This document shows, piece after piece, positions 1-64,000 of a DNA stretch of 64,000 nucleotides; the stretch's first letter is position 1; each line of letters starts with the position of its first letter. A program made the position numbers and the translations under genes. Under the pieces are notes generated by a model. That model was not told the DNA's origin. It made no database searches and saw nothing but the letters and a program-made list of their open reading frames with translations. Source of the stretch: Lumbricus rubellus (lineage: Eukaryota; Annelida; Clitellata; Crassiclitellata; Lumbricidae); the NCBI GenBank assembly GCA_945859605.1, contig OX243822.1, forward strand, positions 19,961,899 through 20,025,898, given 5' to 3'.

Positions 1-464
1 CCTGCATATTGAACGAGAAACCAACATCTTCGAAATTTTGTGTTATTCAAAGCAAGAAGCATGACCTTCACACAGTCGAAATTCAGAAAGCGGCGCTGTC
101 GCCGTACGACGATAAGCGATACCTACTCAATTCGTCGGAGTCGTTGGCATATGGACATGTAAAAATTGCAACTCTCGTATAATTCGTCGAACACTGAATA
201 TTTGGACTGTGTAGATATGTTAAGGTATTGCATAATCGCGCAAGATATTGGGCAATCGTATATTTGAGCAAAATGGACACTATGTGTTGTAAATATTTGA
301 ACATTCATATACTCGTCGAACATTATTATTGCATAAACATACGAGACATTGTGTATTGGTTGAAGAAAAAATATAAAAGTGTTTGAGTTGGAAGAAAAAA
401 AAATTTGCCAACCTACTGCGTTTGTTCTTTCGTACTTAGAAATTGTCGTATTAAAATTCTTCTA
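1..464. other. No recognised feature
   Basis: AT-rich single-copy-looking sequence. Open frames are short and overlap on the minus strand without a recognisable motif, signal peptide or splice pattern. The word TCGTCGAA recurs near 187 and 315, too weakly for me to call a repeat family. Confidence 0.5.
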
Positions 465-640
465 TTAAAATTCACACTGTCTGATTGGTCACATATTCCT
501 GGGATATTAAAATTCTCGCTCGCTGATTGGTCGCATTTTCTTGGGATATTAAAATTCTCGCTCGCTGATTGGCCGACCCTTCCTGGCTTAGTAAGATTCT
601 CGCTCGCTTATTGGGTGTGGCATTTCCCAGCATTCTCCCC
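465..640. repeat. 42-bp tandem repeat with inverted CCAAT boxes
   Basis: Four units with an exact 42-bp period: CTGATTGG at 481, 523 and 565, and CTTATTGG at 607. Each unit carries ATTGG (CCAAT on the other strand) beside CTCGCTCG and TTAAAATTC. The array runs into GC-rich sequence with a GC-box-like GGGGCGGG around 677. Regularly spaced CCAAT boxes beside a GC-rich stretch could be a promoter array or simply a minisatellite that captured one box. The 109-residue frame across it has no recognisable homology and is probably spurious. Confidence 0.8.
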
Positions 641-804
641 CGGCGCCGCATTTGCGGTGGCGCGTTCCCTGGGCGCGGGGCGGGAGGGTCCCCCTGGCCA
701 GCCTCAGCCTCTTTTGAAAAGATCAAAGACCTAACCCCTATTCATTAGTCACTTCAAAGCGGCCCCTCAGGACTCTGTTTTAAAAATGGCAGTCACCTGT
801 CTCC

Positions 805-947
805 GGACCTGGAACAGCTCCTTTGTTTACGGACCTGGAACAGCTCCTATGTTTACGGACCTGGAACAGCTCCTTTGTTTCCGGACCTGGAACAGCTCCT
901 ATGTTTACGGACCTGGAACAGCTCCTTTGTTTCCGGACCTGGAACAA
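805..947. repeat. 26-bp minisatellite
   Basis: Five units of 26 bp starting GGACCTGGAACAGCTCCT at 805, 831, 857, 883 and 909, with a partial sixth at 935. Units alternate at two positions (CTTTG/CTATG and TTAC/TTCC), so a two-unit higher-order repeat is likely. Inside each unit GGACCTGGAACAGCTCC is imperfectly self-complementary. Confidence 0.9.
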
Positions 948-1181
948 TAGAGGCTCCGGAGTTGGAACACCTATTGTTCTGATTAATTAGTTAGTTATTA
1001 TTAATAATTAGTTAAGGTAACTAGTTAGTAATAATACTTAACTGATCCAGAAACTCCATATTCATACTACTACCGGTATTTAGTTATAACGCGCTTTAAC
1101 AAAAACACGTCTTGTACAAAAGCGCGCTTCACTACATAGCCTATCTACTCTAGGCATAATATAATGAGAATAAATGAGTTT

Positions 1182-1516
1182 TTAATTTAGATTCAAACTC
1201 CGTAGCCTAACAGAATCTGATGTACACTGACGAATGGAAGTATAGGAAGACTGTTCCACTCTTTGCTGAAATCTCCAGAGAGATTTCAACAAAGACTGAG
1301 AAAGCCCGGCTTCCAAACTTCCGGTTTGTACGGCAAAATCACTTCGCGATGACGATCGAAGTCCTCTAGAATTGGAGGCAGAGCATGACATGACCAATTG
1401 ACCATGGATGCCATGTATGATGGGGAAGTTCCAGAGTGGATATGATACACCAGGAAGGAGATTTTGAAGGTAATACTAGCACGGATGGGAAGCCAGTGCA
1501 GTTCACATTCACACAC
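1182..1516 (-). pseudogene. LINE reverse-transcriptase C-terminal fragment
   Basis: Minus-strand frames read LHWLPIRASITFKI, then LVYHIHSGTSPSYM, the typical C-terminal tail of CR1/L2-type LINE proteins (consensus LHWLPVxxRI.FKI..L.YK...G.AP.YL). A second frame continues with GLRSSS, a degenerate form of the next block, so a frameshift separates the halves. There are no RT catalytic motifs, so this is a 5'-truncated copy. A TTCATT-rich tract adjoins its upstream side. Confidence 0.65.
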
Positions 1517-1780
1517 CTTTCAATCACTCATTCATTCATTTAATACAGTCTTTCGTTCATTCGATCATGCATGTTATTTATTCAATCATTTGTGCATTCA
1601 TCTTTCATTCATTCGCTCTTTCTTTCGTTTTTTCGTTCATTTATTTTCCCCAATCATTTGTTCGTTCATTCATTCATTCATACTTTCACAAATTTGCTCA
1701 CTTCATTCGTTCATCAAACCGCTCATTCGATCATTCATTCTTTCGTTCATTCATTCATCCGCTCATTTATTAATATTAAA
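1517..1780. repeat. Degenerate (TTCATTCA)n low-complexity tract
   Basis: Imperfect TTCA tetranucleotide repeats with frequent TTCGTTCA variants. The three open frames across it (rich in F, H, S and I) come from the repeat and are not genes. Confidence 0.85.
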
Positions 1781-1810
1781 TTTTATTCACATCCCATTTG
1801 GTCAGTCGCT

Positions 1811-2157
1811 CACTGACTCATCCATTAATTGATCAAGCCTATTCATGCAAGCACGGGGTCATTGAAGAGACTGAGCGATAAAACGCTGGTACGAAGATAG
1901 ACCTTTAAGAACGAAGCGAGTTGTCTACTCGCCAACCCCATGCAGTTTTCTCAACCTTCCAATGCCTGAGAGCTGCTTGAAATGAGCAGTAGGACAGATT
2001 GATGTGAGCCTTGCTAAACTTGTTTATAAGCGAACATTTTAAAAATACATAATCCTCTGGTCCATGCAGCAATTTGTTCCTTTTTTCGTTCACACCGTCG
2101 TTTAAGCAAGACTCCCATCTTCAGCGCAAGTGGGGCGCAGTTTGCCTAAGCTAGAGA
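1811..2157. other. No recognised feature
   Basis: Unique-looking sequence between the TTCA tract and the 3' end of the minus-strand LINE. I see no exon, RNA gene or repeat in it. Confidence 0.4.
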
Positions 2158-2515
2158 TCAAATCAAATCAAATCAAGTTTATTGCTCCCAAAAGAGAAAA
2201 AAATAAAATAGATACAGCAATTACATAATACTACTTGCTAAATAAAGCTAAGGATGTTAAATAAAATAAAAATACATGGGCAAGCGAGTAGCAATTCAAG
2301 GGAAGCAATAGGAGCCCCAGAAGGGAAAATCCCACTAGTTAGGGGCCCTAGATAAATAATTACTCATGACAAAGATGCTGGATAGATGACGCATGTCTTG
2401 TTAGTATCAAAGTGGGAGATTTGCATGTAGCTGTGTGTTTAGTGAGGGAGTAAGTTAGAGGCACAATGAGACAGAAAAAGGGAAGACAGAGAGAAAGAGG
2501 GAGGGAAAAGAAGAA

Positions 2516-2597
2516 AGAAGAGAAGAGAGAAGAAGAAGAAGAAGAAGAAGAAGAAGAAGAAGAAGAAGAAGAAGAAGAAGAAGAAGAAAAAGAGATT
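2516..2597. repeat. (GAA)n microsatellite
   Basis: Near-perfect AAG/GAA run inside the LINE 3' UTR, with purine-rich sequence on its upstream side. Long GAA/TTC tracts can form triplex DNA. Confidence 0.95.
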
Positions 2598-2654
2598 CAA
2601 AGAGGCCATTAGTTGACCAACATCACACGATAATATTAGATTTAGATAAACATT

Positions 2655-5600
2655 TTAGATACCATTTTTCACCGTATGCACACGTATCAGACGTTTAAAT
2701 TGAGTGAAAGCCATGCCCATCCTAATACTAGGAGGTAAACTGTTCCACATTAAGGGTCCTTGGTATTCAATAGAAAATTTACGTGTATTGGTTCTCGGAT
2801 AAATGCTTATGTAGTCCCGTTTATTTCTGGTAGCATACGAATGCTCTAGTTTATTAAAATAGGATACAAAACAGGATGGGAGGAGACCATTGTGGAATTT
2901 ATACATAAATTCACATGTTTGTGTGAATTTAATTTGACTGATGTTAAGGAGGTTAAGATCCAAAAACAGAGGTTTGGTGTGGGCACAGGGAGGCGACCTG
3001 GTTATGAGTCTGATGGCTTTTTTTGGAGAATTTTCAAGCTAGCAATATGGGAGTCATAGGTTGAGGTCCAGATGAAATTACAATAGGTAAAGTAAGGGTA
3101 GATCAAAGTAAAGTACAGGTTTTTTAATATATAGGGTGGAAGCAAATATGCTATACGTCTTATTATTCCAATGCTCCTAGAGACTTTTTTAGATATTTCA
3201 GAGATGTGATTAGTCCATTTTAGGTGCTCATCAATATGGACACCAAGAAACTTTGTGGAGGAGACAGAGGGAATTGTCGTACCGTCAATTTCCAGAGTCA
3301 TGCTCGAGTCGGGAATTGATTTCTTACTGGATCTAAATACAATGCAATTGGTTTTGGATATGTTGAGTGACAGTTTATTTGATTTGAACCAGTCATTTGT
3401 CTTGATAAGTTCTTCATTTGCTATTGAGATCATTTGGTCATAAGAGGCATTGGATAGGAATGCATTGGTATCGTCTGCAAATATGATAAATCTTAGTATA
3501 CTAGTCGAGTTGGGAAGGTCATTTATGTATATTAAGAATAGTAGAGGTCCTAGTATCGAGCCTTGAGGAACACCAAACATAATTAGTTGGAATGTTGATA
3601 ATTTGCCATTGCAAGAAACTTGCTGGTAACGATTGTTCAAGTAGCTTTTAAACCAATTCAGAGCCTGGTTCCTTATTCCATAATGCTCCAGCTTTTGCAA
3701 CAGAATTTTATGGTCTACGGTATCGAAAGCCTTGGCTAGGTCCAGGAATACACCCAGAGAGAATTCATTATTGTCCATAGCCTGTGATATTTTATCCTGT
3801 ATGTCCAATAGGGACATAGAGGTGGAGTGCCCAGGTTGGAAACCGTGTTGAAGGGGTACATGAGGTTATTGTGGCTTATGAAAGAAAATAGTCGATCGTA
3901 CATTATCTTTTCAAAAAATTTAGAGAAGAAAGGTAGGATTGAGATAGGTCTGTAGTTAGATATTTCAGTTTTGCTGCCTTGCTTATGTATTGGTATTATT
4001 TTTGCTAATTTAATTTCGGAAGGTACTTCTCCATTTCTGAGAGAGCAGTTAATTATATCAGAAAGTGGAGTAGCGATCAAGTCCAGTATGGGGGCCAGTA
4101 CCTGGAGATTAAGGTCATCTGGTCCAGAGCTATAGGTTTTTTTTAGAGTTTTGTTGATAGATAGTATTTCATGAGTGTCTGTTGGTAGGATGCCAAGAGA
4201 GTTTAAGGTTGAGGGGGGCATGAAGTTATGGAAGGAGCTACTGGTGGATGGGATTTTAAGAGATAAGGATTTAGGTAGATTTACAAAGTAGGAGTTAAAG
4301 TGTTCAGCTATTTTCCCTGGGTCGTTAGTTAAGTCCTCGTTAATAAGTAGTTCTTTAATGTGTGAGTTTCTGTCATCAACATTAATTATAGTTTTGATTA
4401 TTTGCCAAGTTTTCTTAATGTCATTACTGTGCTTGCTGAATTCACTTGTGTAATAGTCTTGTTCTAGCCTGATGCGAATGGTTTTATATTTGTTACGATA
4501 TTTAGTAAAAATAAGTTTGTTTTCAGGTGTGGGGTTCTTGATGAAATTAATGTAAAGTTTTTCCTTTTTTTGATTGATCTTAGCAGGCCAGCTGTCATCC
4601 ATGGGTGTTTGAAATTACAGTTTTTGGAGGTTTTCTTAGGTTTTAAGGGGAACGCCTGGATGTAATTAGATGTTATTTCATTCAAAAAAGCTGTGTATGC
4701 CAAGCTAGTGTTGTTTTCTTCACACTTAAGGTAGATAGGACTCCAGTCTACATTTGTGAGTAAATTTTTAAAGGTTTGAATGTTTTCTGGCGAGAATATC
4801 CTAGTCATATCAGTCGGTCCTGCATAAGTAGTAGTATCAGTAGTATTCTCTATCCAGGTGATGACTGGTAAGTGGTCAGAGATGTCACTAATTAGGATTG
4901 CGGATTCAATAACAATGTCAGAAACATTGGTGAAAATGTTGTCAATAAGTGTGCTTGAGGTGGCAGTGATCCTAGTCGGTCGTAGAATCAGAGGGAGAAA
5001 GTGGTGAGTTGACAAGCAATCCATAAAGTCGCGGGTGGGACTATGAGTGGTGGCTGATAATAGGTCTATATTAAAATCGCCAGTTAAAAAAATCTTTTTA
5101 TCCCCATGTTTTCTATTAGTTATGGAGTTAACTAGTGAATCAAAGTCGGAATTGAACTGGTTAACGTTGAGGCCAGGCGGACGGTAGATAACACCGATTA
5201 AAATGTCCACACTTTTCTTACATATTATATTTACGAGGAATGATTCAAACACTTTTGAAGAGCTGGTATCAGATACTACTTTGAAATCCAAGTCATTTCT
5301 GATGAAAGCACCAACCCCTCCAGCCCCCTCCTCTTCCCTGTTTACATAGACAAACTGGTATCCTGGGATTGTAATGGAAGCAGCGGTATTTTCAGTTAAC
5401 CAAGTTTCCGTTACGGTTAAGACACTAACGGGTAGCTTCTGTAACAGCAGCTGTATCTCAAACAGCTTAGGGGCTAAACTTCTGCAGTTGATATGCATAA
5501 TTGAGAATGAAGTAGCATCCATGTTAAATTTATGAGTCAGTTGAGCCAGTCCGTAGTATTCACAGTCTTTTAACAGGGTAGAAATATAATTAATATCAGG

Positions 5601-5957
5601 ATCGAGGTCAGCATTATTAGTAAGGTGTCTATTGTTGTCTTCTGTCTCTACTACCTGAAGCCTTGGAAGTTTGTCAGTTATTAATCGTTCTATGAGGGGT
5701 GGAGTTAGGTCAGTTTCAGTTCCAGTGCTGAGCTTAGTAAGGTTAGACTGTGTAGTAGCATTTGAGGGACCAGTAGGTGAGAGGTGGTTACAATCACGGC
5801 ATAGCAAAGTTGGGGGAATGGGGTTGAGGAGGCCCATACAGGTCACATGAAAGGACCTTCCACATTGAGTGCAAGCCCAGTGCCCATCCCCATGGTCTAT
5901 CTGATACGTGCACATACAGCAAGCATAATAATGTTCATCCTGTTTGGGAGAGGTCAT
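2655..5957 (-). pseudogene. LINE ORF2: PHD-like finger, AP endonuclease, reverse transcriptase
   Basis: ORF2 makes the endonuclease/reverse transcriptase that nicks target DNA and primes cDNA synthesis. The first frame (5957-4464) has a PHD-like C-x2-C ... C-x2-C ... H-x2-C finger at residues about 14-57, then an AP-endonuclease domain with HINCRS, TETW, GGVGAFI, YRPPG, GDFNIDLL and SDHLPV. The next frame (to 3736) carries NYRPISILP. The third (3817-3002) carries RT motif A (LDLAKAFDTVDH), motif B (GVPQGSILGPLLF) and the catalytic FADD. The last (2963-2655) ends with the usual MWNSLP block. Three frameshifts separate these segments, near 4570, 3858 and 3012. Each is one base and lies in or beside a homopolymer, so recent decay or assembly error are both possible. 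Confidence 0.85.
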
Positions 5958-5989
5958 TAACAGCTAAAGAATAGACAGCAGATGTTAGT

Positions 5990-7061
5990 TAAAGAGACAA
6001 ACAAAGTGACAGAGGAGAAGAAAACAGTAATAGAAGGAAGAGGAAAATAGAAAAAGAGCACAGACGAGCACAGACGAGCAAAGACGAGCAAAGAAAAGAA
6101 ACGAAAGCTTCAGTAAAACAGGAGAGGATTAAGCGAACAATCCCCTAAATGCAGTCACAAAAACCCACGGTCGAATCCGTCGACGACACAAAAATTAACA
6201 CAACCAAAAATTAACAAAACAGAGCATATGCAACCAGAATATCAATTCTAAAAAAAGTCACACGGAACATCAACTGCGTGACAGTTCGAGGTCAGCCAAT
6301 ATGCATGCCACACACAACAATGTTTGCAGCTGTTCCACAGACAAATCACCAATGCTACATTGCAGACAGTTGCAATTACTATTGTACTAATGTTGTTCAG
6401 CATAATTGTCTCACACATATTTATTTATACTATTTTTAATGAAGCATGAGAATGTTCACAGATCCTGAGCTGTCGTGTTACAGAGTAAGACTTATATACT
6501 AGGGGCTGCGAGCAAATCAAGTTGAGCATCATGATTTGCACAGGGTTAACCAATAGATAAATTACAATCATGGATTCTTGCCATTTATGCACTATACAAG
6601 TAATCTTCATGTCTATTGCATTGATGCTGCTTCACAGGTAGTGATGTTACTAAGTTTTTACACTAATGCTATGAGGCACATGTTATTTACATTACCTCTG
6701 AAGAGGGACAAGAATTTTCTTATTTCTAAGGAGGCACAAGAGTGTACACCCTGCAATAACAGTTTACAGACTAATACAGTAATACTTTACAGTCCACCGA
6801 TGAGTCCCACTGGACATTATAGACAAAAATAGCTCTATAATTATAGTTTACTTGCTATTCACAATGCACGAATAACATTTGAACGTAACAGTTATAATAA
6901 CATTTTTTTAAGAATGAGAGATCAGCAACAGTTTGTGCCTGCTTTTGTGTGATGTAAAGAAACAGCCTTAGAAAAAGAAAGAAAAAAAACACTGATCATT
7001 TATTGGCACAGATAAATGGTGAAATTGTACTCAGCTGTGGCGTAGTCATGCTAGGATGTTG
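5990..7061. other. Spacer between LINE ORF2 and ORF1
   Basis: The part next to ORF2 (about 5990-6130) is purine-rich with GCACAGACGA repeats. The rest is AT-rich with short frames and no recognisable domain. It may be an inter-ORF region, a 5' UTR of a separate ORF2 copy, or an unidentified insertion. Confidence 0.4.
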
Positions 7062-7937
7062 CTAGGTTGCATCAGAGGCAAGCGAGTGATACGGAGCAGC
7101 ATAGAAGGTGAGCTCCTCATACATGTAGATGAGGATTTTCCTTGGTGTTTCAGTTGATGCGTCGGTTTGCTTCACGAAAACTGCCCCTCCAAAGGTCCAG
7201 GTCGAGGCAATCATCTTATCCTTCAGTAGCTTTCTGGCAGCTGCGAAGATCTGGGTGTTGTTCCTAGATAGATGCTCGTTGATGTAAATCTGATGAGTGG
7301 GCTGGTTATGGGAGGACGATGAGTTCGGTCGCAGTATCTTCCTTGCTCGAAACACTTCATTCCTCACCCGTCTCGTTGTGAAGCTGACAATGACCGGTTT
7401 AGTAATGGACTTGCTGGAAGCCGGTAGCCGGTGGGCTGTTGAGATGTCTTGTATGGAGATGGCGAGATTGAGTCTCTCGTTACAGATTTGTACGATTGCT
7501 AAGGAGAGTGAGCGATCAGTCTCCTTACCATATCCGGTTGATGAATCGTGAGAAGGTGACTCGGTAATCCCATGGAATATGAGATTGGAAAGTCTTTCGT
7601 GGCGGTCCATATCTTCAACTTTCAGACGAAGAGATGCGTTGTTGCTTTCTACCAATTTAAGTTTGTCTTGGAGTTCGGTGATTTGTTCAGTGTTCTTAGA
7701 GCTAACTTCTTGGACGAGTTCTTCCATCTTTGTAGTGAGCGATGAAGACAACGAAGCAGTAAGTGAAGCTGTGAGTGAATTGGTTAAATCCGTTGAAACC
7801 TCATGAGCCATTTGAGTAACCATCTCTTGCATCATGGGTTTGATTAGTGCCATTAGACGGAAGGTCAAGGCGCTTAGTGATTTTTCATCGAGAGTAATGT
7901 CCGTCGGTTCATCCACCTTTGCTGATTTTTTCGACAT
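7062..7937 (-). CDS. LINE ORF1 protein (coiled coil plus RRM-like domain)
   Basis: An intact 291-residue frame. Residues about 20-120 are a heptad-rich, Ser/Thr/Gln-rich coiled coil ending in LKLVESNNASLRLKVEDMD. This is followed by LSNLIFHGI, the strand-like start of the RRM-type domain in LINE ORF1 proteins, and by ISTAHRLP and KPVIVSFTTRRVRNEVF, typical of the same family. ORF1 proteins trimerise and bind element RNA as chaperones. The frame is open with no stops, whereas ORF2 of the presumed same element has three frameshifts. The start is chosen at the first Met, MSKKSAK. Confidence 0.7.
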   Translation of the reverse strand: MSKKSAKVDEPTDITLDEKSLSALTFRLMALIKPMMQEMVTQMAHEVSTDLTNSLTASLTASLSSSLTTKMEELVQEVSSKNTEQITELQDKLKLVESNNASLRLKVEDMDRHERLSNLIFHGITESPSHDSSTGYGKETDRSLSLAIVQICNERLNLAISIQDISTAHRLPASSKSITKPVIVSFTTRRVRNEVFRARKILRPNSSSSHNQPTHQIYINEHLSRNNTQIFAAARKLLKDKMIASTWTFGGAVFVKQTDASTETPRKILIYMYEELTFYAAPYHSLASDAT

Positions 7938-8059
7938 TTTTGAGGCAATTTTAAGTTTTCTTCCAAATATTCACTTGTTGAACAGCGCAGCCAGTGCAAC
8001 AAGAGTACTGTTTTCTTCTGAAGTTCGCTTATCTAGATTAAATTTTTAAGAAACCCATC

Positions 8060-9110
8060 CAGCGACAGCGGCAGCTAGAAACAGCACAACTTGACGGAGG
8101 TCACGCCGACCCATGCGGCCGTAAGGATAGATAGTAAATCCGTATTTCTTGCCCGTTAATGTTATTCCATTGAAAGCACGGTTGCTTTTATTCGCATTTG
8201 ACTTTAGTTCGGCATTTGTTTGTGTCTAAGTTTTAATATAAGTGAAATTGTCGACAGCATTCGACTCAAAAAAATGTCACACGACCACCATCTTTGGGTG
8301 CGTTTTTTTCGCAGGAAGTATACGCCTACCAGTATGGAAACCTGTTTTGACAGGTAAATGCAGGGTGAGAATTGCAGGGGGTTTGGGGGGTTTCAACCCC
8401 CCAAACCCCCTGCAATCAGTCAATCATTGCATATAATTATGGACCATGATTACTCCGCTAATGAGTGGAAAGATCTTGATATTGTACGAGTCGGGCTGAC
8501 CGTCAGCTGGCCGCTGCTGGCGGGAGAGAGTGACCAATTAAACTTAGGCTACACCACAGATCGTTTTAAAGTATATTAGGTTACATTGTACAAATGTATC
8601 TGTACAGGGCAGAATGCAAAACAGGTGGGGCAGAAAGCTGCATGTGGTTCAGACCTTGATCATACGTTTGCCTGACTGCATGAATGCACCCACTCACTGC
8701 GACTAGAAGAGAGGCAATATTAGAGTTTTCTGTAATCTATCTGTAAAGCGTGAACTTAGTGCAAATCACAAATTGTCAGCTGTTGATTATGATGTTTCGG
8801 AAGAGAAAGTGAACATTGTAAGAGGAGAAAAACCTTCAAATTATGAGAAATGGGAAACTGATTTTTCGTAGTGGTGACAGCTAATAAGTAATCGATGAAA
8901 TGACTCATCTGCAGTGAAGTAGGTATAAAAAATCCTAAAAAAGGACAACGCAAGCAGTATATTTTCGCCGAAAATTATTGTTGTAGGCCTCAATATATTT
9001 ATTGAAGTCTTAAACCAGAGTGACTCTTATCAGCACTGAAAATGTAGGCCTATAGCAATTTTGTTTAGATGACAGCCTAAAATGCTATTATTGCAATGTG
9101 GAAATTCAAA
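8060..9110. other. No gene; possible LINE 5' UTR and a GC hairpin
   Basis: About 8040-8130 is GC-rich and may be the 5' UTR of the minus-strand LINE. 8361-8416 holds a hairpin listed separately. The remainder is AT-rich without a supported exon or repeat. Confidence 0.35.
8361..8416. repeat. hAT-type terminus with perfect 22-bp hairpin
   Basis: Positions 8371-8392 and 8395-8416 are perfect reverse complements around a 2-base loop. The arms are runs of G and C broken by TTT and AAA. The preceding CAGGGTGAGAATTGC also starts the 146-bp hAT MITE at 12018, so this is probably a related element terminus. No matching right end or 8-bp duplication is visible here. Confidence 0.6.
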
Positions 9111-9274
9111 AAAATTCAAATCCCCTCTCGGTGTAAGGCGCAACGGCGATCGTCCGCTCCTTGGTCCCTACCCAAAACCGTCGAATCCCTGCCCCCCTCA
9201 GAGGAGGGGACTAGACTAAACACTGGCGGCCGTGGTAAGAATGAGAGCTTTTTATGCGGCCGACACTGACGAAA

Positions 9275-9398
9275 AGGTTGCGCACCTCTGATATATAATT
9301 GTTCGAAACCTTGTTCAAACCAAATGGGGGGCACGATACATGGGCGTTTCTAAATGGGGGTCATGGCCGGATAAGCCCCTCTGGATCCGCTCCTGCTG
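9275..9398 (-). mobile_element. Two hAT-like transposon ends
   Basis: Read on the minus strand, CAGAGGTGCGCAACC (ending near 9291) and CAGGAGCGGATCCAG (ending near 9395) both look like hAT terminal inverted repeats (CAG-starting, GC-rich). Neither has a visible partner end or 8-bp duplication, so these are fragments. Confidence 0.4.
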
Positions 9399-9402
9399 GC
9401 AT

Positions 9403-9570
9403 ACATACATGCATGCATGCATGCATACATACATACATACATACATACATACATACATACATACATACATACATACATACATACATACATACATACATAC
9501 ATACATACATACATACATACATACATACATGCATGCATGCATACATACATACATACATACATACATGCAT
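9403..9570. repeat. (ACAT)n microsatellite
   Basis: ACAT/ATAC tetranucleotide array with ATGC variants. Long frames on both strands (HTYI and CMYV repeats) are artefacts of the repeat. Confidence 0.95.
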
Positions 9571-9639
9571 GTATACATACTGTATATACATTATAAATAC
9601 AAGCATACAAACATACATGCATATACTTACAAGCATATA

Positions 9640-9893
9640 TATATCCTCTGGTCCAGGCCATTCCACACTTCCAACAAGCGTTGCTTCAGATTGTTTATAG
9701 GCTACTTTGTATCTTGGATTGCTGTCTGGTAGACTCGCTTTTGCAACGCACTCCACGCATAATTATAGTCGACAGGATTTAAATCTGGCCTGTTCAGAGG
9801 CCATAGGCAAATGTGAGAGAAATGAAGTCTGGTGTCTCTCTTGTTAGCGCTTCGATGGTTTCCTGGCTCTGTGGGCTGGCAAGGTTCTTTCAA
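9640..9893 (-). pseudogene. mariner-like transposase C-terminal fragment
   Basis: The minus strand reads WPLNRPDLNPVDYNYAWSAL then QKRVYQ. This is the classic mariner/Tc1 block around the last catalytic acidic residue (WPPNSPDLNPxDY). After an in-frame stop it continues NNLKQRLLEVWNGLDQRI, the usual C-terminal part. A TAGCCTA word sits exactly at the stop. No terminal inverted repeats are seen nearby. Confidence 0.8.
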
Positions 9894-10203
9894 TACACAG
9901 GTTGGCCCGTTGGCTTAGGCAGCTGGCTCATTAACTCGGGGTGGGGTGTTTCTGACGTCACATGCCTAGTCGATCCGACTCATGTATAACGTTCATTCAC
10001 TGTATCTGCCCAAGATCAATCCACACATTCAGTGTAACTGATGTATTGACAACAAATAAAATTAGAGATACCTAGTCACTGTGCAATCGCCAGTTGAAAA
10101 AATACGTAGTGTCTAGGACAGGTTTATCATTTCATGTATAGACAAAGTCCATCAAAATATAAATAAATAAATACATACATACATACATGCATGCATACAT
10201 ACG

Positions 10204-10237
<34 letters not shown>

Positions 10238-10383
10238 CATACATACATACATACATACATACATACATACATACATACATACATGCATGCATGCATGCAT
10301 ACATACATACATACATACATACATACATACATGCATACATACATACATACATACATACATACATACATACATACATACATACA

Positions 10384-10391
10384 TAGGCCTA
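10384..10391. other. TAGGCCTA scar in microsatellite
   Basis: Deleting GGCCTA at 10386-10391 restores an uninterrupted ACAT period across the site. The change is therefore a 6-bp insertion that turned TA into TA-GGCC-TA. Confidence 0.8.
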
Positions 10392-10465
10392 CATACATAC
10401 ATACATACATGCATACATACATGCATACATACATACATACATACATACATACATACATACATACA

Positions 10466-10473
10466 TAGGCCTA
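10466..10473. other. TAGGCCTA scar in microsatellite (second)
   Basis: The same GGCCTA insertion at 10468-10473 in an otherwise perfect ACAT run. Internal duplication of the microsatellite together with the first scar cannot be excluded, so it may not be fully independent. Confidence 0.75.
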
Positions 10474-10611
10474 CATACATACATACATACATGCATACAT
10501 ACATACATACATACATACATACATACATACATACATACATACATACATACATACATACATACATACATACATACATACATACATACATACATACATACAT
10601 ACATACATACG

Positions 10612-11028
10612 TGCGTATATGTAGGCTATGTATGTTTGCATGTATGTATGTACACATATGTATGTATGTATGTATGTATTATGTATTATGTATGCATGTA
10701 TGTATGTATTTTCTCTAGGCCTACTGAAAGTATTTGTTCATCTCTATAGCATGCATGCATGTACATGTAAGTATGTATGTATGTATGTATGTATGTATGT
10801 ATGTATGTATGTATGTATGTATGTATGTATGTATGTATGTATGTATGTATGTATGTATGTATGTATGTATGTATGTATGTATGTATGTATGTATGTATGT
10901 ATGTACATGTATGTATGTATGCATGCATGCATGTTTCACCGTGTGTGTATGTATGTATGTATGTATGTATGTATGTATGTATGTATGTATGTATGTATGT
11001 ATGTATGTATGTATGTATGTATGTATGT
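10612..11028. repeat. (ATGT)n long microsatellite, inverted relative to the previous array
   Basis: About 390 bp of ATGT repeats in two blocks (about 10630-10700 and 10768-11028) separated by a non-repetitive stretch. As the complement of the preceding ACAT array, the pair forms a potential very large hairpin centred near 10617. Confidence 0.95.
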
Positions 11029-11740
11029 CCGGGGGGATGTTCGGCTACCCAGCTGCAACTGTCATTCATGTGTACTTCTTGACTGTTAGTGCCATTCGAT
11101 TGATCATTTCTGATGCTAGGATTTGTTAGTGTCATTTAAAGCTGCTCTTAATGTCGTTCACATCTAAAATTAGCATGGGCGCCCGCACATAGGGGCAAGA
11201 AGGGGGGGCACTTGCCCCCCTTAAAAAAGTGAAACTTATTTTTTAAACTACTACTTTTGAGTTTTTAACAAATTTCTTCGCATTAAAACACTAATCATAC
11301 GAATGATACACATGTTAAAGTGATAAATATACGTTTAGAAATCTTTATAGAAATAAATATATAATTATATACCTGGTGGCGCATAAAAAACGTTCCCAAA
11401 CTTTGTTAATCTGGCAAAGATCTAATTTCAGAGATATCAAATATTAATTTACACCAAAAAGTTAAGCAATCATTTCTGTGCACACAAGTCAAATTTCAAG
11501 AGAGTATGTTTATTATATCACACTCTGCGGCAAGGTTATAACGTCGTACCTGTTAAAATATTTTGCACAAAACTACGTAATTTATTTCGTCGCGAACGAA
11601 AGTCTTCATTTGCGCCAGTAAGACTTTATCATGAGACTAGTCGTTTCTCTAAAAAATTAATGGCATCTGCTGGAGTTTCGATGCACGGTAAAACAGACAT
11701 CATCGTCATTGATCCTCGGAAAACCAAAGTCAATGGAGAG

Positions 11741-11748
11741 TAGGCCTA
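11741..11748. other. TAGGCCTA scar inside mariner transposase
   Basis: The codons run GAG-TAG-GCC-TAT-TAC. Without GGCCTA (11743-11748) they read GAG-TAT-TAC, giving the family-typical VNGEYYV. The insertion is in frame but brings a stop. Confidence 0.85.
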
Positions 11749-11821
11749 TTACGTCGGCTTGTTACGCGATAAGCTCATTCCCGAACGTCGTGTAGTACGT
11801 AGACTCAATCCTGATGACAGT

Positions 11822-11828
11822 TAGCCTA
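11822..11828. other. TAGCCTA scar inside mariner transposase
   Basis: Deleting GCCTA (11824-11828) joins AGT-TA to CATC and gives SYIFQQDSAPSH in frame, the conserved catalytic block. A 5-bp insertion at TA, one base shorter than the usual scar, broke the frame. Confidence 0.85.
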
Positions 11829-12017
11829 CATCTTTCAACAAGACAGTGCTCCTTCACATCGTTGCAGATTGGATCAGCAATTTCTTCAAGCAAACATCCC
11901 TGATTTTATCCACAGTGATGCCTGGCCTCCAAACTCTCCCGATCTAAATCCTACGGTCTACTATGCAATGTATGCATGGAGCGCCCTAAAGGAGCTTGTG
12001 TAATGTGTACGCTAGTC

Positions 12018-12163
12018 CAGGGTGAGAATTGCCGGGGGGGTTGGGGGGGTTCAACCCCCCCAGTCATTTTTAGAGCCCCATGTTAAAGTATGTTTTTCAT
12101 ACCCCAATTTCAAGTTTATCATAGGCCAACCCCCCCAGTTATTTTTCCACAATTCTCATACTG
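12018..12163. mobile_element. 146-bp hAT-type MITE
   Basis: Starts CAGGGTGAGAATTGC and ends with the imperfect complement ACAATTCTCATACTG. Perfect 8-bp duplications CGCTAGTC lie at 12010-12017 and 12164-12171. It sits inside the mariner transposase. Related ends occur at 8361 and near 38937. Confidence 0.92.
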
Positions 12164-13029
12164 CGCTAGTCGCAGAAAACCGTTTCTAAATGCTGACGAA
12201 CTAAAGCAGGTCATTGAAGTAAAAACAATAATGGTCTCTATTAGACACACACAACTAGGCCTATACAGAAGTCAACAGGACAGTGGAAACAGCGTTTAAG
12301 GGTCGTTACAAGAGAAAGAGGAGGATCAATCAAACATTTTTTCTCGCGTAAAACATCATCACTAAACAACTGTGCACAATTTTGGCCATGGCCCATTGGC
12401 CATACAGTTCTAACAACAATTTCTCTCAAATGGTTGAGTATTTTGGGATAGAATTTGGCTGTGTTGTACAAATATGAATTATGATTAGTTTGATGTACTA
12501 TGATTTAGTTTATCTTTAAAATTGTTTAATTGCCAGCCTGCCAGGTTAACAAAGTTTGGGAACGTTTTTAATGCCGTAGGTTTGTGCAAAATTTTGTAAC
12601 AGGTACGACGTCATAACCTTGCCGCAGAGTGTGATATAATAAACGTACTCTCTTGAAATGTGACATCTGTGCACATAAATGATTGCTTAACATTTTGGTG
12701 CAAATTAATATTTGATATCTCTGAAATTAGATCTTTGCCAGATTAACAAAGTTTGGGAACGTTTTTTATGCGCCACCCGGTATAATAGTGCCTTTCATGG
12801 ACCCACTTTTTAACATCTACTTTTGGATTTTTAACCAATTTTTCGCAAAAATAATACACAAAATGAAACTGAGAAATTTGCATTAAAAACGTCTTTGAAA
12901 AAATACCCGTGTTTCTAATTTCCAGCGCTGTATTTAGCATGCTTTTGTCACTGAAAAATTTAACCGTGACCACCGTAAAATTTTTGCCCCCTCCAGCAAA
13001 ATTTTCTGCGGGCGCCCATGAAAATTAGC

Positions 13030-13743
13030 CTATATTTACAATGAACGATAGTTGTGGGCAACTTCGGACTGCTAAATTAATGTAGGCTAATTAGATATTG
13101 GATCCGGAGTTTAATGGCGGCTTAATTATGACAACAAAAGACGTATTTGGCATACGGCAGCAGATTTAAAATCCTACTGATGTTATTAAATGTACGCTAT
13201 AAAGGTTCTTCGAGTACACTTGGTATGCTATAGTTTCAACAGACATGTCAGATGCCAGCAGCACTGGTCGACTAGGCATGAGACGTCACGGTTCCCCACT
13301 CCGATTCACGCATATTCATAACCCCCTCAGCGGCGCGACCTGTGTGTCTATAGATCTTGGTGGGCTGGGGCCCTGTAGCCTACTGTTGAAAAAGAAAATA
13401 ACCTTCTCGGGTTATTGATTTCTGATGACAGGCAGAAGATTTTGTTACCGCAGAACGCTGAGTCTAGACTCTCCAGAATCAATCAACTTGAATGAAGGCC
13501 AAATGGGAATGGGAAGCGTCGAAACCGCAACGGACACCATGGCAGATTTGTTAAAATGGGTACGCGTACGCGGCGTAGGCCTACGCAATAGTCTGCTAGC
13601 CTATAGGGTGTCAGTTGCGGTTTTAACTAGGCGCTTTTTACAATATGCTGGAATCTTAATATTGATAGTTCAATAATTCTCTAAAATCAATATAGGGAAA
13701 TTTTTAGTATTATAGTTTTCAGTAATAATTATATATATAATAA
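13030..13743. other. No recognised gene
   Basis: Mixed sequence holding a 13267-13305 segment that is the inverted counterpart of 9935-9975 (shared block CATGCCTAGTCGA beside GACGTC) and several TAGGCCTA/TAGCCTA words. The 83-residue plus frame at 13425 has no recognisable domain. Confidence 0.35.
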
Positions 13744-14088
13744 TTATGAACAACAGTTTGGGTTTGCCACATATTCTCCACAATCAATCAATCGGACTGC
13801 CGCTCGCCTGCCCTTTGACCCGTTCGTTTCTTCAGGGCAGTTATTTGGCACAAGCTGTCTTAGAATTTGCAATCTCATTGTCATGGCAATGGCGACGGGC
13901 GTGGAGCCATCCACGTTGCTCATAGGAACCAACGATGCAACGAGACAAGTAAACAAAACCACGAATCGTAGGAGGGAGTTCAGCACTTCAGCAGCAGGTG
14001 ACAGAGGGAGATATGAAGGGACAGGAAGGGATAGATGGAGGAATGAGGAGGTCGGAAAGGATAGGCAAGACTGAGTGCGGTGAAACAC
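13744..14088 (-). CDS. Hypothetical secreted-peptide-like frame
   Basis: A 114-residue minus-strand frame that I do not recognise. A hydrophobic stretch LLRFVVLFTCLVASLVP at about residues 39-55 could be a signal peptide if translation began nearby. It is followed by a 59-residue tail with a G-R-R dibasic site (GSKGRR) and four cysteines (CPEET ... IDCGEY ... NCCS). That layout resembles a small peptide precursor. Against this, the first Met is about 38 residues before the hydrophobic stretch, so a spliced 5' end would be needed, and the opposite strand is also partly open. It may be chance. Confidence 0.25.
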   Translation of the reverse strand: MFHRTQSCLSFPTSSFLHLSLPVPSYLPLSPAAEVLNSLLRFVVLFTCLVASLVPMSNVDGSTPVAIAMTMRLQILRQLVPNNCPEETNGSKGRRAAVRLIDCGEYVANPNCCS

Positions 14089-14353
14089 ACATGAAAGGGT
14101 TAAAGAGCGAAAGGTGAAACTGCCAGAAAGAGCCAGTAGATTAGGATGGAAACCTTATTAATGGAAGGAAGCAAGAATGATAATTGGCAGGGATCAAGGA
14201 ATGGTGGAAGAAGTAAAGAAAAGAAAGGATGGACTACAGAGATGGAAGAAAGAAACGACGGATCGCTAAGTTAGAAACTTTGTACGAATCAACGTCGAGC
14301 AAATTGAAGAAATTATGAAAGTCATGCACCAGTCCACTGAGTCCAGACATCTA

Positions 14354-15523
14354 CAGGGTGCGGCAAAAAAAGACCCCCCTAGGTTTTTTGGAAATATCTT
14401 GGCCAAAAGTAAGAATTTCCAGATGAAATTTTACAGTCTTAAAGACAATTCATATTTACACGTGATGAGCAGATTTGATCAAAATATTTCAAACTGAACA
14501 AAAGTTATGCCACTTTTAGGGAGGTCACCCATCGTTTTTTGACGATTCAAAAACGAAGCGCATCAAAAACTAGGTTTTTGGCCAATATCTTGGCGAAAAG
14601 TAAGAATTTCAAAATGAAATTTTACAGGCCTAAAGACAATTCATATTTACACATGATGGCCAGATTTAATCAAAATAGGTCATACACAACAAAAGTTATA
14701 CCACTTTTAGTAAGACCACCCACCGTTTTTTGACGATTCAGAAACGCAACAAAAAGTAACAAAAACACGATTTTATTAAGTCTCACGATCTCATCTCAAA
14801 TAACTGTTGTCAAATGAACTTGGTAGTGCTTTACAACTTGTGTGCAATGTGCCCACCACCAGTGCAAACACTTCTTTTGAGTCTCTTTGCAAAGTTCTTG
14901 ATGGACGTGTTGATTAATCTGACAGATTCTTTATTTACCAATTTGATTGTCATCTTTCTAAGTGACTTCTCAGTGACGCGCAGCTACGCTGGTACCCTGT
15001 TTATTTTTTAAATAGTACCAATAATGATTATCTGGGAACATTAAGGCTATTTGATAACAATATTATTTGAAATTAGAAAAAATCGTGTTTTTTGTTACTT
15101 TTTGTTGCATTTCGCCTTTGAATCGTCAGAAAACGGTGGGGTGGCCTCCCTAAAAGTGGTATAACTTTTATTCTCTTTGAAATATTTTGATGAAATCTGA
15201 CCATCATGTGCAGATATGAATTGTCTTTAAGCCTGTAAAATTTCATTTCGATATTCTTACTTTTGGCCAAGATATTGGCCAAAATAATTAGATTGTTTTA
15301 TTTTTACTTTTTGTTGCGTCGCGTTTTTGAATCGTCAAAAAACGGTGGGTGACCTTACTATAAGTGGTGTAACTTTTGTTGTGTTCGAAATATTTTAATG
15401 AAATCTGGCCATCTGGTGTAAATATGAATTGTCTCTTAGACTGCAAAATTTCATTTCCAAATTCCCACTTTTGGTCAAGATATTGGCAAAAATCTTAGGG
15501 GGGTCTTTTTTTGCCGCACCCTG
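14354..15523. mobile_element. TA-flanked (Tc1/mariner-type) element built from inverted tandem arrays
   Basis: Ends CAGGGTGCGGCAAAAAAAG / CTTTTTTTGCCGCACCCTG, with flanking TA at 14352-14353 and 15524-15525. Each arm carries two copies of a unit of about 180-190 bp (marked by ACGATTCA and AAACGG/AAACGA), and the arms are inverted. The centre holds, on the minus strand, a relic like that in the neighbouring element, where it reads KNFAKRLKRSFGTGGGHIEH. That resembles the C-terminal Arg-rich GGHIEH end of Tc1/mariner transposases, suggesting a deletion derivative. Confidence 0.8.
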
Positions 15524-15709
15524 TACAACAACATCCTACAACGTCGATTGGAGCAAGTATTCCTAAAGCTACTAGGCCTACGCTTTCTGCCACGCGTGGC
15601 GTCACGTACTTGGCACGTAGCACTCATAAACATGTTATTATTAGGTGCATGCTTCATTTTAATCATTGATGTTATTGACGCATCATGCATGCTATGTCCA
15701 CTCGATATA

Positions 15710-16681
15710 CAGAGTGGGCCAAAAAGACCCCCCTAGGTTTTTTGATAAAATCTTGGCCAAAAGTAAGAATTTTGAAATGAAATTTTACAGGCCACAAGAC
15801 AATTCATATTTACACCAGATGGCCAGATTTCATCAAAATATTTCAAACACAACACAAGTTATACCACTTTTAGCGAGACCACCCACCGTATTTGACGATT
15901 CAAAAACGAAACACAACAAAAAGTAGCAAAAACACGATTTTAATAAGTCTCATCTCAAATAACTGTTGTCAAGTGAACTTGGTAGTGCTTCACAATTTGT
16001 GTTCAATGTGCCCACCACCAGTGCCAAAACTTCTTTTGAGTCTCTTTGCAAAGTTCTTGATGGACCTCTGATTAATCTGACAGATTTCTTATTTACCAAT
16101 TTGATTGTCATCTTGCTAAGTGACTTCTCAGTGACGTGCAGCCATGCTGGTACCCTGTTTCTTTTTTAAATAGTACCAATAATGATCATCTGGCAATATC
16201 AAGGCTATTTGATAACAATTATTTGTGATGAGACTTAATAAAATTGTGTTTTTGCTACTTTTTGCTGCGTTACGTCTTTGAAACGTCAAAAAATGGTGGG
16301 TGGTCTCACTAAAGGTGATATAACTTTTGTTCTGTTACAAATATTTTGATGAAATCTGGCCATCGTGTGTGGATATGAATTGTCGTGAAGCGTGTGAAAT
16401 TTCATTTTGAAATTCTTACTTCTGGCCAAGATATTGGCTAGAATAATTGAGTTGATTTTTTGTTACTTTTTGTTACGTCGGGTTTTTGAATCGTCAGAAA
16501 ACGGTGGGTGGCTTCACTAAAAGTGATGTAACTTTTGTTCTGTTTGAAATAGTTTAATGAAATCCGGCCATCTGGTGTAAATATGAATTGTCTTTAAGAC
16601 TGTCAAATTTCATTTCGAAATTCTTACGTTTGGTCAAGATATCGGCAAAAATCTTAGGGGGGTCTTTTTTGGCCCACCCTG
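15710..16681. mobile_element. Second TA-flanked element of the same family
   Basis: Ends CAGAGTGGGCCAAAAAG / CTTTTTTGGCCCACCCTG between TA at 15708-15709 and 16682-16683. The left arm has one repeat unit, the right arm two, and the central relic (about 15960-16170) is shared with the neighbour at 14354. The difference in unit number shows that these arms expand or contract. Confidence 0.8.
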
Positions 16682-16984
16682 TAGACCTATGTACATGTAT
16701 ACGCCGATGGACGTGACATTCTGTGAAGTGTCGCCATTTCTGAAATAATTAATAATTTTGGCCCCATAAGCTGCTGTTTTCTTTTAATCTCATTATTTTG
16801 TCTGACATCATTTTATTTCCTACTAGACCTACTTATACTACGCTTACTAATATCTCTATTCTCTATTACGCAAGTTCTACTATATATGCCTAGGCCTACC
16901 AATATTTCAGCAACTATAGAGCCTACCAGGCCTAGTGCATGATGAACAACTACAACTACTGCCGCTCCCACCATCACTAATCTA

Positions 16985-17005
16985 CTACTGCTGTTGTTGT
17001 TGTTG

Positions 17006-17077
<72 letters not shown>

Positions 17078-17084
17078 ATGATGG
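16985..17084. repeat. Compound (GTT)n(GCT)n(GAT)n microsatellite
   Basis: Runs of GTT, then about 20 GCT units, then GAT units, directly at the 3' end of the minus-strand SINE, so the tract is probably its tail. Confidence 0.9.
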
Positions 17085-17348
17085 TTCTCTGCCCGAAGGC
17101 AGGTTCATTGGCTTTACGCCTCTGGTATGAGATGAGTGAGGTGGTTTCCCGTTGCCTTCCCCTCAGTAAGTAAGCAACTTGCACAAGGTCGTTCCGCAGG
17201 AGCTTGCACCCCTGCGTCCCACACGTGCTAGCCCGAGATATCGGAATCTCTGAATGTCAGCTCCCAGCCCGGGACTTGAACCGCAGTCCATTGCAACCTA
17301 CAGACGTATATATCGCTCTCGCTTACCGGTGTAGCTAACGAGGCCAGT
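17085..17348 (-). mobile_element. tRNA-derived SINE
   Basis: On the minus strand the unit starts near 17348 (TGGCCTCGTTAGCTACACCG). It shows a box-A-like TAGCTACACCGG and a perfect box B GGTTCAAGTCC about 60 bp later, the internal Pol III promoter of tRNA-like SINEs. The body ends in the compound triplet tract. It differs from the SINE at 26462 and 33958. Confidence 0.7.
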
Positions 17349-17349
17349 A

Positions 17350-18230
17350 ATCTACCACTATAGTAGGCAGATGATATTAATATTATTAGAATTTTATATT
17401 ATAAGAACAGAATAGAACACAGCTGTTCCCGCGGGTCAAAAGTGACCCGCCTACAAAATGGCCCTCATCTCTCAATTAATTTTTAAAATTTGTGCAAAAA
17501 TTGGCAATGTTGACATAGGGACTAATGGAACAAAAATTATTTTCTGAGACCACTTAATTTATTTCGACGTCTATAATTTAATAACATCAAACATTCTATT
17601 TTGAATCAATTTTAACAATTATTATGCTTTTATATGATTAAATTTTAGCCTTGTGGCCCACAAATGTCCTTCAACTAAGTAAAATTGGCCCTCGTGCCCT
17701 CCAGCTTAGAAAAAGTGGCCCTGAAGTCAAGAAAGGTTGGGAACCACTGGATTACTGCATAACTTGTAAAATTAATGTAAAGCGCAGTGCATCTTGCAGG
17801 CGTTTCAATAAAGAAAAGATTAATATTATTATTATTAGGCCTACATGTAGGCTATTATAATTATAGGCTTACTTGACTGGAATATCGTCGCACAAGTTTT
17901 CGACGATAATCGGAGTTCAGGAAAGTTTCATATTTTGTTTACAAAACAAAGGCGTGCCTTTAATTATGTTTAGCATCGAAAGCAGATTGACGAACAATAA
18001 TAATATTTCGTTTGCAAAGTTAACAAATTGCCTGTGGATATTCAAAACATCACCCTTATCTATAGCTGCTTAGCAGCAGAAACGGAATTTTAAGTGGTGC
18101 GCCATCTATGGTTGAGAGTGAAATCATCTATAGGCCTACTGTACGTAGGCTAACTGTGGTGAAATAGACGGCCTCAAAATGTTCACCAAACCACTCCTGT
18201 TTTTGCTTAGTCCATGGTCCTTGGCCTTAA
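17350..18230. other. No gene; possible hAT right end
   Basis: GGTTGGGAACCACTG ending near 17752 is the complement of a common hAT start, CAGTGGTTCCCAACC. No clear left end or 8-bp duplication is found. Otherwise AT-rich with several TAGGCCTA words. Confidence 0.35.
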
Positions 18231-18242
18231 CCTGACCCCAGG

Positions 18243-18385
18243 GATGACCTGACCCCTACTGTCATTCTTTGGATTGCTGTAGCCAATCAGCAATGCTTCC
18301 ATTCAACCTTTGACCTGACCTTGCCTCGTTGTGACATAAATGACGTCACAACGTGCAGCCATACAACACAATGGCGGACTTGAAG
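18243..18385 (+). promoter_or_regulatory. Putative promoter and first coding exon
   Basis: Clustered motifs: GCCAATCAG (CCAAT box) at 18282, TGACCT half-sites at 18245, 18311 and nearby, a perfect CRE TGACGTCA at 18341-18348, then ACAATGGCGGAC at 18369 (Kozak-like start, YY1-like word). The ATG at 18371 reads Met-Ala-Asp-Leu-Lys and meets a donor AAG|GTGGGC at 18386 in phase 0. The next acceptor found (TTTCTTTCAG before 19990) is also phase 0, so this short exon could be the 5' end of the gene at 19990. No TATA box is evident. Confidence 0.45.
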
Positions 18386-19161
18386 GTGGGCAAAGTCAAA
18401 TTTTCAACTCGTCTTCTCCTGTTAAAAATCTCGTCTTATGTATAATTGATACCAGTCCATAGAGTGTGATTATTTAAACATTCAATCAATCAATCCAGTA
18501 TTTCGAGCGATCGTTATTTAACGTTATAATTATAGAGAATGAATTGGTTTGACCGGTAGCCTAATCTTAGGCGTAAACAATTATGAATTTTCGAGATCTA
18601 AACGTCTTGCTTCTATGGAGGATTACTCGTTTACAAATCACTCAAAGCACCAAGCTGTGCTAGGATCAATTAAATACAAACCAGAATCATAAGCCATTTG
18701 AAAAGCCAGATTTGTTTGTGACCAGGGCTGTACACGAGCATATGATTGCATTTTTGTCACAGATGTACAGTTTGTTGTTGACGTCGTGTCTTGTTTTATG
18801 TTATTTTTATTCTATTTTTATGTGTTTTGTTTGTTTTCTTAAGAATAGCCTTGTCTTCTATTCGTGGACACTACACCTAGACCCATAAGTGAATATGAAG
18901 TATGCATATAGGATGATAAATTGAAAAGAATTGTCTAATGACCATTGCAATAGGGGACCTGGTTAGCGTAACATTCGGTTCTTTTGGGTTTACTCATGGT
19001 CACCGAAATGTACATATACTTTCTGTTACGCTTGAACGGTTTTGGTGAACAGTTAAGGTGTATCCATTAAATTAATAATATTAATTATTCACCCATCCAT
19101 CTATGGACCCATGCATCTGTCAGCTGTCGATGAGAATGCGTTGGCTGGTTTCACTTGTGTG

Positions 19162-19454
19162 CATGGGCGTCCACAGAAATTTTTCTAGGGGGCGCAAACT
19201 TTTAAATAATTTTTACATGTATGGTCTAAATTTAATGGGTGACAGTTTGAATTTCCATATTACCACGAGAGAATCCTGTAGCCTACCTATACGTTATGTG
19301 CCCAAAGAAAGATATATAGGTTCATCTTGTAGAACGAATCGATAATCACATTGAAAATCGCGTTGTAACAATCACAACCAAATAATCTTAATTTATGGGC
19401 AACTATGTGAAAAATCCAGGGGGGCGCACTTGCGCCCCGCTGCGGACGCCCATG
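19162..19454. mobile_element. 293-bp hAT-type MITE
   Basis: Begins CATGGGCGTCCACAG and ends GCGGACGCCCATG. Perfect 8-bp duplications CTTGTGTG are at 19154-19161 and 19455-19462. The ends resemble those of the outer element at 11174. It lies in the proposed first intron of the neighbouring gene. Confidence 0.9.
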
Positions 19455-19536
19455 CTTGTGTGCGTTAGTACGCCATTTTTGGCTCTTTCAGCTTACTGTG
19501 CATTATTTTGTAACAGATGTGATATAAGCTTATAAG

Positions 19537-19735
19537 CGAGTTCACCATCTCAGTGGTCAAAGGTCAATGATACAATAGATGGTGTATATACCAAAAGTTC
19601 GGAAACTTAAAGACTCGCGCATTGCGAATTTGCAAGTTTTATATAATATAACATCTATTGTATCACTGTTTTCACTTAGGCCTACCTTGACCACTGCGCA
19701 CACGCACACGAAAGGTCACTGAGGTGGTGAACCTG
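19537..19735. mobile_element. Small inverted-repeat element
   Basis: AGTTCACCATCTCAGTG at the left faces CACTGAGGTGGTGAACC at the right. A second inverted pair lies inside (TGATACAATAGATG and CATCTATTGTATCA). The duplication is unclear; GCTTAT occurs on both sides. Confidence 0.6.
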
Positions 19736-19989
19736 CTTATTCATTGTAATGACAAATGTTTGAAATTTGAGTAGATATCTTCAAGAAGTGCTATACAAAT
19801 TCTCAGAATGAGTGAATGAATTTTTAAAGAATGTTGAAAGGGTAACATCGTTATATCTTAGAGATGTTGTTTTTGTTCTGGTCCTTCCTGCACCATTTGC
19901 ACACTTTCTCGTTTAACAACGTCTATTTGAAGTGTATTATGTAGATATTCAATCTTGTTGAATGAGGCTGACATCGTTATTTCTTTCAG

Positions 19990-21976
19990 ATGAAGTTGCT
20001 CGCCATTTTGCTCTGCTTTGCCATTGGCCTTGTGTTTGGTGAGCTGGAACGACGCCAATCTGCGAAAGAGAACTTGGAAGACAATGAGGATATTGATGAA
20101 GTTCGTGCTCTAATTTCTCTTGATGATGGCGAAAAACCGTCTAGCTCAGATGAAAGCCTCCGCGTAAAATATGCCAGAGGCAATTCTTTTGATAAGGTTA
20201 CTGCCAGCGCCAAAGACGATGAATCAATTGGAAATAAAATTTCGAAAAATCCCTCGCCTGTCATCGAGACCTCGAGTGTGAAGCCAAGTTCTTCTAAAAC
20301 AATAAGGAGGATTTTGGAGATTATGCATTTGAGGGAACCTGCGAAACATTTCAAAGAGTTGCGGAAAATTGCTCGTCGTAACCGTACAGAATCTAAAACT
20401 CTTCAGGAAATTTCGTTTAGCTTCCTGAAGCGGTTGCTTATTGGTACGGCTGCACTTATTCGTAAAACGACGAACCTTGGAGGCAGTTCAAGAAAGTTCC
20501 TTCGCAGAAAAAGAGAAACAACCGTGGATCCATCGGACGCAATGGAAAGCCTGAAGGTGTGCGCCCAGCTTCGCAAGAAGCTTCCTGTGGAACTTCGACT
20601 CAAGATTCTGAACACGGATGAAATCGAAGAGAAGATGATTGAAGCGTACGCAGCATCGAAGGCGGAACCGGTCGATATAGTTTCCGATTACAATTCTGCA
20701 AAGATGGCGGAGAGGGAGCAGCTGCGACAGGCGATGGCCGCAGCCTCCGAACCCAAGAAAGCAGAGATGCTGAGAACCTACAAGATGTTGAGGAAAGGCA
20801 CGCCTTGGAATTGCTTGCGATTGCGAGGAAAGTTCAAGCAATTCTTCGCTATGCCTTCAGATGCTTTGAAGGTGTACGAGGAGATAAAGAGAGACGAACT
20901 GGAGTCGGTCGATGGCTTTTTACTCGAGTACAGTCAGTTTGCAGCAGAAGCATGGCAGCAGCAGCAGCGGGAGGAGGAGGAGGATGTGATCGAGGAAGAT
21001 ATTGACGAGGTTAATGCGGCGGACTTTCGAAACAACCGAGCGAGGCTACCTGAGATGGAGTATGGCAAACCGAAGAGGTCGGCTGAGGAGGAACAGTTTA
21101 CGACCGGAAGTCCAAAGTCGGAAGTCGGCGAGGTGAAGGACGATCCGAACTCGGCGCTGAGTCGTGACGAGTACCTTAAGCTGTCCGAGGTCTTCAAGGA
21201 ACCGCTGAGGATTCAGCTGCAGAACACGGCCGCCGCCGATTACGTGCCCCAGAACCTCCTCGACGACTACTACGCGGAAAGAGCGAAAGAGATCCAGCTG
21301 CTGAAGGCGGAACTGGACAAAGCTGGGCCGAAGAAAGCCGAACTCCTGTCCGTGTACAAGTCGATAAGAAAGGGCAGCGTGTGGAACTTTCTGAAGGAAG
21401 GAAGCAAGGAAAGACAGACGTTCTTTAAGAAGTCATCGTCCGGTCAGAAGGAGTACGAGGAGCTGAAGAAGAAGGAGCTCGACATCGATAAATACCTCGA
21501 CGGATCGCTTCCCATAGAGGGCAAGGCCTCCGAACAAGACGACAAGGCAGAGGCGGATGGCATCCAGAGGGCGTCGGCCATCGAGCGGGACAAGGCGAGG
21601 CAGGAAGAGAATGGCACGGAGAGCGTGGACACGGCATCGAAGCACGGCGACGATCCGGAGAACGTGGAAAGCAGTTTGAAGGTCCAGAAGGACATCCAGT
21701 CGAAACTGTCGGAATGGTTGTCGGGTAGAGTGACGGTGACGAACACGGCCGAGCAGGCGCTGCTCGAGAGCTACGCCGAAGAGACGTCGGCCTCCGCCAA
21801 CCTTCTGGCCGACTACAACGACGCGAAGGCGAAGGAGCGGGAGGTGGTGAAGCTGGAAATGGCCGGCGGGGGACCAGAGGAAGCGGCGATGCTCGACAAC
21901 TACAAGAAGCTGAGAAAGGGTGTTCCGTGGAATTCGCTTAGACTTGACAACGCAACTAAGACTACCACTGACGCAA
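19990..21976 (+). CDS. Exon 1 of the three-repeat gene
   Basis: A continuous 1987-nt open stretch, by far the longest host-like frame in the window. It starts right after the acceptor TTTCTTTCAG and ends at the strong donor CAA|GTGAGT in phase 1. The frame runs only six more codons before a stop at 21994, supporting the donor. Strong purine and Glu/Lys/Ala bias across repeats 1 to 3 suggests helical or coiled structure. Confidence 0.85.
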
Positions 21977-24326
21977 GTGAGTACACTACACAATAGTACA
22001 CACAATAATGCATAGATAGATGTACACACATAAACACATAACAGTCTGATCCCCAAGGCTCAGCAGCGGGGTCTTGCCACAAAATGTCTGACTGATGTTA
22101 TACTTCATCACTCAGCGTTCTCCGACCGTCCACTTCGTTCTCTGTGTATACAGTCACAGCGTTTAACTTTAAGAGGAAGCTTGGAAAATTGGGCTATTTT
22201 GTGTTCCAGATTAATTTGCAGTGGTTCTAACACAGACCCAGCATCTCCTGAACCACTTAAACCCTTCTTGTTATGTTGTGTTGTGTTGTGTTATGTTCAT
22301 TCAACAGACTTGACCTGTTGGTTCCTCACTCTAGAACTGCTGTGGCTCAAAATTGGTCATTTGCCTCAATTGGACCTTCTCTTTGGATTTTGGAATGTGC
22401 TATCTCATTCTGTTCGCTCTACACTTCTGTCTGGCAGTCTCTCTTCCACCCTGCCTCTTCAGAACCTGCTTCTTCTCGTGGGGCCTTTGCACTGGGATTG
22501 CCTCTGAATGGTTCACCCTGCTAGAGATGCTTTAGAAATGATTGTTTACAATACAATATGTTTTTTAAAATTAACATCGTTTTGTTGTTCTTGTGTAGCA
22601 CTATCACTTGTTTTATTGTTGTCACTGTTTGCTTTGTTGCCTTTAATGCTGCTGTTTACATAGGTCTTTCTTTTTTGTTTTGAAACTGAATGGAAGTTGT
22701 GATTTCTTTATGACATAATTTATTAAATAAGACTTTTACTGCATGTAGGCTGGATGACGAGTCTAATTTGTTGTGCAGCAGTTCACTTATTGTTTTTTTT
22801 TTATGGAAAGGGCTGAGAATAAATGGCACAAATGTTAGAAATATTTTCTTGTTATAACAATTATAAAATTCTAGGTCATCATAAATGATTACTCCCAAAA
22901 TCATCGTATTGGTAACCATGTCTAGCTTGGTGATGGTACCTCCCGAGGTGGTAAAGTGTCAAAGACCCATCCTCGGGTGGTCAATTAACAGTTCACGTGA
23001 CTGCATGTGTTAAACTTTTCATACTAACTTACCAAAAATAGATGCAGAAGTGACTGCATGGTTGAAGTACATGTTCATAGATGGTATAAAAATTACCAAT
23101 CGGTTAGCATCATGGATGATTTTTCTTTTTAGAAATTGGAATTGCCAGTTGTGCGTCGTCACTTCGACCTTGGATTTTAAAAATTTTCCCCCTAGTTCTA
23201 CAGCTAGTAGAGGCTTCAAAACAGGACGTTCCTGACCTGAAGGAAGAATCTCCTCAGCCGGATGTCATGATGGATACTAAGTAAGTTAGCATTGATTCTT
23301 AGAGTAAATTCTCTTTGCTATGTAAATTGTTCTACTGTCTTGTCATTGTGCCCTATTAAGTTCATTGTCAGCCATTTTGATTTTGGGATTCTGTAAACTA
23401 AACTCAATTTTTTGTGCTTCTTGTAAAGGTACTAGGGCAATTATTTTGTGACATCTAAATTTCTGTATATTTATAGGCGTATGGATCACATCTCAGTAAT
23501 TTGCCTCAATTGGTCCTTCTCTTTGGAATGTGCTTTCTCCTTGCATTCACTCTACACTTCTGTCATGGTAGTCTCTTTTTCTTCCTCCTCTCTTCTCAAA
23601 GACTGCATCTTCTCATGTGGCCTTGCGCACTGGGATCGCCTCTGAATGGTTCACTCTACTAGAGGCACTTTATGATTAAATACAATGCAATACTATACAA
23701 TTTACAATTATGAATTTTTTCAGTTGTTCATTTGAAGTTTAAACCGATTGTAGTCAAGAAGTGTCAGTATTATACTTTGAGAGGTATGCATCATAAACTT
23801 TGCATATAATAATCAGAGTCGACAGAACATTTTTTTATCATTTTAAAATATAACGAGAATAGAATTATTCTGCACAGTAAATTGGGCCTTTATATGACAT
23901 TGGTGTGTGATACGTTTTTTTGATCTTTTTTTTCAACAGAAAAACACGTTGCGTATATACGATTTGATATTTTCTCATTGCAGGTTTTTTTTTTCAGTGT
24001 TTCTCGTACTTACTGCTTGGTTCTGGGCGGGAGGATGTTTTGCGGTGAAAATATGTATGGACATGATTCGCAACCTGGGATTCTACACAAATGGCTTAGT
24101 AAAGGGAAGCTTTGCTTCATTTGTTTCTGCGTATGTCACCAAGAATCCTGGAACAACCGTTGCAAAGCTCCACTCAAGGATGCAAGTGATCAGCACTAGA
24201 GACTTGTCAAATTGGGAACTTTTTACAGTGATGTCGATTGGAGGCTGTCTCGGTGTTTCGATTGCCTTACTGTCTGGTCTCGTTCTATTTTTCATTGCGT
24301 TCATCTTTCGCAATTTGATCGGATGA
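19990..24326 (+). CDS. Secreted/membrane protein with three internal repeats (three-exon model)
   Basis: I do not recognise this protein. The model joins 19990-21976, 23196-23280 and 23984-24326 with phases 1 and 2 matching at both junctions and consensus splice sites (CAA|GTGAGT, CCCCTAG|, AA|GTAAGT, CATTGCAG|), giving about 804 residues. Residues 1-17 are a clean signal peptide (MKLLAILLCFAIGLVFG). An acidic, Ser-rich region follows, then three repeats about 185 residues apart, each ending in an LRKGxPWNxLRL-like motif (about 266-278, 458-468 and 641-652). Basic sites RRKR (172-175) and KPKR (360-363) could be convertase sites. Exon 3 adds two hydrophobic helices (about 692-715 and 769-800). 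An acceptor lies directly before the ATG, so a 5' exon exists, perhaps the one at 18371. GC content rises towards the end of exon 1. Confidence 0.72.
22330..22545 (+). pseudogene. LINE 3'-end fragment in intron 1
   Basis: Reads SFASIGPSLW and related words of the CR1/L2 protein tail (FS..GP.LWN.LP..LR), then a 3' UTR with GGGATTGCCTCTGAATGGTT. A diverged copy of the same stretch lies in intron 2 (23495-23690). Confidence 0.6.
23196..23280 (+). CDS. Exon 2 of the three-repeat gene
   Basis: 85 nt between a pyrimidine-rich acceptor (TTTTCCCCCTAG) and donor AA|GTAAGT. Read in the phase set by exon 1 it gives an open acidic linker (QLVEASKQDVPDLKEE, then SPQPDVMMD) without stops. The other two phases hit stops or do not join. 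Confidence 0.7.
23495..23690 (+). pseudogene. LINE 3'-end fragment in intron 2
   Basis: Shares TTTGCCTCAATTGG, CTACACTTCTGTC and GCCTCTGAATGGTTCAC with the intron 1 copy, in the same orientation. Degenerate, no intact frame. Confidence 0.6.
23984..24326 (+). CDS. Exon 3 of the three-repeat gene, membrane segment
   Basis: Starts after TCTCATTGCAG; its first G completes a Lys codon begun in exon 2. It encodes FFFSVFLVLTAWFWAGG (first helix), a polar loop of about 50 residues with NPGTT, and ELFTVMSIGGCLG followed by a long second helix. The stop is at 24324-24326. A poly-A signal follows 34 bases later. The segment could anchor the repeat-bearing ectodomain in a membrane. Confidence 0.75.
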
Positions 24327-24359
24327 TTAAAATTGTACGGATTGAAATTTTTCCGCTAC

Positions 24360-24365
24360 AATAAA
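24360..24365 (+). terminator. Poly-A signal
   Basis: AATAAA 34 bases after the stop codon of the three-exon gene, in AT-rich sequence. Position and strand fit its 3' end. Confidence 0.65.
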
Positions 24366-24424
24366 AAAACAAGATATTTTAAATGTTTACGGTATGTAAA
24401 CATTTTGTTTCGTTTATAAAACAT

Positions 24425-24439
24425 TTTGTTGTTTGATTG

Positions 24440-24512
<73 letters not shown>
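24425..24512. repeat. (TTGA)n microsatellite
   Basis: About 80 bp of GATT repeats. A shorter, broken tract of the same unit is at 24816-24880. Confidence 0.95.
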
Positions 24513-24513
<1 letters not shown>

Positions 24514-24555
24514 CAGTCGGTGGTTCTGTTATGATCTCTCTTATAGAGTATGCTC

Positions 24556-24690
24556 TTAGTTAAAGATTTTGGTTATTGCTACCAATAGGAAAAAATACGA
24601 TAGACTTACAGTAACTTTGTATTCTATCTTGCATCTTTTTGTGGGTTGTTTAGATATAAAGCCTAAATCTGATGTTTAACTTAATTTGCG
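24556..24690. repeat. Direct repeat with 25886-26030
   Basis: Both stretches share AAAGATTTTGGTTATT, TTTGTATTCTATCTTGCATC and GTTTAGATAT in the same order, with indels. This is an old duplicated or dispersed repeat flanking the LINE fragment at 25038-25662. Confidence 0.75.
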
Positions 24691-25037
24691 CCCACTGATG
24701 TCCATAAATATTTATTAGCCGCTAGACCTGCTTCAGGTTTTCTTTCTCTGGAACAGGGTTGCAATGGTATGTAATTTTTTGCAAATTTCATTTGGTTGCA
24801 AAATAAAGCATTTTTATTGATTGAGGGAGTAATTGGTTGGTTGGTTGATTGATTGCTTGATTGATTGATTGATTGAGCCACAATAGAAACTGCATTGCAC
24901 AATAGCCTATACTATGGCCTCTATTTCTAAAACAGCATTATAATTATCTAGATCTGTTTTGCATGGCTGCGTTTTTACAGGGACTTTTCTTGCCAATAAA
25001 CGAAAATGCAATGTTGGTTCCACTTAGGTTATTATAA

Positions 25038-25662
25038 TAATCATTCATTCGGACATTTATATAGCGCTCCTTCAAGTAAAAAACTACTCAGAGGCGCTCC
25101 CGACTCCAGCGCACCCAAAAAGAACAGTTTTAAGTTTAGTAAGGAACGATCCTGGTAGAGTCCCAGGGTGTAGGCGCAGCTCAAAAGGAAGGCTATTCCA
25201 GACCACCGGACCAACCACAGAAAAGGCTCGATTCTTCATGGTAGCAGTACGAGCAAAAGGAACCAAGAGGACTCCCTTATTAGCAGAGCGTAGCTGACGG
25301 CGCTCTTGGATACCCAATGTAAGGCTGCATAGCTCTCGGAGGTAAATTGGGGCGAGGCCCTGACAACATCGCCATACCAATGCAGACACCCTGAACTCGC
25401 TACGCTGGCGATTAGGGAGCCAGTGAAGTACATCAAACATGTAGTTTGAGACATGACCATATTTAGGGATTTTCCCAATTAGGCGTGCAGCAGAGCGCAA
25501 CACCCAGTCAAGACAAGTCATTCTGCTGGATGGGAGGCCAATGTAAAGCGAAGAGTCAATGCGAGATGTAACAAAGGAATGCACTAGAGTAAGAGTAGCA
25601 GCAGATGTAAGAGAGCGGATGACAGTGTGAAACCCACAATTATAGGAAATCTTAGCCAACAA
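25038..25662 (-). pseudogene. L2/CR1-like LINE 3' end (RT C-terminus)
   Basis: The 192-residue minus frame is the C-terminal tail of a LINE protein: WVLRSAARLIGKIPKY, VLHWLPNRQRSEFRV, LAPIYLRELC, FSVVGPVVWNSLPFELR. It is intact to its stop. The 3' UTR reads GGGAGCGCCTCTGAGTAG, then GGAGCGCTATATAAATG, and ends in GAATGAATG repeats, as in L2 elements. The same 3' UTR block forms the tail of the SINEs at 26462 and 33958, marking this LINE family as their likely mobilising partner. Confidence 0.85.
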
Positions 25663-26313
25663 TTCTCTTACATAATTATGATAGCCATCTTCTTTTCCTT
25701 CTGGCTTTGATTAGTCCCTTGAGCCTATATCTTGGTTTTGACTTTTGCTGTAATAAAAGTCCAAGGTTTAAAGACTGACACTGAATTGTGGAGAAAATAT
25801 GTAGGAATAGGCTTATCCTAGGCCTGAACGTTGTTGTTAGCCTATATTTTCAAAACTATGCCTACGGGTGTATTATATCTGTGAGAAAGATTTTGGTTAT
25901 TTGTTACCGATATAGAAAATATATAGACTTACTTTGTATTCTATCTTGCATCTTTGTGTGGCCCAAATATTTAAATAAACAAATCAAATCAATAAGGTGT
26001 TTAGATATGAAGTCTAAATCTGGTGGTTTAATGCAATATAATAATATTCTTTATTCAATGAAACAATTCGGTTGACAGACTGCGACCGGTTACAGTGCAA
26101 TTGAAACAACTAGGCTAACAAGAATGCAAATGACAGAAAACATAAATCTTAACTACTCTGGCTGTCCAATACACATGCAGACCTACATGATATTACACAC
26201 AAGTGACACAACTTGGTATTTTTTAAGAAATAGCATAAAAGTGATGTCCACACAAAAACCTAGCCATACTCATTCATTGTCCAGAAGATCGGCTGATGAG
26301 ACAAAGAGCAGCC

Positions 26314-26794
26314 CAGTGGCGTAGCCAGGAATTTATGATGGGGGGTTTATGGCCAGATGCCCTTCCTGACACCAACCCAACAGTATTACAGTAAATAAAT
26401 TAAATACTAAAAAGGGAATCAAATAACAAAGGGAAGAAAACAATTGTTACTACAAACAATTGTGGGGCGCGGTGGTCTAGTGGTGGCGTCGTTGCCTTGG
26501 AGCCGGAAGGTCCGAGGTTCGAATCCACCTCGCCGCGTAAGGACCTTGGGCAAGTCCTTCACTTACAATTGCTCAGCGCTTCGGCGTGAAACTCCGATGC
26601 AGTGTCCGCTCTGCATCGGGAGCGCCTCTGAGTAGAGAGCTTGATGGGGCGCTATAACAAGTGCACATACAAACAAACAAACAAACCAACAAATTTGATT
26701 TGTATTTTTTTAAGTGGACAAATTACCTTTTTAAAAACTTTTTCCTAAGCAAATGGTGGGGATTTAAACCTCTAAACCTCTGGCTACGCCACTA
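26314..26794. mobile_element. hAT-type MITE hosting a SINE
   Basis: CAGTGGCGTAGCCAGG at the left faces CTGGCTACGCCACTA at the right. Flanking octamers GAGCAGCC and GGGCAGGA agree at 5 of 8 positions, an old duplication. The SINE at 26462 interrupts it. Confidence 0.75.
26462..26690 (+). mobile_element. tRNA-derived SINE (tail shared with L2-like LINE)
   Basis: The head GGGGCGCGGTGGTCTAGTGG is tRNA-like with a box-A word TGGTCTAGTGG, and box B GGTTCGAATCC follows. The body includes CAGCGCTTCGGCGTGAAACT. The tail GGGAGCGCCTCTGAGTAG ... GGGGCGCTATAA matches the 3' UTR of the LINE at 25038, then (AAAC)n. A fresh-looking copy. Confidence 0.88.
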
Positions 26795-27293
26795 GGGCAG
26801 GATATGAGAGAGGAATGAGCTGAGTTTTATGTTAAAGTGAATGACATTGAATTTTATGTGATAGATCCGATCTTGTTGCGACACATAAGTAGGCCAGGCT
26901 GTAACGTTGTGATCGATTTCTTGACACTTGACAATGCGAATACTAAAAGTGACTATGAAACCAGTGAGCTCATCGTTAAAGTGGGAAAACTTTGAATTTC
27001 TATACCGCGCCAGCGAAAGCGCTAAAATAATATTCTATTTATAGTAAGCATCACGTCTCTGTGTCTGGCACATAGATATAATAATCAAGTTCTAAGAACT
27101 ATTGCGCTAATAGTACGCACGTGTTCGGATTAAAAAATAAATTGGAGGTGCTTAAAAATCCTGCCAGCGTTATAATTCTAGTGTGTGTTAGAGTAAAAGG
27201 TTATATTTCAGTATTGTGAATTATACTTTAATCGGAGAACTGTACGTTAGTATTTTTGCAGTTTTGTACATGAGCGATAATATATGGGTATTT

Positions 27294-27925
27294 CGGCATA
27301 CCTGGGAACGGCGGTCCCAAATTATAAAATGACAGAAATCGATAGGCTATCTCCTGAGAAGGCATTAAACATGATGTGTGGTGAAATAGAAGCTGGATAA
27401 ACGGCATTCCAGCTGAAATAGAAGCTGGATGCATGCTGAAATACATCACTGAAATCAACAATCCAGTTTCCATGTCTGAAGTTTCATTTTCGTCAATCCA
27501 GTTTCTATTTCACTTATACCTAAGGAAACTTCATCCAGCATCCATTTCGCAAGCATTTTAATTAATCCATCTTCCATTTAACTTATTATGTCTATCATCC
27601 AGGTTCTATTTCTCAACCGTTCAATTCATCAATCCAGTTTCTATTTCAGATCTAAAAAATACCTTCATTCAGCTTATATTTCACTTGCGTTTTTTTCATC
27701 AATTCACTTTCATTTCACCTGTAAAAGGTCTTCATCCAGCTTCCATTTATCAAGTGCTTTCTCATTATTCCGGCTTCTATTTCGGTAGACCAGCTGGCCG
27801 TTTTATAAGTGTGGAGTGCAAAAGAAACCGTTTCTATGCGCCCCTCCAATACACCGCACTATTACGACACATCATGTTGATTTACTTAATGTCATAATTT
27901 GGGACCGCCGTTCCCAGGTATGCCG
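27294..27925. mobile_element. Element with perfect 32-bp inverted repeats and internal minisatellite
   Basis: 27294-27325 and 27894-27925 are perfect reverse complements (CGGCATACCTGGGAACGG...). Flanking TATTT on both sides suggests a 5-6 bp duplication. The interior is a degenerate tandem array of about 35-45 bp built on CATCCAGCTTCTATTTCA, inverted in its first part. No transposase. I cannot place the superfamily. Confidence 0.8.
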
Positions 27926-28264
27926 ATATTTCGTTAGTCGAGGATTTCCAAAGGGTTGGGATTGCATTTACTAATATCTCAGTACGTACAGCGTCATAAA
28001 ATTATGTAGGACACTTTAGCCATGTTTTCGTGGCTTAGGGAACCAAATTATTCACAGGCGCTTCGTTGATTAAGCCTACAGTAACTGGTGTGAACTACTG
28101 ATTTACCCGGAGGCTGCGTTGAGACGGGAATCTGGGTCAACCATGGCGAGATGGACCGCAGATTGTTGGCGAGTACTGTGATGTTGTTGAAATGTGTCAA
28201 TGAAGGTTTGAGCGAGTTGATAATTTCGAGGCATCTGAGCGATTTCCTCGTCGCGCTACACAGC

Positions 28265-29056
28265 CAGACTTGTTGTCATCAAGACCAAAGTCTTGGTCTC
28301 GAGTGCGCTCGAGTTCGGTTTTAAAAGGCTTGGTCTTGTTCTTGGTCTTGAGAATAAAAGTCTTGGTCTTGGTTTTTCAAGACCAAGACCTGCCTTCACT
28401 GCCCTTCAGTATTAACATTGAATAATCAGAGTGATTTTTAAGGTAGTGGGGTCGATGTAAGTGCATTAGTGGAAATCAATGGGTAGCGTTATTCAGGAAC
28501 AGTTATAAATGCTGTATCTGGAAGCCCTGCCAAGACTCATATCAGAAGCCAGGCGGTCAGATACGCCATTGCAGGATTTTAAAAAAGACTCACGATTTCT
28601 AAATTTATATCCAGTACTTGAAAAGATGCTGTGCGTGCCAGCAACTTCAGCACCTGTAGAACGTATTTTTTTCGCATGGTGGAATTTTCATGAGGGCACG
28701 CCTTGGTCAGAAAATTCTGAGTGAATTGGTTCTGTTAAAATGCAACAGCCATTTGCAATAACATTGCACATAATCACATTAAGGAGTTTTGTGGGCACGA
28801 GCTGAACTCGGAATTCTCTGCAGTTTGGTTATAGAGTTGCTTTGTTTGAATAAATTTATGCGTTTTCATTAAGATAGCAGAACCTGCATTTTCGCAAGGT
28901 CTTGTCTTGGTCTTGAGACCAAAAGTCTTGTCTTGGTCTTGAGCCCAAAAGGCTTGGTCTTGGTCTGAAGAGTAAAAGTCTTGGGCTTGGGCTTGAGGTT
29001 CAAAGTCTTGTTCTTGGTCTTGACTCTTGAGGTTTGAGGTCTTGACAACAACACTG
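28265..29056 (+). mobile_element. hAT element, internally deleted
   Basis: Starts CAGACTTGTTGTCATCAAG and ends CTTGACAACAACACTG, with perfect 8-bp duplications TACACAGC at 28257-28264 and 29057-29064. Both subterminal regions are arrays of GTCTTGGTC repeats, probably transposase-binding sites. The centre keeps the end of the transposase gene. Confidence 0.92.
28509..28761 (+). pseudogene. hAT transposase C-terminal dimerisation domain
   Basis: Contains LNLYPVLEKMLCVPATSAPV then ERIFF, the hAT C-terminal signature. After a one-base shift in a T run it continues SHGGIFMRARLG, then KILSELVLLKCN, to a stop at 28759-28761, also typical. The N-terminal catalytic half is missing. Confidence 0.9.
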
Positions 29057-29324
29057 TACACAGCCACACGGCGTGGCTTGACATTGCGTACAGCTGAGGT
29101 GTTAAAGGATGAGGAGGTGGCAGAGGAAAGTAGTTCTGGTTTGGAATCCAAAAATCAGGGCTTGTCTGATGAGCGTCTCACGAGTGTAGGCCGTCTGCCA
29201 TGTCACAATGTCGACTGTCTTAGGCGTCAGCTGGACATCCTGTTGGAAAAATTGCATCACCCTTTGCTTATTCTACAGAATGGGCCATCACCTTCACCAA
29301 CACCTAAGCCTCCTTAGGCATGTG

Positions 29325-29550
29325 CTAATTCATTCATTCATTAAATGAATGTGTGTATCGCCTCTTCAAAGGGGCTATTCAGATGTGCTCCCAACCCCAG
29401 TGCAGCCAATTGAAATTGTTTTAAGATGAGAGAGGAATACCTGAGAAGGAATTCTAGACCTGGAGTGGTGCATCAAGGATAGGTCATTCCAGATGGGTCG
29501 AGGGTCCTTCCATCGAGAAGACACGGTTCTGCATAGTGGAGGTATTGTAT
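29325..29550 (-). pseudogene. L2-like LINE 3'-end fragment
   Basis: Starts with ATTCATTCATTCATT (the reverse-oriented terminal TGAATGAATGAA tail) and continues through a degenerate 3' UTR resembling the 25038 copy (GCGCTGG-like words, TTCCAGA, ACGGTTCTGCAT). No open frame remains. Confidence 0.6.
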
Positions 29551-30077
29551 TGCATTATGATAGATCTGGGAAGATATAATATGTGACTTATCTGCACAAA
29601 ACCAGTCATAAGTGATAAATTTCTGTTTCAAGAAAACAAGCAAAAACTAGCACAAGTGCAATATTTTCTAATTATTAGGATAAATTACCGGTATAGATTA
29701 TAATTTAAAAATATATATATTATGCAAATAAACAAAACGTTCGAGTAAAAGTAACATTGAAGAGTATTATATGGACGATTTCATACAAGTTATGATTTGC
29801 ATTTTTTTTTCTCGTTAAATATTGTCCATGAATGCAAGTAGTTTTTCATCGATAAACTCAGTTAGGATTGACATAAAATGATAAAATGAGTGTCATTTTT
29901 AAAGAGAATTTGTTTCTCGTGACAATGATATATTAAACTCAAAAAGTGAAAAATCCTACTTAAGACTGGTTTGTGCAGATGGGTCACATATACAATTATC
30001 TCTGAGTAGGTGTAGTAGGTGTCTTGAAGGAGTTATGTATCAATTTATATTGATTGATTAATTGATAACCTCATTTA
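29551..30077. other. No recognised feature
   Basis: AT-rich sequence with one TACCGGTA word (29686-29693). No supported exon or repeat. Confidence 0.4.
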
Positions 30078-31153
30078 TAGTGTTGTGAGGCGGAAATATT
30101 TCCCGGAAAGTTTCATATCTTTCCGGAAACTTTCGGAAACTTTCCGACGTATCTTTCCGGAAACTTTCCGAAAAATTTCCGATATTTTTCCATCAATACA
30201 ATATTACTAAATAACAATTTAAATCCATAAATATGCTTAAACATCAATCACTGTAAGCTATATTATATAGTAATTGCTGATTTTTTTCATTCAATAAACA
30301 ACACTTATTGCTTACTGTTTAGTGTACACACCGACAATACATTTAAGAATTAATTGCAATCAGACTTAATTGTTATTATGAAGAAATTTTTTATGATTTG
30401 GTCACCTAACTCTTCTTATTTTTTTACTTCTGAAAATATGAAACAAAAACAGCAATTGATTCAGTACACTATAGACACCATATGTTTTAATAAGTACTGC
30501 AACAGATTAATTCCTACATACAATTACTTTATGCGTGAAATATGATGTTATTGGCAATGCCATTGCAGTGTGAGACTAATCTATTTTCAAATCTGCTTTT
30601 CTTGGTAAGCAGCAAAGAATATGCTTTGGTTTAAATTTTCCATCTATGAGTTGTTGCCTTGAGTAAGCAGTGTATGGACAAGGAAAAGCCTTTTTATTGT
30701 CTTATGTAACCTTATTTATTATTTACCGTCCATAATAATTTTCTTCAATTTATTACTTCTAAAATCCCTTACATTCTTTCCTTACTTTCAAGGATTTAGC
30801 TAATTTACATCACCATTTAACTGTTGCAATATAATCCTAAATAGCACAGTGAAAGAAATAGTTGAGCAGGCTCAAAGCAGCTGCCAAAATGTCAAATTGT
30901 CAGATATTCTGAACTGCTAATGAAAGCATTTAATGGTAATTTTAATTCTTTAAGGTGAACATTTCCCACATTGCCAATAAAAGGAACTTTAAAAATTCAA
31001 ATTTTCCTATGTTTTCTGATAGGGAAAATGTGACATTATGTGTTAGATGTATTTTTCGGTCTACGGAAAGTTTCCGGAAACTTTCCGGAAACTTTCCCGA
31101 AAGTTTCCGGAAAGTTTCCGGAAAAATATCTTTCCGGAAAAGCTACATCACTA
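30078..31153. mobile_element. hAT-type non-autonomous element, 1.08 kb
   Basis: Ends TAGTGTTGTGAG / GCTACATCACTA (one-mismatch core TAGTG-TGT), with perfect 8-bp duplications CTCATTTA at 30070-30077 and 31154-31161. Both subterminal regions are dense arrays of GGAAACTTTCC, itself a palindrome, likely transposase-binding sites. The 850-bp interior is AT-rich without a transposase. Confidence 0.9.
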
Positions 31154-31849
31154 CTCATTTATACCACTGACTCGATCAAACTTGTGAAAATTATTAGCAG
31201 CAAGAGTGTGATTGCACTTTATTTGATTTACCTGTCTGAACTTGATGTTTACCTGTCTGTACATAATTTACCTGTCTGCCTAATTACAGGTGAACATCAC
31301 GCCCGTTCCATCTCCAGTGTGTTTGAGGAAGCTGGTTCGAAAGTGTCTGGTACTCTGGTTGAGGCCATCATGCGACCAACAGGATTCAGTCTCTTCTCGC
31401 CTTTGTGATTCAGGACGAGAATGGTACGACATATTGACCCATGACCTATTGTGTTATGACCTCATGACCCAACCTATTATATTATGGTATCTATTATGAT
31501 AGCAACCTACTCCACCCACCCATCACCACCCGTCTTCCCATACTACTTCCTTCCGGTCCTTTTAGCCACCAATACCAGAAGTAGTTGTGCTTTTGTGGGT
31601 AGTTTTGCCAGAATTTATACCCACACATTTTCAATCAGATATTAAGGTTCCCAACTATTGGAAAATTTCCCTATAATATTCTAACTGTTTCAGTTTTTTA
31701 CTGTTTTAAAATACGTGTCCGTGCATTCACAAGATCTGAGGTATTCAATGTATAGGATGGATTTAGATTTGATTATGCTAGGGTCTGTTTGGACACATCC
31801 ATTTACTGGGAGTCTTGATTTGATGTTATTGATTTGGGTTCAGTAGTAG

Positions 31850-32015
31850 TAATAAAATTTATAATAATGATAATGATAACAATAATAAAGGCCATCATCA
31901 GGCTGTGGTACTCGGTTTTAAGAGGAACAAAATGATGATAATAATAGTAATAATAATAGTAGCAATAATAATAGTAATAATAATAGTAGCAATAATAATA
32001 ATGAATATTAATGGT
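31850..32015. repeat. (AAT)n-rich imperfect microsatellite
   Basis: AATAATAATAGTAATAA-type tract split by a short unique stretch near 31890-31930. The surrounding 31424-32281 has no other supported feature. Confidence 0.85.
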
Positions 32016-32281
32016 AAGTGCTTATTAATTTAAACTGACAAGTAGGCAGTAAGATTACACGATGAGTGACATATAATAACAAGTCACACAGTTTAGCAAT
32101 CTTGAGTTAAATTCAGCTACGCTCTCTTTGCCTCTAGGAAGTAGAAAGCTGAGTCAACCTCACAAGGTATTGAACACACATCCTGATCTTCATGTCAGCA
32201 TCTTGCCTTTCAACCATCTTCTGACTCCTCATTTGCTCTCTTCTTTCTGGCTGTTATTTATCAATTTATCTGTGATTTTTC

Positions 32282-32456
32282 CAGGGCTTTTTAAAGGGAT
32301 TTTTAGAACTGCACAACTTCTTCTTTCTCTTCCCATCCTACATGCAAATTAATCGAACCTTTTTTACTAGTTTTACCTGTGCCGAAGTGCTTCTACAACT
32401 GCACAAATTCGTTTAAAACTGCACATTTTGTGTACAACTGCATGCTAAACGCCCTG
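32282..32456 (+). mobile_element. hAT-type MITE, copy 1 (CAGGGCTTTTTAA family)
   Basis: Ends CAGGGCTTTTTAAAGG / AACGCCCTG. Octamers GATTTTTC (32274-32281) and GATTTGTC (32457-32464) agree at 7 of 8. Body words: AGAACTGCACAAC, GCTTCTACAACTGCACAAAT, ACTGCACATTTTGTGTA. Confidence 0.88.
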
Positions 32457-33218
32457 GATTTGTCAATGACTGTGGCTAGTATTTTTTGTATGATGTTTTG
32501 TATAGATTTTGGAACTTATTCAAATGAACGCGAATGAAGGGACGCCTGGGAATGACGCTCGAGCTGCACACTGAAGTCAGCACCAATTGGCGGAAAGGTT
32601 CCTTATGAAGACGGTTCTATTTCCGCTTCTGCAGTGCCCTGAGAAGTCAGGTGGCCTGGAAGCTGTGTTTTTTAACAATTGATTGCTTGATTGATTTATT
32701 GTGTTTTAAATTGGTTGGTTGATTGATGAATTGATTAATGAATTGAATGATGGATGGATTGATTTATTAATTAATGAGTTGGTTAATATATTTTATTATT
32801 TTTTTTGCCATATGTTTTATATTAATAGAATAAACGAATTGCCAAACAACTACAGGCAAAGATTTTTTGCTAACTGAAAAGGTTACTTGAATAATTAATT
32901 GGATAACGTTATAAACAATAAAATCAAAAAGTCTTTACACTAATGAGGTATGCATGAAGACTGTAATGAATTCATAAAGCTTATGCCAGTTAAGGTCTTC
33001 TTAATTAAACAAATATCAGTTTATCAATCAAGTTTATTTTATACCATTTCAATTAATTTACATGTAAAGGCAGAAAATACAATTCCAATGGGTGATACTC
33101 TAATGAACCAAAGGTTCCGCAAACAGGGCAGCCCTAGGGTAAGCATGTTTCTGTCAGTCTAATCAACACTGTGTTTTATATAGTTAATTTTATTGTCTTT
33201 TAATTTATGCATTTTTAG

Positions 33219-33401
33219 GAGCAAAGTGTACTGGATTTTCCGCCATATGGATCTTCCAACAACCCTCGGCTTTCTCCGCCAGGTCTGCCATGAGATTGTC
33301 GTCGATCCTAACGATCGTTCCGTCATTCGAATGAGCAATGAGCTCGGATTCTTCTCCAGCGGAGAGCGCAGTAGATTGAGTATCGTGACACCGCCCAGGA
33401 A
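33219..33401 (+). pseudogene. Exon-like block of TANGO6-like gene
   Basis: Flanked by TTTTTAG| and AA|GTACGT. One phase is fully open: SKVYWIFRHMDLPTTLGFLR, then QVCHEIVVDPNDRSV and SIVTPPRK. The other phases contain stops. Its end phase does not join the next block at 33795, which needs phase 0, consistent with decay or a missed exon. Confidence 0.55.
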
Positions 33402-33794
33402 GTACGTAATAACAATGATTGTGATGGTGATGATGATAAAAATGATAATGATCTTTGTTTTATTTGAAATTTACACAATGCAGTATGATTACAATTCATA
33501 TTATGAACGTATGATCACCAGTTATCACAGGAGTTGAATTTCACTGCCTGGCAGCTGTGCAAGGTGTCGTAGCGTCCTAGTGCTCATTATGCCATTTGCC
33601 AAATTGAAGGCTGAGTTAACCAGTATGTAGTCCATGCGCTCTTCGTGCCATTGAGTTATCGTTACACGAAACCCTGTATCCATGAATGGTAGATAAAAAG
33701 CATAGCTTATTAGATGATGGAGGACGGAAGATTGCAGTAAGTAAATTATGGAGGTGACAATAAAGGCTGTGTGGACTTCTTTTACTTGTTGCAG

Positions 33795-33911
33795 AAAGTC
33801 AACATTGGACATCAGCGGTGGGAGTCGTTGGCTGAGAGCATCGTACATTTGATCATTTCATCGAAACGTCAAGACAACATTGGTATCAAGCTGTTTGTGC
33901 TCTGTCTTAAG
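33795..33911 (+). pseudogene. Exon-like block of TANGO6-like gene
   Basis: Between CTTGTTGCAG| and AAG|GTAAAC, exactly 39 codons, phase 0 at both ends: KVNIGHQRWESLAESIVHLI then ISSKRQDNIGIKLFVLCLK. Helical HEAT-like composition. Confidence 0.55.
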
Positions 33912-33957
33912 GTAAACCTGACTTACAGAGTCCTGCTCTAGAACCAATACCAATCAT

Positions 33958-34176
33958 GGGGCGCGGTGGTGTAGTGGTGGCGTCGTTGCCTTGGAGCCGG
34001 AAGGTTCGAGGTTCGAATCTACCTCGTTGCGTAAGAACCTTGGGCAAGTCCTTCACTCACAATTGCTCAGCGCTTCGGCGTGAAACTCTGATGCAGTGTC
34101 CGCTCTGCATTCAGGAGCGCCTCTGAGTAGGGAGAGAGTTTGAAGGGGTGCTCGCTATAAGAAGTGCACATACAAA
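33958..34176 (+). mobile_element. tRNA-derived SINE, second copy
   Basis: Near-identical to the SINE at 26462: box-A word TGGTGTAGTGG, box B GGTTCGAATCT, the same body, and tail GGAGCGCCTCTGAGTAG ... GGGTGCTCGCTATAAG with a small insertion in the final hairpin. Placed just after an exon-like block of the TANGO6-like gene. Confidence 0.88.
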
Positions 34177-34199
34177 GAAACCACAAATACTACCACCAT

Positions 34200-34495
34200 T
34201 TCAGAAATTGAACTGTAATAAGTGTGCAAAGAAATGCTTGCTCAGACCACCAGGCACTGCGGTCCGATTTTCACTTTATGGTCCTTTTCGCCTGCTCTGC
34301 GACAATGATAGCTGTTCCTTCTCTGGTTGGTCTAACAACCTGGAATGGGCTTCCCTTGACTATACGACACCTCCCAAACTAGTCTCAGCTTCATCAATTG
34401 TTAAAGACTGATTTTTCCCCTGCTTGGCATGGGCCAGGAGCATCTCTGAGTAAGGATCTAGTAGTGGTGCTATATAAATATCGATTTAATGATTT
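34200..34495 (+). pseudogene. LINE 3'-end fragment
   Basis: Degenerate CR1/L2 tail (FSLYGPFRLL, NNLEWASLDY) followed by GAGCATCTCTGAGTAAGG and GTGCTATATAAATATCG, i.e. the same 3' UTR block as at 25038. Confidence 0.6.
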
Positions 34496-34556
34496 TAACA
34501 TTTTTATCATATCTGAAGGTAATTATATATAAGAAGGCACATGTACTAGAAGATAC

Positions 34557-34752
34557 CAGGGCTGTTTTTAAGGAATTTTTAGTACTGCACAACTCCTTCT
34601 TTCCTTTCCCTTCCTCCATGGTAAATTACTTTTAATTAATCAGAAGGCAACGGCTTTTTTGCTAGTTTTAACTGTACAGACGTGCTTCTACAACTGCACA
34701 AATCCATTTAGAACTGCACATTTTGTGTACAGCTGCACGTTAAAAAGCCCTG
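34557..34752 (+). mobile_element. hAT-type MITE, copy 2
   Basis: Same ends and body as copy 1. Flanking octamers GAAGATAC and GATGGTAC agree at 6 of 8. Confidence 0.88.
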
Positions 34753-35904
34753 GATGGTACTATTTTATAAGTTACTTATATTAGAAGGTACCTATTTTAG
34801 AAGGTACTTGTATTAGAAGCCACTTATATTATTATATTTATTAGAATATAGTGGTGACTCCGAAAGTGGTGGTGTCCAGATGTATTAGTGATGGTGGTAG
34901 TGGTCTTATAATTGTAATGGTTCTCCTTGAGATGGTGATTGTTACGCTAAGATGGTGGAATGTATAATGCTCATGTATGTAAATGAAATATTTTTAATTT
35001 GTGACAATTAAGTTAATTATAAATTATTTTTATCGTAGTGCTTGGACGATATCATCTCTGACAAGGTGGATTCATCCAGAAAGGACGTAATCATGGATAG
35101 CCATGGAAGAAGAAGAGGAAGCAGAGAAGGAGGAATCTTTAGATCCAGCCATTTTGATTCGGAGGCTGGAGAGGCGATGTGTGATAGGATTGGACCATCC
35201 CGCATTAACAAATCCACCCATATTCTCAGTTGGTTGTGGCTTGTTGATTACAATTGAAGCCTGAGTAAATATTTTATTCGTCGGTGATGTGGTAACTTCT
35301 CAGTGTTCTTTTTTGGTGTTAATGCTGAATTCACTGAAAATACTGAGCTTTAAATTAAAGTGACTATTAAATAATTTCCACATAGGATATACATAAAAGA
35401 GAATTTTGTTGGTAGTTGAAGGTCTCGGAATTCCATTCTTTAGCATGGAATCTATAAAAAGAACTTATAGTAAATTGACTGTCTACCCTACATTTTAATT
35501 CAACTCCTGCTAGACTTGCTATTATCTGCTACTGTTAAAATCTGACTGCATACTTGAATTAGTTTAAATGTTTTGAATTAATAAACGAGTACTATTGTTA
35601 GTATTATTTTTTATTAATATTATAATTGTCATTATAATTATTGTTATTATTTCTTTACATATTAAGATCATAGATTATTATTACTGGGCCCATATTTGTT
35701 TATTTTTTACTGTTTCATGTTTGAAATTATTGTGTTGGTTTTTCCATGAAGGCAACACTGACAAGAGGAGTGAAGATCTTTTCAGAATACAAGTGACGCA
35801 TGTTCGGAGCCTTTGAAATGGAGATGCTGAGCATGGCTCTCAGTCTCCTAACTTCACTCTTTGCTGACAAAGAAAAGGTTCACTGTTTATTTTATTTACT
35901 TTGG

Positions 35905-36020
35905 AGGGCTTTTTTAACGTGCAGTTCTACACAAAATGTGTAGAACTTTGAAAACGAATTTGTGCAGTTGTATTAAAAACCGTCTTGTGTAGTGAAAATC
36001 ATCAGAAAAAGGTAATTACA
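35905..36020 (-). mobile_element. hAT-type MITE, copy 4, truncated and inverted
   Basis: AGGGCTTTTTTAACGTGCAG is the complement of the right end of the family. The body follows in reverse to about 36020, then is lost. Lies in an intron of the TANGO6-like gene. Confidence 0.75.
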
Positions 36021-36129
36021 GCCGGTTCACAACGGAAGAAGAAAGTGAAACGAAGGGTGTGCGCAGTGGAAAATATGCAGCAGGAAGAAAGAAGGCCAAA
36101 ATCCGAAATTCCAAGCCGCTGACTAAAAA

Positions 36130-36252
36130 AGGTCATCAGACTTTATACGCTCTGACTGACTGACTGGCTGGCTGGCTGACTGACTGACTGAGCTAGCCTG
36201 GGTTAAGAGTGCCTGTGAATAGTTGTACGGGTGCTATATAAATTCCATAGAT

Positions 36253-36296
<44 letters not shown>

Positions 36297-36300
36297 ATAA
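36130..36300. repeat. (GACT)n, L2/SINE tail, (GATA)n
   Basis: GACTGACTGGCTGGCTG tract, then a tail-like TGCCTGTGAATAGTTG and GGTGCTATATAAATTCC, then AGATAGATAGAT repeats (about 36252-36296). Likely one truncated LINE or SINE 3' end with its microsatellite. Confidence 0.7.
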
Positions 36301-36956
36301 AATAGAAAAACAGGATAAAGTTACATTAATTTCCAGTTTTATTTTCTTAGCCTTATTATACACTAATTTGCCTTTCCTTTTCTTTAGCTCTCCGGTTTAA
36401 GCTGGCAGCGAATGCAGGTACTCGTTCCACTTCTCCAGAAGCTTTCCGAAGTCGATCAGTCACTGCAGGAGATGGCGCTCGACCTCTGCAACGCACAGTC
36501 TCACTCACCTCGGCGCGGAGTCTTCCGATGCGACCAGCGGAAGAAAGGATTCGAAAAGCAAGGACCAGAAGGACTAAAGAGATTTGAGCTGTGTTCCCGC
36601 TTCTTGCATGAGCGCTGCAACGACAAAGCAGAAGTACCCGTTCAATGAAGTGCTGAGTAGCACCGAAGTGGCCGATTCACCAGCGATGATTTATGGTTCC
36701 GTTCTCGACAGCAAAAGATTCTCCCACCTATAAACAGATGGCAGCACAGGTCTGCGATTCGTTCATTCCAGCGCATGGCTATGCGCTCATTGTGCTGCGA
36801 CAGCTCATCGAACAGACTCAACAGAGGGATGCGGAACCCCTGAAAATTAATTGGGAGAGGTTCTCGGCGGTCTTGGTTGGTACCATCTTTTCGTCTAATC
36901 AAATCTACTAATCTAGTCTAGTAATAATTTTCATTTAATTTGAAACCGACACACTA

Positions 36957-37147
36957 AAGGGCTTCTTTTAAGGGATTTTTAGAACTGCAAAACCCCTTCT
37001 TTCCCTTCCTATCTGCCATGATAAATTACTCCCAATCGGATGACAATGACCTTTTGCTATGTCTAGCTGCACAGAAGAGCTTCTGCAACTGCACAAATCC
37101 ATTTAAAACTGCATTTTGTGTAGAACTGTATGCTAAAAAAAGCCCTG
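36957..37147 (+). mobile_element. hAT-type MITE, copy 3
   Basis: AGGGCTTCTTTTAAGGG to AAAAAAGCCCTG with the family body. Octamers ACACACTA and ACACAGTA agree at 6 of 8. Confidence 0.85.
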
Positions 37148-37737
37148 ACACAGTATGCAGTATGATTATAATTCATAGTATGAACAGATGACCACAAGTT
37201 ATTATACAGGAGTCGAATTTAGCTGAACTTACTTTACATTACCATGCCATATATACTTACCTTCACCTTAAATTACCGTACCATCGTGAGTGTAAATATA
37301 TATAGAACCAATTCAAGAGAAAAGCTGTCATAGGCACTTCCTCCATAAAAATACATACTTTAGTTTGCATTACGAAGCTTCAATACTGGTACACATTTTA
37401 GTGTACATTACCATGCAATTAAACAAATGTATCAGCTGGAAGCTTTCTATAAATTAATAATCTTACCTTAAATTGCCCTATAAATGCACATTTTCTTTGG
37501 AATGCATTTTGTGCTGTCAGCCGCTAAAGTTTCGGATGCGAGATATGTCGACTGTTGCGATTTGGCCTTGGAAACACTGTTCATGAGGTCATGCTGCAGC
37601 AAATCTAATCGGGCGTTAATCTAGTCAGAAAGTTCAGTATTAGTTCAATCAGTCACTATTTATTATGTGACCTATAAAAAATTTACATCTGCTACCTAGG
37701 GTTGACTCATAAGTGTTTTACTGATGACCTATTTGTA
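37148..37737. other. Presumed intron, no supported feature
   Basis: AT-rich sequence between TANGO6-like blocks. Exons expected from the family order (middle of the C-terminal HEAT region) are not recognisable here, which fits decay. Confidence 0.35.
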
Positions 37738-37950
37738 TTCATTCATTCATTCTGTTGACTTAATATAATAGTGCATCTTCAAGATATCCCCAGACACAGC
37801 AAAATAAAAAAAGACTTGAGAGATTCATGAAACAGAGTTTGATTGGTCAGGTGTAAATTGCATCACCGTGGTTAGACTGGGAGTGGGAGCGTCTTTGAGT
37901 GGGCCTCCTTGAAGGGGCGCTATATAAATTCTTTAAATGAATGAGTGATT
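37738..37950 (+). mobile_element. L2/SINE 3'-tail fragments
   Basis: An inverted TTCATTCATTC tail near 37738, and a plus-strand tail GGGAGCGTCTTTGAGTGG ... GGGGCGCTATATAAATTC followed by AATGAATGAGTG near 37880-37945. No coding part remains. Confidence 0.6.
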
Positions 37951-38349
37951 TGTTTAAAATATATTTTTTTAATTATTTTAATGTAATTTTCTAGCAATTG
38001 GAAAATATTGACTCTGCTCTGTTTTTTGCTTGTTTAATCGATACGGAAATTTTGAATTACGAGATAATTTTCTATAAGTTGATTCTATTCGTGTCTCATG
38101 AATATCTTCTCTTAAAGTAATTCGATCTTATCTGGGTTCGATCTAATCTGCCTCTAATCTTGTCTGAATCTGTTGCAATGTTAGACAAATATGTCAGGAT
38201 TAAAATGGTGTTTGAATTGTAAAAATCGATGAAAATTTACTATTTATTTTCATATTTACAAAATGGGTCCCTTTTTTCCGGACACAGTGTATTAAACACT
38301 TTGCATTAAATATTGTATATATATATGTGTTATTTTATTGCCTTATTAA

Positions 38350-38423
38350 CACATTCACCACCTACACGCCTTGTTAAATGACTGGCTGAAGGACGAGTTA
38401 ACTCGTCCTTGGCGGTGAACGTG
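38350..38423. mobile_element. 74-bp TTAA-flanked MITE
   Basis: TTAA at 38346-38349 and 38424-38427. Ends CACATTCACCACC / GGCGGTGAACGTG. It contains the palindrome GGACGAGTTAACTCGTCC. The ends match the 1.1-kb TTAA insertion at 58514-59660. TTAA duplication is typical of piggyBac and Kolobok families. Confidence 0.85.
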
Positions 38424-38509
38424 TTAATATGATTTTGTTAAATTATATCAATACTAATTGAATTAAATACTGTATTTGTATTATTTTATTACATTATTAT
38501 TATTATTAT

Positions 38510-38650
38510 AATTATTATTATTTCATTATTGTTCTGTTAAATACTGTTTATAATGTAATGATGATTATTATTATTTTATTATTATTATTATGTCGTCATT
38601 GTTCTGTTAAATATTGTAATTATTATTATTGCTGTTGTTGTTATTTCATT
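38510..38650. repeat. (ATT)n-rich tracts
   Basis: Interrupted TTATTATTATT runs with two copies of a GTTCTGTTAAATACTGTT-type spacer, just before the last TANGO6-like exon. Confidence 0.8.
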
Positions 38651-38712
38651 ATGGTTCTGTTGAATGAGAAGAAACACTGTTTATTATCTACTGAAAATAT
38701 GTTTGTCTGCAG

Positions 38713-38889
38713 GTCCTGGAAAATCTTTCCGTACACAGGAGTTCCTCCGACTCTTAAAGGACGTTCTAAAGCATGATGAAGACGATTGTGTTCGACTTCA
38801 CACCCAGATCATTGGAAGTGCTCGAAGTGGTCGTACATGACTTCTTGGCGCCATCGCAGACAAAAGAAAAACACATTCATTTTCCATGA
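38713..38889 (+). pseudogene. TANGO6-like last exon
   Basis: After acceptor TTTGTCTGCAG. It starts as VLENLSV, shifts to QEFLRLLKDVLKHDEDDC then VRLHTQI, and shifts again to LEVLEVVVHDFLAPSQTKEK then HIHFP and a stop. The pattern LLK..L..DDV.KLHAQ.ALEELD....NFL.P.Q matches the TANGO6 C-terminus as I know it, so two indels in under 100 bases break a conserved exon. Confidence 0.65.
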
Positions 38890-38935
38890 CATTTGTGATA
38901 TTCTCATTGAACATTTATATAGGATTAGGCGCCAG

Positions 38936-38978
38936 TATGAGAATTGTAGAAAAATAACTGGGGAGGGAGGGTCAGTCA
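38936..38978 (+). mobile_element. hAT MITE end (12018 family)
   Basis: CAGTATGAGAATTGTAG followed by AAAATAACTGGGGAGGG is the reverse-oriented right end of the MITE at 12018-12163. The partner end is missing. Confidence 0.6.
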
Positions 38979-39017
38979 TTTATTTACGACGAGTTGTCAT
39001 CATTCTGCATTGTGTCA

Positions 39018-39440
39018 GTTTGATCCGGCTCCAAGGCACCAAACCCACCACTGCACCACCATTATGTGGAGTTATGGTATGCAATGAAGAATTTACTACA
39101 GTGTCTTAGGAAAGACTAGGTGGCAGGTTTGAGTCCACCTCAAATCGTGCTGTATTAGTCTTGAGCAAGTCCTTCGCTCGCAATTACTCAGCAGAGTCAG
39201 CACTTCGGCATGAAAGTACGATGCAGTACCCGCACTATAGTCGAGAGCGCCTCTGAGTAGAGAGTTTGAAGGGGCGCCTTAGCAAATGCGAGAAATATTT
39301 GTAAAAATAATGATATTAGTTTAATCTCAAACTGACACTATGCGCTTTGGTGTGAAACTCCAATTCAGTGTCCATGCTGTAGTTGGGAGCGCTTCTGAGT
39401 AGTGATCTCGAAGAAGCGCTATAACAAGTTCACATACATG
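39018..39440. mobile_element. Three degenerate SINE pieces
   Basis: 39018-39060 is an inverted SINE head (complement of GTGGTGCAGTGGTGG...CCTTGGAGCC). 39115-39285 is a plus-strand body and tail (box-B-like GGTTTGAGTCC, then GAGCGCCTCTGAGTAGAG). 39340-39430 is a second tail (TTGGTGTGAAACTCC, GGAGCGCTTCTGAGTAG, GCGCTATAACAAG). All match the SINE at 26462. Confidence 0.75.
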
Positions 39441-40017
39441 CATATACTAGCGCAAGTCATTGAGGCAGAGGTGGATTAAGGCATGTTTATGGCCTCTGGT
39501 GCATGTAAAAAAGAAATAAAGTTTTAATTATTAATTATAGTCATTTGTTGAGTCTAATAGTAAAAATGAGTTAAAAAACTCAGATCAAATTATCTTAAAC
39601 TGCTCAGTTTTTAAATATGCACAACTTCAACATTTGCTTTATGTCAAAGAATGACACTAACAGGTTTGTTTATTTCTACAAATGTCATGGTAATGTTCAT
39701 TTTGCTTTTAGAACATTTAGAGAATTTAAGAACATTTAGAGTCACTTACAAAATTCCAGTCGCCTTGCATTTAACATTACTTAGGACATTTAAAACAATT
39801 ATAGTCATTTTAAATTTTGATTGCAGCATAAATTTATCAATGATACGCATTTTTAATGATTGAGATCGAATGGTTTATTCCCTCCCCCACCCCTGATAGC
39901 TTTAATGGGGAATAGAATATCCCACGACACCGGCCCTACATTGAGGCTTAGAAACAAGATATGTTGTAACAATCAGCATTATCAGGTCTTACTTTAAGTT
40001 TACACACTACATAATAA
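39441..40017. other. No recognised feature
   Basis: AT-rich; the frame at 39651 is low complexity. Around 39710-39800 the words ACATTTAGA and GAACATTTAGAG recur as a weak repeat. Confidence 0.4.
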
Positions 40018-40088
40018 TTACTTACTTAAATAATAGGCCTAGTATGCATAATTATTATGCATACTAGGCCTATTATTTAAGTAAGTAA
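40018..40088. repeat. Perfect 71-bp palindrome
   Basis: 35-bp arms (40018-40052 and 40054-40088) around a single central T, without mismatch. Each arm holds TAGGCCTAG and TATGCATA. It could extrude a cruciform. No duplication or coding content suggests a known element. Confidence 0.95.
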
Positions 40089-40522
40089 GTGTTTTCTTTA
40101 GGCCTATTGCAAACACACAATGGGGCACAGGAAATCATTATAAATTTATAATACATCAAAGTATCAATTGGTAATAAAACGTACAAATGAGATCAGAAGT
40201 TGAATCGAATTACTAAAATATTAGCGTCAAAGTCAAACATTCCAAGACAAACAAGTCATTTATGTACCAGCGTGTGTTTTCAGTATCAAAGTTTGTAGCC
40301 TATAATGATAACCATCAATGCATTGAGCCAAAAGTATACAGAGTAACATGCTAGAATAAAATATTCGTGTTTATACGTGCCTGTCCGTCTATGCACCTAA
40401 CTTGGCTTACCTTGCTTCATTCAAAGAGTAGGCTACACAGTACACACGGACATTCGATCGATCCATTTCTTGTAGCAGTGCCAAAATAATATTCTTCTAG
40501 TTATCTAGTAGACTTTCAGAAA

Positions 40523-40990
40523 CGTACTGCCATCTAGCGAATGCAATTGAAACATTCGTCAATTCTTTAACTGCCAAGCGTCCCGGAAGCGAGAATACAA
40601 AATGGAACCTGCCGAAGACCATAAGGGCGGAGCTGGTCAAGAGAAAGAGTTCGTCCCGTGTCCCGGATTGATTCCAAATTGTCCCGGAATTTATTGTAAA
40701 TTATATAATATATTATCTACTCAACCAACTGCTCCTGTTTTCGCACACTTGACCTGTCATGCTGAACGACGAATTTGATGGAGGTGTCCATTTAACGTCA
40801 ACGATGCCGTCCACACTTTATAACAAATAATGTCATATCTTGATCTCGAACATAATTTATTCATTGCAAAGTAAATCGACGTTTAATCCAAGTGTAATGC
40901 AATGCAGAAATGTTGATGAAAATTTGCAATATTCCAACTAAATTATTCTACAGCGAAGATTGGTTTGCATTCGCTAGATGGCGGTACATT
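40523..40990. mobile_element. Inverted-repeat-bounded segment
   Basis: GCCATCTAGCGAATGCAA near 40530 faces TTGCATTCGCTAGATGGC near 40965, a perfect 18-bp pair about 470 bp apart. The interior has three TCCCGGA words and an open stretch starting ATGGAACCTGCC near 40602 that is too short to judge. Confidence 0.55.
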
Positions 40991-41394
40991 TTCAAAAAAG
41001 CCCACAGAGTTGAATTTTCAGACCAGACGTCATAGACTCGACATCGGTTACCACGCGATCGGGTATAAACCGTATAATTATGCTACCGGTAGGCACTAGT
41101 GGCTAGGCCTACATGTAGTGGCTAGGCCTACATGTATTGGCCGGATGTTGGATGGCGCTAGATTGAAGTTGCCTGTTCGAAACTTTACTACCCATTCACC
41201 AAGCTTCTGTGTGCTAGGCAGTGTTTAATCTAGTCGGGAAGGGGGTCCGGGGGAGTTCCCCAGGAATGACATGTCCCTAAAAAAATCTTGATAGGCTATG
41301 TTGTTCAAATAATAGCCTATAGGCCTACGTAGCCTACCATTCCCCCCAAAAGTTACATAAAATATGCCTCCTCCAAAAGTCAACTTCTTTCTTC

Positions 41395-41640
41395 TTTATG
41401 TTAGCTGCCTCTCGGCAGGTCCAGATGCCCAACGACGCCAATCTTCTCGATGTTGTGCTTCTTCTTTGAGTTTTCTATAGGCCTATCCATCTTCCATCAT
41501 CCAGTCCAAGAACTTTTCCCTAGGTCTTCCTCGTCCCCTCTTCCCCTCCATTTTGCCCTCCACTGTGTACTGAGAGGCAACTCAGTGCAAAGAGACATAG
41601 CCTCTCAGTAGGCCTACATGTTTTATCCGGTTCTTCTGCC
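41395..41640 (-). pseudogene. LINE C-terminal fragment, Arg-rich motif
   Basis: The minus strand reads VEGKMEGKRGRGRPREKFLD then WMMEDG. The phrase LEGKxxGKRxRGRxRxxWxD is the typical C-terminal end of several LINE reverse-transcriptase proteins. Other blocks are out of frame. Confidence 0.6.
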
Positions 41641-42860
41641 TTGTTCCTCCAAAAGTAAGTACTAAAAAAAAGGCCATCAGATATAGAAGTAGTGAATTTA
41701 CTACTGGAGTTTAGTAGGCCTATGTTTTACGGGAAAGACTAAAAAGGATATGAGAAAATTTCCGGTCAAAGGATATGTTGTCGGTGTCTGGACTTAGCGG
41801 TTGCCATCCACCCAAAACGACGGTTTCCCACCCCTCTCCACAAACCGGAATCCCCACCCCAAGCGCGTAGTGTTACTTTTTAAACTCCCCCATACAATCC
41901 ACCAAGATCAATAAACTGGTCTGCCTAAACAATTGACTTAATAAATATTTAAGTTTGATAGTCAGAAAAACGATTGACTAAATTTCACAGTTAGGCGTAT
42001 AGGCCTAGCATTTTAAAAGTGGCTCACACTATAGGCCTATTATAATTCACGGATGTTGAGCAATTGATTATTTGAAAAGTTTCAATTCTGTTGTACAAAA
42101 CTGTTCAATAAACCAAATGCAGAAATTCAATGGGCCTAAGCCAAAGGTTAGCCCTAGAGCCTATTTAAATTGTTTGTAGGCCTAATCGGAAGTAGGCCCA
42201 TAAGCTACATTTTATCAATTTAAGCGTCGTGGTCTTTATAAAAAATATTTAGTTTAATATAGGCCTACATGAAGAAAATGTATTGCGATTAATTTGCAGT
42301 TAATTGCGATTAAAAACTTAATCGTGCGATTAATTTCGATTAGGCCTACATGTTTAATCGAACAACAGCCCTAACATAATGGGATTAAAGCGAGACTGTT
42401 GGCAAGGGTCACGCTGCCCCTTGCCATCGAGTCGCGAGTCGTTTTGTGACACATAATTAACGCCGATGAAATTAATAACCTCATTGTCTTGATATTATAA
42501 GGTCGTTGGTCGGGACCGACGGGACGTAGAGTCCTTTTCTCGGAACACCGAAATCGCACGGGTTAAGGTAAGTTTGTGTGTAAAATATGTGAATCTATGT
42601 CTATCACACCTTTTGGACGGGAAATATACAAAATTAAGATTCGTGTTTAGTATCAGTTCAAGACCAAAACATTGCGGCTTATATGATTAAGACCTACAAG
42701 TTATCCTAAAAACCACAGACCAGGCTGTCCATGGTGACTTAGTGGTTCTTTTCACTCGTTCTCAAACAATTATTTTGCAGCGAAAGGCCTTTCGCATGCA
42801 AAAGTTTAATTAGGTCCTGATAATGTTGAGGCAATTAATGTCTAAGGCTTAGTAAGAGGC
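41641..42860. other. No gene; many TAGGCCTA words
   Basis: No supported exon. TAGGCCTA/TAGCCTA words are dense in 41100-42350, several followed by CATGT. TACAGCCC-like ends near 42365 (ACAGCCCTAAC) hint at another hAT end. Confidence 0.4.
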
Positions 42861-42865
42861 GGAAG

Positions 42866-42945
42866 AGATGATGATGACGATGATGACGACGACGATGATG
42901 ACGACGATGACGACGACGACGACGACGATGATGATGATGATGATT
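42866..42945. repeat. (GAY)n microsatellite
   Basis: Interspersed GAT and GAC triplets, running into ATT repeats. Confidence 0.9.
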
Positions 42946-42981
42946 ATTATTATTATTATTTTTATTATTATTATTATAATT

Positions 42982-43070
42982 ACTTTTTTACCCGAGGTAG
43001 GCTATCTCAGATCCCTCGGGATTTAAAAAATTTATCCGGAGACTTAAAAAAATTGTATTCTGGAACGGTT
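42982..43070 (-). mobile_element. RLE-LINE copy 0, 3' UTR only
   Basis: Carries ACCCGAGGTA, GATCCCTCGGGA, TATCCGGAGA and TCTGGAACGG. The same 3' UTR words occur before the stop-proximal ends at 57950-58070 and 60990-61056. (ATT)n on both sides. Truncated to about 90 bp. Confidence 0.7.
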
Positions 43071-43190
<120 letters not shown>

Positions 43191-46100
43191 TTTCCGACAA
43201 ACAACATCAGACACATAAAGAACAATAAACAACAGAAGCGGTAGTCATTGTTCTAAATGATGATAAAAGTTATTAGCTCTCCTCTGGGTCTGACTCGGCT
43301 AAAGTGCCTCTAAAGGCCACCGAGTTGAAGCGCTGGACAGTAATAGAGAGGCGTTGCAGCAAAAAACAGGTCTCTCTCATATCACCAGACGACAATGTTA
43401 GGATGCGGCCTAAATCAGACAAAAAGCCGAGGCCAATACTGCAAATGGGACCTAAAGTCTCAAAGGCTAAAGGAATGAAAAAGTGAGTGTTTACAAGAGA
43501 GACGTATTTAGTGTTTTTCCTTTCCGTAGCAATCTCGGCTGCCGCGCCCGCCGTCGAAGCCGTGGCCTGGATATATGATGGTGCAAGTGTGTCAACCACT
43601 GTCGCATCCCACACAAGATGACGACCCGCACGCCATGGAATCATGGTAAGGCCGTCTGGTCGTCTACCATCCGTGCGAAGAAGACCTGGTGGTTCTTTAA
43701 TGGACGGTATTCCTGCCTTTGAAAGGGAGCGGTATACAATGTCATTGATCGTATTATGTCGAGCTATTCGACCGAAGCCGAGAGAGCAAGACAGGCCGTG
43801 GCTGCCTCTGGCGTCAATTTGAGCTCCGCAGGCGCAAGTGTGGGGTTCACATATTGCGGCCCCAAGACGCAAACCGACGGCAACTCGAACATCCTCGTTA
43901 TCCAGACGTAGTCCACATGCGGTTATCGGTAACGCATGGAGCCAGTCACTAGCATGGGGCGATGAGACTGCTTTTAGTCGTGCGATGTTATATACATCCA
44001 CTGTGTTTTCGAGCAGTGTCTTCGCAGTTTTCTCCAACAAAGGTTTGTCCCATGATGCTTGCTGATTTGTTGGCATGATTCCTGCTTCATCAAATTCTGT
44101 CTTGGAACGCCACTCGGTTGTCATCGTTTGAAAGTGTGAGTCATGTTCGAGATTAATAGAACTGAGAATGAGAGTCTGGAGAGGGAGAGTGCTTGCAGCT
44201 GAAGCCAGAAAGGCTGGAAGTGCTAGCGAAGACGCTCTCCGAATCCCCAGACCACCCATCTTTATGGGCAATGAGGCTTGTGTCCATTGGTTATCGTCTA
44301 GAGAAATGTTGAGAATCTTTTCTAAGCCTTGGCGTAGTTTGGTGTCGTAAGTCTCCAATTCGGGATGCTTGTCGCTTGGATGGCATCGGAGAGTGTAAAT
44401 AATTTTAGGCGCACCCAGCGAACTTCTCAAAATTAGGAGTGCGTCCTGCCTTGCTATGAAAGTTAATTTGTACAGACTCTCCTCCAGTTCTTTGGTTCTA
44501 CTCTCAAGACATTGCTGCAGTGCTTTTCCCGATGAGAGTGGGGCGCCGAGTAGCTGGGCTTCATCCACATCAATTAGTTTGAACTCTCTCAATGAGTCGT
44601 ATCCTGTGTTGTTATTGTTACGTGCTATCACCTCGCATTTGGAACGATTAAGTGTCAGGCCCATAGTGGAGCACGATCTCTCGATGAAGTCGACATCGGC
44701 TGCAACCGTTTCCGCCTTCCCACCTAAGGTGAGATCGTCGAGGTATCCGAATGATAGGGGTGAAGCCAACTGAAGAAGAATAGGCTGCAGAGGCAGGCAG
44801 AAAAGCAAGGGTCCCAGCGGATCGCCTTGCTGAGGCCCCACTCGAGATTGAACCATGTAGCCGCCGAATTGTAATGTCGATTCTTCGGCGTAGGACTGGA
44901 AACAGTATGGAGCCAGATCGGGTAAGATTTCGATCACTGAAGCCAGCATGCGGTCTCGGTAGAGACTATTGAAGGCGTTTGATAAATCGAGTTTCACAAC
45001 GATGTTTTCGTCATCCATGTTTGTGATAAACCTACGGGTTGCATGAACCGCTGCCTCGCATCCGCCTGGAATTCCAACACCCAGTTGTTTCGGAGATAGA
45101 TAAGCTGCTGCTTGGTCGCTCGCATATTTGTTGGCACATTTAGAGGTTAGTCTGCGCCAATAGTAGCCGATGGCTATTGGTCGTAGGCCGCCAGTTTTTT
45201 TCTTCAGAGCAAAGAGGGTGCCACCAAAGAGAATTGGACGCATCTCTGCCGGACATTTTCCAGCTAAAAGAACGTTGACCAGACCCGTGATGGCGGACAA
45301 CAGCTCCGGTCCGGTGTCCTTTGTGTTGATCATTTCTAGAACGTGTTGTGGCTTTAGGCCATCGGGACCACCTGACGAGCCCGGTGGGAAGTGCCGTATC
45401 TGGTCGTGGACCATCGTTTCAGATGCCTGATAGGCCTCGGTCGAAGAAGGAGGAGCAGGCATCGGGGGTCGATCAGAGGGTGGTGACGGGTGTTTTGATC
45501 GAAGCTCATCAAGCGTAATTTCATTGATTGGAGCTGGAGCATCTCCCGAGCACAAAATTCGTGTCGCGGCCCTGATGTTGCCCTCTTCAATCTTAGCCGC
45601 TACTGCTGCGGCCATCTTATGTTCGACGCTGAGCGAAGTCTTTGTAGGATAGATGTCTGATTTGTTTTGATCGTAAATATCCGGAAGCTTATTTGGCAGC
45701 AAATGATGGAAATCCGTTATCCGTTTTCTGATGCAAGACGTCAAATTGTGCCGTTTTCCACCACGAGTTGGTTGTTCCAGAACTATGGCTGTAAAGGCCA
45801 AGAGATTTCGCCAGCTTTCGATTTTCATAGGATTCGAAATGATGCTGCTAATAATGTTTGTCAAAAGCCTTCCGGACTCGGATCTAGCCCCTTTCGGGAT
45901 GTGCTTGAGCAGCCTCGTTGTGATGTTCGGATGTTGAATCATGCCCTCTCCCATAACGGTCGTATGCTGGCTGCCTCCTATGTCAGTGACTCCATTATTT
46001 CCTATTCTCGGCTGAAGAGGGGTTGAGAGGGAGTGAGAAGAATGGTCAACGAGGCTGTTAGCACCCGCTTCTGTTTGGACCCCAGATAAAACTGCGTTGG

Positions 46101-46611
46101 GGGCTAATGACTCTGCTGACGGCTGACTAGAACCGGGGCAGGGCGAAGGCCTAGGACCGTGACGATGAACGGTGCCATCAGATGAATGAGTTTTAAACTT
46201 TGCCCAGCAAACACGGCAAGTTCCGTTACCCTTAGATTGTTTTTTGTTCATGTTGTGTTTGCGCTGATAAATATCTTATTTCAAACAAAAACGTAAACAG
46301 TTACGATCCGCCTTGAAAAAACGGTACGTCGTCATGGTAACGTAAACGTCACCGGCCATTTAAACAGGACGGTGGTATTTAAATGTTGCGATGATCGCCC
46401 ATGATGAAAAATAATTTGAATCCAATCGAAATAAATTGAAACCTGTACAGATCGTCTGTGATGAATAAAGTTTTCGTAGTCACAAGATCTTTAAACAACA
46501 AAATATCGAAAAATCCAGTTCTGACGATGGTTTTAAACGGATAAAAAGTATAAATAGCGTAAAGCTGAATGAATATGACTAACACGGTCAACTGATGACG
46601 TCATACACTCA

Positions 46612-46612
<1 letters not shown>
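43191..46612 (-). mobile_element. RLE-LINE copy 1, full length
   Basis: About 3.4 kb: 5' UTR (46612-46252), one intact ORF, 3' UTR (43272-43191), then (TAA)n. Its 5' end abuts the (TAA)n tail of copy 2, so it entered that tract. This is the best candidate for an active element in the window. Confidence 0.88.
43273..46251 (-). CDS. Non-LTR retrotransposon polyprotein with RT and restriction-like endonuclease
   Basis: An intact 992-residue frame. Residues 12-38 form a Cys/His cluster (CRVC ... HRHGPRPSPCPG), likely DNA or RNA binding. The RT domain spans about 290-560: motif A VKLDLSNAFNSL (419-430), motif B GPQQGDPLGPLLF (472-484), catalytic YLDD (503-506), unusual for A in YADD. There is no AP endonuclease. 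The C-terminal part has a Cys/His cluster (CEPHTCACG, 801-809; HGLSC, 818-822) followed by RPDG (864-867) and VWDATV (880-885), the arrangement of the restriction-like PD-(D/E)XK endonuclease in R2/R4-type elements. Association with (TAA)n recalls Dong (R4 clade), known to sit in TAA repeats; the clade itself I cannot assign. Start is at the first Met. Confidence 0.9.
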   Translation of the reverse strand: MNKKQSKGNGTCRVCWAKFKTHSSDGTVHRHGPRPSPCPGSSQPSAESLAPNAVLSGVQTEAGANSLVDHSSHSLSTPLQPRIGNNGVTDIGGSQHTTVMGEGMIQHPNITTRLLKHIPKGARSESGRLLTNIISSIISNPMKIESWRNLLAFTAIVLEQPTRGGKRHNLTSCIRKRITDFHHLLPNKLPDIYDQNKSDIYPTKTSLSVEHKMAAAVAAKIEEGNIRAATRILCSGDAPAPINEITLDELRSKHPSPPSDRPPMPAPPSSTEAYQASETMVHDQIRHFPPGSSGGPDGLKPQHVLEMINTKDTGPELLSAITGLVNVLLAGKCPAEMRPILFGGTLFALKKKTGGLRPIAIGYYWRRLTSKCANKYASDQAAAYLSPKQLGVGIPGGCEAAVHATRRFITNMDDENIVVKLDLSNAFNSLYRDRMLASVIEILPDLAPYCFQSYAEESTLQFGGYMVQSRVGPQQGDPLGPLLFCLPLQPILLQLASPLSFGYLDDLTLGGKAETVAADVDFIERSCSTMGLTLNRSKCEVIARNNNNTGYDSLREFKLIDVDEAQLLGAPLSSGKALQQCLESRTKELEESLYKLTFIARQDALLILRSSLGAPKIIYTLRCHPSDKHPELETYDTKLRQGLEKILNISLDDNQWTQASLPIKMGGLGIRRASSLALPAFLASAASTLPLQTLILSSINLEHDSHFQTMTTEWRSKTEFDEAGIMPTNQQASWDKPLLEKTAKTLLENTVDVYNIARLKAVSSPHASDWLHALPITACGLRLDNEDVRVAVGLRLGAAICEPHTCACGAQIDARGSHGLSCSLGFGRIARHNTINDIVYRSLSKAGIPSIKEPPGLLRTDGRRPDGLTMIPWRAGRHLVWDATVVDTLAPSYIQATASTAGAAAEIATERKNTKYVSLVNTHFFIPLAFETLGPICSIGLGFLSDLGRILTLSSGDMRETCFLLQRLSITVQRFNSVAFRGTLAESDPEES

Positions 46613-46678
<66 letters not shown>
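46613..46678. repeat. (TAA)n tract
   Basis: Perfect ATT repeats: 3' tail of copy 2 and insertion site of copy 1. Confidence 0.95.
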
Positions 46679-48894
46679 GCCTACATCTTTTATAATTCAG
46701 CAAAATCTGGATGGACAAAAGAGCCTCGAAAGGCCACGGCATTAAAGCGCTGGATTGAAATCGACAAACGCTGGAAGAGATAGCAAGTTTCTCTAGAGTC
46801 TCCGGAAAATTGGGAAATACGTCTTCCAAGATCTTTGATGAAAACAAGACCGCTTTCGTTGATTGGACCAAGGGTCTCGAAGGCCAGCGGCACAAATAAG
46901 TGGGTTTTGGACAGTTCACTGTACTTCGCATTCTTTCTGGTGGCAGCCAGCTCAGCCGCCGCTCCAGCTGCGCCCGATGTTGAGCTAAGGTAAGATGGAG
47001 CCACGGTGTCCGTCACTGTGACATCCCAAACGAGACTACCGGTACGGCCTCCGCTCCATGGAATTAGAGTCATCAAATCGGGACGCTTTCCGTCCGTCCT
47101 CAGCAAACCGGATGGCTCTTTAATGTTGGGGACGCCGGCACGAGTCAGACTGCGACTAATCAGATCGTTCAGGACGGCGTGTCTGGCGAACCTGCCCGGA
47201 CCAAGACCACATGACAGGCCATGGGAGCCATCTGCAGTCACCACCGCCCCACAGGGACATGCGTGCGGTTCGCATAAACCCGTCCCAAGGCGGAGGCTCA
47301 CAGCTACTCTCACCGCTTCGTCATCCAGCCGCAAACCACACGACGATATTGGTAGCGCAAACAGCTAGTCGCCGCTGTGAGGCGCAGCGACTGCTTCAAG
47401 GCGTGCTTGATGGTAAGCGTCAGTGTGGATGTTGAGCAGTGATTCGACCACCTTGATAACAAGCGGTCTGTCCCAATGCGACTGTTTGTGGGCCATGCTC
47501 TCGTCTGGCGGTGTGATGCGGTTTGCTTCGCACCAACGTCGCGTCATCTCTTCCACACATAAGTCGGTGTCAGACTGATTTAATCCCAGCATGGAGGATT
47601 GAAGGTCGCGGGTGCCTGCAGCAGAAGCCAGAAAGGCAGGGAGTGCAAGCGAAGCCACCCGACGAATTCCCAATCCACCCATCTTCACGAGCAAAGAAGC
47701 CTGTAGCCATTGATCGTTCGATAAGGCGATGTTGAAGACTGTACTTAATCCGTTTCGAAGAATTGCGTCGAATCTGTCCAACAAAACGTGACCTGTACAC
47801 GGGCAGCATCTTAATGTGTAAACCAATCTCTGTGAGCTGAGTGAGAATCTGAGGAGGGTCAAAGCATCATGTTTGGCAATTAACTCCAATCTGCTTATTG
47901 CCAATTCCAGTTCCGTGCATCTGTCTTCCAGACATTTCGTCAATGCTTCACTGGTGGACAATGGCGCACCTAGCAAACAGGCTTTCTCTGGTGTCGTGAC
48001 GGTGAAATTAAGGAAGATACTGTCGGAGAACTGCATGTCATGGCGATGGATGATTTCACATTTTCCCTCGTTAAGTTGCAATCCAAGATACTCACATCGC
48101 TCCTTTAGTAATTTCACGTCTTCTGCCACAGTGGCTGCTTCTCCACCAAGAGAAACGTCGTCCATGTATCCCAATATCAGCGATGAAGTCAAATCCTGCA
48201 GAATTGGCTGTAGCGGGAGGCAAAAGAGCAAAGGACCGAGCGGGTCTCCTTGTTGGGGTCCAACTTGGGATAAGATGTTATACTGACCGAACAGAAGCTG
48301 CGAAGGTTCCGCGTAAGCGAGGTGACAGAATGGAGCAAGTTCCGGGAGGACATCATCTATTGCAGAGAGCATCCTGTCTCTGAAGAGGGTGTTGAAAGCA
48401 TTCTTGAAATCTAGCTTTACCAAGATGGACCCTATTGGCATTGCTTCCAGAAAACGTCTCGCCGCATGAACCGCTGCTTCTGCTCCACCCGGAACACCAA
48501 CTCCAACCTGCCTCGGTGCGAGGTATTCAGTCACCATCGAGACCGCGTAGGTGTTTGCACATTTGGATGCGAGCCTGCGCCAGCAATAACCAATTACAAT
48601 CGGGCGCAGACCCCCAGACGCCTTTCGGAGAGCCATAAGAGTTCCTCCAAAGAGTAAGGGTCTAATGAGATCAGGGCATTCGCCTTTCAGAAGAAGGTTG
48701 ACCAGACCGGTGATGGCGGAGATCAGCTCTGATCCGACTTCTGCGCAGTTCACCAGGTCTGAAAGGTGTTGGGGTCGAAGACCGTCTGGTCCGCCCGAAG
48801 AACCCTGCGGAAAAGAGCGGATCCGGCCGAGCACCTCGTCTTCTGTTGTCTGGAAGGGCGCCACCGAGTGTTTTGCCGTGATGTGAGGCCGGTC
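46679..48894 (-). mobile_element. RLE-LINE copy 2, 3' part
   Basis: 5'-truncated copy interrupted by the fold-back element. The remaining about 40 bp of its 5' end lie at 57241-57283. Confidence 0.88.
46690..48888 (-). pseudogene. RLE-LINE ORF, copy 2 (nonsense mutation, split by insertion)
   Basis: Shows SSGGPDGLRPQHL, VKLDFKNAFNTLF, GPQQGDPLGPLLF and YMDD, then at 47362-47364 a TAG replaces the Trp codon of the family-typical GDWL. After it the frame resumes LFALPISSCGLRLDDEAVRV with CPCG, GSHGLSC, RPDL and VWDVTV to the normal end. Apart from this stop and the fold-back insertion the frame is open, so the copy is young. YMDD replaces the YLDD of copy 1. Confidence 0.88.
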
Positions 48895-49016
48895 AGTAGT
48901 AGTATAAGGGCCGGTTTGGGAACAATAGACCCGACCCCCACCCCTTCTATTGTTCTAGACAATACCCTATTGTTCTCCGACGCCGGCAGCCCTATTGTGC
49001 TCGTACCGCGTACAAT

Positions 49017-49390
49017 GGCCCATTGTTGGTCGACGCTCGGCCGCCCATTGTGCCAGAAACCGGCCTATTGTATTCGTATAATTAACCCTAATTAGCATTG
49101 TTAGACGGCGCTCCCAGCCCTATTGTGCTCGTATCGCATACAATAGTCCATTGTTGGCCGACTCTCGGCCGCTCCATTGTGCTAGAATCGTCCTATTGTA
49201 CTCGCGTAATTAACTCTATTGTGTCAGTATTCCAATCAACGACCCATTGTTCGCCGACTCTCGGCCGTTCCATTGTGCTAGAACCAACCTATTGTATTCG
49301 TATAATTAATTCTATTGTGCCAGTATTCCAATCAACGGCCCATTGTTCGCCGACTCTCGGCCCTTCCATTGTCCGTGAAATCGACCATTG
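49017..49390. repeat. Tandem repeat of about 100 bp near the fold-back end
   Basis: Repeated phrase CCCATTGTT, CGACTCTCGGCC, TCCATTGTGCTAGAA, CCTATTGTA, TTCGTATAATTA in about four diverged units, mirrored at 56745-57120. May serve as subterminal binding sites. Confidence 0.8.
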
Positions 49391-51379
49391 ATCGCATACC
49401 AAACCTAATTACGATCGTTCTTCGACATTCAAACCCTACCATTGTATCCAACACGCTCGTAAAGTCGTAAATGGTCCAATAAAAGTTTACGACGCGTCGG
49501 CATAATCGAATAAATTTATGCGCAAGCACGCGCGCAAACCCTGTGGGGTAATCACGTGACATCTTGGAATTTCCCAACCCTACAACCACGCCAGCCAATC
49601 ACAGTACTCGGTTACTTTCTTAGCAACCAATCACAGTGTTTGTTTACATAGCAACGTCGTTTCCAAAGATGCTAGAGAAGTTTACAAGTTGGACTCAATG
49701 CTGAGACGCAATGTATTCGTGTGGCGCTATAGAAATGGCCCAAGGGAGGGAAGGGCTGGGAAGGGAAGGGTAGGAAGGGGGGGAAGAGGAGGAAGGGGAA
49801 TGGAGATGGAAGGGATAGAAGGGAGGACCGAACAGGCGCTATGGAAGTTTAGACTTTGGGTTAATCACTAAGATTCTTATTTTTGAGCGGCGCTACAGAA
49901 ATTCGAAGCTTTAAGAGTCATTTCACATAATTATAGCATACAGTTTTTCGAGTGGATTGATAGAAATTCAAACGTCGGATTCATTGCTGAGATGTTATTT
50001 TACTATGATGTTATAGAAATTCGTTGCCAGTTGATCGAATTCAGGCATATCATATAATATTTCCCGCGACACTACAGAAGTTGGAACGTCGGATTTAGTG
50101 CCAAGACACAACGTTTTCGAGTGACCATACAAATATTTGAGGCTTGAAGAGTCATGTCAAACCTATCACCCAGTGTTTCTAATGGTGTGATACACGTTTA
50201 AGTGCCATATTCATTGCTAGGACGCAGAATTTTCGAGTGGCGCTACAGAAGTTTGATACATTAAGAGCAATTGCAGCCTTATCGAGTGACACGATAGACA
50301 ACAAATTCAATGCTGGGACATAACATAATGTCTTCAAATGGTAGCATACTACAGAAATATAACATTTTCAAACATAATGAGTGGTGTTTCCAAATGCATC
50401 CTAATAGTTGAACGTCAGATTCACTGCTAAGACGCAACGTTTCCAGTTGCGCTACAGAAATTTGAGACTTTAAGCGACATGTCATACCTATAACACAATA
50501 TTTCCAATGGCGCGATAGAAGTTTAATAGTCAAGTTAGTGGTAATGTGCAATGTTTTAGAATGTCGCTAAGGATGTTACTTCCAAGAGTTTGTGCTTTCG
50601 AGCGGCGGTTTAGATGCTTAAACGTCAGAAACGTTCATTGGATACAAAGTATCGTGTGGCAATACAGAAGTCTCTTAGTGTTAGGCGTTTTCATACAAAA
50701 TGATTAGAATCTTATGTATTGACAGCGATTTGCAACCATGATGCTAGCCGTGCCGACAACAATCCAGGCTTTTTCACAGAAGAATGCATTCAACAGTGTC
50801 GTCATCACAAGCGTAGGCTAAGCATTTAAAGATCGGCAATAACTATACAATTTTAATTTAATTAGAATATTATACTCCAACAGTAAGTACGTAAGTAAGT
50901 AGGTAGGTAGGTAAGTTATTTCGATCTAATCATGTAAAAATGGGAGAATTAAGACATTTATATCTAAGTAAAGTAGACTTTCTACGAATAATGAAAGTTG
51001 GACATTCAGATGTAGAATGCGGAGTTTACACACAGAAGCGGTGCGAACATTCACACAACAGTTTTATATTCTTTAATGATATACAGATAGAGAAAATCAA
51101 AGTTTTTATGGCAAAGATGTCTTTTCAGGAATATTTATTGCATGAGTTTTCAAGAATGTAAGGTTTCGAACTGAGTATGCTACAAATTGACACGATTTCA
51201 TACATGCTTGAACGCAAGCTTTTAATTTTTCAAGAGCATAACATTTCCATGTTTCAAGTCACTCACAGGAAATTGAGGAAACTGAGCATTTTCATTGCAG
51301 ACGTGCATATTATACGAAACAAGAAGAGATGCGTTGAGAATTTAATTTGTGGAAATCCGTTTGCACGAAGAGAGAGTGA

Positions 51380-52450
51380 GTAGGTGGTCAAGTGATTGAG
51401 TGAGTAGGTGGTTGAAAGAGTGAGTGACTGAGTGAGTGAGTGAGTGAGTGAGGAAGTAAGTGAACGTGTGAGTGAGAGAAAGGGAGTGAGTGAGCGAGTG
51501 AGTGAGTGCGTGAGCGAGATGAGTTGAGAGGCTACTTAGTTACATTATGGTTGCAAGGCGATTATATTTAAGAAACTTACGAATTTTCAGATACAAGGAC
51601 TCGTGAAATTGTCAAAATAATGCTTACTTAGGACACAAATTGGATTGCAGAAAGATTTCCAGCTTGTTAGGACGCCAAGACATGACTGAGTGAGTGAGTG
51701 AGAAAGGGGAAGAATTAGTGGATGGGCGGATGAGTGAGTGAGTAAGAGAGCAAAAAAGAGACGAGTTGAGAATTTATTTAGCGACATTTATGGATGTAAA
51801 ACAAGTCTACGTAGCGGACTTACGAATGTTGAGGTGCAAAGACACATGAGTGAACGAATGAGTGAGGTAGTAAGTGAATGTGTGAGTGAGTGAGTGCATA
51901 GGTGAGATGAGTTGAGACGTTATTTAGTTGCATTATGGCTACAAGACGAGTTCACTTAAGGAACTCACGAATTTTCACATGCAATGACTTCGGTAATTAT
52001 AATTGTCAAAATAATGCTTACATAGGACACAAATTGGATCGTAGAAAGATTTCCAGCTTTATAGAACACCAAAAATGTGAAGGAATGGGTGAGTGAGTGA
52101 GTAAGTAAGTGATGGAGTGTGTGTGTGAGTGATGGAGTAAGTGAATGTGTGAGTGAGAGCGAGTGAGCGAGTGAGTGAATGAGTGACATGAGTTGAGAGG
52201 TTATTTGGTTGCATTATTGATACAAGGCGAGTTTACTTAAGAAACTTACGAATTTTCAAATGCAAAGACTCGTAATTGTCAAAATAATGCTGATACAGGA
52301 CACAAATGGGATCGTTGGCAGATTTCCAGCTTTATAGGACGCCAAGATGTGAGGGAATGAGTGAGGGAGTGAGCAAGTAAGTGAAAGAGTGAGTGGATGT
52401 GTGAATGACTTAGTTAGTTAGTGAGTGAGTGAGTTAGTGAGTGAAAGACA
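51380..52450. repeat. Large units with (GTGA)n, left arm
   Basis: About four units of about 280 bp, each with GTGAGTGAGTGAG, a GAGTTGAGA...TTATTTAG block, TTACGAATTTTCA and GGACACAAATTGGAT. Mirrored at about 53680-54750. Ser/Leu/His-rich frames across them are repeat artefacts. Confidence 0.85.
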
Positions 52451-52863
52451 GATGTGTTGAGAATTTGCTTAGCGGTATTTATGTTTGTAAGACAAGTTTG
52501 TGTAGCGGACTTACAAATGTTGAGGTGCGAAGACGCATGATATTGTAAACATATAGTACGCATAGGATACGATATTAGATGGCAAGAAGATTTCTGGCTT
52601 TATTGAATGTTGGGGTTGGATGTGCAAATGTGTATGAAACGCGTGGGATGCTGTTACAAAATAGCGCAGGACGATAATAAGCATAGGTCTTTTCTATTGT
52701 GAATGCGCATGAAACGCATGTTTGCAAGACAAGGCGTTTGCAGGAATACGACTGTCATATATGAAAGAATATAAGATTTAATATTAGGATGTGAGGTTTT
52801 CAATAGTATAAGATCTTTAGAATGCAAGACTAGGGGTGAAGAATGCACGAGCACAAGATGTCA

Positions 52864-53264
52864 CTTTTCAAGAATTCAAGTTCACAGTTTTACAGGATTG
52901 CAAAGCTTCAGGTTTGCTTATAAATATGTATACAAGTTTCACATTTTCTAGAACTTTCGAAAACTTGTGTTTGTAATATACTCTTGCAAATAGTCTGAAG
53001 TCTTGAAAACTTGCAACTCTGTAGATAATTATAAACTTGTGATCTTACATTCGAGAGATCTAAACGACGCACGTTTGAAATTAAAATCTTTAATTTCCTG
53101 TAGGCCTAAGCAGCTTGAAACTCTGAAATCTAATGCTGTTGAAAAGTTCAACAGTCAACCCGTTCTTATACATCTGAAATATTGTATTCGTGCAAACTCA
53201 TACTCAATTAGCCTAAATGTAAAATTTATTTTCTCTTGGACTCGAATTCTTGAAAATGTGAAAC
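52864..53264. other. Central spacer of fold-back element
   Basis: About 400 bp between the arms. Residual inverted similarity (TTTTCAAGAATTC on the left, GAATTCTTGAAAA on the right) shows the arms once reached further. Contains AGATCT and TAGGCCTA words; no coding evidence. Confidence 0.7.
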
Positions 53265-56200
53265 TGACATCTTGTGCTCGTGCATTCTTCACCCCTAGTC
53301 TTGCATTCTAAAGATCTTATACTATTGAAAACCTCACATCCTAATATTAAATCTTATATTCTTTCATATATGACAGTCGTATTCCTGCAAACGCCTTGTC
53401 TTGCAAACATGCGTTTCATGCGCATTCACAATAGAAAAGACCTATGCTTATTATCGTCCTGCGCTATTTTGTAACAGCATCCCACGCGTTTCATACACAT
53501 TTGCACATCCAACCCCAACATTCAATAAAGCCAGAAATCTTCTTGCCATCTAATATCGTATCCTATGCGTACTATATGTTCACAATATCATGCGTCTTCG
53601 CACCTCAACATTTGTAAGTCCGCTACACAAACTTGTCTTACAAACATAAATACCGCTAAGCAAATTCTCAACACATCTGTCTTTCACTCACTAACTCACT
53701 CACTCACTAACTAACTAAGTCATTCACACATCCACTCACTCTTTCACTTACTTGCTCACTCCCTCACTCATTCCCTCACATCTTGGCGTCCTATAAAGCT
53801 GGAAATCTGCCAACGATCCCATTTGTGTCCTGTATCAGCATTATTTTGACAATTACGAGTCTTTGCATTTGAAAATTCGTAAGTTTCTTAAGTAAACTCG
53901 CCTTGTATCAATAATGCAACCAAATAACCTCTCAACTCATGTCACTCATTCACTCACTCGCTCACTCGCTCTCACTCACACATTCACTTACTCCATCACT
54001 CACACACACACTCCATCACTTACTTACTCACTCACTCACCCATTCCTTCACATTTTTGGTGTTCTATAAAGCTGGAAATCTTTCTACGATCCAATTTGTG
54101 TCCTATGTAGGCCTAAGCATTATTTTGACAATTATAATTACCGAAGTCATTGCATGTGAAAATTCGTGAGTTCCTTAAGTGAACTCGTCTTGTAGCCATA
54201 ATGCAACTAAATAACGTCTCAACTCATCTCACCTATGCACTCACTCACTCACACATTCACTTACTACCTCACTCATTCGTTCACTCATGTGTCTTTGCAC
54301 CTCAACATTCGTAAGTCCGCTACGTAGACTTGTTTTACATCCATAAATGTCGCTAAATAAATTCTCAACTCGTCTCTGTTTTGCTCTCTTACTCACTCAC
54401 TCATCCGCCCATCCACTAATTCTTCCCCTTTCTCACTCACTCACTCAGTCATGTCTTGGCGTCCTAACAAGCTGGAAATCTTTCTGCAATCCAATTTGTG
54501 TCCTAAGTAAGCATTATTTTGACAATTTCACGAGTCCTTGTATCTGAAAATTCGTAAGTTTCTTAAATATAATCGCCTTGCAACCATAATGTAACTAAGT
54601 AGCCTCTCAACTCATCTCGCTCACGCACTCACTCACTCGCTCACTCACTCCCTTTCTCTCACTCACACGTTCACTTACTTCCTCACTCACTCACTCACTC
54701 ACTCAGTCACTCACTCTTTCAACCACCTACTCACTCAATCACTTGACCACCTACTCACTCTCTCTTCGTGCAAACGGATTTCCACAAATTAAATTCTCAA
54801 CGCATCTCTTCTTGTTTCGTATAATATGCACGTCTGCAATGAAAATGCTCAGTTTCCTCAATTTCCTGTGAGTGACTTGAAACATGGAAATGTTATGCTC
54901 TTGAAAAATTAAAAGCTTGCGTTCAAGCATGTATGAAATCGTGTCAATTTGTAGCATACTCAGTTCGAAACCTTACATTCTTGAAAACTCATGCAATAAA
55001 TATTCCTGAAAAGACATCTTTGCCATAAAAACTTTGATTTTCTCTATCTGTATATCATTAAAGAATATAAAACTGTTGTGTGAATGTTCGCACCGCTTCT
55101 GTGTGTAAACTCCGCATTCTACATCTGAATGTCCAACTTTCATTATTCGTAGAAAGTCTACTTTACTTAGATATAAATGTCTTAATTCTCCCATTTTTAC
55201 ATGATTAGATCGAAATAACTTACCTACCTACCTACTTACTTACGTACTTACTGTTGGAGTATAATATTCTAATTAAATTAAAATTGTATAGTTATTGCCG
55301 ATCTTTAAATGCTTAGCCTACGCTTGTGATGACGACACTGTTGAATGCATTCTTCTGTGAAAAAGCCTGGATTGTTGTCGGCACGGCTAGCATCATGGTT
55401 GCAAATCGCTGTCAATACATAAGATTCTAATCATTTTGTATGAAAACGCCTAACACTAAGAGACTTCTGTATTGCCACACGATACTTTGTATCCAATGAA
55501 CGTTTCTGACGTTTAAGCATCTAAACCGCCGCTCGAAAGCACAAACTCTTGGAAGTAACATCCTTAGCGACATTCTAAAACATTGCACATTACCACTAAC
55601 TTGACTATTAAACTTCTATCGCGCCATTGGAAATATTGTGTTATAGGTATGACATGTCGCTTAAAGTCTCAAATTTCTGTAGCGCAACTGGAAACGTTGC
55701 GTCTTAGCAGTGAATCTGACGTTCAACTATTAGGATGCATTTGGAAACACCACTCATTATGTTTGAAAATGTTATATTTCTGTAGTATGCTACCATTTGA
55801 AGACATTATGTTATGTCCCAGCATTGAATTTGTTGTCTATCGTGTCACTCGATAAGGCTGCAATTGCTCTTAATGTATCAAACTTCTGTAGCGCCACTCG
55901 AAAATTCTGCGTCCTAGCAATGAATATGGCACTTAAACGTGTATCACACCATTAGAAACACTGGGTGATAGGTTTGACATGACTCTTCAAGCCTCAAATA
56001 TTTGTATGGTCACTCGAAAACGTTGTGTCTTGGCACTAAATCCGACGTTCCAACTTCTGTAGTGTCGCGGGAAATATTATATGATATGCCTGAATTCGAT
56101 CAACTGGCAACGAATTTCTATAACATCATAGTAAAATAACATCTCAGCAATGAGTCCGACGTTTGAATTTCTATCAATCCACTCGAAAAACTGTATGCTA

Positions 56201-57240
56201 TAATTATGTGAAATGACTCTTAAAGCTTCGAATTTCTGTAGCGCCGCTCAAAAATAAGAATCTTAGTGATTAACCCAAAGTCTAAACTTCCATAGCGCCT
56301 GTTCGGTCCTCCCTTCTATCCCTTCCATCTCCATTCCCCTTCCTCCTCTTCCCCCCCCTTCCTACCCTTCCCTTCCCAGCCCTTCCCTCCCTTGGGCCAT
56401 TTCTATAGCGCCACACGAATACATTGCGTCTCAGCATTGAGTCCAACTTGTAAACTTCTCTAGCATCTTTGGAAACGACGTTGCTATGTAAACAAACACT
56501 GTGATTGGTTGCTAAGGAAGTAACCGAGTACTGTGATTGGCTGGCGTGGTTGTAGGGTTGGGAAATTCCAAGATGTCACGTGATTACCCCACAGGGTTTG
56601 CGCGCGTGCTTGCGCATAAATTTATTCGATTATGCCGACGCGTCGTAAACTTTTATTGGACCATTTACGACTTTACGAGCGTGTTGGATACAATGGTAGG
56701 GTTTGAATGTCGAAGAACGATCGTAATTAGGTTTGGTATGCGATCAATGGTCGATTTCACGGACAATGGAAGGGCCGAGAGTCGGCGAACAATGGGCCGT
56801 TGATTGGAATACTGGCACAATAGAATTAATTATACGAATACAATAGGTTGGTTCTAGCACAATGGAACGGCCGAGAGTCGGCGAACAATGGGTCGTTGAT
56901 TGGAATACTGACACAATAGAGTTAATTACGCGAGTACAATAGGACGATTCTAGCACAATGGAGCGGCCGAGAGTCGGCCAACAATGGACTATTGTATGCG
57001 ATACGAGCACAATAGGGCTGGGAGCGCCGTCTAACAATGCTAATTAGGGTTAATTATACGAATACAATAGGCCGGTTTCTGGCACAATGGGCGGCCGAGC
57101 GTCGACCAACAATGGGCCATTGTACGCGGTACGAGCACAATAGGGCTGCCGGCGTCGGAGAACAATAGGGTATTGTCTAGAACAATAGAAGGGGTGGGGG
57201 TCGGGTCTATTGTTCCCAAACCGGCCCTTATACTACTACT
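53265..57240 (-). repeat. Right arm of fold-back element
   Basis: Complement of the left arm, 7 bp longer overall. Differences I can see include a 6-bp GGCCTA insertion at 54110-54115, one extra base in the G/C homopolymer near 56350, and single-base changes (for example near 53582, 54378 and 56518). Confidence 0.93.
54108..54115. other. TAGGCCTA scar in right arm only
   Basis: The right arm reads CCTATGTA-GGCCTA-AGCATT; the left-arm counterpart (complement of 52015-52026) reads CCTATGTA-AGCATT. A single TA became TAGGCCTA after the arms formed. Confidence 0.9.
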
Positions 57241-57281
57241 CCGGTCGATTGGAGGCGAAGGGTGTTTTGATCGTAGCTCCG

Positions 57282-57283
<2 letters not shown>
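57241..57283 (-). mobile_element. RLE-LINE copy 2, 5' remnant beyond the fold-back insertion
   Basis: The minus strand reads ELRSKHPSPPIDR, continuous with the copy 2 frame once the fold-back element and one CCGGTC are removed (compare ELRSKHPSPPSDRP in copy 1). It then breaks off into (TAA)n. Confidence 0.85.

Positions 57284-57337
<54 letters not shown>
57284..57337. repeat. (TAA)n tract
   Basis: 3' tail of copy 3, target of copy 2. Confidence 0.93.
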
Positions 57338-57657
57338 GTGTATCATGTTTTCTCGTCTCTCATTAAAAACAGAGTACTACGGCCTCGTCGAGCCCAGGCA
57401 TGCGATGGCGTTGAATCGCTGCACTGTTACAGATATTTTCTGGAACAGGAAGAAGGTTTCCTGAGGTTCTTCAGTTATGCGTGACAATCGTCGGCCGAGT
57501 TCTGTGATGAAGGCCAGGCCTTCCTCGTCCATAGGTCCCAGCGTTTCTATCGCAATCGGAGTGAAAATGTATCTCGTCTGCAGTTCCGAGTATTTAAGCT
57601 TTTTCCTAGCAGCGGCTATTTCAGCAGCTCCGCCCGCCATTGTAGAAGTCTCAGCCA
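57338..57657 (-). mobile_element. RLE-LINE copy 3, 5'-truncated
   Basis: The minus frame keeps only the C-terminal end: AGGAAEIAAARKKLKYSEL, FTPIAIETLGPMDEEG, LFQKISVTVQRFNAIACLG. The 5' break abuts (TAA)n at 57658-57699. Confidence 0.85.
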
Positions 57658-57658
57658 G

Positions 57659-57699
<41 letters not shown>

Positions 57700-57702
<3 letters not shown>

Positions 57703-57925
57703 ATAACATTTATTTCTTCAAAAACTGGGACAATCATGTACAAACGAGTAAAATAATCGTTTTAAACATTAGGTCCTAGGCCTCTCAGTGTCTTGGTTGA
57801 TAGGCTAAGTTCTGTCGTTCCCAACACGGACAACGAATTTCCTATTTGGAGCGCGACTGAAATGCGCCGGAGCAGATGGTCACCGGTCGATATAGAAATT
57901 CTGCCTCGCAAGTCCCAACTCTTAT
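57700..57925 (-). mobile_element. RLE-LINE copy 3b, 5'-truncated
   Basis: Encodes LLRRISVALQIGNSLSVLGT, matching the final LFQRISVAVQRGNA block, then a 3' UTR up to (TAA)n. A diverged subfamily. Confidence 0.75.
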
Positions 57926-58447
57926 TATTATTATTTTTATTTTTTACCCGAGGTATTTATGATCCCTCAGGTGTTCAAAATAATATCCGGAGATTATTAT
58001 TTTTGTAGCGCCCGAGGTATAAATGATCCCTCAGGCTTTAAAAACAAGAATAAAAACATTGTTGTTCTGGAGTTAACGGTCATCCTCGTCGGTCAATTGT
58101 GCAATAGTGCCTCGAAATGCAACGGCATTGAACTTCTGCGTGCAAATTGAAAGGCGCTGAAACAAGCGTGCCGTCTCCTGCGGGTCCTCTGAAACCATGG
58201 TCAGACGCCGACCAAGTTCTGACAAGAACTCCCGACCCTGAGCGTTGATGGGGCCTAGAGTTTCCAGTGCCACTGGAATAAAATCATGTGTGGTGGGGAT
58301 TTCTGCATACTTTGTAGTCTTCTTCGAGGCTGCCATCTCTGCTGTTGCTCCAGGTGTTAAGGATGTGAGATGTATATATGAGTTTGCGCACGTGTGTGCG
58401 CTGGTGGCATCCCAAGTCATATATTTTCCTCTTGACCACGGTATTAA

Positions 58448-58509
58448 CCCTTTAACAACCAGTGTGTACTAAAATGCATTGAAAACATATGTAGCTGGTC
58501 GTTAATGGG
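58448..58509. mobile_element. 62-bp TTAA-flanked mini-element
   Basis: TTAA at 58444-58447 and 58510-58513. Ends CCCTTTAACAACCAG / CTGGTCGTTAATGGG are complementary with two mismatches. piggyBac-type ends commonly start CCC/CCY. Confidence 0.8.
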
Positions 58510-58513
58510 TTAA

Positions 58514-59660
58514 CACGTTCACCGCCCAGTACGAGATATCTCGTACCAATTTTTGCGTCCTGTGGCGCCCAGTACGAGATAATCTCGTACTGGATTATAC
58601 GGCTAACTAAGCATGGGGTTAGGTCAAGCTGAGAGGGTAAAACCGATATCTACTCCATATATAGAATGGGGGCTGGGTTTGGCTGGTTAGGGATGGGATG
58701 GCTGAGGGAGGGTGGGGTGTGGAAGGGGATGAGGTGAGTGCAAGTTGGGTGGGGTGCGGGGTGGAGCCATGGTTGGATGGCGAAGTAGGTTGAAAATCCG
58801 AAATTTACTCAAGGGCGGTGGAGTTTGGTGGGGCGTGTCGGGCAGGGTGGGGAAGAGATTGGGTTTGGTGGGGTGTGGTATGGGGCGGGAATGGGGTAGG
58901 GCAAATATGGGGAGACTCTGGACAGTGGGTGGGACGAAAAACCAAAATTTGCTAATGAAGGTGGAGTTGGGTGAGGTGGGGCGGGTGGGGTGGGGTGGAA
59001 TGGGGGCGGTGGGGATGGGTGGGTTTGGTGGGGTATGGGGCGAGAATGGGGTAGGGCAAATATGGGGTGACGCTAGACGGTGGGTGAGAACAACCAAAAT
59101 TTGCTCCAGAGGGTGGGGATGGGTGGGGTGGGGCGGGTGGAGTGGGTGGAATGGGGCGGTTATGAATGAATGGGTTTGGTTGGGTATGGGGCGGGAATAG
59201 GGTAGGGCAAGTGTTGGGAGACGCTGGACGGTGGGTGGGACGAAAAATTAAAATTTGCTCCAGAGTGTGGGGTTGGGTGGGGTGGAACGGGTGGAGTGGG
59301 GTGGAATGGGGCGGTGGGGATGGGTGGGTTTGGTGGGGTATGGGACTGGAGTGGGGTAGGGCAATTGTGGGGATACGTTAGACGGTGGGTGGAACGCAAA
59401 ACAAAAAGTTGCTCCAAATTGTGGGGTTGGGTGGGGTGGGGCAGTACTGGGCCGGTGGGGTGGAATGGGGGCTTGGTGGAGCGTGGTCTGGATGGGTAAG
59501 ATTTGGTGAAGTTGGGTATGCGGTGGATCCGTGGTACGGTGGTGAGGTCGGAGGGAGGTGAAAACAAAGCGAAACAACTTTTTTCCATGAATTTCGTATG
59601 TTGAAAATTTAGCGTCTTTGGCGTGGCGTAGCAGGTAAGAAAGCCGTGGCGGTCAACGTG
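58514..59660. mobile_element. 1.15-kb TTAA-flanked element with G-rich minisatellite
   Basis: TTAA at 58510-58513 and 59661-59664. Ends CACGTTCACCGCC / GGCGGTCAACGTG, the same family as the MITE at 38350. Next to the left end are two CAGTACGAGAT-type palindromic words. The bulk is a G-rich tandem array with no transposase. Confidence 0.85.
58660..59540. repeat. G-rich minisatellite inside the TTAA element
   Basis: About five diverged units of 170-190 bp (GGTTTGGTGGGGTATGGG, GGTAGGGCAA, GACGGTGGGTGG, AAAATTTGCTCCA). Dense GGG/GGGG runs on the plus strand give strong G-quadruplex potential. Long frames on both strands are compositional artefacts. Confidence 0.85.
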
Positions 59661-60247
59661 TTAACGTCGCTCCATCTGGTCTTTTCCCGTCACTTCTGAA
59701 CAGCCCTGCTGGTTCTTTGGCGCTCGAAACTTCAGCTCGCTGGAGGGCCCTCCAGATGGTGTCATTCATTGAAAAGTGCCTGCCACTTCTCCCTCCAGAC
59801 AGCTTACAGGCCAGACCATGATATCCTCTCAGATCCGTTGTCTCACCGCATTGACACTGGTGTGGCTCGCACAAATCCAGACCTAGGCGTAGGCCTATCG
59901 CAACTCGGACAGCCTTATCACTGAGGCACAGTCCACAAGAGGCAATTGGAAAGACAGCCATCCAATCTCCTGCATGATCGGAAGTCACTGCCCCCAATCT
60001 GGCCCTGGCAATCGGATCTGTAGCCGAGCGCCACACCTCAGCTAGATCTTTCTCAATAAGCGGTCTGTCCCAAACCCTCTGTGCAGTGATGTTCTCTAAC
60101 GCACTGTTTGGGAGCGTGGCCTCGCGAGCAGAAAGAATCTCATCCCTGAAGACGTCTTGCCAATCATCCGAGTGAAGAATGGCGGATTGAAGATTTCTGG
60201 CTGATGCAGCTGATGCAAGATATGCGGAAGATGCCAGCATCTGAAGC

Positions 60248-60260
60248 CTTATTATTATTA

Positions 60261-60300
<40 letters not shown>

Positions 60301-60309
60301 TACTACTAC

Positions 60310-60362
<53 letters not shown>
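60248..60362. repeat. (TAA)n tract
   Basis: ATT repeats with a short ACT run: 3' tail of copy 6 and insertion site of copy 4. Confidence 0.93.
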
Positions 60363-60364
<2 letters not shown>

Positions 60365-60604
60365 CACCAACAGTCGGATTATATAGCATTGTTACAAAGG
60401 CAATGTGGAAGAGAAGCAGATGGCGTTTCCCCGCTGGACTGCTATCGAGATTCTTTGAAGGAGGTAGCTTGTCTCGAGTTTGTCTTGTGTCGCCTCGGTC
60501 AACCTTCGTCCCAGGTCTAAGACAAAGTCCAGTCCTTCCGTGCTCCGGGATCCGCTGCACATGAATGCCACCGTCACGAAGTCGTGTGTCGGGGTGATTG
60601 CGTC
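60363..60604 (-). mobile_element. RLE-LINE copy 6, 5'-truncated
   Basis: The minus frame TVAFMCSGSRSTEGLDFVLD then LGRRLTEATQDKLETSYLLQ matches the last 80 residues of the family. Both ends are set in (TAA)n. Confidence 0.85.
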
Positions 60605-60696
<92 letters not shown>

Positions 60697-60697
60697 A
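60605..60697. repeat. (TAA)n tract
   Basis: 3' tail of copy 7 and 5' junction of copy 6. Confidence 0.93.
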
Positions 60698-60956
60698 ACA
60701 TCATCATTTATTAAACACAACGTTCTTACAAGAAACAGCACGAAATGATCTTTGTTCTGAAATAGTTAGTGGTCCTCATTACAGAGCATCTGTGTGAATG
60801 TGCCTCGAAAAGCAACAGCGTTATGTCTTTGAGTACAGATTGACAGACGTTGGAACAGGTGGGTGGTTTCGAGCGGGTTTCCAGTAACAACTGACAAGCG
60901 CCGACCCAGTTCGGTAAAAAATTCAGTGCCTGATTTGTTAATTGGGCAAAGTGTTT
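60698..60956 (-). mobile_element. RLE-LINE copy 7, 5'-truncated
   Basis: Encodes EFFTELGRRLSVVTGNPLET then THLFQRLSICTQRHNAVAFR to a stop near 60788, then a 3' UTR and (TAA)n (60605-60697). The 5' break is in (TAA)n at 60957-60986. Confidence 0.85.
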
Positions 60957-60986
60957 ATTATTATTTTTATTATTATTATTATTATT

Positions 60987-63900
60987 TTTTTTTGCCCTGA
61001 GGTACTTCGTTCCCCCAGGGACTTATAAAACATTAAAAGCAATGTGCCTGGAACGGCTAAACCTCATCCATTTCGGGCGTGGGTCTTCTAAAGGAGCCAC
61101 TAAATGCTACGGCGTTGAACCGCTGTATTGTGATAGAGAGCCTCTGAAATAGATAACTGGTCTCTCTCTGTTCACCCGTAGCTGATGTAAGGTGGCGACC
61201 CATGTCCGAAATAAAATCGAGGCCTGCGCTGTTGATGGGGCCAAGTGTTTCTAGGGCCAGGGGGATAAAAACATGCGTGTCTAGAAATGCGTGGTATTTC
61301 TGCATTTTTCTTTCTTCCGCTAGACATGCTGCTGCCCCTGCTTGGGCTGCTGAAGCTGCGATGTATGACGGTGCCAGTGTGTCTATTATTGTGACGTCCC
61401 AGACTAGACTTTTGCCTGCCTTCCAAGGTATGAGTTTCATTCCATCGGGTCTTTTTCCGTCAGATCTCAGTAGTCCTTGTGGCTCTTTAGCCACTGGGAA
61501 GCCAGCTTTCGATAGTGATCGGAAGACCAGGTCGTTGATGGCCCCGTGGCGTGATATTCGGCCGAATCCCAGCTGGCAGGACAAACCATGTTCACCTCTG
61601 GCGGTGACTGGTGCACCACAAGCGCATGTGTGTGGTTCGCAGATGTTTGAACCCAATCGCAGACCGACCGCCACTCTGACCGCCTCGTCGCTCAGCTTCA
61701 GTCCACAAGATGTAATAGGTAGACTGTTCAGCCAGTCGCCAGCATGTTCGGCAGTCACCGCCCTCCATCTGGCTTGGTCGTACTTCTCAGCTAACCGGGT
61801 GAAAATCTCGGATGAAGTCTGTTGGAGAAGCGGTTGGTCCCACCTGGACTGCTGGTGTGTTGGAAGAGTTTCTGTAGCACTGAGCCCAGCCTCTGCCCTC
61901 CATCTGGCCTCCAGAGTACTCACATGTGGATCTGGGTTGCCCTCCAGCTGTCTGAGGATATCTGACTGTAGAACGAGGGTGCCCGCGGCCGATGCCAGAA
62001 AGGCGGGAAGCGCCAGCGATGACACCCTACGTATTCCCAGTCCACCCATACCAATGGGGAGGGCAGATTGCATCCATTGAGTCTCTGTCAGGTTGATGTT
62101 TAAGATGTCTTCCAGGCCCTTGCGAAGACTTTTGTCGTAAACGTCCAGAGTGGGGTGGTCGACGCACGGCGCACATCTGAGGCAGTGAATCATTCTTGGA
62201 GCGACCAAGGAGATTCTGAGGATGAGCAGCGCATCCTGGCGAGCAATCAGACTTAATCTGCTCAGCGATCTGCTCAGCTCTTCCACTCTCGCGTTTAGCG
62301 CGTCCTGAAGAGCCTGTCCAGTGGAAAGCGGGGCGCCCAGCAAGCATATCGAATCCTTGTCGACTCGCTCGAATTGACTGAATGTGTCGTTGGTGATCTG
62401 CTGAAGATTATTGGCCGTAATCTGGCATTTCGATCTGTTGAGGGTGAGGCCGAGGTCCGCACAGTCTGCCTCTAAGGAAGCCATATCCGCTGCGACCGTT
62501 GATGTGGGTCCACCAAGCGATATGTCATCCAGAAAGCCGAATGCGAGAGGTGACGTCAATTTGAGGAGTGCTGTTTGTAGTGGGAGGCAGAAGAGCAATG
62601 GGCCAAGCGGATCTCCTTGCTGAGGCCCCATTCTAGAGTAGATGGTGTAACTGCCAAACTTCAGCCGAGACGGATCCTCGTACGCCAGATGGCAGTATGG
62701 AGCAAGCTCTGGTAGTAGGGTGTCGATGGCGGACAGCATTCGATCTCTATGCAGACTGTTAAATGCATTAGAGATGTCGAGTTTGACGAAGACCGAGTCC
62801 GGTTCCATTTCTGCCAGAAAACGACGAGATGCGTGCACCGCCGCCTCCGCACCCCCCGACACAGCCACTCCGAGTTGCCTTGGTGACAAGTAAGGCGTTA
62901 TTATCGGTCCTGAGTGAGAGTTTGCTCCCTTCGATGCCAATCTGCGCCACAGGTAACCAATCGCTATTGGTCGTAGGCCACCTGTTTTTTTCTTGAGAGC
63001 AAACAGTGTGCCTCCGAAAAGCAACGGTCTGATCTCCTGTGGGCAGATGCCCTTCAGTAGTATGTTGATAAGAGCTGTAACTGCTGAGATGAGGGCTGGG
63101 CCAGCCTCCACCGATTTCGTCAGCTCAAGAAGGTGCTGTGGCCGTAATCCATCCGGACCACCCGAGGATCCTGCTGGAAAAGTGCGGATGAGGTCTCTTA
63201 CGTCCGATTCTGACAATTGGAGTGGTTCGCTGATTGTTGAAAGCGGGGTCGGAAGGCGGTCGGATGAAGGTGTTGGATGTTTCGACTGAAGTTCTGCACA
63301 AGTCTGCTCACATATTTCGGCAGGTGTCTCTCCTGAGCAGAGTATCTTTGCAGCTGCCTTAATGTTTCCATCTTCGAGCTTAGCAGAGACGGCCGCTGCA
63401 ACGGTGTGGTCGCTTCTGTTTGGTTTGTTTTTTGCACGAGGTTGTTGTTGTTGTTCATCTCCGAAGATTGATTCCGCCCTTTTGCTCCATGTGTCAAAAA
63501 ACTCAGTTGTTCTCTTTTTGATAGTAGACGTTAGATTGTGGCGTTTCCCTTCATGCCGTGGCTGCTCCAGAATGATTGCGGCGAAGCAGAAAAGACATTT
63601 CCAGTGCTCGGGTCGAGTGGGGTCAACCAGAAGCCGATTGATGATGTTGGTTAAAAGTTGACCTGCGCACGTTCTAGCTCCTTTCGGTATGTGGCGTAGA
63701 AGTTTTGCTTGCAGAGAAGGATGTCTGACATTCTCGTTGAGGCTGGATAACGATGGCTGGTGCTCGTCGTTAGATGCGGATGTTATATTCTCCGAACCGG
63801 TTGTTTGACTAGAGCACGAATTGGTTCGGCCTGACAGGTCGCGCTGGTCAGGTTGTGATGTGATGAGCGTTGTAGTCCTGTTTGGCCCTGTCTGATGGTC

Positions 63901-64000
63901 AGTGAGAGGAGACTTGTTAGAACCTGGGCATGGATCGGCCCTCGGACCGTGCAGGTGGACTTTTCCATCTTTCAGGTGGAGCAGTCTAGGCACGTGACAA
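60987..64000 (-). mobile_element. RLE-LINE copy 8, runs off the window
   Basis: 3' UTR 60987-61056 with GCCCTGAGGTACTTCG and GGAACGGC words, tail (TAA)n at 60957-60986. The ORF is open to the window edge; the 5' end lies outside. Confidence 0.88.
61057..63999 (-). CDS. RLE-LINE polyprotein, copy 8, 5'-incomplete
   Basis: Over 978 residues, open without a stop. The codons before 63993 read Cys-His, so the N-terminal Cys/His cluster (HLHGPRADPCPGS follows) is cut by the window edge; the true start is outside. Contains SSGGPDGLRPQHLLEL, VKLDISNAFNSLHRD, GPQQGDPLGPLLFCL, catalytic FLDD, then CACGAPVTARGEHGLSC, RPDGMKLIPW and VWDVTI. Function as for copy 1. An intact frame in a second copy supports recent activity of the family. 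FLDD here, YLDD in copy 1 and YMDD in copy 2 show variation just before the catalytic Asp pair. Confidence 0.9.
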   Translation of the reverse strand, partial: CHVPRLLHLKDGKVHLHGPRADPCPGSNKSPLTDHQTGPNRTTTLITSQPDQRDLSGRTNSCSSQTTGSENITSASNDEHQPSLSSLNENVRHPSLQAKLLRHIPKGARTCAGQLLTNIINRLLVDPTRPEHWKCLFCFAAIILEQPRHEGKRHNLTSTIKKRTTEFFDTWSKRAESIFGDEQQQQPRAKNKPNRSDHTVAAAVSAKLEDGNIKAAAKILCSGETPAEICEQTCAELQSKHPTPSSDRLPTPLSTISEPLQLSESDVRDLIRTFPAGSSGGPDGLRPQHLLELTKSVEAGPALISAVTALINILLKGICPQEIRPLLFGGTLFALKKKTGGLRPIAIGYLWRRLASKGANSHSGPIITPYLSPRQLGVAVSGGAEAAVHASRRFLAEMEPDSVFVKLDISNAFNSLHRDRMLSAIDTLLPELAPYCHLAYEDPSRLKFGSYTIYSRMGPQQGDPLGPLLFCLPLQTALLKLTSPLAFGFLDDISLGGPTSTVAADMASLEADCADLGLTLNRSKCQITANNLQQITNDTFSQFERVDKDSICLLGAPLSTGQALQDALNARVEELSRSLSRLSLIARQDALLILRISLVAPRMIHCLRCAPCVDHPTLDVYDKSLRKGLEDILNINLTETQWMQSALPIGMGGLGIRRVSSLALPAFLASAAGTLVLQSDILRQLEGNPDPHVSTLEARWRAEAGLSATETLPTHQQSRWDQPLLQQTSSEIFTRLAEKYDQARWRAVTAEHAGDWLNSLPITSCGLKLSDEAVRVAVGLRLGSNICEPHTCACGAPVTARGEHGLSCQLGFGRISRHGAINDLVFRSLSKAGFPVAKEPQGLLRSDGKRPDGMKLIPWKAGKSLVWDVTIIDTLAPSYIAASAAQAGAAACLAEERKMQKYHAFLDTHVFIPLALETLGPINSAGLDFISDMGRHLTSATGEQRETSYLFQRLSITIQRFNAVAFSGSFRRPTPEMDEV

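Follow-up and report, generated by a model that had tools for sequence, protein, structure and literature searches.

Introduction

Tc1/mariner transposons (Tc1, Sleeping Beauty and Mos1) leave upon excision two copies of TA that enclose 2-4 bp derived from the element ends, explained by a model of 3-nt overhangs (PMC7827188, PMC2642840, PMC7913693). Sleeping Beauty and mariner transposases place their nicks 3 nt within the element, so that 3-nt 3' overhangs remain, and the footprints formed by NHEJ are equal to the overhangs (PMC7827188). Mariner footprints in vivo are often less variable than the cuts obtained in vitro and are consistent with a 5' break lying 2 or 3 nt within the element (PMC2642840), and Tc1/mariner footprints measure 2-4 bp (PMC7913693). 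Stowaway, a TA-targeting MITE, leaves TA-flanked terminal-repeat remnants of 1-4 bp in Triticeae, with repeated hits at one TA (PMC1925063), and the ends of ISL2EU elements usually start with GG (PMC4482050).

We analysed a 64-kb window of Lumbricus rubellus (OX243822.1) in which the octamer TAGGCCTA and the seven-base forms TAGGCTA and TAGCCTA place a TA on either side of GGCC, GGC or GCC. This core differs from that of the Tc1 footprint, which is CATG, and from the CC-type ends of the mariner-like remnant present in the window, and, unlike in Tc1/mariner, a single type of scar is found at high density and its source element was not found in the window. Stowaway differs in its end sequence, in the presence of the elements themselves and in having several distinct footprints (PMC1925063), while ISL2EU and PIF/Harbinger elements duplicate AT or TWA (PMC4482050), neither of which was seen in the window.

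Over-representation of the motif

The octamer TAGGCCTA occurs 29 times in the window against 0.59 expected, the highest of 100 dinucleotide shuffles reaching 4, and its expectation is 0.58 under a Markov-2 and 1.37 under a Markov-3 model; among the 8-mers of the window, simple-repeat units alone rank higher. The seven-base forms are likewise 29 together (13 TAGGCTA and 16 TAGCCTA). The recurrence proposed in the initial annotation is therefore borne out, with all of the positions it gave verified, and the excess over shuffled and Markov expectations is clear within the window. With tandem repeats, one inverted-repeat arm and two local duplicates masked, the counts were 22 octamers (0.4 expected) and 26 seven-base forms (3.4 expected), and 200 simulations under an order-3 model trained on scar-free sequence gave on average 0.45 octamers (at most 3) and 3.2 seven-base forms (at most 11). 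That such scars are common genome-wide is an extrapolation carried over from this one window.

Among the matches listed from the open-licence literature, neither titles nor abstract openings described GGCC scars, and the octamer used as a query brought up no title on the subject. Scar motifs in simple repeats and the compound scar described below had no match in viral contigs or in genome contigs, these collections consisting of viruses and prokaryotes and being silent on eukaryotes, and the window contained no match to Rfam at gathering scores and no tRNAs. The octamer may also occur in sequences from other marine animals and from fish.

Insertion at TA dinucleotides

For 12 of 58 sites another part of the window matched across the site, and for the majority of the 58 no empty state is readable. 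In our judgement seven events are readable (10384/10466, 10622, 42998, 54108, 11741, 11822 and 59890) and six of these are insertions, so that the change from TA to TA-GGCC-TA (or to the GGC/GCC form) proposed initially holds for all but 59890. Left out were 10716 (empty form 159, filled 149 bits) on account of its microsatellite alignment, 13597 and 17848 (weak, empty form only), 17836 (weak, filled 38.3 against empty 35.6) and 50814/55314 (motif in both arms).

The window contains an inverted duplication of 3.97 kb with a 393-bp spacer (48895-52867 and 53261-57240), which either arose recently or reflects a fold-back in the assembly. Its arms differ by five substitutions in 3973 aligned bases and by one homopolymer base, and the sole multi-base indel between them is GGCCTA at a TA (a looser BLAST of the arms extends slightly beyond them into the spacer and shows a gap of 7 bases at this inner edge). 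The right arm has TAGGCCTA at 54108-54115, and the empty counterpart (..AATGCTTACATAGG.., 52001-52055, forward strand) in the left arm has a TA at about 52019-52020. A repeat unit is present six times across both arms and GGCCTA is absent from five of the six, although in two of these five (52274 and 53854) the site itself is diverged; the filled state at 54108 is therefore derived, as a 6-bp insertion. Insertion within near-identical arms points to recent activity, as judged from one event. Since a near-perfect inverted repeat of 4 kb can come from a folded read or from mixed haplotypes, an assembly or sequencing artefact at this key locus had to be weighed; it would be unlikely to produce at a TA the very octamer of which the whole window has an excess, the other events are independent of the inverted repeat, and we regard it as highly improbable.

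A second comparison is provided by TAGGCTA at 42998-43004, which has a TA as its counterpart in a diverged copy at 57922-57993 (82% identity over 73 bases using the empty form), relative to which it is a 5-bp insertion. The single-TA empty state expected of repeat copies is thus seen at 54108 and 42998, which place the insertion claim on firmer ground than in the initial annotation, but not at 59890: the alignment of the octamer at 59890-59897 with a related copy of the retroelement at 61630 is ungapped, and this octamer is therefore not an insertion.

The octamers at 10384-10391 and 10466-10473 lie within an ACAT microsatellite, as annotated initially, but probably represent a single event copied inside the array, not two. 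They are 82 bp apart, their filled forms score highest through matching one another, and we counted them as one event because their 160-bp surroundings are 97.5% identical. The claim that TAGGCTA at 10622-10628 interrupts an ATGT run finds weak support in the slightly higher score of the empty form (134 against 126 bits) in comparisons with the ACAT array at 9.45-9.57 kb. At 17836-17854, adjoining an ATT array, three consecutive scar-like units read TA-GGCC-TA-CATG-TA-GGC-TA, an arrangement only suggestive of a triple scar.

Product spectrum and sequence context

Ranked by excess, GGC/GCC leads the three-base class of TA-x-TA words (26 against 4.2 expected) and GGCC the four-base class (23 against 0.54). 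On a two-strand scale GGCC is found 46 times between repeated TAs and at most 6 times between any other repeated dinucleotide. TAGGCGCCTA was not found in the window (0.02 expected). The set of products is not strictly closed, as TAGGCGTA/TACGCCTA, one substitution away from the octamer, number 5 against 0.76. AT-rich TA-x-TA words also exceed expectation (TAATTATA 24 against 3.9; TATAATA 35 against 12.5), which indicates that the model underestimates some words.

These counts bear on an element-free process in which a host enzyme would cut at TA, the ends would be filled in, a template-independent polymerase would add G to each 3' end and joining would give TA-G(n)C(m)-TA. Such a process accounts for the TA duplication, for the order of G and then C and for the lack of any element, and the excess of TAGTA/TACTA (110 against 72) could fit a one-base addition, although we gave this excess little weight because TAATA/TATTA (213 against 169) exceeds the model too. 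A spread of lengths is what it predicts, however, and neither TAGCTA (2 against 7.1) nor TAGGTA/TACCTA (13 against 15.4) is in excess, while TAGGGCCTA and TAGGCCCTA are absent from the window (0.16 expected each); we consider it distinctly unlikely. The repeated dinucleotide also disfavours footprints of a PIF/Harbinger-superfamily element of the ISL2EU or PIF type, because it is TA. The ISL2EU ends usually starting with GG (PMC4482050) would suit such an origin; AT duplication would be expected to produce ATGGCCAT (0 against 2.65) and TWA duplication TAAGGCCTA/TAGGCCTTA (reverse complements taken as one count, 0 against the small expectation of 0.28), and this origin seems very improbable indeed.

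For analyses of context, 10466, 40065, 41123 and 59890 were dropped from the octamers, leaving 25, and the inverted-repeat copy 55314 from the seven-base forms, leaving 28. The base adjoining the TA was C or T at 36 of 50 flank positions of the octamers and at 41 of 56 of the seven-base forms, with a background of 49% (chi-square against other TAs 20.1 and 19.3, respectively, 3 d.f.), and the counts of the two forms per 4 kb are correlated (r = 0.79). Because they have this flank preference and their regional density in common, both forms probably come from one process.

Beyond the one pyrimidine on each side, the pooled set has no strong consensus over the next five positions (chi-square 2.7 to 7.8, 3 d.f.), which argues against the octamer being part of a longer dispersed repeat instead of an independent insertion. 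Local duplicates do exist, since besides 10384/10466 the octamers 40034/40065 occupy opposite halves of a near-perfect hairpin and 41104/41123 lie in two repeats of a tandem with a 19-bp unit, but the contexts differ, and empty sites exist in the 54108 and 42998 pairs; membership of a longer repeat is scarcely credible. The hairpin (40018-40088) is 71 bp long and 98.6% self-complementary, with TAGGCCTA in each half.

Distribution and age

The sites are strongly clustered along the window, with a variance/mean ratio of 6.7 that not one of 5000 randomly drawn sets of TAs reached. With second-arm copies of the inverted repeat excluded, 13 of 52 sites fall in 40-42 kb and none in 28001-40000, a scar-free 12 kb that is not accounted for by GC or CpG content. 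In 2-kb bins the Spearman correlation of scar density was 0.37 with TA count (p 0.04), 0.29 with CpG observed/expected (p 0.10) and -0.08 with GC (p 0.66), and clustering below 100 bp within the bins was within chance (6 gaps no longer than 30 bp, against 4.35 at random). The densest stretch spans 2.3 kb (40034-42348) and contains, besides 5 seven-base forms, 14 TAGGCCTA of which two are local duplicates, and a second dense stretch extends over 8545-19684.

Derivatives differing by one substitution number 24 for the octamer (12.3 expected) and 74 for the seven-base forms (87 expected). In a long steady state without selection derivatives would, by our reckoning, be about as many as intact copies, and their small number therefore indicates that the scars are young overall, or kept. 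The latter would be expected if the motif were a functional palindromic site, such as a protein-binding motif under selection, and not a scar. Its eight-base palindrome and the shortage of derivatives are in keeping with this, but young age accounts equally for the shortage, the motif is found as an insertion within a microsatellite, in a disrupted transposon reading frame and in just one of two repeat arms, and the seven-base forms have the same context as the octamer; we hold selection on a functional site to be very unlikely.

The mariner-like remnant

A mariner-like remnant at 11371-12784 is flanked by TA, and its two terminal arms share 94% identity across 210 bases. Its ends read CC(T/G)GGTGGCGC and two scar sites lie inside it, both of which had been annotated initially as breaking mariner codons. 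At 11822-11828, the 5-bp insertion of TAGCCTA breaks the frame immediately upstream of YIFQQD, where reading resumes in another frame aligned to the WVFQHD block of the Sleeping Beauty transposase; this alignment is weak (E = 0.036 and 0.0062), and the Pfam DDE_3 match is under the cut-off (14 and 12.9 bits against 28.6). At 11741-11748, TAGGCCTA places an in-frame stop (TAG) in a transposase-like frame that is open on either side. The Sleeping Beauty alignment begins only downstream of 11741, and the residues expected there are those that we take to be typical of mariner proteins. The 6-bp form can thus introduce a stop and the 5-bp form a frame shift.

Because of its CC-type ends, the remnant is not the likely source of the scars. 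TACCGGTA, the scar word predicted for its CC...GG ends, is found 4 times (1071, 29686, 41084 and 47037) against 0.28 expected, and TACATGTA, which we take to be the word expected for Tc1 ends, 5 times against 0.94; with such small counts these excesses serve as a rough internal check of the footprint model.

Search for a source element

TA-flanked inverted repeats of 60-6000 bp were scanned for after masking of tandem repeats, a match of the first three bases of the two ends being required, and of the resulting 273 pairs the best 60 and the 21 that start with GG were inspected. None of the pairs listed from the 64-kb window proved to be an element with GGC...GCC ends, and the 60 TAGGC sites outside the scars had no common continuation by eye; both approaches agree with the initial statement that no TA-specific source element is seen in the window. 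The pairs recovered included the mariner (11384-12768), 14352-15525 (TA-CAGGGTGCGG) and 27299-27920 (TA-CCTGGGAACGG), and many more lay inside the inverted-repeat arms. Outside the arms, two of the pairs listed start with GG: 15496-15735, a member of the repeat family at 14.3-16.7 kb, and 42177-42348, a weak candidate that was rejected as probably due to chance because it has the octamer itself at both ends and few further bases match. The missing element is not fatal to an excision origin, because scars of cut-and-paste transposition can accumulate without a rise in copy number.

Excision footprints as the favoured explanation

We consider it probable, if well short of certain, that the motifs were left as footprints by the excision of a cut-and-paste element that targets TA and has ends 5'-GGC...GCC-3'. 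Such an element would duplicate its TA target upon insertion, and its excision would cut about 3 nt inside its 5' ends, leaving flanks with 3-nt 3' overhangs that carry GGC on either strand. Overhangs paired over three positions, with the outer bases matched and a G:G mismatch in the middle, would yield TA-GGC-TA or TA-GCC-TA, while pairing over the central 2-bp palindrome GC followed by gap filling would yield TA-GGCC-TA. Insertion at TA for six events, the excess, the few product types and the common context are directly supported in the window; what we infer is that an element was present, which ends it had, how long the overhangs were and how they were repaired.

The initial annotation had proposed excision scars of a TA-specific element with GG...CC ends. 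The few products, and TA being the sole dinucleotide whose repetition around GGCC is in clear excess, agree with the former part, but the ends call for revision: GGC...GCC ends with a 3-nt stagger are preferred over 2-nt GG...CC ends because GGC/GCC is about as common as GGCC and because none of GG, CC and GC by itself exceeds expectation. A relation to Tc1/mariner would be the likeliest filing. The TA target is duplicated around a remnant, here of 3-4 bp within the range of 2-4 bp, whose derivation from element ends is putative. Against the excision reading stand the very high scar load of about 0.8 per kb (from 53 sites over about 60 kb, minus about 4 by chance), the lack of a GGC...GCC-ended element in the window, the ordinary sequence at 59890 and the clustering. 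To our knowledge, the ends of known elements do not begin with GGC (those of Tc1 begin CAGT.., those of the mariner in the window CC..). Excision repair can also vary widely, with 8 of 94 perfect for rice DNA transposons (PMC4423477).

A bolder version is unlikely: a TA-targeting system with GGC...GCC ends, belonging to no nameable family, with recent hits at about 1/kb and visible almost only by its scars, or else a host enzyme that excises germ-line DNA at TA. If this were true, one type of 5-6-bp insertion would be a leading class of small indels in the species. If excision footprints extend genome-wide, scars would count excision events independently of surviving elements, with the end bases readable from the scar, and would allow direct measurement of how often the element moved in the past, of its choice of targets and of repair in the germ line; they would also account for one of the strongest short-word biases of the window.

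Other repeats in the window

An open reverse-transcriptase frame of 1000 aa (RVT_1) lies at 43273-46275 on the reverse strand and is 73% identical to its best relative (7996 candidates scored, 484 relatives, the best 120 of the 484 listed), and related, apparently interrupted stretches are found at 46690-48954 and 58073-63189. In our judgement such frames, the mariner-like remnant and the microsatellites give the window a eukaryotic character. The region 14350-16690 contains a family of direct and inverted subrepeats of about 180-300 bp, one pair of which has TA-CAGGGTGCGGCAAAAAAAGACCCCCC ends. The TA-flanked 618 bp at 27299-27920, whose terminal inverted repeats are perfect over 20 bp and start CCTGGGAACGGCGGTCCC, are possibly a MITE. 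A minisatellite-like array of four copies spaced by 151-155 bp occupies 58867-59492, and long ACAT and ATT microsatellites are also present in the window.
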